Source of the DNA: Nitrospirales bacterium
GTDB lineage: Bacteria; Nitrospirota; Nitrospiria; Nitrospirales; UBA8639
DNA length: 36,622 nt
Direction of reading: 5' to 3'
NCBI GenBank assembly: GCA_021604105.1
Contig: BQIW01000043.1
Coordinates: 1 to 36,622, forward strand
Part shown: piece by piece, positions 1 to 36,622 of the stretch
How positions within the stretch are numbered: the first letter of the stretch is position 1
How the letters are laid out: each line of letters starts with the position of its first letter
Notes under the pieces: model-generated
Told to the model about the DNA's origin: nothing
The model's database searches: none
Seen by the model: only the letters and a program-made list of their open reading frames with translations
Made by a program: the position numbers and the translations under genes

Positions 1-149
1 GAAGGGGTGCGGGTATTGACCGTCAAGGCATATCCCGCACGAATAAGATGTTCGCACATGGGCGTGCCCATCACTCCAGCACCAATCCATCCGATTCGAA
101 CAGGCGAAGGAAGAATAAGAGGATCGGCCGTAGGGGAAGAGATATTCAT
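1..149 (-). CDS. NAD(P)-binding dehydrogenase of the 3-hydroxyisobutyrate dehydrogenase family, N-terminal part only
   Basis: Only the first 49 or so codons are present; the gene runs off the left edge. After a short leader the protein reads VRIGWIGAGVMGTPMCEHL, the beta-alpha-beta dinucleotide-binding start (GxGxMGxxM) typical of 3-hydroxyisobutyrate and related beta-hydroxyacid dehydrogenases. The ATG at 149-147 is preceded by AAGGAG about seven bases upstream, which supports this start. It begins 23 bases after the stop of the agmatine deiminase gene, so it is probably the last visible gene of that operon. The substrate cannot be told from the fragment; family members act on small hydroxyacids, succinic semialdehyde or glyoxylate. 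Confidence 0.8.
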   Translation of the reverse strand, partial: MNISSPTADPLILPSPVRIGWIGAGVMGTPMCEHLIRAGYALTVNTRTP

Positions 150-172
150 GCACGCTCCTTGAGGATCGATAA

Positions 173-1702
173 TCAATGAGAGGCTGGCTGTTGTTGCGTC
201 AAGCAATGAATGGTCCCAAACCCCCAAACCAAATCCACGGCATGAATACCGACCACCGTTCGATCGGGAAACAGGTCAGACAAAATCCCTACCGCCACCC
301 GATCCTGCGGATCATTGAAGGTCGGCACCAACACCACAGCATTGCCGATATAAAAATTGGCATAACTGGCGGGTAGCCGTCGACCCTCAAAATACAGTGG
401 CTCAGGCATCGGCAAGGAAACCACCAGTAACTTTCTCCCGTCTTCCACCCGCATTCCCTCTAATCGCTCGGCATTTTCAGCCAAGGGACGATAGTTGTCA
501 TCGGCTGGATTGGATTCCTGACACAGCACCACCGTGTAGGGATCCACGAACCGGCATACATCATCAACATGCCCATGCGTATCGTCACCGGCAATGCCTT
601 GTCCTAACCAGAGAACCTGGGAAATGCCTAAATGGGTGCCCAACACTTCCTCATAATCCTGGCGGGAAAATCCGGGATTCCGAACCTGGACCTGCTCATC
701 CAACAAACATTCTTCCGTGGTCAATAACGTTCCTTGGCCATTCACATCGATGGCGCCACCCTCCAGAACCACCCCGCTACGATTTCGCTCAACAGAGACC
801 ACGGGAATCTTGAGTGTCCGGCCTAATCGAACCGGAATACGATCATCCAATTGCCAATCCGGATACTTGGCCCACGCGGTAAAACGAAACCGGGCGATAG
901 CCACATAAGGATTGGCCTGACCCCCTTTCACAAAAATGGGCCCAAAGTCACGCGCCCACCCCCGATTGGTCGGAACACGAAAAAACTCGATACGGGCCAT
1001 ATTAACCCCAACTTTGTCCAACACCCGCCTGGCTTTCAATTCGTGGGCTTTGTCATTCACCAAAATCCGAACAGATTCTCCTAAAGAAAGCTTCCGAACC
1101 ATTTCCCCGTATACCCAGGAGATGGATCCCATTTTCCCCGGCCAATCTTTCGTGTTATGGGGCCATCCGAGCCAAGTCGCCTCATGCCGCTCCCACTCTG
1201 CCGGCATTCGAAACCCTAGGTCAGACCCTTTCTCCCGATGAGGGATGTTCTCTTGAACGGAAAAAGTATGAGAGGAGAAATCCTCCGTTTCCTTTTCCCT
1301 GGAAGAACTTGGTCTCGAAGTAAGGGCAAGGTCAGGGAGAGGGCCAAAGCCTTCAGAACGTTCCATAACTCTCACAATCTCCTCCACCACATCATCAACC
1401 TTTGTTAGCACATCATCATTGCAAAATCGAAGAACCCGAAATCCCAACGTCGTCAAATAATTGATGCACTCCTCATCGGCTTTTTTCTGTTCTTGATGTT
1501 GTTCCCCTTCCAGCTCAATAATCAGCATCCCTTCCAAACAACAGAAATCAACAATACTCCCACCGATTGGATGTTGCCGCCTGAACTTCCATTCTTTAAT
1601 CTGACCATCTCGAATCCGGCCCCAAAGCATCTGTTCAGCATCAGGTTGATTCCTTTGGAAACGAGCCGCAAACGATCGCAATCTCGGTGAAATCCGCCTC
1701 AT
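173..1702 (-). CDS. aguA: DUF559 domain fused to agmatine deiminase
   Basis: A 509-residue protein made of two parts. Residues 1-115 are a DUF559 domain, related to Vsr-type endonucleases, with the familiar stretches KFRRQHPIGGSIVDF, IIELEGEQH and GFRVLRF. Residues 116-165 are a low-complexity linker. Residues 166-509 are an agmatine deiminase (agmatine to N-carbamoylputrescine), beginning MPAEWERHEATWLGWPHN and carrying GDDTHGHVDD and the C-terminal catalytic-cysteine motif GFGTIHCLTQQQ (Cys500). The deiminase part alone has the normal family length. The start at 1702 is chosen because GAGGG lies five bases upstream; an ATG seven codons earlier (1723) has GGGGAG touching it. A separate internal start at 1207 (M166), with AGGG seven bases upstream, is possible. 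The next gene upstream is the pathway partner aguB. The fused nuclease-like domain is unusual; its role is unknown. Confidence 0.85.
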   Translation of the reverse strand: MRRISPRLRSFAARFQRNQPDAEQMLWGRIRDGQIKEWKFRRQHPIGGSIVDFCCLEGMLIIELEGEQHQEQKKADEECINYLTTLGFRVLRFCNDDVLTKVDDVVEEIVRVMERSEGFGPLPDLALTSRPSSSREKETEDFSSHTFSVQENIPHREKGSDLGFRMPAEWERHEATWLGWPHNTKDWPGKMGSISWVYGEMVRKLSLGESVRILVNDKAHELKARRVLDKVGVNMARIEFFRVPTNRGWARDFGPIFVKGGQANPYVAIARFRFTAWAKYPDWQLDDRIPVRLGRTLKIPVVSVERNRSGVVLEGGAIDVNGQGTLLTTEECLLDEQVQVRNPGFSRQDYEEVLGTHLGISQVLWLGQGIAGDDTHGHVDDVCRFVDPYTVVLCQESNPADDNYRPLAENAERLEGMRVEDGRKLLVVSLPMPEPLYFEGRRLPASYANFYIGNAVVLVPTFNDPQDRVAVGILSDLFPDRTVVGIHAVDLVWGFGTIHCLTQQQPASH

Positions 1703-1723
1703 CGTTTCCCTCACTCTACCCAT

Positions 1724-1974
1724 CTCCCCATCGGGAGGAGAAAATGCACAAGACTGCCAAACAAGCTATCCATAGGAAACATGATAAAATTGGGTGCGAA
1801 GGTTGCAAAATCAAGCCATTAGCATTTGGACAATACGGTCCTTCCCATTTCTCAGGATAAAGAGCGAGGCCTAATGGAAATTATTTGATTTTCTCTCCAT
1901 GGGAAGGGCTTGGCCTTGAAGAAAGAACAAGTCTAGAGTGAGGCGGAGTGCATTACACGTTCACCCTGCCACAC
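1724..1974. other. Intergenic stretch between aguB and aguA with two interleaved inverted repeats
   Basis: No convincing gene is seen. Two perfect inverted repeats interleave: CCATTAG (1816-1822) with CTAATGG (1871-1877), and CCTTCCCAT (1840-1848) with ATGGGAAGG (1899-1907). The order a-b-a'-b' is the topology of a pseudoknot if transcribed. It could be a structured leader of aguA or chance. Confidence 0.35.
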
Positions 1975-2856
1975 CTAAACCGACTCATCCAAGAACCGTT
2001 TGGTGATCCCTGCATAGGCGTCAATACGGCGATCGCGAAGAAAAGGCCAATTGCGGCGAACTTCTTCGATTCGTTTAAGATCAATATCCACCACCAGCGT
2101 TTCTTCTTTCTCAATTGATGCTTGGGCCAAGACAACACCAAATGGATCACACACAAACGAACTTCCCCAAAATTCCAGCCCATCCCCACCGGCCGGAGCC
2201 TCATGGCCAACCCGATTCACGGCCACCACAAACACGCCATTCGCAATGGCATGGCTGCGTTGAATGGTCATCCAGGCATCGCGTTGAGCCTGGCCTTCTT
2301 CAGTTTTTTCTTTGGGATGCCAGCCGATGGCCGTAGGGTAAAATAAGATTTCCGCTCCCTGCAGGGCCGTCATCCGTGCAGCTTCCGGATACCACTGATC
2401 CCAACAGATCAAGGGCCCTACGGTTGCGTGAGTGGTCTTGATCACCTGAAAACCCCTATCTCCAGGAGTGAAATAAAACTTTTCGTAATAGGCAGGATCA
2501 TCCGGAATGTGCATCTTTCGATACAGACAGGCTATCTCTCCCCGCTCGTCCAACACGGCAATGGAATTGTGGTACACCCCTGCCGTCCTCCGCTCAAACA
2601 ACGACACCAAAATCGTCACACGATGGGATTCAGCAATCTTCCTAAAGACTTTAGTAGAAGGCCCGGGAACGGATTCTGCCAGATCGAACAAATCCGCATC
2701 TTCCTTCTGACAAAAGTATTGGGAGCGAAACAGCTCAGGCAGGCAGATAACCTGCGCCCCGTTTCGCGCCACTTCCTCAACCTTAGACAATGCTCGTTCC
2801 AGATTTTCAGCGGGACTGGCCGAGCAGGCCATTTGAATCAATCCGATTTTCACCAC
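1975..2856 (-). CDS. aguB: N-carbamoylputrescine amidase (nitrilase superfamily)
   Basis: Hydrolyses N-carbamoylputrescine to putrescine, CO2 and ammonia, the step after agmatine deiminase; cytoplasmic. The 293-residue protein shows the Glu-Lys-Cys triad of carbon-nitrogen hydrolases: Glu41 in LPELFRSQYF, Lys114 in YRKMHIPDDP and Cys151 in LICWDQWYPE. The run PAYYEKFYFTPGD is characteristic of the AguB branch. The reading frame is open back to 2928, but the GTG at 2856-2854 matches the usual family start (VKIGLIQM) and has GAGG eight to ten bases upstream, so it is preferred. The gene lies 250 bases upstream of aguA on the same strand, which makes the putrescine pathway assignment firm. Confidence 0.92.
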   Translation of the reverse strand: MVKIGLIQMACSASPAENLERALSKVEEVARNGAQVICLPELFRSQYFCQKEDADLFDLAESVPGPSTKVFRKIAESHRVTILVSLFERRTAGVYHNSIAVLDERGEIACLYRKMHIPDDPAYYEKFYFTPGDRGFQVIKTTHATVGPLICWDQWYPEAARMTALQGAEILFYPTAIGWHPKEKTEEGQAQRDAWMTIQRSHAIANGVFVVAVNRVGHEAPAGGDGLEFWGSSFVCDPFGVVLAQASIEKEETLVVDIDLKRIEEVRRNWPFLRDRRIDAYAGITKRFLDESV

Positions 2857-3260
2857 ATCTTCATCCTCATTTTTACGTATCCATCCCCTCATTTGTAAGC
2901 AGAGGTCGCCCCCTACAGAATGCACCACACAATTGAGGGAGAAAGAAATATCAAAGGCGTATCGTCAACATTTATAAAGTCCCAGTATAGTTCATAACCC
3001 ACATAGCACTTCTACTCGACCAGGTGACTGTGTCTACTTCAGCCCCCCTTTCAAAGAATGAGTTAGGGAAAAACTTCGGAATCAGCCGCCCAAAAAGGGG
3101 AAAAATTTTTACTTACAAGATACAAGGAAATACGGTTTCAACCCAACATCGCCCGTCGGTAATCGATGCTCAACCTTTTCCAATGGATCCCGGCAACCTA
3201 GTGCGGGAATAGGGTTATTACTCCCACGATCTTCAAGGTTTTGGCCCCATAGATAGGAAC
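2857..3260. other. Intergenic region upstream of aguB
   Basis: About 400 bases with no convincing gene. It must carry the aguB promoter on the minus strand; a TTGACG at 2968-2963 (read on the minus strand) is the only hexamer resembling a -35 box, with no good -10 partner. A 62-codon plus-strand frame at 3024-3212 lacks a ribosome binding site and any recognisable motif. Near 3200-3220 a weak GGGA/TCCC hairpin follows the stop of the next gene on the minus strand and could be part of a terminator. Confidence 0.4.
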
Positions 3261-4046
3261 CTATTCGTTAGGACGGAGCATAGCACAGCCGGGATCGCGA
3301 GCCACAAACATCCCGGCCACTTTCCGATCTTGTTCCTTGAAGGCCTTGTGCCACCAGCAGGCCGCATTCCAGAGATGCTCCGGGGCGCTATTGCGCTCGG
3401 AGGTACCAGGGGTCACAGCCAAACCCAGCCCTTCAAAGATGAATTCAACATAAGAGGACGCAGCTATCGGCGTGCCTTCCCGCAACGGATTACGTTTGGC
3501 CCCTTGTGACCAGAGATAGCTTTGCCAGACTCCCAACATCTCCCAAAAATTGTACCGCACGCGATCCTGATTCCAGTTCATTGCCCGTTTCTTAAGCTTT
3601 TTGGCATCCTCGTCAGACATACTCACCGCCACCAACCCCACATTGGCATCAACATCCTTATTTTCATACAGGCCTAAGGTGCCTTCGTTAATACCATTAC
3701 ATTCCGGCCTCGGGAAAATCCCATTCCGTGGATGCAGCGGAACCTCCAGAATCGGCAGGGACCTCAACGAGGTACGAGAGGTCACCGGTTCTGCCACCAC
3801 AAAGACATGCGACCAAAAACTCGGGCGAAGATCCCAGCGGACCATAGACTGAGCCGTTCGTAGAGTATGCCCGGGAACATCCCGGCTGCCGATCAGGCCC
3901 ACGGTCATCAACCCACGATTGCCGATGTCCTGTTTCTGCAAGGAGGCAAAGGCCTCATCAAAAAACTGCAGGTTGGTGCGTTTCCCATATTTGCTGGTCC
4001 AGTCTTTAATGGCCGGATTTCTGGTCGAAGTTTGAGAGTGACGCAT
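3261..4046 (-). CDS. Unknown protein, possibly a degenerate permuted papain-like (NlpC/P60-type) fold
   Basis: 261 residues, no signal peptide or membrane segment visible. I do not recognise the family with certainty. The segment WSHVFVVAEP (about residue 80) followed much later by PIAASSYVEFIFEGLG resembles the His-first, Cys-last order of permuted NlpC/P60-like enzymes such as YiiX, where the second motif normally reads CS(E/Q)xV; here the expected cysteine is a serine, so if the fold is right the protein is probably inactive or uses another nucleophile. The ATG at 4046 has AAAGGA nine bases upstream. It follows the PhoD-like gene by 61 bases and is likely the last gene of that operon. Confidence 0.65.
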   Translation of the reverse strand: MRHSQTSTRNPAIKDWTSKYGKRTNLQFFDEAFASLQKQDIGNRGLMTVGLIGSRDVPGHTLRTAQSMVRWDLRPSFWSHVFVVAEPVTSRTSLRSLPILEVPLHPRNGIFPRPECNGINEGTLGLYENKDVDANVGLVAVSMSDEDAKKLKKRAMNWNQDRVRYNFWEMLGVWQSYLWSQGAKRNPLREGTPIAASSYVEFIFEGLGLAVTPGTSERNSAPEHLWNAACWWHKAFKEQDRKVAGMFVARDPGCAMLRPNE

Positions 4047-4107
4047 GATGGGTTCCTTTCTAGGGGTGGCTCAGAAAACACTCGACAGACTAGGTCAATT
4101 ACTCCCA

Positions 4108-5556
4108 CTACCGGAGCAACAACTCCTTGTTCCACAGGCGCGTGAGGGGACCTCCCAGACCTTGAGGTGGAGCCGTTTCATCCCAATCAATTTCAATAAC
4201 TTTGGCAGGAAGGCTCCATAGTTCCAATTCGAATCGTATGCGTGGCGATCCTCCAAACTGACTTCCGGGAACTATGCGCACGAGACCCACATTATTCTGA
4301 ATGGTCATGATGTCGATGTTGGTATGCGGATCAATCCGCCACACCGACTCTTTTCCTTCCGCATTGGGAAGAATTCGGATCTTGTTTGGCGGGGATTCGG
4401 GTTTAGTATTCCCTGGATTAATCATGGCTGCCGGAGAAGCGATGAACTCCGGCACCCCATAAGGCGCATCCTGAAATGGCCCGTGGGCTTCCGCATACCG
4501 TCCCGTATGAATATCTCCCGACAGAACTAAGATATCATGTGGTCGATGCTGGGAGTTCTGCCCGGCGAGGGACCGTTCGAGCACCCCCCACAGACGGGCA
4601 TAATCTTGTTTGAAATTCGATAAGGAATGGTCACGAAAATCCCCGTCTTTTTGAAAGAGCGGTTGGCCCAGCGCCAACACTCCTGGGCCTTTCAATCCCT
4701 GTTGCCAGGCTTCCAACGCTTCCCATTGTTCCACTGACATGAAATGGCTGGTGCCTTTGTCGTTGCACGCTTCGCGCTCGGAGCGGGTGTCGGTAATAAA
4801 AAACGAGACCGGCTCGATCTCGAACCGGTACCACCGAGCCTCATCGGGATTCAGACATCGTTGATACTGGTAATAGAGTTCTTCAGCCCCACCTCCATAT
4901 ATTTTGCAATTCTTGGAATACCAGGTTTGAGGCAAATGAATTTGTTTTTCAGGGTAATCGTTCCAATATTCATGATCGTCACAGGTAAAAAAGTTTGGAC
5001 ATGTTTGCAAGGCTTCCCGGTAGGCCCCATCTCCCCAATATTGGGCATACCGCTTGGCATAAAGTTTGATGCCCTCATCCCCTAAATCCCAGGCATTCGG
5101 CCAATCTCCATAGACCTGATCACCCAGTAATAATTTAAAGTGCGGATGAGCCAACTGCCCCAACTCCTGAAGACCGGACCGGTAATATCCCTCGCGGTCA
5201 TTGTTATGCCAAAAACAGGAGGCAAACAGAAAGGTCACCGGTTTAGCGGTGACCTGGTACGGCATCGTCCACCAATGAAAGGCCTGGTTCTCCTGATTCG
5301 TTGACAATGTGACAGCATAGAGGGCGCCTTCCGGTGGACCTGGAGTGTTGAGCGTAAGGAACATCACGCCCATTCGCCTTTTCAATCCTGGAATTCGGGG
5401 AAGAAGTGTCCATTTACTCTGGGACGGGACCATCGCATTCTTGTGCCGCACCTCGACTTGCGGCGGAGAAAAACTTTTTTCACCTTTTTGCGAACACCAA
5501 ATCCGCCAGCCTCGCCCCTCCATCAACGGCGCACCCGGAACAATCCACAAATTCAT
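4108..5556 (-). CDS. PhoD-like metallophosphatase
   Basis: A 482-residue phosphodiesterase/phosphomonoesterase of the PhoD-like calcineurin superfamily. The metal-binding landmarks are visible in order: FASC (111-114), LLGDQVYGDW (143-152), DDHEYWNDYP (193-202) and, further on, VLSGDIHTGRY. There is no signal peptide, unlike secreted alkaline phosphatase D enzymes, so it probably works in the cytoplasm; the substrate is unknown. An N-terminal beta-rich region of about 100 residues precedes the catalytic part. The ATG at 5556 is preceded by AAAGG at suitable distance. It starts 27 bases after the stop of the YihY gene, so the two are probably co-transcribed. Confidence 0.85.
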   Translation of the reverse strand: MNLWIVPGAPLMEGRGWRIWCSQKGEKSFSPPQVEVRHKNAMVPSQSKWTLLPRIPGLKRRMGVMFLTLNTPGPPEGALYAVTLSTNQENQAFHWWTMPYQVTAKPVTFLFASCFWHNNDREGYYRSGLQELGQLAHPHFKLLLGDQVYGDWPNAWDLGDEGIKLYAKRYAQYWGDGAYREALQTCPNFFTCDDHEYWNDYPEKQIHLPQTWYSKNCKIYGGGAEELYYQYQRCLNPDEARWYRFEIEPVSFFITDTRSEREACNDKGTSHFMSVEQWEALEAWQQGLKGPGVLALGQPLFQKDGDFRDHSLSNFKQDYARLWGVLERSLAGQNSQHRPHDILVLSGDIHTGRYAEAHGPFQDAPYGVPEFIASPAAMINPGNTKPESPPNKIRILPNAEGKESVWRIDPHTNIDIMTIQNNVGLVRIVPGSQFGGSPRIRFELELWSLPAKVIEIDWDETAPPQGLGGPLTRLWNKELLLR

Positions 5557-5583
5557 TTTCTTACCTTTATCAGCATTCGTTGA

Positions 5584-7056
5584 CTACCTTGCCCTGCCTT
5601 TCCCGACAACAGGAGGATCGGCTTGTGTGGTTTCTTGGAGAAAGTCTGGAGGATGAGGAGCCTCACCCTCCGGCTCAAGGGGATCCCCTCCGCAGGGATC
5701 TTGGTCCTGGGAATGGTCCTTCCCGTTCTCTTCCTCAACGACTTCAGGTTGACGTCGTACTAAATCCCGCAATGTCATGCCTTCTAAAGCGGTCTCCACC
5801 GCCACATCCCGGCGCATAAGCACCCCACTAATGATGTCGCTTCCTGCCGTAAAAGCTTGGTGTCCCCCGTTGGATTGATGCTGTACCATTCGTAACACAT
5901 CGACAATCGGAATGTTTTCTGGTGCCTGCGCCAGCACCAATCCTTTGGGTTTATCGCCTTTCACCACCATCCGCCCTTTCACCAGATCATCAATGAGCGA
6001 CTCCACCAGGGTAAGAGGCACGCCTTGCGCGCGGGCGAGCTGCTCTGCCTGGAGAGGCGGCTTCCCCAATAAAAACCGGCGAGTGATATGGGTGAGCAAT
6101 GACAGTATGAGGTATTCTCGAAAGAGTGGGGTTTGGTTCGTTCGACTTAAATGCAACAAATACGCAGATGGGTGCTGATGATAATAGGCAACTTGAGCTC
6201 CTGCCAGCACAATGAGCCACCCGACGTACAGCCAAATGAGAAAGAGGATAAGCACGGCAAAGCCTGAATAAATGGCGCTATATCGTCCTGTTCCGACAAC
6301 AAATGATGCAAACGCCAATCCGGCCACTTGCCAGAGCAGTCCTGCCGCCACTCCCCCGATCAGCGCTGAGTTAAATTTGACCGTTGTATAGGGCAGAAAC
6401 TTGTAAATAAACGTAAACACCAGGCACATAAAAAAGAAAGGTAGCAAATTGGTGAGGACGACCATCAGATGTCCAAGCGGCTGGACTTCCAGAATTTTTT
6501 GGACAAGCCAATGACTTTGGGCCGACGCAGTGAGTCCGAAGGCCGTAAAGACGAAAACAGGGCCCACGAGTACGACACTTAAATAATCGGTTACCCTTCT
6601 GGCTAACGGACGACCTGCATCAACCCGCCAAATCGAATTCAGCGCCTCTTCAATTTTTTCAATCAGGGAATACGTCGTATAGAACAGGCCCGCAATGCCC
6701 ACAGCCCCCAAGACCCCAACTTGCATGTTGTCGACAAACTGGATGATATTCGTGGTAATCTCAATTCCCTTGGGCCCGAGCGGATCCAATGCTTGCGCCA
6801 GAATCGGTTGTATTTTTTGATGAATGCCGAAGGCTTTGAGGACCGAAAAGGTGACGGCTAAAAACGGAACCAGAGAGAGGAGAGTAGTGTAGACCAAACT
6901 GGTAGCTCGAATACTCAGGACACTTTCTTGAAATTCAGCGACCGCCACCAATACCAGACGCAGAGCTTTGACCCCGAACTGGCGAAAACCAGTTAGCGCA
7001 TTGACATCTTCCTTCCACACGTCATGCTGGCAATATCGCAGTACTTGGTCAAGCAT
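5584..7056 (-). CDS. YihY/virulence factor BrkB family membrane protein
   Basis: A 490-residue inner-membrane protein. The first 290 or so residues contain about six hydrophobic segments with the family signatures SLVYTTLLSLVPFLAV, GLFYTTYSLIEKIEEALN and GRYSAIYSGFAVLILFLIW, as in YihY/BrkB proteins (formerly called RNase BN). Residues from about 320 form a soluble extension resembling a winged helix (PLQAEQLARAQGVPLTLVES), then a long Pro/Glu-rich tail. The ATG at 7056 is used because GGGGGAG lies eight bases upstream; a GTG five codons earlier sits inside that Shine-Dalgarno. It is first in a minus-strand operon with the PhoD-like gene. The function of the family is not settled. Confidence 0.88.
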   Translation of the reverse strand: MLDQVLRYCQHDVWKEDVNALTGFRQFGVKALRLVLVAVAEFQESVLSIRATSLVYTTLLSLVPFLAVTFSVLKAFGIHQKIQPILAQALDPLGPKGIEITTNIIQFVDNMQVGVLGAVGIAGLFYTTYSLIEKIEEALNSIWRVDAGRPLARRVTDYLSVVLVGPVFVFTAFGLTASAQSHWLVQKILEVQPLGHLMVVLTNLLPFFFMCLVFTFIYKFLPYTTVKFNSALIGGVAAGLLWQVAGLAFASFVVGTGRYSAIYSGFAVLILFLIWLYVGWLIVLAGAQVAYYHQHPSAYLLHLSRTNQTPLFREYLILSLLTHITRRFLLGKPPLQAEQLARAQGVPLTLVESLIDDLVKGRMVVKGDKPKGLVLAQAPENIPIVDVLRMVQHQSNGGHQAFTAGSDIISGVLMRRDVAVETALEGMTLRDLVRRQPEVVEEENGKDHSQDQDPCGGDPLEPEGEAPHPPDFLQETTQADPPVVGKGRAR

Positions 7057-7221
7057 CTTTATCTCCCCCACAAATCCTGCACCTGGATACCCTACAAAGA
7101 GTGGCAGAAAATGTCCAGAATGTCACAGGATTTTCCCATGATGGTTCCCAACTTCCAAGACGAGGAATCCTTCGCTCAATCGGCTCTCCGGTCAGATGCG
7201 AAGACTCCGCCCCCGATATTT

Positions 7222-7794
7222 ATGAACCACATCACAAGTCATAGATTGATCGTATGGTGGCTGCTTGCAGGTTCCCTCTTTCTGCTCACCGGATGCCCAA
7301 CGTCGTCCGAATGGGAACGGCAATGGGAGCAGATCCATGCGAATATTTCCCATGGACAATTTCAAGAAGCCAAAGATCTGCTTCATCGTCTGTTACCATC
7401 GGTTCGAAAACAGGAGCCGACCGATGAACGATATGCCCTGGTGATTTTTCAGCTAGGGGAGGTGGCCCGATTGGAAGGACAAGAGAGCCAAGCCGAAGCT
7501 TACTATTGGGAAGCCTTACCCCTCTTGGCTCAGTCTTTGGGTTCTGAACATCTGCGGATGGCCGATCCTTTAGCTGGCCTCGCGACCTTATATCAGCGAA
7601 AAAACCAATTGGAGATGGCTCTCCCACTTCTCAAACGAGCCTTGGCCATTCGTGAAAAATCCTGGGGACTTTCTGACCCGCAATTACTCCCCACCCTCCA
7701 ATCTTACCATGCCCTCTTACTGGCCGGAGATCATCAGGAGGAAGCGACGGAGATTGCCGGCCGCATTGGCCGAATCCTCAAACGCTCCTCCTAA
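7222..7794 (+). CDS. TPR-repeat lipoprotein
   Basis: A 190-residue exported lipoprotein. The start at 7222 gives a classic signal peptide (MNHITSHRLIVWWLLAGSLF followed by LLTGC, lipobox cysteine 25); the open frame extends upstream to 7024 but that part is not signal-like. Three or so tetratricopeptide repeats follow, for example ERYALVIFQLGEVARLEG and PLLKRALAIREKSWG, of the Kinesin-light-chain-like type. No strong ribosome binding site precedes the ATG. It is divergent from the YihY gene. Probably a scaffold anchored in a membrane; partner unknown. Confidence 0.75.
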   Translation: MNHITSHRLIVWWLLAGSLFLLTGCPTSSEWERQWEQIHANISHGQFQEAKDLLHRLLPSVRKQEPTDERYALVIFQLGEVARLEGQESQAEAYYWEALPLLAQSLGSEHLRMADPLAGLATLYQRKNQLEMALPLLKRALAIREKSWGLSDPQLLPTLQSYHALLLAGDHQEEATEIAGRIGRILKRSS

Positions 7795-8017
7795 TCCTTT
7801 CCCTGTATGCTTCCTAAATTGCTGGTCGTTTCAATCTTGCATCAATTAATGGTTCCATGCGATTCCTGGGGGTTCAGATTCAATCTCTCTTGCCCTTTTA
7901 CGGGAATATCGTTACCATTGGCGCCATTCTATCCAGTCCCCGGTTGATTGGTACCCATCTGCACAACTCACATCTCATCTGGTGCAATTTTTATCCCCTT
8001 TTACTCAACCTTGCACC

Positions 8018-9241
8018 ATGAATAAACGTATTTCTATTCATGATCTGCGGCCTGGGATGTATATCACGGGCATGGACCGATCATGGTTTAAAACCCCGTT
8101 TCTCCGTCACAAATGGACGATCAAACGAGAGGATGAGATAGCCCTGTTACGCCATTACGGAATTAAGGAAGTCCAGATCGACACGGAAAAAGGATGCGAT
8201 CTTGCCGTGGTGAGTGACGTTCAGCACACGTCAGAGGACCAAGACCTTTCTCCCACAACACCCTTAACATCCCCCAGGGTAGCTTCAGGACCCAACCCGG
8301 AAGATATTGAAGCCGCGCGTCTCCTTCGCGCCGAAGCCATCTCCACACTGGAAATATTTTTCCGTCAGATGGAGGCGCCCACTTCCCAGCACGTCCAAGA
8401 AGTCCGAAGTGTTGTCAGCATCCTGCTTGATGGAATTTTAGACCACCAGGCCGCCATGATGTCCCTGATTCAAATGCGTCGATTCGATCCAAACCTGGCC
8501 TCTCATGGAGTAGATACGGGAATGTTAGCCATGGCCATCGGACAAGAACACGGCTGCGATCCGACACAATTAAAACTCGTTGGGCTTGCCGCCCTTCTTC
8601 ACGACGTCGGACAACTTCGTCTCCCATTAAATATGATCCGTAAAGTGGAACGATTTACCCCGCAAGAACAGAAACTTATGCAGGCCCATTGTGAAATGGG
8701 CGTAGCCATTCTTACACAATTCCCGGACATCCCCGAGGAGTCGAAACGGATGGTCTTGGAACACCATGAGCGGCTTGACGGATCCGGCTACCCCAAGAAA
8801 TTACGAGGCATTCAGATTTCGGAACTCACCCAAATATTGAGCATTGCCGACACATATGACGCGCAAATTAGTGGAAGATGCAGCTGTCCACCCGTGCCAC
8901 CAGCCCGGGCGTTGTCCGAACTGTATCAGGCTGCTGTCGGAGGGCAGTACCATCTGCATCTTGTGCAACGGTTAATCCAACTCTTAGGGGTGTATCCAAT
9001 TGGTTCCCTGGTTCGCCTGAACACCGGCGAACAAGCCGTCGTCGTGTGGGTTTCCAGTTATAGTCGAATGACTCCTACCATTAAATTACTCAAGGACTCC
9101 TTGGATCAACCCTATCCCGAGCAGGAAATCATTGATCTGGGGGCACAAAGCCCAACAACACCTCATCGATCGATTGACAAAGCCCTGGACCCTTCTCGGG
9201 AAGGATGGGATATGTCGAAAATCCTTGAAGCCTTATGGTAA
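8018..9241 (+). CDS. HD-GYP domain c-di-GMP phosphodiesterase with N-terminal DUF3391
   Basis: A 407-residue cytoplasmic protein predicted to hydrolyse cyclic di-GMP. It opens with MNKRISIHDLRPGMYITGMD, the DUF3391 start common to this class. The HD pair is at His195-Asp196 (LLHDVGQLRLP) and the GYP motif HHERLDGSGYP at 249-259 is complete, so an active enzyme is expected. A C-terminal segment (VYPIGSLVRLNTGEQAVVV) matches the tail seen in many HD-GYP proteins. The ATG at 8018 fits the family start; the frame is open to a GTG at 7982, but neither has a clear Shine-Dalgarno. The hybrid kinase gene follows by 52 bases, suggesting co-transcription and a shared signalling path. Confidence 0.92.
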   Translation: MNKRISIHDLRPGMYITGMDRSWFKTPFLRHKWTIKREDEIALLRHYGIKEVQIDTEKGCDLAVVSDVQHTSEDQDLSPTTPLTSPRVASGPNPEDIEAARLLRAEAISTLEIFFRQMEAPTSQHVQEVRSVVSILLDGILDHQAAMMSLIQMRRFDPNLASHGVDTGMLAMAIGQEHGCDPTQLKLVGLAALLHDVGQLRLPLNMIRKVERFTPQEQKLMQAHCEMGVAILTQFPDIPEESKRMVLEHHERLDGSGYPKKLRGIQISELTQILSIADTYDAQISGRCSCPPVPPARALSELYQAAVGGQYHLHLVQRLIQLLGVYPIGSLVRLNTGEQAVVVWVSSYSRMTPTIKLLKDSLDQPYPEQEIIDLGAQSPTTPHRSIDKALDPSREGWDMSKILEALW

Positions 9242-9293
9242 GACACGGTATCGTTCACACGATGACGTCAATATGATAGGAAGGAATCGCTGA

Positions 9294-12002
9294 GTGGATC
9301 GGCAGCATGTTTTTCAAGAACTCAAACAAATGGACGTCCCAGGATTAGAGACGGCATTGCGGTCATCTCAAGCCTTCGTGCATGCCCTGATGGACTCCAT
9401 CCACATCGGCATCTGCCACGTAAATACTCAAGGCCAGATTCTTTCCCTAAACCTGGAGGGTGCCAGGATTCTTCATCGAACCGAAACCTCCTGCCTCGGG
9501 CAATCCTTTCATGCACACGCAGATTGTCTCTATATTGATCTTGTCACACAAGAGGAACATTGCCCGGTCACGCGAGCGATCACCACGGGGAAATCCATAT
9601 GGACGCCTCAACTATTAATTCGACGGCCAAGTGGGGAAACCCGATGGGTGGAATTCCAATCTACCCCACTGACAAATCCACGCCACTCAGGTGCGTTAAT
9701 TATTTTTCGTGATCTCAGCCAGGAACTCCGGCAACACGAAGCGCATCAACACCTCGCGTCGATGCCAGAAGAAAGTCCGAATCCCATCGTGGAATTGGAC
9801 ACCCAAGGACACCTGGCCTATGCCAACCCTGCTATGATCCGCCTCCTCGACACCTATGGATTCCGGGAAGACGGCGTGCCAATGGTGCTTCCAGCCACGC
9901 TGACACAACTCGCACTGGGATGCCTCAAAACCACAACCCCCATCAGGGGTCTTACGGTCATTGTCGAGCACCACCACTTTGATTGGACATTCTCTCCTCT
10001 CCAAGAAAAAAGTCTCGTGCGGGGATATGGGATGGACATCACGCATCATGTGCGGGTCAGTCAGACAATGACCGAACTCCATTCTCAATTTTCCTCACTG
10101 GTGGACTCGGCTCATGAAGGGATCATTTCTGCTGATTTACACGGAACTATTGTCTCTTGGAATCCTGCAGCCGAGTCAATTTTCGGTTATCAGCCTGACG
10201 AGGTCCTCGGACACTCGATTATGACCTTACTGGAAGAAGGCTACCGAGATATGTACCGGAAAGGCCTGGGAGATATCAGTTATGGTCGATCTTCCAACTT
10301 TCCTCTTCAGCAGCCCTTGGAACTCACCGGCATACGCAAAAACGGCGAATCATTTCCCTTGGAAATTTCTTCCACAAGCTGGAAAGTCGGCATGGATACC
10401 CATTACGGCTTTATCCTTCGAGATATTTCAGACCGAAAACGCCTCGAGCAGGCCCTCATTGCCGAAAAAGATCGGCTGGTCACCACGCTCCAATCGGTCG
10501 CGGAAGGCATCGTCACGACTGATCGAGAAGGACGCATTTCTTTCTTAAACCCATTGGCAGAACAGATCACCGAATGGACAACTCAAGAAGCCTTGCACCG
10601 ACCATTCCGAGAAATTTTCCGCCTGACCGGTGATCACCAGATAAATGATGATGAGCCATCATTGCAATTTTCTTCCAGAACGCTTGTCCTCTCTGAGCTG
10701 GATACCCCTCATCAATTACTGACCAAGCATGGCCGGCAACGAAAGATTACCCTGAGAGAGGGACCGATCCGAGATCATAGCGGTCATCTCGTGGGAACGG
10801 TAATAGTCTTTCGAGATATTACTGACCAATCCCGTCACCAAGAAGAACAACAACGACTCAGCAAACTCAATTCTTTGGGGGTCTTGGCGGGGGGGCTTGC
10901 TCACGATTTCAATAATATCCTCACGACGATATTGGGGAACGTGTTCGTGGCCAAATTGCGAATGGTGTCCAACGACCCCCTGACGCAAAACCTCGAGCAA
11001 GCCGAGCAGGCCTGCTTGCGCGCCAAAGAATTAACCCAACAACTCCTGACCTTTGCCAAAGGCGGAACGCCGATAAAGACATCCATCGCGTTAGGAGATC
11101 TGCTTCGAAAAAGTACGATTTTTGCCCTGTCAGGGTCATCAATCAGTTGTCACTTCGACATCCCCGATGACATTTGGCCTGTTGATGCGGACCCCGGTCA
11201 AATCCGGCAGGTTTTTCAAAACATAACCCTCAATGCCAGGCAGGCTATGCCTCACGGTGGTCACTTAAGCATCACAGTAGAAAACGTAGGACTGAAAGAT
11301 CCAGCGTCCCTTCCCTCATCGTCACTCATTCCTGGAAACTATGTGCGGGTTTCTTTTGAAGACCAGGGGAACGGAATTGAGGCCCGCCAACTGCCAAATA
11401 TTTTTGATCCGTATTACACCACCAAACCCGGCGCATCCGGATTGGGGTTAGCCACCGCCCATAGCATCATCCAGCAGCATCATGGTCACATCAGCGTGAC
11501 ATCAACAGTCGGGATCGGCACAACCTTTTCCGTATATATCCCATCCACACATGTCACCCCAGAAAGTGGGGCACAGTTCATTCCAACCATTCCCCAAAAA
11601 TGCCAAGAACGGGTCCTGGTAATGGATGACGAACACAGCATTCGCCGTATGGTTGAGGACGCGCTGACGCAATTCGGCTATGATGTCGTCGGCGTCCCTG
11701 ATGGGCAAACGGCAATCGAAATGTTTTCCAAGGCACTAGCAGATGGGAATAAATTCGAAGTGGTCATCCTTGATCTTACTATCCCGGGCGCCATGGGAGG
11801 AGTGAAAGCTATTCAGCATCTTAGAAAATTGGATCCTCACGTTAAAGCTATCGTCACCAGCGGATATTCAGACGATCCCATTATGTGTGACTTTCAATCC
11901 CATGGGTTCCAGGGAATCTTGATCAAACCTTATAAAATTTTCGACCTCGCCAAAACTCTTGAATCCATGTTTTCTCGAAACAATCGTGAAACAAACCACT
12001 GA
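9294..12002 (+). CDS. Hybrid sensor histidine kinase: PAS x4, HisKA, HATPase, receiver
   Basis: A 902-residue soluble sensor kinase without membrane segments. In order: about four PAS-like regions (roughly 25-145, 155-255, 265-385, 390-525), a dimerisation/phosphoacceptor region with GGLAHDFNNILTTILGN (His537), an HATPase domain with QVFQNITLNARQAM (N box), FEDQGNGIE and SGLGLATAHSII (G boxes), and a C-terminal receiver with VLVMDDE, the phosphate acceptor Asp827 in VVILDLTIPG and the Lys in LIKPY. The GTG start at 9294 has AGGAAGGA eight bases upstream. It lies just after the HD-GYP gene. The HDFNNIL form of the histidine box is usual for PAS-rich cytosolic kinases. Output partner is not encoded nearby. 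Confidence 0.93.
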   Translation: MDRQHVFQELKQMDVPGLETALRSSQAFVHALMDSIHIGICHVNTQGQILSLNLEGARILHRTETSCLGQSFHAHADCLYIDLVTQEEHCPVTRAITTGKSIWTPQLLIRRPSGETRWVEFQSTPLTNPRHSGALIIFRDLSQELRQHEAHQHLASMPEESPNPIVELDTQGHLAYANPAMIRLLDTYGFREDGVPMVLPATLTQLALGCLKTTTPIRGLTVIVEHHHFDWTFSPLQEKSLVRGYGMDITHHVRVSQTMTELHSQFSSLVDSAHEGIISADLHGTIVSWNPAAESIFGYQPDEVLGHSIMTLLEEGYRDMYRKGLGDISYGRSSNFPLQQPLELTGIRKNGESFPLEISSTSWKVGMDTHYGFILRDISDRKRLEQALIAEKDRLVTTLQSVAEGIVTTDREGRISFLNPLAEQITEWTTQEALHRPFREIFRLTGDHQINDDEPSLQFSSRTLVLSELDTPHQLLTKHGRQRKITLREGPIRDHSGHLVGTVIVFRDITDQSRHQEEQQRLSKLNSLGVLAGGLAHDFNNILTTILGNVFVAKLRMVSNDPLTQNLEQAEQACLRAKELTQQLLTFAKGGTPIKTSIALGDLLRKSTIFALSGSSISCHFDIPDDIWPVDADPGQIRQVFQNITLNARQAMPHGGHLSITVENVGLKDPASLPSSSLIPGNYVRVSFEDQGNGIEARQLPNIFDPYYTTKPGASGLGLATAHSIIQQHHGHISVTSTVGIGTTFSVYIPSTHVTPESGAQFIPTIPQKCQERVLVMDDEHSIRRMVEDALTQFGYDVVGVPDGQTAIEMFSKALADGNKFEVVILDLTIPGAMGGVKAIQHLRKLDPHVKAIVTSGYSDDPIMCDFQSHGFQGILIKPYKIFDLAKTLESMFSRNNRETNH

Positions 12003-13030
12003 CCTTATCAATACCCTCGTGATACTTGGTGGGTCATCCGACTAGGGTCTTCTCCTGAAAGATGGACTATCCAACCCTTCTATTCAGAATTGAAAAGTCA
12101 GACAGACAGAACAATGACAGGGGCATGAATCTCTATTTAAGGATCAACCAATTCAACTTAAACGATAGATTCTCTATTATTCCCTACCGAGATTTCACAT
12201 GTTTACCGTTTTGATTCTTTGATCCAGTAAACTTAAGCTGGAACCGTTTAGACCGATCAACAGTCCTGTCGTAATTAATTCTTTGCGGAATTCGTCTCCC
12301 AAGATGCTTGCATCAGTGTCGTCCCGGCTATCTCTTCCGTTGAATGCGGCCACATCCATTGAGGCCATATACGGATCGTGGTTCATGCTCAAGTCTGACC
12401 CCACCCCCAAACCGCACTTTTTACCCCTTTTGGATTTCAGGACCACACCTAACATGGTATTTCGTCATTCTGCATCGAGTTGCTTTGCGTCACCCCAATT
12501 CGACCTGGTGTCTTTGGTCTATTTCACCAAATCAGGTCACTCCGTTAAACATTCCCTGATGGCCCAGAACGTCAGATGTTCTTTTAACCTCTGAAGAGAA
12601 AAAGAAGAATGCAAAGGCGGTAGGAAAACCGTGAAAAGTAAAGATCCAACCATGTGATGCTGGACACGTAATCGTATCCACCTTCCCCACGGTCTATAGC
12701 TAAATCAGAAAGCCACAAGGAGACCAGAAGGCCTACCCATCAAGCCATTCACACTCACAGGACAGGATATATTGAAGTCTTAGAAATTCAACACGAAAAG
12801 TCGAAAGAACGGAAGGACCACCAGCGGATAATTTCTCTAAATAAAACCGAATTCTACCAGGAGGGGATTCAAAGAGAATTCTCAAAATGATCATTGCATC
12901 TGATGGTCAGAGGAAGTCCGTTTCCTACACAACAATTTTACTCCCAACCATTTCTGTCAATAATGATTCAAGCAGGGCGATCAATTCTGAACAGAGGGCA
13001 TTGCCGGAACGATGCCATCAATGAGATGGG
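12003..13030. other. Intergenic region of about 1 kb without a supported gene
   Basis: This lies between the 3' ends of the kinase gene (plus) and the TadD-like gene (minus), so it is a convergent region. Short frames occur on both strands (for example 12195-12455 minus and 12283-12594 plus) but they overlap each other, lack ribosome binding sites and match nothing I know. A hairpin-like GACCTG/CAGGTC pair lies at about 12501-12540. It may hold decayed genes that I cannot identify. Confidence 0.5.
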
Positions 13031-14032
13031 TCAAATTGCCCCCACACACACGGGGTCCCGTCGGATTAATGTTTGCTGTTGAACCATAGGAAGCTTTGCC
13101 AGCATCCGATTGCTGAGGTTTAAATTCTCCTTGGCCTTTGCATAAAAGGTCGGTTGGGTTTCAAGGGCTTTCTCAAAACAACGTGAAGCTCGCGCAAACT
13201 TCCCAACTTCCAAAAATGCCACACCCAAGTTATTATAGGCCTTGGCCGAGTCCATTCCTCTTGCATAGGCTTCGTAGGCCAAATCGAAATGCCCAAGTTT
13301 GGTAAGAGCTAACCCGAGATTGTTCGAAATTTTGTCGTTGGATCCACCAACCTGAATCGCACGCTGAAAAGTTCTGACCGCCTCTTCATATTGGGCATCG
13401 AGATAATACGCCATACCTAAATTGTTCAAGATCGAAGGATCATCTGCCCTCTTTTGCAAGGCGACTTCATACAGGTGAATCGCCTCTTTATGATCATGAC
13501 GCCGATCCGCCACAATACCAAGGTAATTTTCGGAGGTCCACATTTCAGGGTCATACAATAAGGCCGCCTGGAATTCTTGCTCCGCCTCCTGATCCTTCTC
13601 CATCTTCAGCAAAGCCCGCCCCATCCCCTCATAGGCTGGAGCAAAATTCAAATCATAATCAAGGATTTGGTGAAATTGGTCATAGGCATTCTGAGGGGAT
13701 CCTTTTTCCAAATAGATCACCGCCAACTTGTACCGTGCAGGAATCTGTTCGGGCGAAGCCTCTAACACTTTTTCATACTGTATTTTTGCCGTCTGGAAAT
13801 CGCCTTGTTGTAGATGGGCATCTCCCAGTTGTTCAAACTCATCGCTGTTCATAACCTGAGTAAGGTCTACGGGCGCTTGAGATTCCGGAGGGATCCCCGC
13901 CTTTTGTCGTTCCAGGATTTGCTGGTAATGTTCATCCTGGAGTGTGAACATGGACTGTTCTTTTTGGGCACACCCCACGGCACCTAAATTAATTAATATG
14001 AACACAGATACGAGGAGGCTCGCCTTCATCAT
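13031..14032 (-). CDS. tadD: TadD-like TPR lipoprotein of the Tad pilus locus
   Basis: 333 residues, exported lipoprotein with signal MMKASLLVSVFILINLGAVGC, followed by about seven tetratricopeptide repeats (for example GDFQTAKIQYEKVLEASPEQ, ILNNLGMAYYLDAQYEEAV). TadD proteins are TPR lipoproteins needed for assembly or secretion of Flp pili. It is the last gene of the tad operon, 175 bases after tadC. The ATG at 14032 has GAGG at good distance; the frame is open further upstream to 14143 but the lipoprotein signal fixes the start. Assignment to TadD rests on location plus architecture, since TPR proteins are common. Confidence 0.78.
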   Translation of the reverse strand: MMKASLLVSVFILINLGAVGCAQKEQSMFTLQDEHYQQILERQKAGIPPESQAPVDLTQVMNSDEFEQLGDAHLQQGDFQTAKIQYEKVLEASPEQIPARYKLAVIYLEKGSPQNAYDQFHQILDYDLNFAPAYEGMGRALLKMEKDQEAEQEFQAALLYDPEMWTSENYLGIVADRRHDHKEAIHLYEVALQKRADDPSILNNLGMAYYLDAQYEEAVRTFQRAIQVGGSNDKISNNLGLALTKLGHFDLAYEAYARGMDSAKAYNNLGVAFLEVGKFARASRCFEKALETQPTFYAKAKENLNLSNRMLAKLPMVQQQTLIRRDPVCVGAI

Positions 14033-14207
14033 TGTGTACCTCATCTGAAAGGTTGCATTTACCGCCTGTAACGCAATCGAACCAACGATCATATTCGCTG
14101 TCGAAAAATCCTGTTCTTTTCTGTCGTGGTATGGAACTCCCATGTTTTGTCGTCCTCTACGCCCTTGAAATGTTTATCGCATCTATCTTCCCGACGCTCT
14201 TACGCAT

Positions 14208-15161
14208 TCACCCACCCATTGCCGGCATTAAATTTCGCATCAGACTAATAGCACCAGGACCAATAATCACCACCATTAATGCCGGAAAAATAAACAATAT
14301 AAGAGGAATCATCAGTTTTACCGGAAGCTGTGCCCCTCGCTCTTCAGCTTTAAGCCTTCGTTTTAACCGCATCGAATCCGAGTGCACTCGAAGCGCCTGG
14401 CCAATACTCGTACCAAACCGATCCGTCTGAATCAGTAAGGCGACTAAACTTCGAATATCGTCGAGGTCTGTCCGGTTGACCAAATTCCGAAGCCCTTGTT
14501 CCCGGCTTAGACCAGCACGTAGCTCCAAGTTTAACAAGATAAATTCATCCCCAAGATCGGGATGGCCTTGCTTGACTTCCTGCCCCACCCTGGCAATGGC
14601 TTGATCCAGCCCTAACCCCGCTTCTACACACACCACCATCAAATCCAGTGCATCAGGAAACCCATTCACTAAGCGTTCTTTTCGTTTAGTGATGGCACTG
14701 CTCAACCACAGTTGGGGACCATAAAATCCCACCATCATGACACCAATCAACACCATGGGGAAAAACATGGGGTCTTTCCCCTGCATCACCTCGGAACCAA
14801 AAACAAGAAATGTCAGGCCTAGCAGAATGGCCAGGAAAATCCGCGTTCCCAAAAACACCACAATCGCTCTTGGGTTTCGATACCCTGCCGTCGCCAATGA
14901 AGCACGCAAACGAGTGGTGACGGCCTGGTCCTTGGGTTTATTGACCTGGCCCAATCGCTCAAGGAGCTTCATCCCTTGATCTTTCAGGCTCGTATTCTTT
15001 TCATTTTTTTTCGAGGCACTCTGAGAAAGGGATTGTCCCTTCGCCCGTATACTCCAGTCTTTGACCTTTTCCTGAGACTGCATATAACTCCACACACCCC
15101 AGCCGACAACAAGAACCCCCAAAAATACTAAAAGACTGATCAGGAATAATGGATCCATCAT
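14208..15161 (-). CDS. tadC: Tad pilus inner-membrane platform protein TadC
   Basis: A 317-residue polytopic membrane protein with a type II secretion F domain. It has an N-terminal membrane segment, a middle pair (IFLAILLGLTFLVFG and MVLIGVMMVGFYG), the cytoplasmic F domain (FPDALDLMVVCVEAGLGLDQ, with ELRAGLSREQGLRNLVNRT) and a C-terminal pair of segments ending in PALMVVIIGPGAISL. TadC and TadB form the membrane platform on which the TadA ATPase acts. The start at 15161 (AGGG five bases upstream) is nine bases after the tadB stop, which indicates coupled translation. Confidence 0.93.
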   Translation of the reverse strand: MMDPLFLISLLVFLGVLVVGWGVWSYMQSQEKVKDWSIRAKGQSLSQSASKKNEKNTSLKDQGMKLLERLGQVNKPKDQAVTTRLRASLATAGYRNPRAIVVFLGTRIFLAILLGLTFLVFGSEVMQGKDPMFFPMVLIGVMMVGFYGPQLWLSSAITKRKERLVNGFPDALDLMVVCVEAGLGLDQAIARVGQEVKQGHPDLGDEFILLNLELRAGLSREQGLRNLVNRTDLDDIRSLVALLIQTDRFGTSIGQALRVHSDSMRLKRRLKAEERGAQLPVKLMIPLILFIFPALMVVIIGPGAISLMRNLMPAMGG

Positions 15162-15170
15162 GCCATCCCT

Positions 15171-16148
15171 CTAGACTTTAATATCACACATATTTTTCAT
15201 CACATAGGCTCCCACGAGCATTAACAGACCTGAACCCAGAGCCATCATTCGACCCATATCATCCTCAATCAAAATACGCATGTAGGCTTCATTCAAGAAC
15301 CACAATAGAATGCTCATAACAATTGGCATGCAGAATAAAATAATCCCCGACATCCGGCCTTCGGCCGAAAGCGCTTTGACCCGACCAAGCAACTCAAATC
15401 GTTGCCGAATGAGTCGAGAAATCGCTTCAATGATTTCTGCTAAATTTCCCCCTGTTTCTCGTTGGACGACTAAGGCCGTAACAAAGAACTTTAGGTCGGT
15501 ACTGACCACTCTAGCATTTAAATTGTTCATGGCTTGAGGAACATCAATTCCAAACGAAATTTCCTCCACGGTCCGACTAAACTCAGGGCCAATCGGATCT
15601 GGGAATTCATCCCCGATCATCTTCATACCCACGGAAAAGGCATGGCCCGCACGAAGGGCCCGAGCCATCAAATCCAATGCTTCGGGCAATTGGCGTTCAA
15701 ATTCTTTAAAACGACGCTTCCGCTTCCGTTTCATCTGAAGCAAAGGAAGACTCATGCCCAGAAGACTGAGACCAACGGCAGCAAACATCCCATAGTCTTG
15801 AAAGGTGGCGACCAGCAACCCTGCTCCTCCAAGCACTCCGGATAAGAGGAAAAAGACGCCAATCGGCATTTGACTATTGGCCTGTTGAAGCAATTTTTCC
15901 AGCCCCCCCAACGTCGTCATAGAACCCAACAAATTTTGGATCCACGGAATGTCGCTCATTTTCCGATTTCGAAGAATTCCCGGTGCTTCTTGGGTTTTTT
16001 GAAGATCTCCCGGTCTTCCTGATCCACCACGCAAGCGTCGCTTGAGATTCTTATTATGGGGATTCATATACTGGTGGTAGCAGTAATAGGCTCCCTCCAC
16101 AAACAATATAATGGACAGAAATATTCCAATACTAATGGCCACGGTCAT
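15171..16148 (-). CDS. tadB: Tad pilus inner-membrane platform protein TadB
   Basis: 325 residues, four or so membrane segments and one T2SS F domain (FERQLPEALDLMARALRAGHAF, in two stretches, then VQRETGGNLAEIIEAISRLI). Partner of TadC in the pilus assembly platform. The ATG at 16148 is preferred over the upstream TTG at 16163 because GGAGGG lies about seven bases before it and overlaps the longer reading. Directly upstream of tadC and 90 bases downstream of tadA. Confidence 0.93.
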   Translation of the reverse strand: MTVAISIGIFLSIILFVEGAYYCYHQYMNPHNKNLKRRLRGGSGRPGDLQKTQEAPGILRNRKMSDIPWIQNLLGSMTTLGGLEKLLQQANSQMPIGVFFLLSGVLGGAGLLVATFQDYGMFAAVGLSLLGMSLPLLQMKRKRKRRFKEFERQLPEALDLMARALRAGHAFSVGMKMIGDEFPDPIGPEFSRTVEEISFGIDVPQAMNNLNARVVSTDLKFFVTALVVQRETGGNLAEIIEAISRLIRQRFELLGRVKALSAEGRMSGIILFCMPIVMSILLWFLNEAYMRILIEDDMGRMMALGSGLLMLVGAYVMKNMCDIKV

Positions 16149-16238
16149 GATACGCCCTCCCAACCAGATGACGAATCAACAAGAGGAACCACCACAGTTA
16201 AGGCCATCGTGAAAGTGCACCAATTTAAAAAACGACAA

Positions 16239-17564
16239 TTACACTTCATAAATTTTCTCGGGGTCGAAGATACTTGGGTCACAAGAAATTCCTAATGCTT
16301 TAAACCGTTCGACAAATTTCGGCCTTACTCCAGTTGCTCTAAATTGCCCATGCACCTTTCGCTCTTCATCAAGTCCGGTTTGTTGAAACAAGAATATTTC
16401 CTGAAGAGTAATGGTTTCCCCTTCCATCCCCACAATTTCGGACAAACTGGTCATTTTCCGGGATCCATCCGACAAGCGAGTCATTTGGAGAATGACATCG
16501 ATCGCGGAACTGACATAATGGCGAAGCGCCTTCGTAGCCAGATTCAAACCGGCCATGGCCACCAATGTCTCAACCCGCGTCAGGCAGTCGCGTGGGGTAT
16601 TGGCATGAATCGTAGTCAGAGAACCATCATGCCCCGTATTCATGGCTTGAAGCATGTCGAGACATTCCCCACTTCGCACCTCACCCATCACAATTCGATC
16701 CGGCCGCATGCGCAAACAATTTTTGACTAATTCCCGCTGACTCACTTCTCCCCGCCCCTCCACGTTGGGCGGGCGGGTTTCGAGCCGGACCACATGCTCT
16801 TGACGCAATTGTAACTCCGCTGAATCCTCAATCGTCACAATGCGTTCGTCGGAGGGAATAAATCCGGACAGAATATTCAGAATGGTCGTTTTTCCGCAGC
16901 CGGTTCCTCCCGAAATCAGAACATTCAGTCTAGCTTCGACAATCCCTCGAAGGAGCTCTGCAATCTCGGGAGTCAGGGAACGTTTGTCCACCAAATCCGA
17001 AATCTGCAACTTATCCTTAGAAAATTTTCGAATTGAAATGGAAGATCCATTCAGAGCTAATGGCGGAATAATGGCATTGACGCGAGACCCGTCCAACAAC
17101 CGAGCATCTACCATAGGGGACGATTCATCGATTCGACGCCCAACGGCCGACACAATTTTTTCGATAATTTTCCGGAGATGGGCTTCATCCCGAAACTTTA
17201 CATCAGTCAATTGCAGTTTTCCGGCCCGCTCCACATAAATTTGGTCGGCCCGGTTGACCAGGATATCATTGACGGTTTGATCCTGCACTAAGGGTTCAAG
17301 TGGACCTAACCCCATGACTTCATGCTCAATGTCGGCAATCAGACTTTCCCGCTCTTTCATACTGAGAGGGACGGATTCCTTCTCCAACATTTCCTGGACG
17401 AGCTTAGTCAGCTCAACCTTGAGCAGATCGTTATCCAACTTCGCGACAACGGCCAGGTCAAGGGTATCAATCACCTGGCGATGAAGCCGTTCTTTCAATG
17501 GCCCCAGGTTTAACGCCCCCAGGCCCGCTGCCGCACCCACTTCATCCCATTTTGTCTCATACAT
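16239..17564 (-). CDS. tadA: Tad pilus assembly ATPase TadA (CpaF)
   Basis: A 441-residue secretion ATPase of the type II/IV secretion (GspE/VirB11) superfamily that powers Flp pilus extension. Walker A is GGTGCGKT at 219-226; the Walker B region reads [16 protein letters not shown] and the His box region is [17 protein letters not shown]. The N-terminal domain ([20 protein letters not shown]) is the usual CpaF start. GAGG lies eleven bases before the ATG at 17564. It follows tadZ by 36 bases. All catalytic motifs look intact. Confidence 0.95.
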
Positions 17565-17600
17565 AAACCGGCTTACCTCAATAACATGAAAAGAATAATA

Positions 17601-18854
17601 TTATGCCCCTGAAGGGGATGATTGGACATTCCGACTTTTAAAGGGATTCAACCATCCGGCTAACGATCCCCTGCTTGCCGGTTTTGTCGCTTGGCCGGCA
17701 AACGAATTGGCCAGATCCCGATAGGATTGAGCCACTGCCGACCGGGGAGCCACATCGATCAACGGCTTTCCACTATTCACGGCCTGACTTGCTGAAGGAT
17801 AATCGTTGGGGAGTAGCCAAAAGGCTTTTTGTTTCAAAATTTCTTCCGTCTCTTTCAACACGTCCTGTTCAGCCGATAAGAATCGATTCATCACTAAACG
17901 GATTTTTTCAGCAGGAAATCCCGATCCACGCAACAATTCTAAAATACGCTTCGTTCGGTGAACCACGGGGACCATCAACGTGGAGGTCACCAGGATTAAG
18001 GTCGCAAGCTCCAGTGCCTTTTTTGTCGTCAAATCCAGCACATGTCCACAATCCAGGATGACATAGTCGAAACTGGATTGAAGCAGTCGAAGGGTCGCTT
18101 CCACACAATCCGGACTTAATCGGCCTGTGCTGAGATCGTCATACCCCGAAGGAAGCACTTGAATACCCAATTCCGTTTTGGTCAGGACGCGAATGAGAAA
18201 GGCCTGGTCTAGTCTGGACAAATCCGTCGCAATATCACGGAAGCTATGGTTCGGTTGAAGATCGAGATATAAGGGAAGATCTCCCCCGTGCTGATTGACA
18301 TCCACCAGTGCGACGGACGGGTTGTTCGGCCCTTTTTTGATAGCGGCGGCCAAATTGACCGCGATACTGGTCGTTCCCACTCCACCTTTTCCCCCAAAAA
18401 AAGCAAGAACCTTTCCCGCCGCTCGTTGCCCGTCACCCTGGCGAACCGGAGCCGTAGCTCGCTCCAAAAATCGCATAATCGCATCGGTCACTTCCTGTTT
18501 TTGGAGCGGTTGAGCCAAAAACTCTTTGGCGCCGGCCCGCATGGCTTCCAATAAAATATTTGACTCCAACCGTGCGGCGGTAAGGAATATCTCCATCCCT
18601 TTATTCAATTTCATCATCTCTCGAATAAGGGAAAACGTGCCTTCAGGATTCTCCTCAAGTTCCATAATCATGAGCGCAGGAACTGCTGGTTCCTGGCCAT
18701 CTTTGAGCCGCACACCATCAATTTCCCGAATGAGACTCTCAAGTGTCGCCTTACATTCTGTTGACCGAATGGAAAGCTCAATGACTGGCATATCGGATGC
18801 GGCACTTGAGGTATCCGTGCTTACACGTTTTGGCTTCCAAGTTTTATCCTTCAT
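17601..18854 (-). CDS. tadZ: Tad pilus localisation protein TadZ (CpaE), receiver-like plus MinD-like ATPase
   Basis: 417 residues. Residues 1-135 resemble a receiver domain with degenerate phosphorylation residues (AVPALMIMELEENPEG, then AMRAGAKEFLAQPL). Residues about 147-395 are a MinD/ParA-type ATPase with the deviant Walker A GGKGGVGTTS at 154-163 and VDVNQHGGDLPLYLDL. In the family this protein marks the pole or site where the Tad machine assembles. The ATG at 18854 has GGAGGG eight bases upstream and lies one base after the TAA of the lipoprotein gene, so the two are translationally coupled; the frame is open to 18935 but the coupled start is clearly better. Confidence 0.93.
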   Translation of the reverse strand: MKDKTWKPKRVSTDTSSAASDMPVIELSIRSTECKATLESLIREIDGVRLKDGQEPAVPALMIMELEENPEGTFSLIREMMKLNKGMEIFLTAARLESNILLEAMRAGAKEFLAQPLQKQEVTDAIMRFLERATAPVRQGDGQRAAGKVLAFFGGKGGVGTTSIAVNLAAAIKKGPNNPSVALVDVNQHGGDLPLYLDLQPNHSFRDIATDLSRLDQAFLIRVLTKTELGIQVLPSGYDDLSTGRLSPDCVEATLRLLQSSFDYVILDCGHVLDLTTKKALELATLILVTSTLMVPVVHRTKRILELLRGSGFPAEKIRLVMNRFLSAEQDVLKETEEILKQKAFWLLPNDYPSASQAVNSGKPLIDVAPRSAVAQSYRDLANSFAGQATKPASRGSLAGWLNPFKSRNVQSSPSGA

Positions 18855-18855
18855 G

Positions 18856-19284
18856 TTAATATCCCTCCGAAGAGACCCCGATTGACGCATTGCCGCCTGA
18901 TATACCACCACTTGATGAACCACCGCCCGAGCCACCCTTCAGCTTGAATGGGGAATACGGCGGACTTTGAAACATCAACTGATACCGAGCCAGACTCTGT
19001 TGCAGAGCTTGCGAATCGGCCTCTCCAGCTATGGGGCCGAGATTGTTGGCGGCTGCGGGATTCAGAATTTGATTCTCGAGTCCCTGTCGATATGACAGGC
19101 CATACTCCTCATTCAGATGAACGGGGTGAGGCGCCCATGGGGAGAAGACCTGATCGCTTTTCCCCATAGCGTGTGGCCGTCGTCCGTTGTCCTCGGTCAT
19201 GACTGGCCACACACCACAACCACCCATCCCCACTAAAATCAGGCCGATGAACCCGGCCATTTTCACGATTGATTGGCGTTGCAT
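18856..19284 (-). CDS. Small lipoprotein-like protein of the tad locus (RcpB/CpaD position)
   Basis: 142 residues with an N-terminal hydrophobic segment ending in GMGGC, a weak lipobox, and a Gly/Ser-rich C-terminus. It sits between the secretin and TadZ, where other Tad loci encode CpaD or RcpB, an outer-membrane partner of the secretin, but I see no clear sequence similarity to either. AGGAG lies seven bases before the ATG at 19284. It begins 26 bases after the secretin stop and touches tadZ, so it is part of the operon. Confidence 0.75.
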   Translation of the reverse strand: MQRQSIVKMAGFIGLILVGMGGCGVWPVMTEDNGRRPHAMGKSDQVFSPWAPHPVHLNEEYGLSYRQGLENQILNPAAANNLGPIAGEADSQALQQSLARYQLMFQSPPYSPFKLKGGSGGGSSSGGISGGNASIGVSSEGY

Positions 19285-19310
19285 GCTCTACTCCTTTTTC
19301 AGCAAATTTC

Positions 19311-20810
19311 CTATGGGGCCAGATGCCCGAACATCCCTTCCATCCCACCCTTACGGTACGGCATTCTCCCTGCCACCCTCGGTGATCCAAGCGTGTAGGC
19401 CTCGCTCGGCCTGGCGACATTGGACTCGGGAAATACCCCTTCCATATAGCCCATCAGCATCAACTCAAAATCATTGGGTTCCAAATAATGATCTGTGGGC
19501 AATGTCTGCTTCACCATATCCAAAGGTTTCACCAAATGAGGGGTCACAATCACAATCAGTTCGGTCTCATTTTTTTGGAAGGAGGTGCTCCGGAACAACG
19601 CTCCCAAAATCGGTACATCACCGAGGAACGGGTATTTCGCAACCGTTTCCTTGATATTTTCCTGGAGAAGACCTGCAATGGCAAAACTTTGTCCATCACC
19701 CAATTCCACCACAGTCTTGACCCGTCGGGTCGTCAGAGCGGGAATTTGAAATCCTTGTATAACGATGCCATTAGCAAAATCTAATTCTGACACCTCAGGG
19801 TTCACAATCACGGAAATGCGCCCCTCAGAGAGAACGGTGGGGGTAAATTTCAATCCGACCCCATATTCTTTAAATTTAACGGTCACCTGACCGAGTTGCT
19901 GCGGAATTGGAATGGGATATTCTCCTCCAACCAAAAACTCCGCGGCTTGCCCGCTCTCTGCAATCAAGGTCGGTTCAGCTAAGGTTTTCGAGAGAGAATG
20001 TTCTTTCAGCAGGTCTAAAAAGAGAGTCCATAAATCATCACCAATCCCGAATCCTAAAACCAGGTTCGAGGCCAGGGTTCTCACGCTCGGAAACTCCAGA
20101 GTCGTCGTTTGTGAAGATTGTGCATGCGCGAACGGTTCAAAAGCATCAACCGTGGACAAATCATTAATGAGACCGATGGAAAAATCACGGTGATTTTTTT
20201 GAGCCCGTTTAAAATTCACCCCGAGACGCTTCATTAGCCCACGCTGCATTTCCGCGACTTTGACTTCCATCATCACCTGTTGCACGCCGCCCACCTGAAT
20301 AAGATTTATGATTTTATCCGGGGCATAGGGTTCGGCCAGAGTCAACGCTTTGGCCAAGGATTCCATATTGGTGACATTGCCCGCCAGAGTGATGTGCTCA
20401 TGACTGTTCATCACTTGAATGCCGGGTTCATGGGGCAACATCGTATACAGCTGCTCTTTCAATCGAGTCACATCGGGAGAAACTTGGACTTGAAAAACAT
20501 TTGCCACCTGGCCATCTTTGTCCCATAGGGTCAAGGTCGTCGTCCCAACTTCAATCCCGGTCAAATAAATTTGTTTACTGGAGAGCACAATTTGATCCGC
20601 CACTTTAGGGTTGGCGACTGACGCACGTTTAAACGCCGTCTCCCGCTCCACAATTTTTGATTCCCCGACCGTTAGTCGTAGGCTTTGAGGCGCATTGAGG
20701 TGGACCGCCTGAGTAGTGAGACCTTCTCCAAAGGCTCCCGTGTAGCCCGCAAGGACAAGGCCTAGAGCCAACATCATGCTCCTGAATGGAAAACCTCGAG
20801 TCTGATTCAT
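19311..20810 (-). CDS. cpaC: Tad pilus outer-membrane secretin (CpaC/RcpA)
   Basis: A 499-residue secretin that forms the outer-membrane channel for the Flp pilus. It has a cleavable signal (about residues 1-28), an N-terminal pilus/BON-like region (SLRLTVGESKIVERETAFKR) and a C-terminal secretin domain with the typical stretches GGEYPIPIPQ, VGLKFTPTVL, VNPEVSELDF and LLQENIKETVAKYPFLGD. The ATG at 20810 is preceded by AGGAAAGG and AAGG; the frame opens eight codons earlier but the signal peptide fits the shorter form. It lies 46 bases after cpaB. Confidence 0.94.
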   Translation of the reverse strand: MNQTRGFPFRSMMLALGLVLAGYTGAFGEGLTTQAVHLNAPQSLRLTVGESKIVERETAFKRASVANPKVADQIVLSSKQIYLTGIEVGTTTLTLWDKDGQVANVFQVQVSPDVTRLKEQLYTMLPHEPGIQVMNSHEHITLAGNVTNMESLAKALTLAEPYAPDKIINLIQVGGVQQVMMEVKVAEMQRGLMKRLGVNFKRAQKNHRDFSIGLINDLSTVDAFEPFAHAQSSQTTTLEFPSVRTLASNLVLGFGIGDDLWTLFLDLLKEHSLSKTLAEPTLIAESGQAAEFLVGGEYPIPIPQQLGQVTVKFKEYGVGLKFTPTVLSEGRISVIVNPEVSELDFANGIVIQGFQIPALTTRRVKTVVELGDGQSFAIAGLLQENIKETVAKYPFLGDVPILGALFRSTSFQKNETELIVIVTPHLVKPLDMVKQTLPTDHYLEPNDFELMLMGYMEGVFPESNVARPSEAYTLGSPRVAGRMPYRKGGMEGMFGHLAP

Positions 20811-20856
20811 ATCCTTACCTTTCCTAACGATCATCGCGTCACCCTCGACGACCCTC

Positions 20857-21699
20857 TTAAAATTTCATCGTCCTTCGCTCTGTCCCTTGGATCACTTCAA
20901 CCTGCTCCTTCGGTTTTCCCCTTCTAGGCGGCGGAGGAATGAGTTGGTGGGACCGCATCAAATCCTTGAAGTCTGCACCTTTGGTTTTCTTCACCTCAGG
21001 ATTCAGTGGACTCCGTAAGGCCAATCGTAACTTCCCTCCATTTTCGGCCATGGCCAATCTCTCCGCTTCCTCCAACGATACCTCCAGCGTAATGACTTTT
21101 ACGGGAGTAGGCTTTTCCTCTCCAGCCATTCGCTCCATTTGCGTATCGATCGCTAACACCAGCGTGTTTTCCAAAACTACCTTGGTCACTTCCTCCTTTG
21201 TACCGCCATTCCCTTTCTTTTTAGCCCTGGGATCCTCAAAGGTCGCCATGACATCGACCCGATCACCTGGCTGCACAAAACCCGGAAGCCCAACCACTTC
21301 ATTCACTTTCACGGCCATTGCCCGTTTATTGGGGTCCATGACTGCGGAAACACCGCCCGTTTTCACATCAATAGGAGCCAATTTCGATTCTAAAATGGGC
21401 TCATTTTTTTTCAGATTTGTCAGCACGACCCGACCATTTAAGGATGCCGTGTCCTTAAAATGTCCAACAGGGACGCCTTCTTCAGGGTACGTCATCACTC
21501 GAATAGCTTTTTCACCGAGTGGTGTCCCCCAGGGGATATCGGCACTGGCCACCGCAACACTCACACCCTCAATCACCACTTCAGGGGCGTCGACTTCGAT
21601 CATTCGTTGCCCCTGTAGCCACCGATACACCATGACGGTCGTCACCAAGGCAATAATCATCGCGATTCCTAAAAATACGAGTGGACGTTTTTGTCCCAT
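20857..21699 (-). CDS. cpaB: Flp pilus assembly protein CpaB (RcpC)
   Basis: 280 residues, one N-terminal membrane anchor (VFLGIAMIIALVTTVMVYRW), then an SAF/CBM-like domain (VAVASADIPWGTPLGEKAIR, AVKVNEVVGLPGFVQPGDRV) characteristic of CpaB/RcpC, a periplasmic partner of the secretin. GGAGGAAG precedes the ATG at 21699 by about seven bases. It lies directly upstream of the secretin gene, the standard order. Confidence 0.94.
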   Translation of the reverse strand: MGQKRPLVFLGIAMIIALVTTVMVYRWLQGQRMIEVDAPEVVIEGVSVAVASADIPWGTPLGEKAIRVMTYPEEGVPVGHFKDTASLNGRVVLTNLKKNEPILESKLAPIDVKTGGVSAVMDPNKRAMAVKVNEVVGLPGFVQPGDRVDVMATFEDPRAKKKGNGGTKEEVTKVVLENTLVLAIDTQMERMAGEEKPTPVKVITLEVSLEEAERLAMAENGGKLRLALRSPLNPEVKKTKGADFKDLMRSHQLIPPPPRRGKPKEQVEVIQGTERRTMKF

Positions 21700-21878
21700 G
21701 AGACTTCCTCCCCCCTCTTCACCAGATCTAAACGGAAAATTTTATTCATGCCATTCAATCCTAAGGTTTCAACTTCTCTACCTCTGCATATCGGATGGTA
21801 AATGCCAATCTTAATAGACAACGAGACGAATCTTCCCCGATCGCTTATTTTCAATTCGCAGACCCATACGAACGTGAT

Positions 21879-22406
21879 TTACAATACATCATAATAAAAC
21901 AACGTTTTGGCGATCACGGTGCCCAGCCCCAAAACCAGGGCATATCGTAACTTAGGCTCGGTAGAAATTGGTGCGCCAGAAACTGCAATAGTCTTGGTCA
22001 CCTTCAGAGTTGCCAGAAGGAGAAACATCCGATCCCAGGCATGGCGCATACCACCCTGATTCGACAACAATGCTAAACTATAGAGCCCACCCAGTATGGC
22101 AGCAAACGCAAACGCAAATACCACTTGGCCTGGACCCAAAATTGTCCCAATGGCTCCTAACAATTTTACGTCTCCCGCACCCATCCCCCCTTTTAGATAG
22201 AAAAATATCAAGCAGACTAACCCCATGATCAGACCTCCAAGACCGAACAGGAATCCCTCCCAACCATACTCTAAGCTATTCACACCAATTCCGAAGATTG
22301 CCAAAGAACCCGTCAGCCAATTTGGAATCCGCCCCGTCCGAACATCCGTGATCGCTGCCACGATTAACCCTAAGGCTAATCCAGATAACAAAAAGGAAGA
22401 ACTCAT
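21879..22406 (-). CDS. tadV: Prepilin peptidase TadV/CpaA (A24 family)
   Basis: 175 residues, about five membrane segments. The two catalytic aspartates of type IV prepilin peptidases are present: Asp21 in TDVRTGRIPN and Asp79 in GGMGAGDVKLLG. It lacks the N-terminal methylase/zinc domain, as expected of the short TadV/CpaA class, and should cleave the Flp pilins encoded upstream. The ATG at 22406 is chosen; a TTG at 22427 would add seven residues, and neither has an ideal ribosome binding site. First gene of the tad machinery block, 179 bases before cpaB. Confidence 0.9.
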   Translation of the reverse strand: MSSSFLLSGLALGLIVAAITDVRTGRIPNWLTGSLAIFGIGVNSLEYGWEGFLFGLGGLIMGLVCLIFFYLKGGMGAGDVKLLGAIGTILGPGQVVFAFAFAAILGGLYSLALLSNQGGMRHAWDRMFLLLATLKVTKTIAVSGAPISTEPKLRYALVLGLGTVIAKTLFYYDVL

Positions 22407-22850
22407 ATTTTTAAACACTTCCGTCAATTAAATTCATGTGCAAACTTTCAAAAACGTTCCCCGGATGAGGATACCTCCCCATAAGCACGCCACCACTATC
22501 GGTCATGAAGCTATAGCACTCCGAACAGTCCATGTTTCGGTGGGTTGCCTGACTTTCTTAAGACAAGCACTTAACCTTTTGGAGTGCTATGCTCAAAGAA
22601 GAAAATTTTGAGAATCAAAATTTTGGAAGCACCCATTGAAGTATGTTAATTGTATTAGGGACTTGTTTAGGCTGCCCTAGCTACCCAAATACGGTGAGAA
22701 ATGAAACGAGGACTAGAATTTTTACAGAAGAAGAAAAGACAATGTAGTGGCATTCATTCGAGAACAAGATTAAACCCTTCCCAAAGCGGGCCAAGCTTTG
22801 GAGATTGAAGAAATCGCAAAACAGACTCCCAAATTCCCAAACCATCACTC
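22407..22850. other. Leader and upstream region of tadV
   Basis: No gene is supported here. It contains a closed inverted repeat at 22513-22590 (listed separately) about 110 bases upstream of tadV, and the tadV operon promoter is expected here or further upstream. The right part merges into the decayed IS3 element. Confidence 0.4.
22513..22590 (-). promoter_or_regulatory. Candidate structured leader element of tadV
   Basis: The arms ATAGCACTCC (22513-22522) and GGAGTGCTAT (22581-22590) are perfect inverted repeats enclosing 58 bases. Read on the minus strand, an inner AGTC/GACT pair encloses GGCAACCCACCGAAACATG, faintly recalling the GGCAAACC...GAAA part of a c-di-GMP-I aptamer, but the GCAAAGCC block is missing, so it is not called as one. 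Its position 107 bases before tadV fits a leader RNA. Confidence 0.35.
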
Positions 22851-23405
22851 CAAAAGGACCAAGGCATTCGGGCATTGAAGCGCCAAGTGAAAATCCTGGA
22901 GTTGGTAAAAGCTATTTTTCAAAAAGCGCCCCTACACTTTCGGCCAAGAACCTGATGTCCGCTATGCCCTCATCGAACAGTTGCAGTCTGACTATCTCAT
23001 CAATTTGCTGTGTGCCGTGGTAGTCATTCAACAAAGTAGTGATAATGTCCGAAAGTATCGCCCCCATTCTGGCACACCAAGTTCAACTGCGGGTGCAATC
23101 ACATGTTGTGCATCGACACCGCCAAGACGCAGCAAGTTATTACGGACGATGGCGAAAACGTTGGGAATGAGTTGGAAGTCGGCCGGTAAGCTTATGTCGG
23201 CTTTCCACTTATTCAGACAAGCGCCTGAACCTCAACAACCAATGGTGCAGGCTACTTCTCCACCCTGATTAGGAGTTCAGCCCTGAAGTCAGGACCACTG
23301 ACAACACTTGGCGAGAGTCCAGATTGGTCAAAGGCGGAGAGGGAAAGGCCACTGTTGGTGCAATGTCCCGATGGAACAATCATTTCAAAATCTCAAGTCC
23401 GAAGG
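22850..23405 (+). pseudogene. Decayed IS3-family transposase (OrfA end plus OrfB pieces)
   Basis: Fragments in shifting frames match an IS3-family element in order. The OrfA C-terminus reads IRALKRQVKILELVKAIFQK. OrfB begins in the next frame with RYALIEQLQSDYLINLLCA, then VVHRHRQDAASYYGRWRKRW (the conserved YGxRR region), then SRPVSLCRL. Near the end comes RRGKGHCWCNVPMEQSFQNL with KSEG after it, which corresponds to the catalytic-end motif RKGNCxDNAPMESFFxxLKxE. Stops and frameshifts break it and most of the DDE region is missing. It lies opposite to the tad genes, between the pilin genes and tadV. Dead element; no terminal repeats located. Confidence 0.75.
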
Positions 23406-23585
23406 GTTTCCTTCAGGAGATCTAACACCTTTTAGAAAGGCAGTCAGAATATTGGTGCATATATCAGCGCAATTACTATCGGAGCCCGCTGAACAGCTAT
23501 AATAATTACTCCAATCAATAGGTGTAGGAACAGCTCCAGGAACCACTTTATCCAGTGTCCCAATATACTTGCCCACTACAGCCCT
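23385..23585 (-). pseudogene. Possible gene fragment of about 60 codons
   Basis: An open minus-strand stretch starting just after a TAA reads RAVVGKYIGTLDKVVPGAVP and continues with a Cys-containing part (NYYSCSAGSDSNCADICTNI). It looks protein-like, but its last residues are only the antisense of the IS3 remnant. It could be the broken 5' or middle part of a gene interrupted by the element. No family recognised and no good start. Confidence 0.25.
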
Positions 23586-23788
23586 TTAGTGGAACAAAAA
23601 GAGGGAGTAAATCTGGGAAACGAATGGGAATAGATTAACAGCACCGGCAGGACAGGATGTCTAAGAAGGGAAGCCCAGCAAAGTCCGGACCATACAAAAA
23701 CCAGGAGAGGTATAAATAGGGATGAGTGAAAAATATTCTACTGGTGGACCCTCCAACCCCACCTGGAACAATTTGTAGGAGTATGCTG
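23586..23788. other. Noncoding stretch downstream of the Flp pilin genes
   Basis: About 200 bases between the stop of the 67-aa pilin and the gene fragment next to the IS3 remnant. I see no gene and no clear terminator. Confidence 0.35.
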
Positions 23789-23992
23789 TTAACTCCCCAA
23801 GGCCCCCGCAATAAGACCCATAACTTGCGTATACATGTTCCCTACTGCGTTTCCCAAGGCTGCTTGAGCACTCAACGCCGTGGCGCCAATGAGCGAGGCC
23901 AAGAGTGCGTATTCAATCGCCGTGGCACCTTCTTCATCAACAAGGAAGTTTTTTACCCCGTGATGACAATGATTCAGGAGAATTGTCTGCAT
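23789..23992 (-). CDS. flp: Flp family type IVb pilin (67 aa)
   Basis: A short pilin subunit. The processing site motif EEGATAIEYALLASLIG is complete: Gly22 before the cut, Glu27 and Tyr28 after it, followed by the single hydrophobic segment. The leader (22 residues) is rather long. GGGAGG lies eight bases before the ATG at 23992. It follows the 57-aa pilin gene on the same strand by about 155 bases and precedes the tad machinery, so it is a likely substrate of TadV and TadA. Confidence 0.93.
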   Translation of the reverse strand: MQTILLNHCHHGVKNFLVDEEGATAIEYALLASLIGATALSAQAALGNAVGNMYTQVMGLIAGALGS

Positions 23993-24082
23993 GATGCCTG
24001 CCTCCCTATCCTTTACCTGACCTTCACGTCACCTTACAAAACTGCGCCGCCTTTCAGTATCGGATTCCCGCCGAAGTACCGC

Positions 24083-24146
24083 CCCGGTAAACAGCTACCG
24101 GGAACGGCACTTCTAAGCACCTCCTGCGGGAAGGAGTGCTCACTTA
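24083..24146 (-). terminator. Two hairpins between the two pilin genes
   Basis: Right after the stop of the 57-aa pilin, the minus strand folds as AGCACTCCT/AGGAGGTGCT (one bulge), and then CCCGGTA/TACCGGG with a six-base loop (24083-24102). There is no T-run, so these are more likely attenuating or mRNA-stabilising hairpins than a full terminator; such structures often set unequal levels of the first and later genes. Confidence 0.4.
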
Positions 24147-24320
24147 TTAGCTCGGAGCCGCAACACTTGTGGAAATCGTCGTAAAGGTACCGCTGAGCGC
24201 AGTCCCCACAGCGGTCACGGCCGTGACAATCACTGCAGCGATCAAAGCGGCCAACAACCCATACTCAATAGCGGTGGCTCCCTCATCATCATTCACGAAA
24301 CGCATCACTTGGTTAACCAT
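24147..24320 (-). CDS. flp: Flp family type IVb pilin (57 aa), directly behind the riboswitch
   Basis: A 57-residue protein too short for usual ORF cut-offs. It reads MVNQVMRFVNDDEG then ATAIEYGLLAALIAAVIVTA and ends in a Thr/Ser-rich tail. Gly14 is the prepilin cleavage residue, with Glu19-Tyr20 following, the hallmark of Flp pilins. AAAGGAGA (24334-24327) lies six bases before the ATG, a strong ribosome binding site. It is probably the major pilin, being first after the riboswitch and next to a hairpin. Confidence 0.93.
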   Translation of the reverse strand: MVNQVMRFVNDDEGATAIEYGLLAALIAAVIVTAVTAVGTALSGTFTTISTSVAAPS

Positions 24321-24326
24321 AGCGTA

Positions 24327-24347
24327 TCTCCTTTACGGGCGAAGGTA
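24327..24347 (-). promoter_or_regulatory. Pilin Shine-Dalgarno with mutually exclusive pairing partner
   Basis: On the minus strand the Shine-Dalgarno AAAGGAGA (24334-24327) is preceded by TACCTTCG (24347-24340). The CCTT within it can pair with AAGG of the Shine-Dalgarno, hiding it. The same TACCTTCG is perfectly complementary over eight bases to CGAAGGTA at 24419-24412, the 3' edge of the aptamer. The two pairings exclude each other, which is the layout of a translational riboswitch. Confidence 0.6.
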
Positions 24348-24404
24348 AATACTTTCGTTACGCCAGACTGCCCGGAATATTCTGACGCAGACGTTGCCCC
24401 TTGA

Positions 24405-24500
24405 CTCGCCGTACCTTCGGCAACCCGGCTATCAGAGACCAACCCTGACCCGTGGTTTTGCGCCCACGCCTTTCGACGTGTTCGCCCTTATCGGGAAGGG
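24405..24500 (-). ncRNA. Cyclic di-GMP-I (GEMM-I) riboswitch upstream of the Flp pilin genes
   Basis: Read on the minus strand the core is present in order: GGGCGAACACGTC, the tetraloop GAAA, GGCGTGGGCGCAAAACCACG, GGTCAG, a short loop, CTGATAGCCGGGTTGCCGAA. This fits the GEMM-I layout of a CAAACC-like 5' block, a helix capped by a GNRA tetraloop (CACGTC/GGCGTG), the GCAAA-CC-CGGG joining segment, a second helix (GGTCAG/CTGAtagCC), and a 3' GGGTTGCCGA strand. A few normally conserved positions differ (GGGCGCAAAACC instead of GGGACGCAAAGCC; GCGAACAC instead of GCAAACC). It lies about 85 bases upstream of the 57-aa pilin. It should sense c-di-GMP and control pilin expression. Confidence 0.85.
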
Positions 24501-24809
24501 GCACCCGACCGAATCCATGTTTCATGGTCATGAATAAATGTTCGTAGACCCAAGGAAATCTCCCATTTCGTATTCTGTGACTCTTTGTTTTCATGCTTCA
24601 TTATCGACCTCTTCAGGGAAAACTTGCCGACGTATTTTGATGAATATGTTTCCAATTGATTACGGGTACAACAATTTGTCTCCCTTTGTTAACCAAGGAG
24701 ATCAAAATAATTCGGAACGTACCTCGAGCACGTAAGGCGGAAGCCGGTTTGGAAGGGTGGTGAGGTTGTCTCCCACCCTTACTCGACAGGTACGACGTGT
24801 GATGGCAAC

Positions 24810-24973
24810 AGGCGTGAGCGACATAGTCGGAATTTGTTTTACCCACCCGACCTACTGATGAGGTCCCACTACTCCACCATTTTTTAGTCATACCCGACAT
24901 TAATAATCAGGCAACCCTCGGTGAGGGTCTTCGGATAGAACTCCGGTTAACTTACGACAGGGATGACGGAGGG
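24810..24973 (+). repeat. 164-nt repeated element, copy A
   Basis: Aligns without net length change to 26950-27113 (copy B). The start AGGCGTGAGCGACAT matches AGGCATGAGCCACAT (18 of 22 columns in the first block), and the last part from CGACATT to TTAACT matches in 43 of 58 columns, followed by the shared TGACGGAGGG. Both copies are in the same orientation, 2,140 bases apart. The first block can form a small hairpin with a GTGA loop. Function unknown; strand given is arbitrary. Confidence 0.6.
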
Positions 24974-24978
24974 AAATT

Positions 24979-25059
24979 ATGAAAATGAAGAAAAAAGGCG
25001 CTGATGATGCAAAAAAATACCCTGTAAATTTATCTGTGCGAAATCTGGTTTGGCGATGA
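24979..25059 (+). CDS. Possible 26-aa basic peptide after repeat copy A
   Basis: ATG at 24979 follows GGAGGG at a good distance (the end of the repeat element serves as the Shine-Dalgarno). The peptide MKMKKKGADDAKKYPVNLSV plus six more residues is Lys-rich. Copy B has no start codon at the same place, so a leader peptide is possible but weakly supported. Confidence 0.18.
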   Translation: MKMKKKGADDAKKYPVNLSVRNLVWR

Positions 25060-25127
25060 CCCCATACAAGTCAGATTAAATCTGGATACGGAATCCTATC
25101 AATTTTTCTTTGGGAGAAACTTGGAAA

Positions 25128-25143
25128 CACTATCAAGATAGTG
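25128..25143. promoter_or_regulatory. Perfect 16-bp palindrome, possible operator
   Basis: CACTATC-AA-GATAGTG, symmetric, in an otherwise featureless AT-rich stretch about 430 bases upstream of the PAP2 gene. Could be a binding site of a dimeric regulator; no other copy was noticed in the window. Confidence 0.25.
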
Positions 25144-25573
25144 AGGAAATACCCCGAAAAGACTTTCGGCTGAAGTACTATTTAGGACACTTCCCAAGAT
25201 TGTCAATCTGAAACACCTGGCTTTTTCCGATGCCGTTTCTGACCTCACCTGTAATCATCCAACTAAATCATTGGGAAAATCAGTTGAAATTTTGTTCCGA
25301 TAACCACTGGTCCTCCCTATCCACTGTATTAAGTTCAAAGACCATCCCAACACATATAGGGATGAATAGAATTTATGTGAACACCCAAGAATGTCGTCCC
25401 ACTCTTCACAAGGCTCACCGCAAACCAACGACAGAACTACTGGGCACGATGAAGGTTTCCAAGTCGATCAGGACAAGTTCGTCGAACTATGCCCAACAGC
25501 TTAAATACTATTCAACGGCGGGATGGGTACCTGCTCACAACTACACTCCCCCAATTTGAACACGAGGACATTC

Positions 25574-26584
25574 ATGATGAGAGTGGGAAATATGATATTG
25601 GTAAAGCCTTGGCTATGGCCAGTCGAACGCTTTTTACGCAATACCATTTTAGTATTAGGAGCCTTCGATTTGGGCATGGTTTATATACGCCATATCGGAT
25701 TCGATTGGTTTTCCTATTCCTTTTTTTTCGCTTTGGGAATTTTCATGATTGCCGTGGGACTTTTCTACCGTTCAAGCGGGCGTAGTGAACGTATCTCTAT
25801 GACGTTAATGGCGACCGGGTTGCTTCTTCTGTTTACAATTGTTCTATCAGTTTTTGGTTATCTGTTGCTCCCGCTATGGCGAGAACCCATTGACCCGTTT
25901 CTGGTCCAGGTCGATGCTTGGTTCGGATATTCATGGCCGGACATTGTCCAATTTGCCGGTCGACATCCATTTTTAAATGAATTGACGCGTTATGCCTATT
26001 TATCTTCCATACCACAAATGGCATTACTGTTTATCATTTTAGGATTTGGAGGCAAGCAAAAAGAACTCCATGTCTTCATCCTTTCAATTACCGCTTCAGG
26101 CCTGGCGACGCTTGGGTTTTGGGCGCTGTTTCCGGCATTTGGCACCAGCGTGCTCTATGACATTTCCGGCTCGATTGAACAGGCCGCAAGACCACTTGTT
26201 GGCTCGGCCTACGGTGCCGAATTATTACGTCTAGGAGCTGAAGGGCCTAAATTTATTTCTCCAAGGGATATGGGAGGCCTAGTGGCTTTTCCTTCCTATC
26301 ACACGATCATGGCTATTTTGGCTATGTATTCAGCACGAACCACTCGCTGGTGGTTCCCCATACTGGTCATCATCAATCTGTTCGTCCTTCCAGGAGTGCT
26401 TATCCATGGCGGGCATCACTTGATCGATGTATTCGGCGGATTATTGACTGCCTGTTGCATCATATACGTGGCAAGGCAGGTTGTGACTGGAAATGAAATC
26501 CAGGATGACGGAGTATTTGGCGCCGCCGAACAGGAAATAACGTTTATTAAAAGTTCCTCAGACATGTCGGGATTACACCCGTAG
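25574..26584 (+). CDS. PAP2-superfamily membrane protein (Aur1/Ipt1-like phosphatase/transferase)
   Basis: A 336-residue protein with about six or seven membrane segments. The C-terminal part has the PAP2 motifs GLVAFPSYHT (SxHT-type) and GGHHLIDVFGG (HxxxDV type), which carry the two catalytic histidines and the aspartate of lipid phosphate phosphatases and inositolphosphoryl-transferase-like enzymes; the N-terminal KxxxxxxRP motif is not obvious. The ATG at 25574 has GAGG six bases upstream. It heads a plus-strand group with the cyclase-like and DUF362 genes, though 640 bases separate it from them. Likely acts on a lipid or polyprenyl phosphate at the inner membrane. Confidence 0.8.
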   Translation: MMRVGNMILVKPWLWPVERFLRNTILVLGAFDLGMVYIRHIGFDWFSYSFFFALGIFMIAVGLFYRSSGRSERISMTLMATGLLLLFTIVLSVFGYLLLPLWREPIDPFLVQVDAWFGYSWPDIVQFAGRHPFLNELTRYAYLSSIPQMALLFIILGFGGKQKELHVFILSITASGLATLGFWALFPAFGTSVLYDISGSIEQAARPLVGSAYGAELLRLGAEGPKFISPRDMGGLVAFPSYHTIMAILAMYSARTTRWWFPILVIINLFVLPGVLIHGGHHLIDVFGGLLTACCIIYVARQVVTGNEIQDDGVFGAAEQEITFIKSSSDMSGLHP

Positions 26585-26662
26585 GCCTTATTCCGATGGT
26601 CCCGTCGGTCACAAGTTGCCTCGTTTCGATAAGCACGGAGTTCGACATGATTTTTATTGGCT

Positions 26663-26732
26663 GCCGGCTTAGTACGCCAGGCTTTAAAACGCCGTGACCG
26701 GGCACCCTCTGAAAGCGGGTGAATCTTGTTTT
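26663..26732 (+). terminator. Possible transcription terminators after the PAP2 gene
   Basis: Two hairpins follow the stop codon by 80-120 bases: GCCGGC/GCCAGGC followed by TTTAAAA, and CACCC/GGGTG followed by AATCTTGTTTT. Either could stop transcription on the plus strand. Confidence 0.35.
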
Positions 26733-26949
26733 CCCCCTTTCATGCCACCGCACCAATTCTCCCACCTATCGCCGTCTTTCCGCCGCACTTGCATCGGAAT
26801 CCATCCAGGACGACATATTGTCGGGTAGCACATTCCTAATCTGACCTATCCATACAAAAACGTGAGACCCTCGCCGCTCTGTAGTTGCGTAGGCCGGGTT
26901 AGACTGTCTGCGGTCAAAACCCGATAGACCCATGACCTAGGGAAACGAC

Positions 26950-27113
26950 AGGCATGAGCCACATTTGTCGGTTTACGCTTTGCTCACACGGCCTTCCGAC
27001 GAGGTACCCTTACCCCCACCCTTTTCCGGCCTGCTCGACATTTTTATCGGGAATCCATCGTTGAGGTTCTTCGGATGGATCCAGGCTAACTACCATCGGG
27101 AGTGACGGAGGGG
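26950..27113 (+). repeat. 164-nt repeated element, copy B
   Basis: Partner of 24810-24973. In this copy the first block folds well: CGACA (26946-26950) pairs with TGTCG, enclosing GGC-ATGA-GCC; the later part folds as GGAATCCATC/GATGGATCC around the conserved GAGGTTCTTCG. The element ends 110 bases before the cyclase-like gene, with a TATAAT just after it. Function unknown. Confidence 0.6.
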
Positions 27114-27122
27114 AGGCGCGGG

Positions 27123-27128
27123 TATAAT
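27123..27128 (+). promoter_or_regulatory. Possible -10 box of the cyclase-like gene
   Basis: TATAAT lies about 95 bases upstream of the gene. The best -35 candidate, GTGACG (27102-27107), matches TTGACA in four places with a short 15-base spacer and overlaps the end of repeat copy B. Confidence 0.3.
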
Positions 27129-27223
27129 TAGATCGTGATCTGGTTTTTTAAGGTTCTTCCGTTTTAAACCGAACAACATGAGAGATCACATTTTCAACAT
27201 GTTTTGGTTTCCAATTCTACTCA

Positions 27224-28144
27224 ATGATTCAAGAACCCTTTCGTCATTCCCTTGACCTACTCCATTCCGCTCAACAACCAAATGGGGGATTCCCATATCA
27301 CTTGGGAGAAAATTCCAGGCCCGACGCGACCGCTTGGGCTATTATGGCCCTTTCTGCCTATGCCTTCGATCATGAAAGCTGTAACCGGGGAAGAGCATAT
27401 TTAGCTTCCCAACAGGCGAACGACGGACGCGTGAGCATCTCTCCCTCACACCCGGAGGCATCTTGGCCAACACCTCTCGCCATCTTCGCCTGGGAAAGCA
27501 TTTCCCAGTATCAAGAAGCGCAATCACGCGCTATCGACTATCTGATTGGGTTTACCGGACAACATTTCTCGAACCCTGATCCGTCAATTATTGGCCACGA
27601 CACTTCAATCCCGGGCTGGCCATGGATTGCTGAAACCCATAGCTGGGTCGTGCCCACTGCTCTCGCCCTCCTGGCCTTGCATAAGGTAGGTTTGGGCACT
27701 CACCCTCGTGCTAAGGCCGGCCGACACTTGCTTCTCAATCGTCAATTGCCCAACGGTGGCTGGAATTACGGAAGTACGACGGTATTCAACCGGGAATTAC
27801 CTCCCCTCCCAGAGTGCACGGCCATCGCCTTGCAAGCGTTGGCTGGTCACACGGCAATCCACGAAATAGCACAAAGCCTCCAGTATCTCTCACACGAGCT
27901 TCCTCGCCTCCGGACTCCCATCTCACTCGGCTGGACACTTCTTGGTCTCGGTGCATGGGACTTAAAACCCACGAATACGGAGGAATTGGTCTTGGCCTGC
28001 CTTCAACGTCAAGAGCGATACGGGTCTTATACTCTTCTCTCTCTGGCTCTGCTCTTATGCGGTGCGAACGCACAACAAGGCCTGTATTCCTTATTGCCAG
28101 GACCACTACCACAATCACCCACTTCGTTTGCCCGCCACCAATAA
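27224..28144 (+). CDS. Prenyltransferase/squalene-cyclase-like alpha-toroid protein
   Basis: 306 residues with repeated QxxxGGW/F-type motifs: QQPNGGFPYHLG near the start, QQANDGRVS and RQLPNGGWNYG in the middle. This is the alpha-alpha barrel fold of terpene cyclases and protein prenyltransferase beta subunits. It is about half the length of squalene-hopene cyclase, and the class II acid motif DxDDTA is replaced by SRPDATA, so ordinary polyene cyclisation is doubtful. No signal peptide. The DUF362 gene starts 17 bases after its stop, so the two are an operon. Substrate unknown. Confidence 0.78.
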   Translation: MIQEPFRHSLDLLHSAQQPNGGFPYHLGENSRPDATAWAIMALSAYAFDHESCNRGRAYLASQQANDGRVSISPSHPEASWPTPLAIFAWESISQYQEAQSRAIDYLIGFTGQHFSNPDPSIIGHDTSIPGWPWIAETHSWVVPTALALLALHKVGLGTHPRAKAGRHLLLNRQLPNGGWNYGSTTVFNRELPPLPECTAIALQALAGHTAIHEIAQSLQYLSHELPRLRTPISLGWTLLGLGAWDLKPTNTEELVLACLQRQERYGSYTLLSLALLLCGANAQQGLYSLLPGPLPQSPTSFARHQ

Positions 28145-28161
28145 GGAAAAAGGCAGCTTTC

Positions 28162-29187
28162 ATGACCACCGCTCTTACGCAAAAGGATCAGGTCACGTTG
28201 ACAAGACGACAATTCCTGCAGGCCTGTTTGTTTGGAGGGGGATTAGCTGTCTCAGGATTTTCCCTCCTTCATTGGTTTATGGGCCCGCGTTTGACCGCGC
28301 AGACCTTTATCGGTCAAGCCAAAACATACGAAGCTGATCTTGCGAAACTCATTCGCCAAGGATTCCAAGAATTGGGGATCACCCCATCAGAGATCAAAGG
28401 AAAACGCATTTTATTAAAACCTAATTTGGTTGAACCACACCAATCGTTATCGCATATCAATACCCATCCCCTAGTCGTTCGTGGGGCCGTCGAGACGTTC
28501 CTTTCTATGGGTGCGGGATCTGTCGTCGTAGCTGAAGGGCCCGGACATCGCCACGATACTCTTTTGGTCTTGGAGGAATCCGGCTTGGCAGATGTGCTGT
28601 ACGAAGACCGCATCCCCTTTCAAGATCTGAATACAATGGAAGGGGTAATCATGCCTAACCTGGGTGGGCAGACAAGTCTGACCTCATTGACCTTTCCTCG
28701 AATAGTCCAAGAAGTCGATTGGGTTGTCTCGCTGGCCAAAATGAAAACGCACCATTGGGCTGGAGCGACCCTCTCCATGAAAAATTTTTTTGGCGTGATG
28801 CCCGGAAATTATTACGGATGGCCGAAGAATGTGTTACACCATGCTGGAATCCCACAATCCATTGTGGATATCAATGCCACGCTCAAACCTCATTTTGCCA
28901 TTGTCGACGGCATAATCGGAATGGAAGGGGATGGTCCGATAATGGGGACACCTGCCCATTCCGGAGTCCTTGTTATGGGAAGGAATCTCCCGGCCGTCGA
29001 TGCTACCTGTTGCCGGATTATGGGAATTAATCCAGATAAAATCGAATACCTTCGAAATGCCGACCAGTGGCTAGGCCCCATTCACGAATCGTTAATAGAA
29101 CAACGCGGAGAAGCCTGGAAACAGGTCTACCGCCCTTTCGCCCTGGTCCCGGAGATTCCCGCCCACCAAGGTATTCGTCTCACCTAG
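28162..29187 (+). CDS. Tat-exported DUF362 family protein
   Basis: 341 residues. The N-terminus carries a twin-arginine signal (LTRRQFLQACLFGGGLAVSG), so the folded protein is exported. The body is a DUF362 domain: KRILLKPNLVEPH, GHRHDTLLVLEESGL, DWVVSLAKMKTHHWAGATLS and MKNFFGVMPG, then AIVDGIIGMEGDGPIMG and AVDATCCRIMGI. No ferredoxin-type Cys clusters are visible, unlike some DUF362 proteins. AAGG lies ten bases before the ATG at 28162; the open frame upstream belongs to the previous gene in another reading. Function of the family is not established. Confidence 0.85.
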   Translation: MTTALTQKDQVTLTRRQFLQACLFGGGLAVSGFSLLHWFMGPRLTAQTFIGQAKTYEADLAKLIRQGFQELGITPSEIKGKRILLKPNLVEPHQSLSHINTHPLVVRGAVETFLSMGAGSVVVAEGPGHRHDTLLVLEESGLADVLYEDRIPFQDLNTMEGVIMPNLGGQTSLTSLTFPRIVQEVDWVVSLAKMKTHHWAGATLSMKNFFGVMPGNYYGWPKNVLHHAGIPQSIVDINATLKPHFAIVDGIIGMEGDGPIMGTPAHSGVLVMGRNLPAVDATCCRIMGINPDKIEYLRNADQWLGPIHESLIEQRGEAWKQVYRPFALVPEIPAHQGIRLT

Positions 29188-29475
29188 CGAACACCACATT
29201 GTTGATAGATTCTCAAGACTTTCCTATCCTGGGTCAGAAGTCTTCTTTCGTGCATATGTCAGATAAACCCTCCCATCCTATTAACGATTCGGTTACCTCA
29301 AAGAGAGTAAACATCTTAATTTGCAAGAGGACAACGTTCACTCAATCACTAGACCGACGCTCAACATTGTCAACAATGCCGCCCAACCCGCTGTTGTCCC
29401 TTCAAAGAACGATCGCCCAACACGTTTTGGAAAAACTAGAATATAAAATCCTGCTGCCCTATACATAGGGGAAGA

Positions 29476-30618
29476 TTATCCATTGACACGCTGAGTCAAA
29501 AATTGGTGGGACTGTGTTTTTCGATCTCCTATTTTCCGTTTGAGATATTCCCTGCTAGGGTTTTCAATCCAGACATAGCACAAGGAGGCCATCGCAATCA
29601 CCAAAAGGAGAATTCCACATAAATGAACCCACAACAAAGGCTGATAAAGATCAGAATTCACTCCTGAATAGTAATCATTGAGTGCATATCGAATGATTTC
29701 CAAGACTGGGTAATGAACCATGTAGATTCCAAATGAGATGGTACCCAAAAATACAACAACCTTATTCCCGAATACTTGAGCAATTCCCGTTTGTGTATTT
29801 GCCAGTGTCACGATAATAAACGGAATAAGGGGATATAGAAACACAATTGGAAGTCCCAATACCAGAAAAACCAAAAATACCAACACAGCAGCCAGACACC
29901 AACGAGAGGCGCGCAAGGAATCCGTAAAAATATCAAAATGCTTCTGAATACAAAACATCATGCACCCTAATATAAATCCATTTAACACCCGGGCTACAGC
30001 AACCCAGCCATAATGCCACTCCCATTTCCATTGGAAGGACAGAATGCTCATCGGGTACACAGTAACCAGGAAGAAAATGATCAGGAGTTGAAAGTCTCTT
30101 CTTCGAATAGGAATCAATAGCTTTATGATGATCGGAAAACAGAGATATGCAAGCCATTCCGCACTCACTGACCAGGCAGGGGTATTCAACGAAGGGTTAA
30201 CCCATATATTTGTGAGTGTGACATTGCGAAGGATATCCCCATACGTAATCTCCTTCTGATCCCAAACTCCAAAGATGGCGGCTCCGAGGAGTACACCCGC
30301 GACAACTAAATACATGGGATAAATTCTGGCCAATCGAAGCGAAAGAAAATTCCCGACTCCATGCAAGGTCAATCGGCTTTCAAATTCGTGCCGATGCACA
30401 TACGTCAAAATGAATCCGCTGAGGACAAAAAATATATCAACCGCATAGACTCCTTGGAGAATAATATTTCTTCCTAACCCCCATTGAATTTTTTCATAGA
30501 ATCCCGGCAAGTATCCATCTGGTTCCCCAAAACACACGTGAAGAAGCACAACCCATATCGCGGCAACCCCTCTGAGACCTGTTAACGTCTGAATATGTTC
30601 CCTGCCCGAAGATAGCAT
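29476..30618 (-). CDS. Acyltransferase 3 family membrane protein (OafA/YrhL-like)
   Basis: 380 residues with about ten membrane segments. It starts with the family signature LTGLRGVAAIWVVLLHV, continues with VDIFFVLSGFILTYVH and LRLARIYPMYLVV, and contains NTPAWSVSAEWLAYL, all typical of acyltransferase 3 enzymes that O-acetylate or otherwise acylate cell-surface sugars. The gene is more AT-rich than its neighbours (for example only 20 of 60 bases are G or C at 29641-29700), which suggests transfer. The ATG at 30618 has a weak GGACC/AGGA upstream. It stands alone. Confidence 0.9.
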   Translation of the reverse strand: MLSSGREHIQTLTGLRGVAAIWVVLLHVCFGEPDGYLPGFYEKIQWGLGRNIILQGVYAVDIFFVLSGFILTYVHRHEFESRLTLHGVGNFLSLRLARIYPMYLVVAGVLLGAAIFGVWDQKEITYGDILRNVTLTNIWVNPSLNTPAWSVSAEWLAYLCFPIIIKLLIPIRRRDFQLLIIFFLVTVYPMSILSFQWKWEWHYGWVAVARVLNGFILGCMMFCIQKHFDIFTDSLRASRWCLAAVLVFLVFLVLGLPIVFLYPLIPFIIVTLANTQTGIAQVFGNKVVVFLGTISFGIYMVHYPVLEIIRYALNDYYSGVNSDLYQPLLWVHLCGILLLVIAMASLCYVWIENPSREYLKRKIGDRKTQSHQFLTQRVNG

Positions 30619-30929
30619 AGTCCTGGTCCAACAGTTGATAGATCCCCGTAAGCGAAGCTTCGGTTTCTGAAGGGGATTTCTTTAATTCGAGGCTAAAGAA
30701 CCTGCCGTGAAGGAGACCTCAGCACCGTTACCAGTAATCTAGAATGTATGGGGCGAGGACTTACTAAAGCATTTCCGTAATGCCAGACTCTGTTCTCTGA
30801 AGTTATGGCAGGGACAAGCTGACCAGATTTTTTCGCCTCTGAACAGGCAACAATACCCGCTCAAAAAAAATAGCGGTATTGTCTCTAGAAGAAAAGAGGG
30901 GATAAAACCACACTGAAGGAATGGGAAGC
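30619..30929. other. Intergenic region upstream of the acyltransferase gene
   Basis: About 310 bases. On the minus strand the acyltransferase leader can fold with ATCCCC/GGGGAT arms (30642-30647 and 30672-30677) around a CGAAGCTTCG palindrome. Further upstream a hairpin ACAATACC(C)GCT/AGCGGTATTGT (30850-30882) follows the stop of the CpoB-like gene. Confidence 0.4.
30850..30882 (-). terminator. Possible terminator hairpin after the CpoB-like gene
   Basis: An 11-bp stem with one bulged base and an A-rich/T-rich ten-base loop lies about 50 bases after the stop codon. There is no T-run after the stem, so Rho-independent function is uncertain. Confidence 0.35.
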
Positions 30930-32360
30930 TTAGGAAGGATTTTCGAGGAAGGCCTTTACTTCTTGAAGACGACCATAGGCTTTCCCGGCTTCTGGGCTTT
31001 GGGGATAGGTCCGTACAAGTTGTTGAAAGACTGACCGAGCCATCGGTATTTCGTGTAACTCCATATGTGAATAGGCGATTTTCAGTAGAGATGCCGGGAC
31101 TTTATTGCTGGAAGGGTAAAAGGCAAAGACTCGTTCAAATTCATCAATGGCTTCTTGAAACCGCCTTTCCCCATAATAACATTCACCCAACCAATATTGT
31201 GCATTGGAAGCCAATGGAGAGTCGGCAAAGGTCCGCAAAAATGTCGAAAACCCTGAGGAAGCTTCGGCAAATTTTCCCTGACGAAGAAGTGACATTGCTT
31301 GGTCATATTGCACCTGAGCGTTTCCCACATCGACAGGGCCGTAAGAACCCGGTTTTGCAGTCACTCCCAGAGCCGGCAACGTCTTCGAAAATTGGGATGA
31401 GGGAGCATACGCGGCAACCGCCCCAGTCACAACTGGACGAGAATTTTCCTTTGTAAATTGTGAGCCTTCCATCGCGTCCGATCGGGGTATTAGTGGAGTG
31501 CGCTGAGTAAGGACATCTCGGGGTACAGCTACCCGCGCCGACGGATCCCGGCTTTCGGAAGTGTGAACATTAGAGGAAAGTGAACTCCCGAGTGGGCCAG
31601 CCATACGAGAGAGTTTTTGCTCGTGTTCATCCAATTGTCCCCCGAACGTGACACTGACTTTTTCTAACGTCCCTACCACCGACTGTATACTTTGCCGAAC
31701 CTCTTCAAAATTTGCCTGGACTTGCTGCGCCTGAGCATCACGTTGTTGAGAATTGAGATCTAGTTGTTTGCGTAACTCCATAACATGCTCTTCCTGTTGG
31801 GTAACTTGTTGTCGAAGGGAAGTCAGCACCTGTTGGTAATCCACCAACGACGTTCGAAATTCGCCTAACTTACCTCCTTGCTCTGTCAGGAGTTGCTCTT
31901 CCCCTGCTAAACGATCTCGAAGTTGATGCACCAGAGGCTCAGATTGTTGAAGCCGAGTTTTGACTTCCCTCATATCTACGTCATACCGCGTCAGTTTTTT
32001 GGTTAATTCGGTGATCTGGTTCTGATTGTTTTCAAGCCCTCCACGAACCTGGGAGAGGTCTGTTTCCTTGATATTAGCAACTTGATCCATCACTTCGGCA
32101 CGAGCATGCAGTAACTCCTGAATCTCAACCCGCTGTTTCGCAATAAGAGTATTCGCTTTTTCTAAGGCCGTATTCGCATCACTCACGGCTTGCTGGAGTG
32201 ATGTTTTGCTTTTATCCAACTGGCTGATCTTGGCGTCCAATTCCCTTTTAATTCGCACCACATCGGCCTGCTGAGCGACACACCCTGCCAAGATCATACT
32301 CAATCCCACAATGATCGATCGAACACTCAAACGATGCCAAAACGAATGAGGGCTTAGCAT
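30930..32360 (-). CDS. CpoB/YbgF-like lipoprotein: long coiled coil plus TPR domain
   Basis: 476 residues. A lipoprotein signal ends in LSMILAGC. About 200 residues of heptad-rich coiled coil follow (for example KRELDAKISQLDKSKTSLQQ), then a linker, and a C-terminal YbgF-type TPR domain (YDQAMSLLRQGKFAEASSGF, ASNAQYWLGECYYGERRFQE). CpoB, the Tol-Pal associated protein, couples cell-wall synthesis with outer-membrane constriction and has the same order but a much shorter coiled coil and no lipid anchor. The ATG at 32360 has AAGGAG five bases upstream. It follows the Pal-like gene by 51 bases. Confidence 0.82.
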   Translation of the reverse strand: MLSPHSFWHRLSVRSIIVGLSMILAGCVAQQADVVRIKRELDAKISQLDKSKTSLQQAVSDANTALEKANTLIAKQRVEIQELLHARAEVMDQVANIKETDLSQVRGGLENNQNQITELTKKLTRYDVDMREVKTRLQQSEPLVHQLRDRLAGEEQLLTEQGGKLGEFRTSLVDYQQVLTSLRQQVTQQEEHVMELRKQLDLNSQQRDAQAQQVQANFEEVRQSIQSVVGTLEKVSVTFGGQLDEHEQKLSRMAGPLGSSLSSNVHTSESRDPSARVAVPRDVLTQRTPLIPRSDAMEGSQFTKENSRPVVTGAVAAYAPSSQFSKTLPALGVTAKPGSYGPVDVGNAQVQYDQAMSLLRQGKFAEASSGFSTFLRTFADSPLASNAQYWLGECYYGERRFQEAIDEFERVFAFYPSSNKVPASLLKIAYSHMELHEIPMARSVFQQLVRTYPQSPEAGKAYGRLQEVKAFLENPS

Positions 32361-32411
32361 AGTCTCCTTAATCCTCTCAAAACCCATAAGGGGTTGCCCG
32401 GTAACAGACTT

Positions 32412-33164
32412 CTACCAATCCCGGCGGTCGGCTAAATAAGACGTGGTGGTCGAGGCCACACTGATATCTAGAACGAGATGCGCGCGACGATTCTTCTGGA
32501 AACACGGTTCGGACGATTCCCAACAGGCGGGATTCTCTTTGCCAAATGACATCACATGAAGCCGCTCAGCGGGGACTCCTAAACTGGTGAGGTAGGTTTT
32601 GGTGCGAATGGCACGCTTCTCTCCTAAGACATGGTTATAGGAAGCCGTTCCGCGATCATCGCAGTGCCCTTCAATGGTAATCTCTGCATGCGGATGAGCT
32701 TTCAGCCACTCCGCGTTGGCCACTAACGTCGCCTTAGCTTGTTTATTAAGTTGAAAGCTATCAAATTCAAAATGCACATCTCGCAACCCGCTTTGTAAGG
32801 TCAATTGTTCGGCACGAGTTCGATTCTCCCAATAATTATTGGGAGAGTCAGGATGCGTGAGATCTGACCCGACTGGGCGGTCCTCCCGAATCAAGGGATC
32901 TTCCGCAAGCAGGTCGGACAAAGCTCCTGCCCCTTCCGGGAAATACCCTTCTCCACCGGGTACATCTTGGTTCATGGCTTGTTCTGAAGGTCCCGTTGAA
33001 AAACCTCCCTCTGAGGACACCAGGGTTGGCGCACTAGATTTTTTTCCATATTTATGAATTCCATGTTTGGACCGATGTCCACACCCGGAGATCAACAACA
33101 TCATCAGGATCAGGATCACGATTCCCCAACCATAAATTCTGCAGGTCGATGAATGAACAGTCAT
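32412..33164 (-). CDS. pal: Peptidoglycan-associated lipoprotein (Pal/OmpA C-terminal domain)
   Basis: 250 residues. A lipobox signal (ILILMMLLISGC) anchors it to the outer membrane. After a loose linker, residues from about 135 form an OmpA-like peptidoglycan-binding domain: VHFEFDSFQLNKQAKATL, ITIEGHCDDRGTASYNHVLG, KRAIRTKTYLTSLGV and MSFGKENPACWE with NRRAHLV. These match Pal closely, including the GHCDDRG motif. AAGGAG lies eight bases before the ATG at 33164. The CpoB-like gene follows; tolB, tolA, tolQ and tolR are not in the window. Confidence 0.9.
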   Translation of the reverse strand: MTVHSSTCRIYGWGIVILILMMLLISGCGHRSKHGIHKYGKKSSAPTLVSSEGGFSTGPSEQAMNQDVPGGEGYFPEGAGALSDLLAEDPLIREDRPVGSDLTHPDSPNNYWENRTRAEQLTLQSGLRDVHFEFDSFQLNKQAKATLVANAEWLKAHPHAEITIEGHCDDRGTASYNHVLGEKRAIRTKTYLTSLGVPAERLHVMSFGKENPACWESSEPCFQKNRRAHLVLDISVASTTTSYLADRRDW

Positions 33165-33794
33165 ATTGCGAACTCCTTGTTCAACTACAGCGAACAAACC
33201 ACGAAAATATCTCTTTAAGATCGTTCACTTAAATTAGGGCAAATGCAAAACCAAGGCCAAGAAAATCCTGCCGGATGCAATAGGAACTCCTCGTCGGAGG
33301 TCACAGTAACGTATAACTCAACATTTCCGATCGTCCAGAAGAAAAGTGCACATACCAATCACCTCAAAATTTATTGCAGTACTGCAGAGTTAGAGATTTC
33401 ACGGCAAGGTCCTGCTAAAGACCATCCATAATCTCTCCTGCCAATATGGGACAAAATTCAGGGGGAGTATGAAAGAAGGATTTAAAAAACCAGCACACCT
33501 AAAATATAGGGGGGATGCATAATAGTAGCAGCATTTACTCAACGATCGTGGCTTTTCCTCAACGCTTTTGATGGAAACCCGGACACGGGAGATACTGAAG
33601 CAGGAGAGCATGCATAGGTTCAATAAATTTTGGAAGAGACGTGACAGGCACAGTCGGATGAACACACGGATGAACAAAATCCAGTATTCGGGAGTCTCCC
33701 GTAATGAAATACAAGAAATATACTTTCTGGAATACCGATGGAGTATCGCTCTCGGGACGAATACAGGAGGGAGTGAAACAGTATTACAACCTTT
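33165..33794. other. Intergenic region of about 630 bases
   Basis: No supported gene. It should contain the promoter of the pal operon on the minus strand. A palindrome CGGGAG-T-CTCCCG at 33689-33701 lies about 95 bases after the stop of the GGDEF gene and may be a weak hairpin or an operator. A 76-codon plus-strand frame (33568-33798) has no ribosome binding site and no motif. Confidence 0.45.
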
Positions 33795-35738
33795 TTAATC
33801 ATTCCATTCAGAGGTGGCAAAATACCAGCACTGTCCACCACATTCTTTAGCCCGGTACATCGCCTGATCAGCAATTTCCAATAATCGTTGGGGATCGGTA
33901 GAATCCTTTGGATAGACCGAAATCCCGATACTAATTTGTATAGAAATTTTTTCTTTTCCCAATCGAATAGGCGGAATAAGGCATTCTAAAATTTTCAGGG
34001 CAACCTGACGAATATCCTGAATATGTTCAAGCCCTTGAAGAATCACCGTAAATTCATCCCCGCACAATCGCGCGACGGTATCGGTCGATCGCACACAAGT
34101 TGCCAACCGCTCTGCCACAATACGCAATACGCGATCTCCAGTTTGATGACCATGGTAATCATTGATATTTTTAAAGTTATCGAGGTCCAAAAAGAATAAC
34201 GCCAGTAAGGTCCCATTCCGCCTGGCTTGCGCCAACGCCTGTTCCAGCCGGTCTTCAAACATTATTCGATTCGGAAGATCGGTTAACGGATCGTAATAGG
34301 CATGATGCTTCATCAGCAGTTCTTGTGTCTTTCGAGCCGTCACATCATGCAAAATCGCCACAAAATGCATTGGTTCCCCCTGCTCATTGAACAAAGGAGT
34401 AACGACTTGCTCAAAAACCAGAGATTGGCCATTGCTTCCCGTTTGCATCACCTCGGTCTTCAGGCAACTGAATTCCCGGGCAGATGGATCTGCTAGAGAC
34501 TTTCTGGCATGCAGTTCCTCATGAGGGAACGAACTCAACGAAGAACCCAACATCGATTGGATCGAGCAACCATGCAAGGCGGCATAGGCCTCATTCACCC
34601 ATTCCAAACGACCCTGCGCATCTGTCACACAGACAGGATCAAATACTGAGCCCATAGCCACACTCTGCAATCGCCATAGATCCAGCTGTCTTCCACGTGC
34701 CATCAACCGCTCGATCTCATAACCTAATGTTTGCAACCACCCAAGCACCGTCGGATCAATCGCCTGTGGACCTTCAGAACACACCACCAGTATTCCGAAA
34801 CAATCCCCATGAAAAGCCAGGGGAACACCCCAGGCTTGATGACCTTGAAATCCAGGCGGAAACCAGGCCATGGCACCTGTGGAAGGACAATATGGAGAAA
34901 GCAATGATATTTCAGAACCCTCACAGGCCTGAATTAACTCACCTTGCTGCGAAACCTTACTCCACCACAAAGCCCCTTGCGACTCCCAGTCAAAATCTCC
35001 AGCCATTGCATGCGCGCGTAACTGGGGAACACATCCCTTTTGCATAGTGCTCAGCCACACAAAAGGAAAACCGAGGTCCCGGACAAGACCATTACAAATC
35101 TGCGTCAGACACGCTTCCATACTCTGTCCGGCAAAAAGTTGCGATTCGAGACTCTGCACCAACTGGATAATAGGTTGAACGGAAGAGCGCTCCTTCTCCA
35201 GAATTAATTCCCAATGCCACGCAACCACCTTCTGCGACTGATCAAACATGGGCGTCATCACACAAAGGATCTTTTGCGATGGTCTCCCTCCAGGGAAAAT
35301 TGTCAGCACTCTATTTAAGAGCTTCCGAGGAGGATCAATTGCACACAGTTGACTATGAAGAACCTTCCATTCCTCATGAGCTAGATAATCGGCAATGGAC
35401 ACCTGCCCTATTTCAGTCAGATCTTTCCCCAGGATATCACCCGCTACCTCATTGGCCATAAGGATCACACCATCACACGAAGTCACAAAATGGACCGGAG
35501 ATGGTTCTGGTAGAGAAATGGGAGGCGTCAGCGAAACCGTGTGATCGCGAACGGGAAGTAAATTGGCAATTGGCAATGGGTCGGAATTTGTCGAAAGAAT
35601 TTCGGTGAGTCGGCCCTTCAATCGGTGAAGGGCCCAGGTGAGTTCCTGCTCTTGGGCATCCGAAAGGTCACTTGATTCGGCTTGAAATTCCCGTAAGGAC
35701 TGTTCAAGTAAGTGATGGAGTCGTTCAAAAGTGGCCAC
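33795..35738 (-). CDS. PAS-GAF-PAS-GGDEF diguanylate cyclase with CGDEF motif
   Basis: 647 residues, soluble. A first PAS-like region covers about 70-170, a GAF-like region about 185-345 (PFVWLSTMQKGCVPQLRAHA), a second PAS about 350-470 (VFDPVCVTDAQGRLEWVNEA) and the GGDEF domain about 480-647 (YYDPLTDLPNRIMFEDRL, FFLDLDNFKNINDYHGHQTG). The active-site loop reads CGDEF (559-563) instead of GGDEF, and an RxxD inhibitory site (RSTD, 550-553) lies exactly five residues before it. Metal- and GTP-binding residues otherwise look intact, so c-di-GMP synthesis is plausible but unproven. The GTG at 35738 is used because GGAGG lies five bases upstream; the frame opens four codons earlier. Confidence 0.88.
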   Translation of the reverse strand: MATFERLHHLLEQSLREFQAESSDLSDAQEQELTWALHRLKGRLTEILSTNSDPLPIANLLPVRDHTVSLTPPISLPEPSPVHFVTSCDGVILMANEVAGDILGKDLTEIGQVSIADYLAHEEWKVLHSQLCAIDPPRKLLNRVLTIFPGGRPSQKILCVMTPMFDQSQKVVAWHWELILEKERSSVQPIIQLVQSLESQLFAGQSMEACLTQICNGLVRDLGFPFVWLSTMQKGCVPQLRAHAMAGDFDWESQGALWWSKVSQQGELIQACEGSEISLLSPYCPSTGAMAWFPPGFQGHQAWGVPLAFHGDCFGILVVCSEGPQAIDPTVLGWLQTLGYEIERLMARGRQLDLWRLQSVAMGSVFDPVCVTDAQGRLEWVNEAYAALHGCSIQSMLGSSLSSFPHEELHARKSLADPSAREFSCLKTEVMQTGSNGQSLVFEQVVTPLFNEQGEPMHFVAILHDVTARKTQELLMKHHAYYDPLTDLPNRIMFEDRLEQALAQARRNGTLLALFFLDLDNFKNINDYHGHQTGDRVLRIVAERLATCVRSTDTVARLCGDEFTVILQGLEHIQDIRQVALKILECLIPPIRLGKEKISIQISIGISVYPKDSTDPQRLLEIADQAMYRAKECGGQCWYFATSEWND

Positions 35739-35952
35739 AATTACCTCCACCCTGCCGCAAGGAATAGGAAACCACAGGGGAGCATTTAAATAATAAACCC
35801 GATAAGGATATCTTTTGGCAAGGTTTTCTGGACGTCAACCCATCAAAAGAGGTGCCATGATTAGCGCCAATTCCTAACCAACCTACTCACAGAACCGGCA
35901 AGACATTTCGATCCATGGGGGGAAATCTATGCACTTTAACAGGAGACTCCTC

Positions 35953-36622
35953 CTAGGTCTTCGGAAAAATCATTCCGGCCTCGGCATCGGCTTGCGCCTG
36001 AGCATAACGGCCCACCGTTCCAATGTCGGACCAATAGGCAGCATGAAGAAAGCCAAATATTTTTGAACCCTGCGCAAGCGCGTTTGTATAGGAGTCGATG
36101 ATGGAAAACGGCCTATCCGCAGAGGCATCGTAGAGGAGAGAAGGATGGAGAATATGAACTCCTGCAAACATCCGTTGAACCAGGGGGCCAGGCCATTCGG
36201 CTTGGCTCATTCCCCGACCATTTATTCTAATAATACGATTTTGTGCATCCGATTCTACGGCTCCCCATTGGACCGCTTGCGAATCGTTGCGAAGGACCAA
36301 TGTGGCCACACCACCGTGAGTCCGATGGAACTCTACCAAAGCTTTCACATCCAACTCGATCAACGTATCACCATTTATAACCAAAAACGGGTGTGGCCCA
36401 AAAAACCACTCAGCTGCTTTTAGTCCACCACCCGTTCCTAACAGGGTCGGTTCATAGGAATACCTCACCCGCATACCCCAGCGGGATCCGTCCCCGATCG
36501 CTTCTTCGATCATATTTCCTAAATAATGCAGATTGATGATGACGTCACGTATTTCATATGTTCGCAACAACAACAAATTCCATATAATGAGCGGCGTCCC
36601 CGAAACCGGCAATAAAGGTTTG
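35953..36622 (-). CDS. Sugar-phosphate nucleotidyltransferase, N-terminus cut off
   Basis: The gene enters from the right edge; the first residues (with the GxGxRxxP signature) are missing. Visible are KPLLPVSGTPLIIWNLLLL, YEPTLLGTGGGLKAAEWFF, FLVINGDTLIELDVKAL and the end of the Rossmann-like domain, as in NTP-transferase enzymes such as MurU, mannose-1-phosphate guanylyltransferase and glucose-1-phosphate thymidylyltransferase. There is no hexapeptide-repeat tail, which favours a MurU/HddC-like short form. The exact sugar cannot be told. The start of the GGDEF gene is 214 bases downstream. Confidence 0.85.
   Translation of the reverse strand, partial: KPLLPVSGTPLIIWNLLLLRTYEIRDVIINLHYLGNMIEEAIGDGSRWGMRVRYSYEPTLLGTGGGLKAAEWFFGPHPFLVINGDTLIELDVKALVEFHRTHGGVATLVLRNDSQAVQWGAVESDAQNRIIRINGRGMSQAEWPGPLVQRMFAGVHILHPSLLYDASADRPFSIIDSYTNALAQGSKIFGFLHAAYWSDIGTVGRYAQAQADAEAGMIFPKT

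Follow-up and report, generated by a model that had tools for sequence, protein, structure and literature searches.

The PAP2 locus and the two blocks that flank it

The window analysed here is a 36,622-nt stretch of DNA from a Nitrospirales bacterium (assembly GCA_021604105.1, contig BQIW01000043.1), in which a PAP2 gene (25523-26584) stands upstream of a squalene-hopene-cyclase-like (SQHC) gene and is flanked by two similar intergenic blocks in direct orientation. Eight of 20 congeners have the PAP2 gene, which in every case lies at this site; in G014, G012 and G018 (genomes are given by our own numbers) its reading frame is broken, so that the gene is in the course of gain or loss. A tree of the SQHC protein did not settle which; the G014 row, read across a frame shift, had a very long branch. 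A c-di-GMP-I-GGC riboswitch (24415-24495, minus strand; 70.7 bits against a gathering score of 59) lies about 300 nt from the copies and is present at the same place in all eight examined congeners with this flank, including G009, which lacks the PAP2 gene. Upstream of the SQHC gene, the block 27146-27182 (TTTTTAAGGTTC...TTTAAACCGAACAACATG) is 78-100% identical in all orthologues and is likely to be a promoter or leader element.

The initial annotation described two 164-nt copies that align end to end without net gaps and share a number of short sequence blocks. These blocks are present in both copies, and the homology is well above chance: aligned locally with gaps, 24808-24974 and 26948-27113 give a score of 60, while 2000 dinucleotide-preserving shuffles gave a mean of 9.8 (sd 1.3) and a maximum of 18. 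The net lengths are almost equal, as had been claimed, but the alignment is not gap-free; several small compensating indels are needed, and strictly ungapped identity is 72 of 164 columns (shuffles 42.8 +/- 5.5, maximum 63). On the right, the homology of both copies ends at TGACGGAGGG. On the left, pairwise alignment places the limit at 24808 and 26948, and the consensus built from relatives places it at 24759 for copy 1 and 26889 for copy 2. The full element is thus about 215-225 nt long, and the boundaries first drawn cut through it.

A DNA search of the own genome (a 4.9-Mb assembly in 217 contigs) with copy 2 found nothing convincing, because the copies are too diverged; congeners and a profile were needed. 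The locus occurs in public relatives whose genomes were assembled from metagenomes and bear the labels Nitrospirales, Nitrospiria or Nitrospirota. In the 20 genomes of the genus the copy-2 search returned six orthologues and well over 100 other places, most of the non-orthologous matches being confined to about positions 107-180 of the query and some lying in tandem. The check proposed at the outset, that is, to search relatives, build an alignment and test for covariation, was the right one, and it yielded a dispersed family with compensatory changes.

Each copy is made of two parts, both of them formed by repetitive extragenic palindromes (REPs), short repeats that are dispersed in the genomes of the genus. 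In copy 2 the 5' part (26889-26994, plus strand) is a decayed head-to-head pair of GTAG-tagged REPs (nhmmer E=1.3e-10 against the genus consensus; 88% identity over 117 nt to a query built from the orthologues), reading GTAGGCCGGGTTAG...AACCCGA with the inverted partner GTCGGTTTACGC...GCTCACACGGCCTTC. Its 3' part (27031-27107, plus strand) is a decayed head-to-head heterodimer of CGTC-tagged REPs that matches a profile of 39 dispersed copies with E=9.9e-16. The corresponding parts of copy 1 are a strongly decayed GTAG pair (24759-24855, plus strand; nhmmer E=9.4e-8, and 71% identity by blastn over 24759-24862) and a decayed CGTC heterodimer (24887-24968, plus strand; profile E=3.5e-10). A spacer of about 35 nt, common to both window copies, separates the two parts. 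The 5' half of the original alignment is the inverted arm of the GTAG pair, and the 3' half is the CGTC inverted pair, a palindrome of about 81 bp. A probable further GTAG REP, inverted and decayed (GACATATTGTCGGGTAGCAC...CTAATCTGACCTATCC), was read by eye upstream of copy 2 at 26808-26850 on the minus strand; this stretch aligns to its G002 orthologue, which is clearer (ACACATTGTCGGGTTACGCTTGGCTAATCTGACCTACC) and in turn aligns with a GTAG REP of G019. Elsewhere in the window there is a weak third match to the CGTC dimer, at 3142-3210 (plus strand, E=5e-4).

GTAG-tagged REPs and an associated RAYT gene

The GTAG and CGTC REP superfamilies have both been published (Di Nocera et al. 2013, PMC3733652). 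In the genus studied here the GTAG pair has the consensus GTAGGTCGGGTTAGGCCGTCC.CGGCCGTAACCCGAC ... GTCGGGTTACGCTACGCTAACCCGACCTAC, in which the first REP shows the GTAG tag and the imperfect palindrome that are also read in copy 2 of the window. The tag, the imperfect palindrome (GTCGGGTTA/TAACCCGAC) and the head-to-head pairing are shared with the GTAG REPs, BIMEs and REPINs that accompany genes for REP-associated tyrosine transposases (RAYTs; PMC2817692; PMC3733652). Published GTAG REPs often exceed 100 per genome, whereas we detected a modest 0-9 per genome in a blastn-type search that diverged singletons would escape. Most GTAG REPs of G019 (loci L115-L119 and L128) are preceded by (T)TGA, giving TTGAGTAGG, which may belong to the REP itself or reflect a preferred target.

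A RAYT gene is present in a relative. In G002 (locus L147) a GTAG REP of the window-copy family at 4003-4048 is followed by the RAYT gene at 4092-4547 (NF047646, scoring 133.5 bits where the cut-off is 80) and by the inverted partner REP at 4586-4618. This gene lies on the same contig as the G002 PAP2 locus, about 18 kb away. The HUH motif of RAYTs usually takes the form HLH; in the G002 protein HLC stands in its place, and judging from this substitution the G002 RAYT may be inactive. The placement of the gene between two inverted REPs is the arrangement described for all RAYTs (Nunvar et al. 2010, PMC2817692); the variant motif and the association with CGTC dimers set the system apart from the published ones. 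No RAYT in the own genome exceeds the family cut-off of 80 (best match 55.8), and the window gap at 12003-13030, which corresponds to the RAYT site in G002, holds no RAYT relic by REP or CGTC match or by eye. The other RAYT loci in eight congeners have no adjoining GTAG REP of the window-copy family.

CGTC-tagged REPs

Alignment of 39 dispersed places gives a clean consensus of about 81 bp, GTCATTCCCGACATTTTTTATCGGGAATCCATC - spacer - GATGGATCCCCGCTAACNACCTGCGGGGATGACG. Its ends read GTCAT... and ...ATGACG, so that (C)GTC lies outside on both sides, and TGACGG is retained at the right end of the window copies. The stems, ATTCCCGA/TCGGGAAT and ATCCCCGC/GCGGGGAT, are 8-9 bp long with AT at the first two positions, and the CCA tails (...GGGAATCCATC ... 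GATGGATCCCC...) show the two units head to head with their tags outermost. Stem pairing in the dispersed copies holds in 95-97% of cells (average 96.5%) and falls to 25-55% when the partners are slid by one to three columns. Nineteen cells are altered on both sides of a pair, compared with 4.5 in shuffles, indicating compensatory change.

These features are those of the CGTC superfamily, whose units carry a CGTC (or TGTC/CCTC) tag on the unpaired end, have a stem of 8-9 bp and a CCA tail and occur mostly as head-to-head dimers (PMC3733652). With the families CGTC-1 to CGTC-4, which include dRS3 of Neisseria and RPE-4 and RPE-6 of Rickettsia (PMC3733652), the repeats share the outer CGTC tag, the 8-bp stem starting with AT, the CCA tail, head-to-head dimers, two-stem heterodimers, intergenic location and high copy number. 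They differ in having loops of about 8-9 nt in place of 4-5 nt and in often adjoining GTAG REPs. Since other loops are allowed for CGTC REPs in Bradyrhizobium, K. olearia and M. prima (PMC3733652), the longer loops mark these repeats as a variant and do not exclude them from the superfamily.

Each of the 20 congeners has matches to a covariance model, at least 8-113 per genome, and the own genome has at least 21, among the first 150 candidates scored for each; a near-perfect palindrome may score on both strands, so that double counting is possible in these numbers. CGTC dimers also occur in several other genera of the same family, and a handful in a few genomes elsewhere in the order.

Decay at the orthologous sites

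The orthologue of copy 2 in G002 keeps all 20 pairs of the family structure and is the top match of the covariance model across the genus, while copy 2 of the window keeps 14 of 20 and copy 1 keeps 12. The initial description of the blocks as two old and diverged copies of an element is right. Copy 2 stands at the same position in six congeners, 110 nt before a gene. It is 75-90% identical to its orthologues in the 5' half and 79-87% in the CGTC part, values that resemble those of the intergenic DNA to its left (64-86%); the short block at 27146-27182 is preserved at least as well (78-100%). The same sites have been rearranged in several congeners: at the copy-2 site G016 has only the GTAG pair and G014 only the CGTC dimer, G012 has a copy 1 with its middle deleted, and the G009 locus retains the upstream flank and the SQHC gene and carries two CGTC dimers, without PAP2. 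Copy 1 is absent or truncated in most PAP2-bearing congeners. Inert repeats in the course of decay show just such a pattern. We found neither a clean empty site nor a target-site signature for either copy; the four congeners that lack copy 1 are too different around its site to show an empty site or a target duplication.

Origin and nature of the copies

In each window copy the 5' half and the 3' half match a consensus profile, and the tags, stems, tails and orientation agree with the published GTAG and CGTC superfamilies (PMC3733652). We therefore consider it very probable that the two blocks are decayed copies of a REP mosaic that consists of a GTAG head-to-head dimer, about 35 nt of spacer and a CGTC head-to-head heterodimer. 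Rfam gave no match at the copies on either strand, even at E up to 5, its two sub-threshold matches being unrelated and inside PAP2. Fossil REPs, which are mobile palindromic repeats, fit best and had not been among the readings first offered.

The initial annotation had offered three other readings, a structured RNA, a regulator-binding array and the ends of a decayed element that carried the PAP2 gene. For a regulator-binding array no evidence was found. A conserved RNA (a leader, riboswitch or small RNA) before the PAP2 and SQHC genes, giving them shared regulation, might be suggested by the constant position of copy 2 ahead of a gene in six congeners and by the paired and covarying stems of the family consensus. 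The palindromes are indeed real in the dispersed family, but that family has dozens of copies per genome at unrelated places, and the window copies themselves have broken stems, are conserved no better than the adjacent intergenic DNA and fold, on either strand, no better than shuffles. Together with the loss or truncation of copy 1 beside PAP2 in most congeners and the lack of an Rfam match, this makes a conserved RNA extremely improbable. Hardly better placed is the proposal that a decayed composite element, with the repeats as its ends, delivered the PAP2 gene, or later removed it when the two copies recombined. The direct orientation of the copies around a gene that is patchy in the genus and confined to this site would agree with it, as would the G009 locus, where flank, dimers and SQHC gene remain and PAP2 is missing; the reading is not supported, however, because dozens of places carry the repeats without PAP2 or any other cargo and because four congeners (G003, G010, G018 and G002) carry the gene with the downstream copy alone. 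The SQHC tree, which left gain and loss of PAP2 undecided, does not help it either.

Also to be weighed is how a REP mosaic came to be present twice. The two copies are neighbours and have the GTAG-CGTC spacer in common, which is what a single local duplication of a REP-containing intergenic segment would produce; yet the homology stops at the edges of the element, at TGACGGAGGG on the right and at the GTAG REP on the left, and the flanks are not shared. We regard such a duplication as possible but doubtful beside two insertions, and the choice bears on the origin of the copies, not on their identity.

We return to the REP mosaic, in which the window copies are most likely fossils of RAYT-mobilised REPs and not a conserved RNA or a regulator array. 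The analysis shows that the copies belong to a dispersed palindromic family with compensatory changes, that a RAYT lies between REPs in G002 and that these copies have decayed. From the literature we infer that a RAYT family of the G002 type mobilised them; their GTAG and CGTC parts would have moved together. REPs would spread when the RAYT processes, in trans, the hairpins that they form in single-stranded DNA, and some would have landed in the intergenic DNA on either side of PAP2 in an ancestor from which part of the genus descends. This transposase would subsequently have been lost from the own lineage, and the window copies would have eroded like the adjacent intergenic DNA. At present the copies probably do nothing beyond forming, at most, weak transcript hairpins.

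Joint movement of the two REP types can be examined in G019, where two loci share a whole composite of about 255 bp (GTAG pair, CGTC dimer, spacer and insert), with homology that runs from just before the GTAG tag to the CGTC end. This composite appears to have been copied as one unit. In addition, nine GTAG loci of G019 were examined, all found by similarity to a query from the window locus, and seven of them have a CGTC unit no more than 150 nt away; a rough placement estimate for this proximity gives p from 2e-12 to 7e-4, according to the values assumed for intergenic fraction and copy number and with insertion hot spots left out of the model. Two further observations point the same way: the window copies have the spacer in common, and in the RAYT cassette of G002 a CGTC unit precedes the GTAG REP by 14 nt. 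A third full copy did not turn up when the G019 composite was used as the query. Joint mobility is thus a possibility supported by few copies. No RAYT has CGTC units on both flanks, which counts against our preferred explanation, as do the modest number of GTAG REPs detected per genome, the lack of a clean empty site or target-site signature and the variant HUH motif of the G002 RAYT. We hold it unlikely that a RAYT in this genus moves GTAG and CGTC REPs jointly, as a single composite unit.

Implications

Overall the result is ordinary, REP types already described having turned up in a new setting. What had been a candidate for an unknown structured element is explained as repeat fossils and can be struck off the list, and annotators may note that REP mosaics can be mistaken for conserved leaders because they are still alignable among congeners. 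What is modestly new is the presence of both REP types in Nitrospirota and their joining as a composite, an arrangement that is itself modestly interesting. Nitrospirota is absent both from the phyla listed for GTAG REPs and from the five listed for CGTC REPs (PMC3733652), so that the range of both is extended to a further phylum. The composite may also be a case in which CGTC REPs, for which no transposase is known, are carried by a GTAG/RAYT system; if joint mobilisation is true, it would answer a question left open in 2013, in that CGTC REPs without a transposase of their own would ride with GTAG REPs.

Follow-up and report, generated by a model that had tools for sequence, protein, structure and literature searches.

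Gene content of the locus

The window analysed here is a stretch of 36,622 nucleotides from a Nitrospirales bacterium (UBA8639; assembly GCA_021604105.1, contig BQIW01000043.1, positions 1-36,622, forward strand). Three open reading frames follow one another on its plus strand, at the positions given by an earlier sequence-only reading of this DNA. The first (25574, or 25577 with an alternative ATG, to 26584) encodes a membrane protein of the lipid-phosphate (PAP2) type, an assignment borne out by a PAP2_3 match of 90.2 bits (Pfam cut-off 27). The second (27224..28144), here called CYC, encodes a half-size cyclase-fold protein of 306 aa with an alpha/alpha toroid (Pfam SQHop_cyclase_C 31.5 bits, cut-off 26.1). 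The third (28162..29187) encodes a DUF362 protein of 341 aa (PF04015 164.2 bits, cut-off 24), which bears a twin-arginine signal and is predicted to adopt the LarA fold.

The minus strand carries genes for a Tad/Flp pilus, for which we take the Tad labels to apply where they go beyond the Pfam names. These are a TadC-like T2SSF protein (14208..15161, Pfam 66.1 bits, Tad label from context), a TadB-like T2SSF protein (15171..16163, 66.9 bits), a TadA/CpaF-like motor ATPase (T2SSE, 16239..17564, 216.8 bits), a TadZ/CpaE-like ATPase (AAA_31, 17601..18935, 37.5 bits), an RcpA/CpaC-like secretin (19311..20834, Secretin 147.7 bits), RcpC/CpaB (20857..21699, RcpC 106.1 bits) and a prepilin peptidase (TadV/CpaA, 21879..22427, Peptidase_A24 73.5 bits). 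Two small genes follow: a 57-aa Flp pilin (24147..24320; Flp_Fap 62.3 bits, cut-off 32.2) and a 67-aa Flp-like pilin (23789..23992), which scored just below the same cut-off (29.9 bits) and is 92% identical to a Flp-type open reading frame of a relative. Upstream of the pilin genes, on the same strand, lies a c-di-GMP-I-GGC riboswitch aptamer (24415..24495; Rfam RF03167 70.7 bits, gathering threshold 59), which was found in all seven relative loci searched. Pilin expression in this organism is probably under the control of c-di-GMP. A repeated intergenic element before CYC gave no Rfam match above chance and no covariation support as a structured RNA, and a scan for promoters and terminators returned nothing beyond shuffled sequences.

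Conservation of the CYC-DUF362 gene pair

The last two genes are separated by 17 bases, in agreement with the operon proposed previously. Of 33 relative loci, 32 have the DUF362 gene directly behind CYC and one ends at a contig edge; in a wider scan that spans several phyla (best 80 of 118 loci) the count is 78 of 80, with contig ends cutting the other two. The two sets overlap and are not summed. With start codons chosen by script, the gap between the genes is at most 50 bases in 73 of these 78 pairs and exactly -4 in 21 of them (best 80 of 118). Divergence of CYC and divergence of the DUF362 protein are correlated (r 0.754, 66 loci).

PAP2 behaves differently. Its gene is separated from CYC by 639 bases and is present in 8/33 relative loci, every one of the same genus; phmmer detected it in four of the wider loci (L063, L065, L066 and L069; best 80 of 118), whose contigs are already among those eight. 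Because PAP2 is confined to one genus, it lies outside the conserved unit, and the three-gene group as a unit was ruled out. The sequence-only reading had staked its group on recurrence in other genomes: what recurs is the pair, not the group with PAP2. By sequence comparison, what is conserved is a module of two genes, for CYC and for a DUF362 protein with a Tat signal, kept together across phyla and often overlapping.

Association of the pair with Tad genes

Tad families, detected with profiles that were made from pair loci and therefore favour them, lie near the pair in 22/33 relative loci and 46/80 wider loci (best 80 of 118), and in none of 20 control loci around larC in CYC-positive genomes. 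These controls belong to the genomes of the pair loci or to near relatives whose Tad families are the same. The any-Tad count is 45 or 46 of 80 (best 80 of 118) because frames were cut in two ways. In 16/80 loci (best 80 of 118) a TadB/C gene precedes CYC at a distance of 0-98 bases. The arrangement varies: the pair stands directly behind TadC, before RcpC, TadE or TadV, or divergent from the pilin genes. A single inherited arrangement therefore does not account for the link to Tad.

Presence of the genes was also compared across whole genomes. Among Nitrospirales (TadA search at E 1e-60), TadA was found in 29/29 CYC-positive versus 7/65 CYC-negative genomes (p 5.6e-18, with kinship ignored); CYC occurred in none of the 58 TadA-negative genomes, and seven Tad-positive ones are without CYC. 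In the phylum of genome G210, with this centre genome excluded, TadA was found at E 1e-40 in 7/9 CYC-positive versus 60/287 CYC-negative genomes (p 5.7e-4); 3 of the 68 TadA matches in this phylum are weak (about 1e-41 to 1e-43), as are 2 of the 10 CYC matches (1e-47 and 1e-43).

The pair also exists away from Tad genes. No Tad family was found in the adjoining DNA of 34/80 loci (best 80 of 118), where some contigs are short, and five g5 loci of the pair sit apart from Tad. We searched for TadA (E 1e-40) in 30 genomes whose pair loci have no or few Tad neighbours, representing 25 of 35 Tad-less loci (the other 10 being Nitrospirales) and five loci with one or two Tad families. There was no match in 11 of the 30, and two of the 19 matches are fragments or contain stops. 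A glycosyltransferase-2 cluster, of which one member was scanned, recurs near the pair as well (15/80 loci, best 80 of 118). These observations would suit a passive neighbourhood, in which the pair serves the envelope in some unrelated way and is carried along in large attachment gene clusters. We regard this explanation as unlikely, since pair-Tad arrangements differ among loci and the presence of CYC tracks TadA in two phyla.

Further recurrent neighbour clusters were each found in at most nine loci, and many others resemble shadow frames. The 18 neighbours scanned at Tad-less loci are mixed, several being without a match; they include YfhO, molybdopterin oxidoreductase, TPR, transglutaminase and caspase-like proteins, and also GT87, sulfatase, phosphodiesterase, GT2 and DUF5069.

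The pair travels together in several bacterial groups, often beside Tad genes, and is therefore probably an unrecognised Tad pilus accessory.

CYC is a toroid protein without the cyclase acid motif

The predicted model of CYC (pLDDT 95.3) has the alpha/alpha toroid fold. Among known structures it comes nearest to squalene-hopene cyclase (Z 25.2), followed by drimenyl diphosphate synthase (Z 24.6), and glycosidase, hydrolase and mannanase toroids score nearly as high (Z 20-23). The acid motif DxDDTA is absent. As had been noticed from the sequence, SRPDATA stands in its place, with RPDATA at residues 32-37, and this motif or a variant of it is a family trait: D34 is found in 61/69 sequences, T36 in 60/69 and W38 in 69/69. 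Besides W38, the invariant residues are W132, W134, R173, W180 and N181, and H125, D126, H139 and Q174 are near-invariant.

The earlier proposal was that the three proteins together could modify a polyprenyl or terpenoid lipid on both sides of the membrane; in this reading CYC would form or alter the lipid, and PAP2 and the DUF362 protein would act on it elsewhere in the membrane. The one support for this proposal is the cyclase-like fold, seen in the nearest structures and in weak Pfam and NCBIfam cyclase matches. The NCBIfam models hopene_cyclase (21.6 bits, cut-off 431.1) and osq_cycl (35.1 bits, cut-off 851) both fall far short, and the lack of DxDDTA together with these scores rules out CYC as a true member of the terpene cyclase family, leaving terpene cyclase function as a low-ranking rival. 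The proposal is also at odds with hydrolase-type toroids scoring close behind the cyclases, with the restriction of PAP2 to one genus and with the commonest recurring neighbours being Tad pilus genes. We therefore consider lipid modification improbable.

The DUF362 protein carries a conserved twin arginine

The twin arginine occupies residues 15-16 of the window protein, before a hydrophobic stretch. R15 is conserved in 66/67 and R16 in 67/67 aligned sequences, and an RR pair lies within the first 45 residues of 76/78 DUF362 proteins (best 80 of 118 loci). A hydropathy measure, used as a stand-in for a signal predictor, was passed by 48 of these 78 (best 80 of 118). The NCBIfam Tat-signal model TIGR01409 gave 14.5 bits, under its cut-off of 16.7, so our Tat call is based on the conserved RR and the helix that follows it. 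The description of the protein as a Tat-exported DUF362 protein thus holds for the family and the twin arginine, and falls short of the signal model.

On CYC, the same kind of hydropathy measure found an N-terminal hydrophobic stretch in 0/80 proteins and some internal hydrophobic stretch in 19/80 (best 80 of 118 in both cases). The two sequences would fit an arrangement with CYC and the DUF362 protein on opposite sides of the membrane.

Helical proofreading chaperones of the REMP type serve Tat-exported enzymes. CYC might likewise be a non-enzyme, either a chaperone or escort that attends the DUF362 protein alone in the cytoplasm, or an unsignalled partner co-exported with it through Tat. Its place immediately before the DUF362 gene in every uncut locus agrees with such a role, as does the distribution of the RR and of N-terminal hydrophobic stretches between the two proteins. 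Against it, the invariant and near-invariant W, R, N, H, D and Q residues of CYC would look more like a catalytic or ligand-binding site than like a binding face alone. Such a non-enzymatic role appears possible but fairly unlikely.

A predicted LarA fold and candidate active site

The predicted model of the DUF362 protein (pLDDT 90.4) points to the LarA superfamily. In Foldseek searches, ranks 1-19 were all LarA relatives or 4nar, and VIA-align gave Z 14.9-17.9 against LarA, with the next family at 6.2. DUF362 and LarA/Lar_N share a Pfam clan (PMC11770544). At the level of sequence, the Lar_N profile matched neither this protein nor any other in the genome, and a profile comparison of DUF362 with LarA found no relation.

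In LarA, R75, K184 and H200 contact the nickel-pincer nucleotide (NPN), and D72, H108 and H174 are catalytic (PMC7583248). H197, K207 and H226 of the DUF362 protein align with the invariant LarA residues H174, K184 and H200 in 30/30 MAFFT runs, a count that speaks for stability and not for significance because the same sequences were reused. H129 is one column away from H108, N88 sits on D72, and the place of R75 is taken by E91 when positions are counted.

LarC and LarE both score above cut-off in the genome. LarC occurs in 84/94 genomes, with or without the pair, and gave no match in 5 of 29 CYC-positive genomes, which are drafts. We rejected an argument for NPN dependence from the presence of LarC, because those 84 genomes have it regardless of the pair.

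Discussion

Many bacteria attach to surfaces by means of Tad pili, whose accessory genes are to our knowledge poorly mapped except in a few models. In the literature listings covered, which left most subscription papers outside, neither gene was found named as a Tad component, and we found no paper joining DUF362 with squalene-hopene cyclase or with the Tad pilus, none on Tad pili, squalene and Nitrospira, and none on lactate racemase and the twin-arginine pathway.

We read the DUF362 protein as a putative LarA-type enzyme that would be exported by Tat, have a toroid for a partner and work at or close to the Tad pilus. That the module acts for the Tad/Flp pilus or in its close vicinity has, in our estimate, roughly even chances.

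A possible sequence of events starts with cytoplasmic folding of the DUF362 protein, whose Lys207 perhaps bears the nickel-pincer nucleotide or a related compound. It would there meet the toroid protein and then be exported via Tat. Once in the periplasm, it could isomerise or oxidise a hydroxy-acid-like group by hydride transfer, the group belonging to a component of the pilus or to an adjoining glycan. The toroid protein may supply or hold the substrate, or escort the enzyme. In the full scheme, a LarA-fold enzyme receives its nickel-pincer or related cofactor in the cytoplasm, where its cyclase-fold partner matures or supplies it, and chemically modifies Tad pili or attached glycans in the periplasm after Tat export; as a whole, this scheme is unlikely. 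If true, it would give the LarA clan a periplasmic branch and represent a pilus modification of a new kind.

A strictly kept pair that tracks TadA both among Nitrospirales and in another phylum makes a concrete candidate for a maturation or modification step. The fold and active-site pattern provide a functional lead for DUF362, a family without known function, and also for half-size cyclase-fold proteins of an unnamed branch, which would be labelled as terpene cyclases by automatic annotation.

Among known systems, the DUF362 protein is most readily compared with the LarA superfamily (Lar_N/DUF2088, nickel-pincer nucleotide enzymes), which it resembles in predicted fold, in Pfam clan and in its counterparts of H174, K184 and H200. 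It differs in having no Lar_N match, in the changed R75 and D72 positions and in an H108 counterpart off by one column; it also carries a twin-arginine signal and has about 341 aa as opposed to more than 400 aa in LarA, and we regard it as a candidate enzyme only. NCBIfam Npun_F2552, which describes another DUF362 branch, matches most of the window protein at 87.9 bits, far under its cut-off of 500. CYC shares the alpha/alpha toroid and weak SQHop_cyclase matches with squalene-hopene and other class II terpene cyclases, but it is a single toroid of about 300 aa, lacks DxDDTA and has invariant residues of its own. Tad/Flp (type IVc) pilus loci provide the setting, the pair lying in or beside loci with the motor, TadB/C, secretin, RcpC, prepilin peptidase and Flp pilins.

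A CYC-DUF362 gene pair is the recurring unit

The sequence-only reading had placed three genes in one group, and the window holds them on one strand as claimed: a PAP2_3 membrane protein (25577-26584, plus strand), a 306-residue half-size cyclase-fold protein, here called CYC (27224-28144, plus), and a DUF362 protein with a twin arginine (28162-29187, plus), all over their Pfam cut-offs, with CYC and DUF362 separated by 17 bases. Relatives of CYC were present in 29 of 97 related genomes. CYC was followed by DUF362 on the same strand in 32 of 33 relative loci, the window counted, with gaps of -4 to 55 bases; the exception, L062, has its CYC truncated by the contig end. A wider scan, which took one genome per species and kept the best 80 of 118 CYC relatives, reached (by record titles) Nitrospira and its relatives, Deltaproteobacteria groups, Planctomycetota, Verrucomicrobia, Bryobacteraceae and others. 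Here the DUF362 gene directly followed CYC in 78 of the 80 loci, and CYC reaches the contig end in the remaining two (L075 and L142). With starts chosen by script, the gap was at most 50 bases in 73 of these 78 loci and exactly -4 in 21. Divergence of CYC correlated with that of DUF362 (r 0.754 over 66 loci, a value that none of 2000 permutations reached), as expected for genes inherited together. PAP2 lay upstream of the pair in 8/33 relative loci, all from the same genus as the window. What recurs is the pair of CYC and DUF362, not the trio with PAP2.

Intergenic stretches before PAP2 (24808-24973) and before CYC (26948-27112) are alike (71% over 168 bases); the second lies 112 bases upstream of CYC and is 73-89% kept before CYC in same-genus loci. 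The repeat gave no Rfam match and no covariation. Convergent with DUF362 is an acyltransferase-3 membrane protein (29476-30618), clustered in 6 of 33 relative loci. Several genomes of one Nitrospirales family (f3) carry another DUF362, an open frame of about 357 aa (G065:C1:2137237-2137830 and similar places); CYC was not found in those genomes.

The pair is linked to the Tad pilus

Tad/Flp pilus genes are the commonest recurring neighbours of the pair, followed by a glycosyltransferase-2 cluster (15/80 wider loci). A profile search placed at least one Tad family near the pair in 46 of the 80 wider and 22 of the 33 relative loci, and the same profiles found Tad in 0 of 20 control stretches around larC, drawn from 20 CYC-positive genomes. 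In 16 of the 80 wider loci a TadB/C gene ends 0-98 bases before the start of CYC, and in three f3 loci (L053, L057, L060) the pair stands directly behind two TadB/C-type genes. In L120, L135 and L140 the pair lies upstream of TadE, TadV or RcpC and shares their strand; in other loci it is directed away from the pilin genes.

At E up to 1e-60, TadA was found in all 29 CYC-positive Nitrospirales genomes and in 7 further genomes without CYC, and CYC in none of the 58 genomes without TadA (Fisher p 5.6e-18, kin genomes being treated as independent). Among 297 genomes from the phylum of G210 (record title Syntrophobacterales), 10 carried CYC, 68 TadA and 8 both; with the centre genome left out, TadA occurred in 7 of 9 CYC-positive genomes versus 60 of 287 others (p 5.7e-4). 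One of the two exceptions with CYC and no TadA, G237 (locus L126), has TadB/C immediately before CYC.

Other results stand against a strict link. For 30 genomes with 0-2 Tad families at the pair locus, a search at E up to 1e-40 found TadA in 19, two of these hits being fragmentary or interrupted by stops. It did not find TadA in the other 11, many of them incomplete drafts, judged by titles. In nine of the 11, a Tad gene was not found at the locus either (L076, L104, L107, L108, L121, L129, L131, L141, L142), and the other two, L116 and L126, have Tad gene(s) there. Five loci of one genus (g5) lie away from Tad: L052, the sole copy found in its genome (G033), and the extra copies L051, L055, L056 and L058. 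Because of the TadA-negative genomes and the copies away from Tad, we read the pair as an accessory, perhaps with a second use. Taken together, we consider a Tad-related role for the pair likely.

At two loci away from Tad, a caspase-like gene lies upstream of the pair (L098, 6448-8763) and a DUF5069 gene downstream (L080, 2731-3144).

The Tad locus of the window carries a c-di-GMP riboswitch

Genes for TadC, TadB, TadA, a TadZ-like ATPase, secretin, RcpC and prepilin peptidase run from 14208 to 22427 on the minus strand. They are accompanied by a Flp-type pilin gene (24147-24320, Pfam) and a second one whose Pfam score is slightly below cut-off (23789-23992). PAP2, CYC and DUF362 are oriented away from this pilin operon. 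TadE- and TadG-like genes adjoin the pilin genes in relatives; in the window, where the stretch in question is 22430-23780, tblastn with the relatives' genes detected neither and matched only the pilin-type ORFs. A c-di-GMP-I riboswitch (24415-24495) lies ahead of both pilin genes, and pilin output in this organism is therefore probably tuned by c-di-GMP. The riboswitch was found in 7/7 relative loci searched. The locus of these aptamer-bearing pilin genes also holds, about 5 kb from the pair on the minus strand, a diguanylate cyclase (GGDEF) protein that includes PAS and GAF domains (33795-35750).

CYC is a predicted alpha6/alpha6 toroid

The CYC model has very high confidence (pLDDT 95.3), its twelve long helices forming an alpha6/alpha6 toroid. 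Squalene-hopene cyclase was its closest structure at Z 25.2, ahead of drimenyl diphosphate synthase at 24.6. Lower scores went to a methylmannose polysaccharide hydrolase (22.6), to GH76 enzymes at about 21 and to Rab geranylgeranyl transferase beta (20.7). The predicted fold is compatible with both isoprenoid and sugar and does not decide between them. RPDATA had been read as standing in place of DxDDTA; DxDDTA is indeed absent from CYC and RPDATA is conserved in the family. The inner helix that bears the acid of squalene-hopene cyclase may, if the structure match is followed in sequential register, correspond to W81-P82-T83 of CYC instead, which makes it uncertain that the two motifs are equivalent. 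The invariant residues W38, G68, G131, W132, W134, R173, W180, N181 and G183, with the near-invariant H125, D126, H139 and Q174, suggest that CYC has its own polar, aromatic site.

The DUF362 protein resembles LarA

The AlphaFold2 model of the DUF362 protein was confident (pLDDT 90.4), and Foldseek matches 1-19 were lactate/malate racemases, LarA-like enzymes or 4nar. VIA-align scored these matches at Z 14.9-17.9 over 210-221 residues, with the next at 6.2. DUF362 and DUF2088 (Lar_N) belong to one Pfam clan, according to PMC11770544. For LarA, PMC7583248 lists R75, K184 and H200 as contacts of the nickel-pincer nucleotide and D72, H108, H174 and K298 as catalytic. When DUF362 was aligned with LarA homologues from the same phylum, H197, K207 and H226 fell on invariant LarA-family residues in all 30 runs, and we take these for LarA H174, K184 and H200. 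Across the DUF362 proteins compared, K207 and H226 are conserved in 67/67 and H197 in 66/67, with one gap. LarA H108 and DUF362 H129 are off by one column, the place of D72 is taken by N88, and that of R75, by counting, by E91. A profile comparison of DUF362 with LarA detected nothing; the correspondence is therefore not proof, and it suggests an altered LarA-type site.

The window is a single contig (G000:C43) of a genome of 4.9 Mb in 217 contigs. This genome encodes the nucleotide-synthesis proteins LarC (G000:C84:3727-4857) and LarE (G000:C51:5930-6697) and a single DUF362 protein, the partner of CYC; no Lar_N protein was found in it. LarC occurs in 84 of 94 Nitrospirales genomes irrespective of the pair, which most of these 84 do not have, and was not found in 5 of the 29 CYC-positive genomes (the drafts G003, G011, G012, G016 and G019). 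LarA-type chemistry for the DUF362 protein is a tentative proposal, which we rate somewhat below even.

A possible role for the pair

The DUF362 partner has a Tat-type signal, CYC has no visible signal, and the pair is often near Tad. The Tat pathway exports folded proteins, often cofactor-bearing. The DUF362 protein would be folded, and perhaps cofactor-loaded, in the cytoplasm, where CYC would meet it or its substrate; once exported, it would act on the pilus or an adjoining glycan in the periplasm. Glycosyltransferase genes near several loci fit a glycan target but do not show it. That the pair serves the Tad pilus, or what directly adjoins it, through a LarA-type, Tat-exported enzyme and a toroid partner is, read loosely in its conjectural parts, a proposal to which we give even chances. 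The searches made returned no literature joining CYC, DUF362 and Tad. The parts are of known kinds; their pairing and its tie to the Tad pilus appear new within the literature searched.
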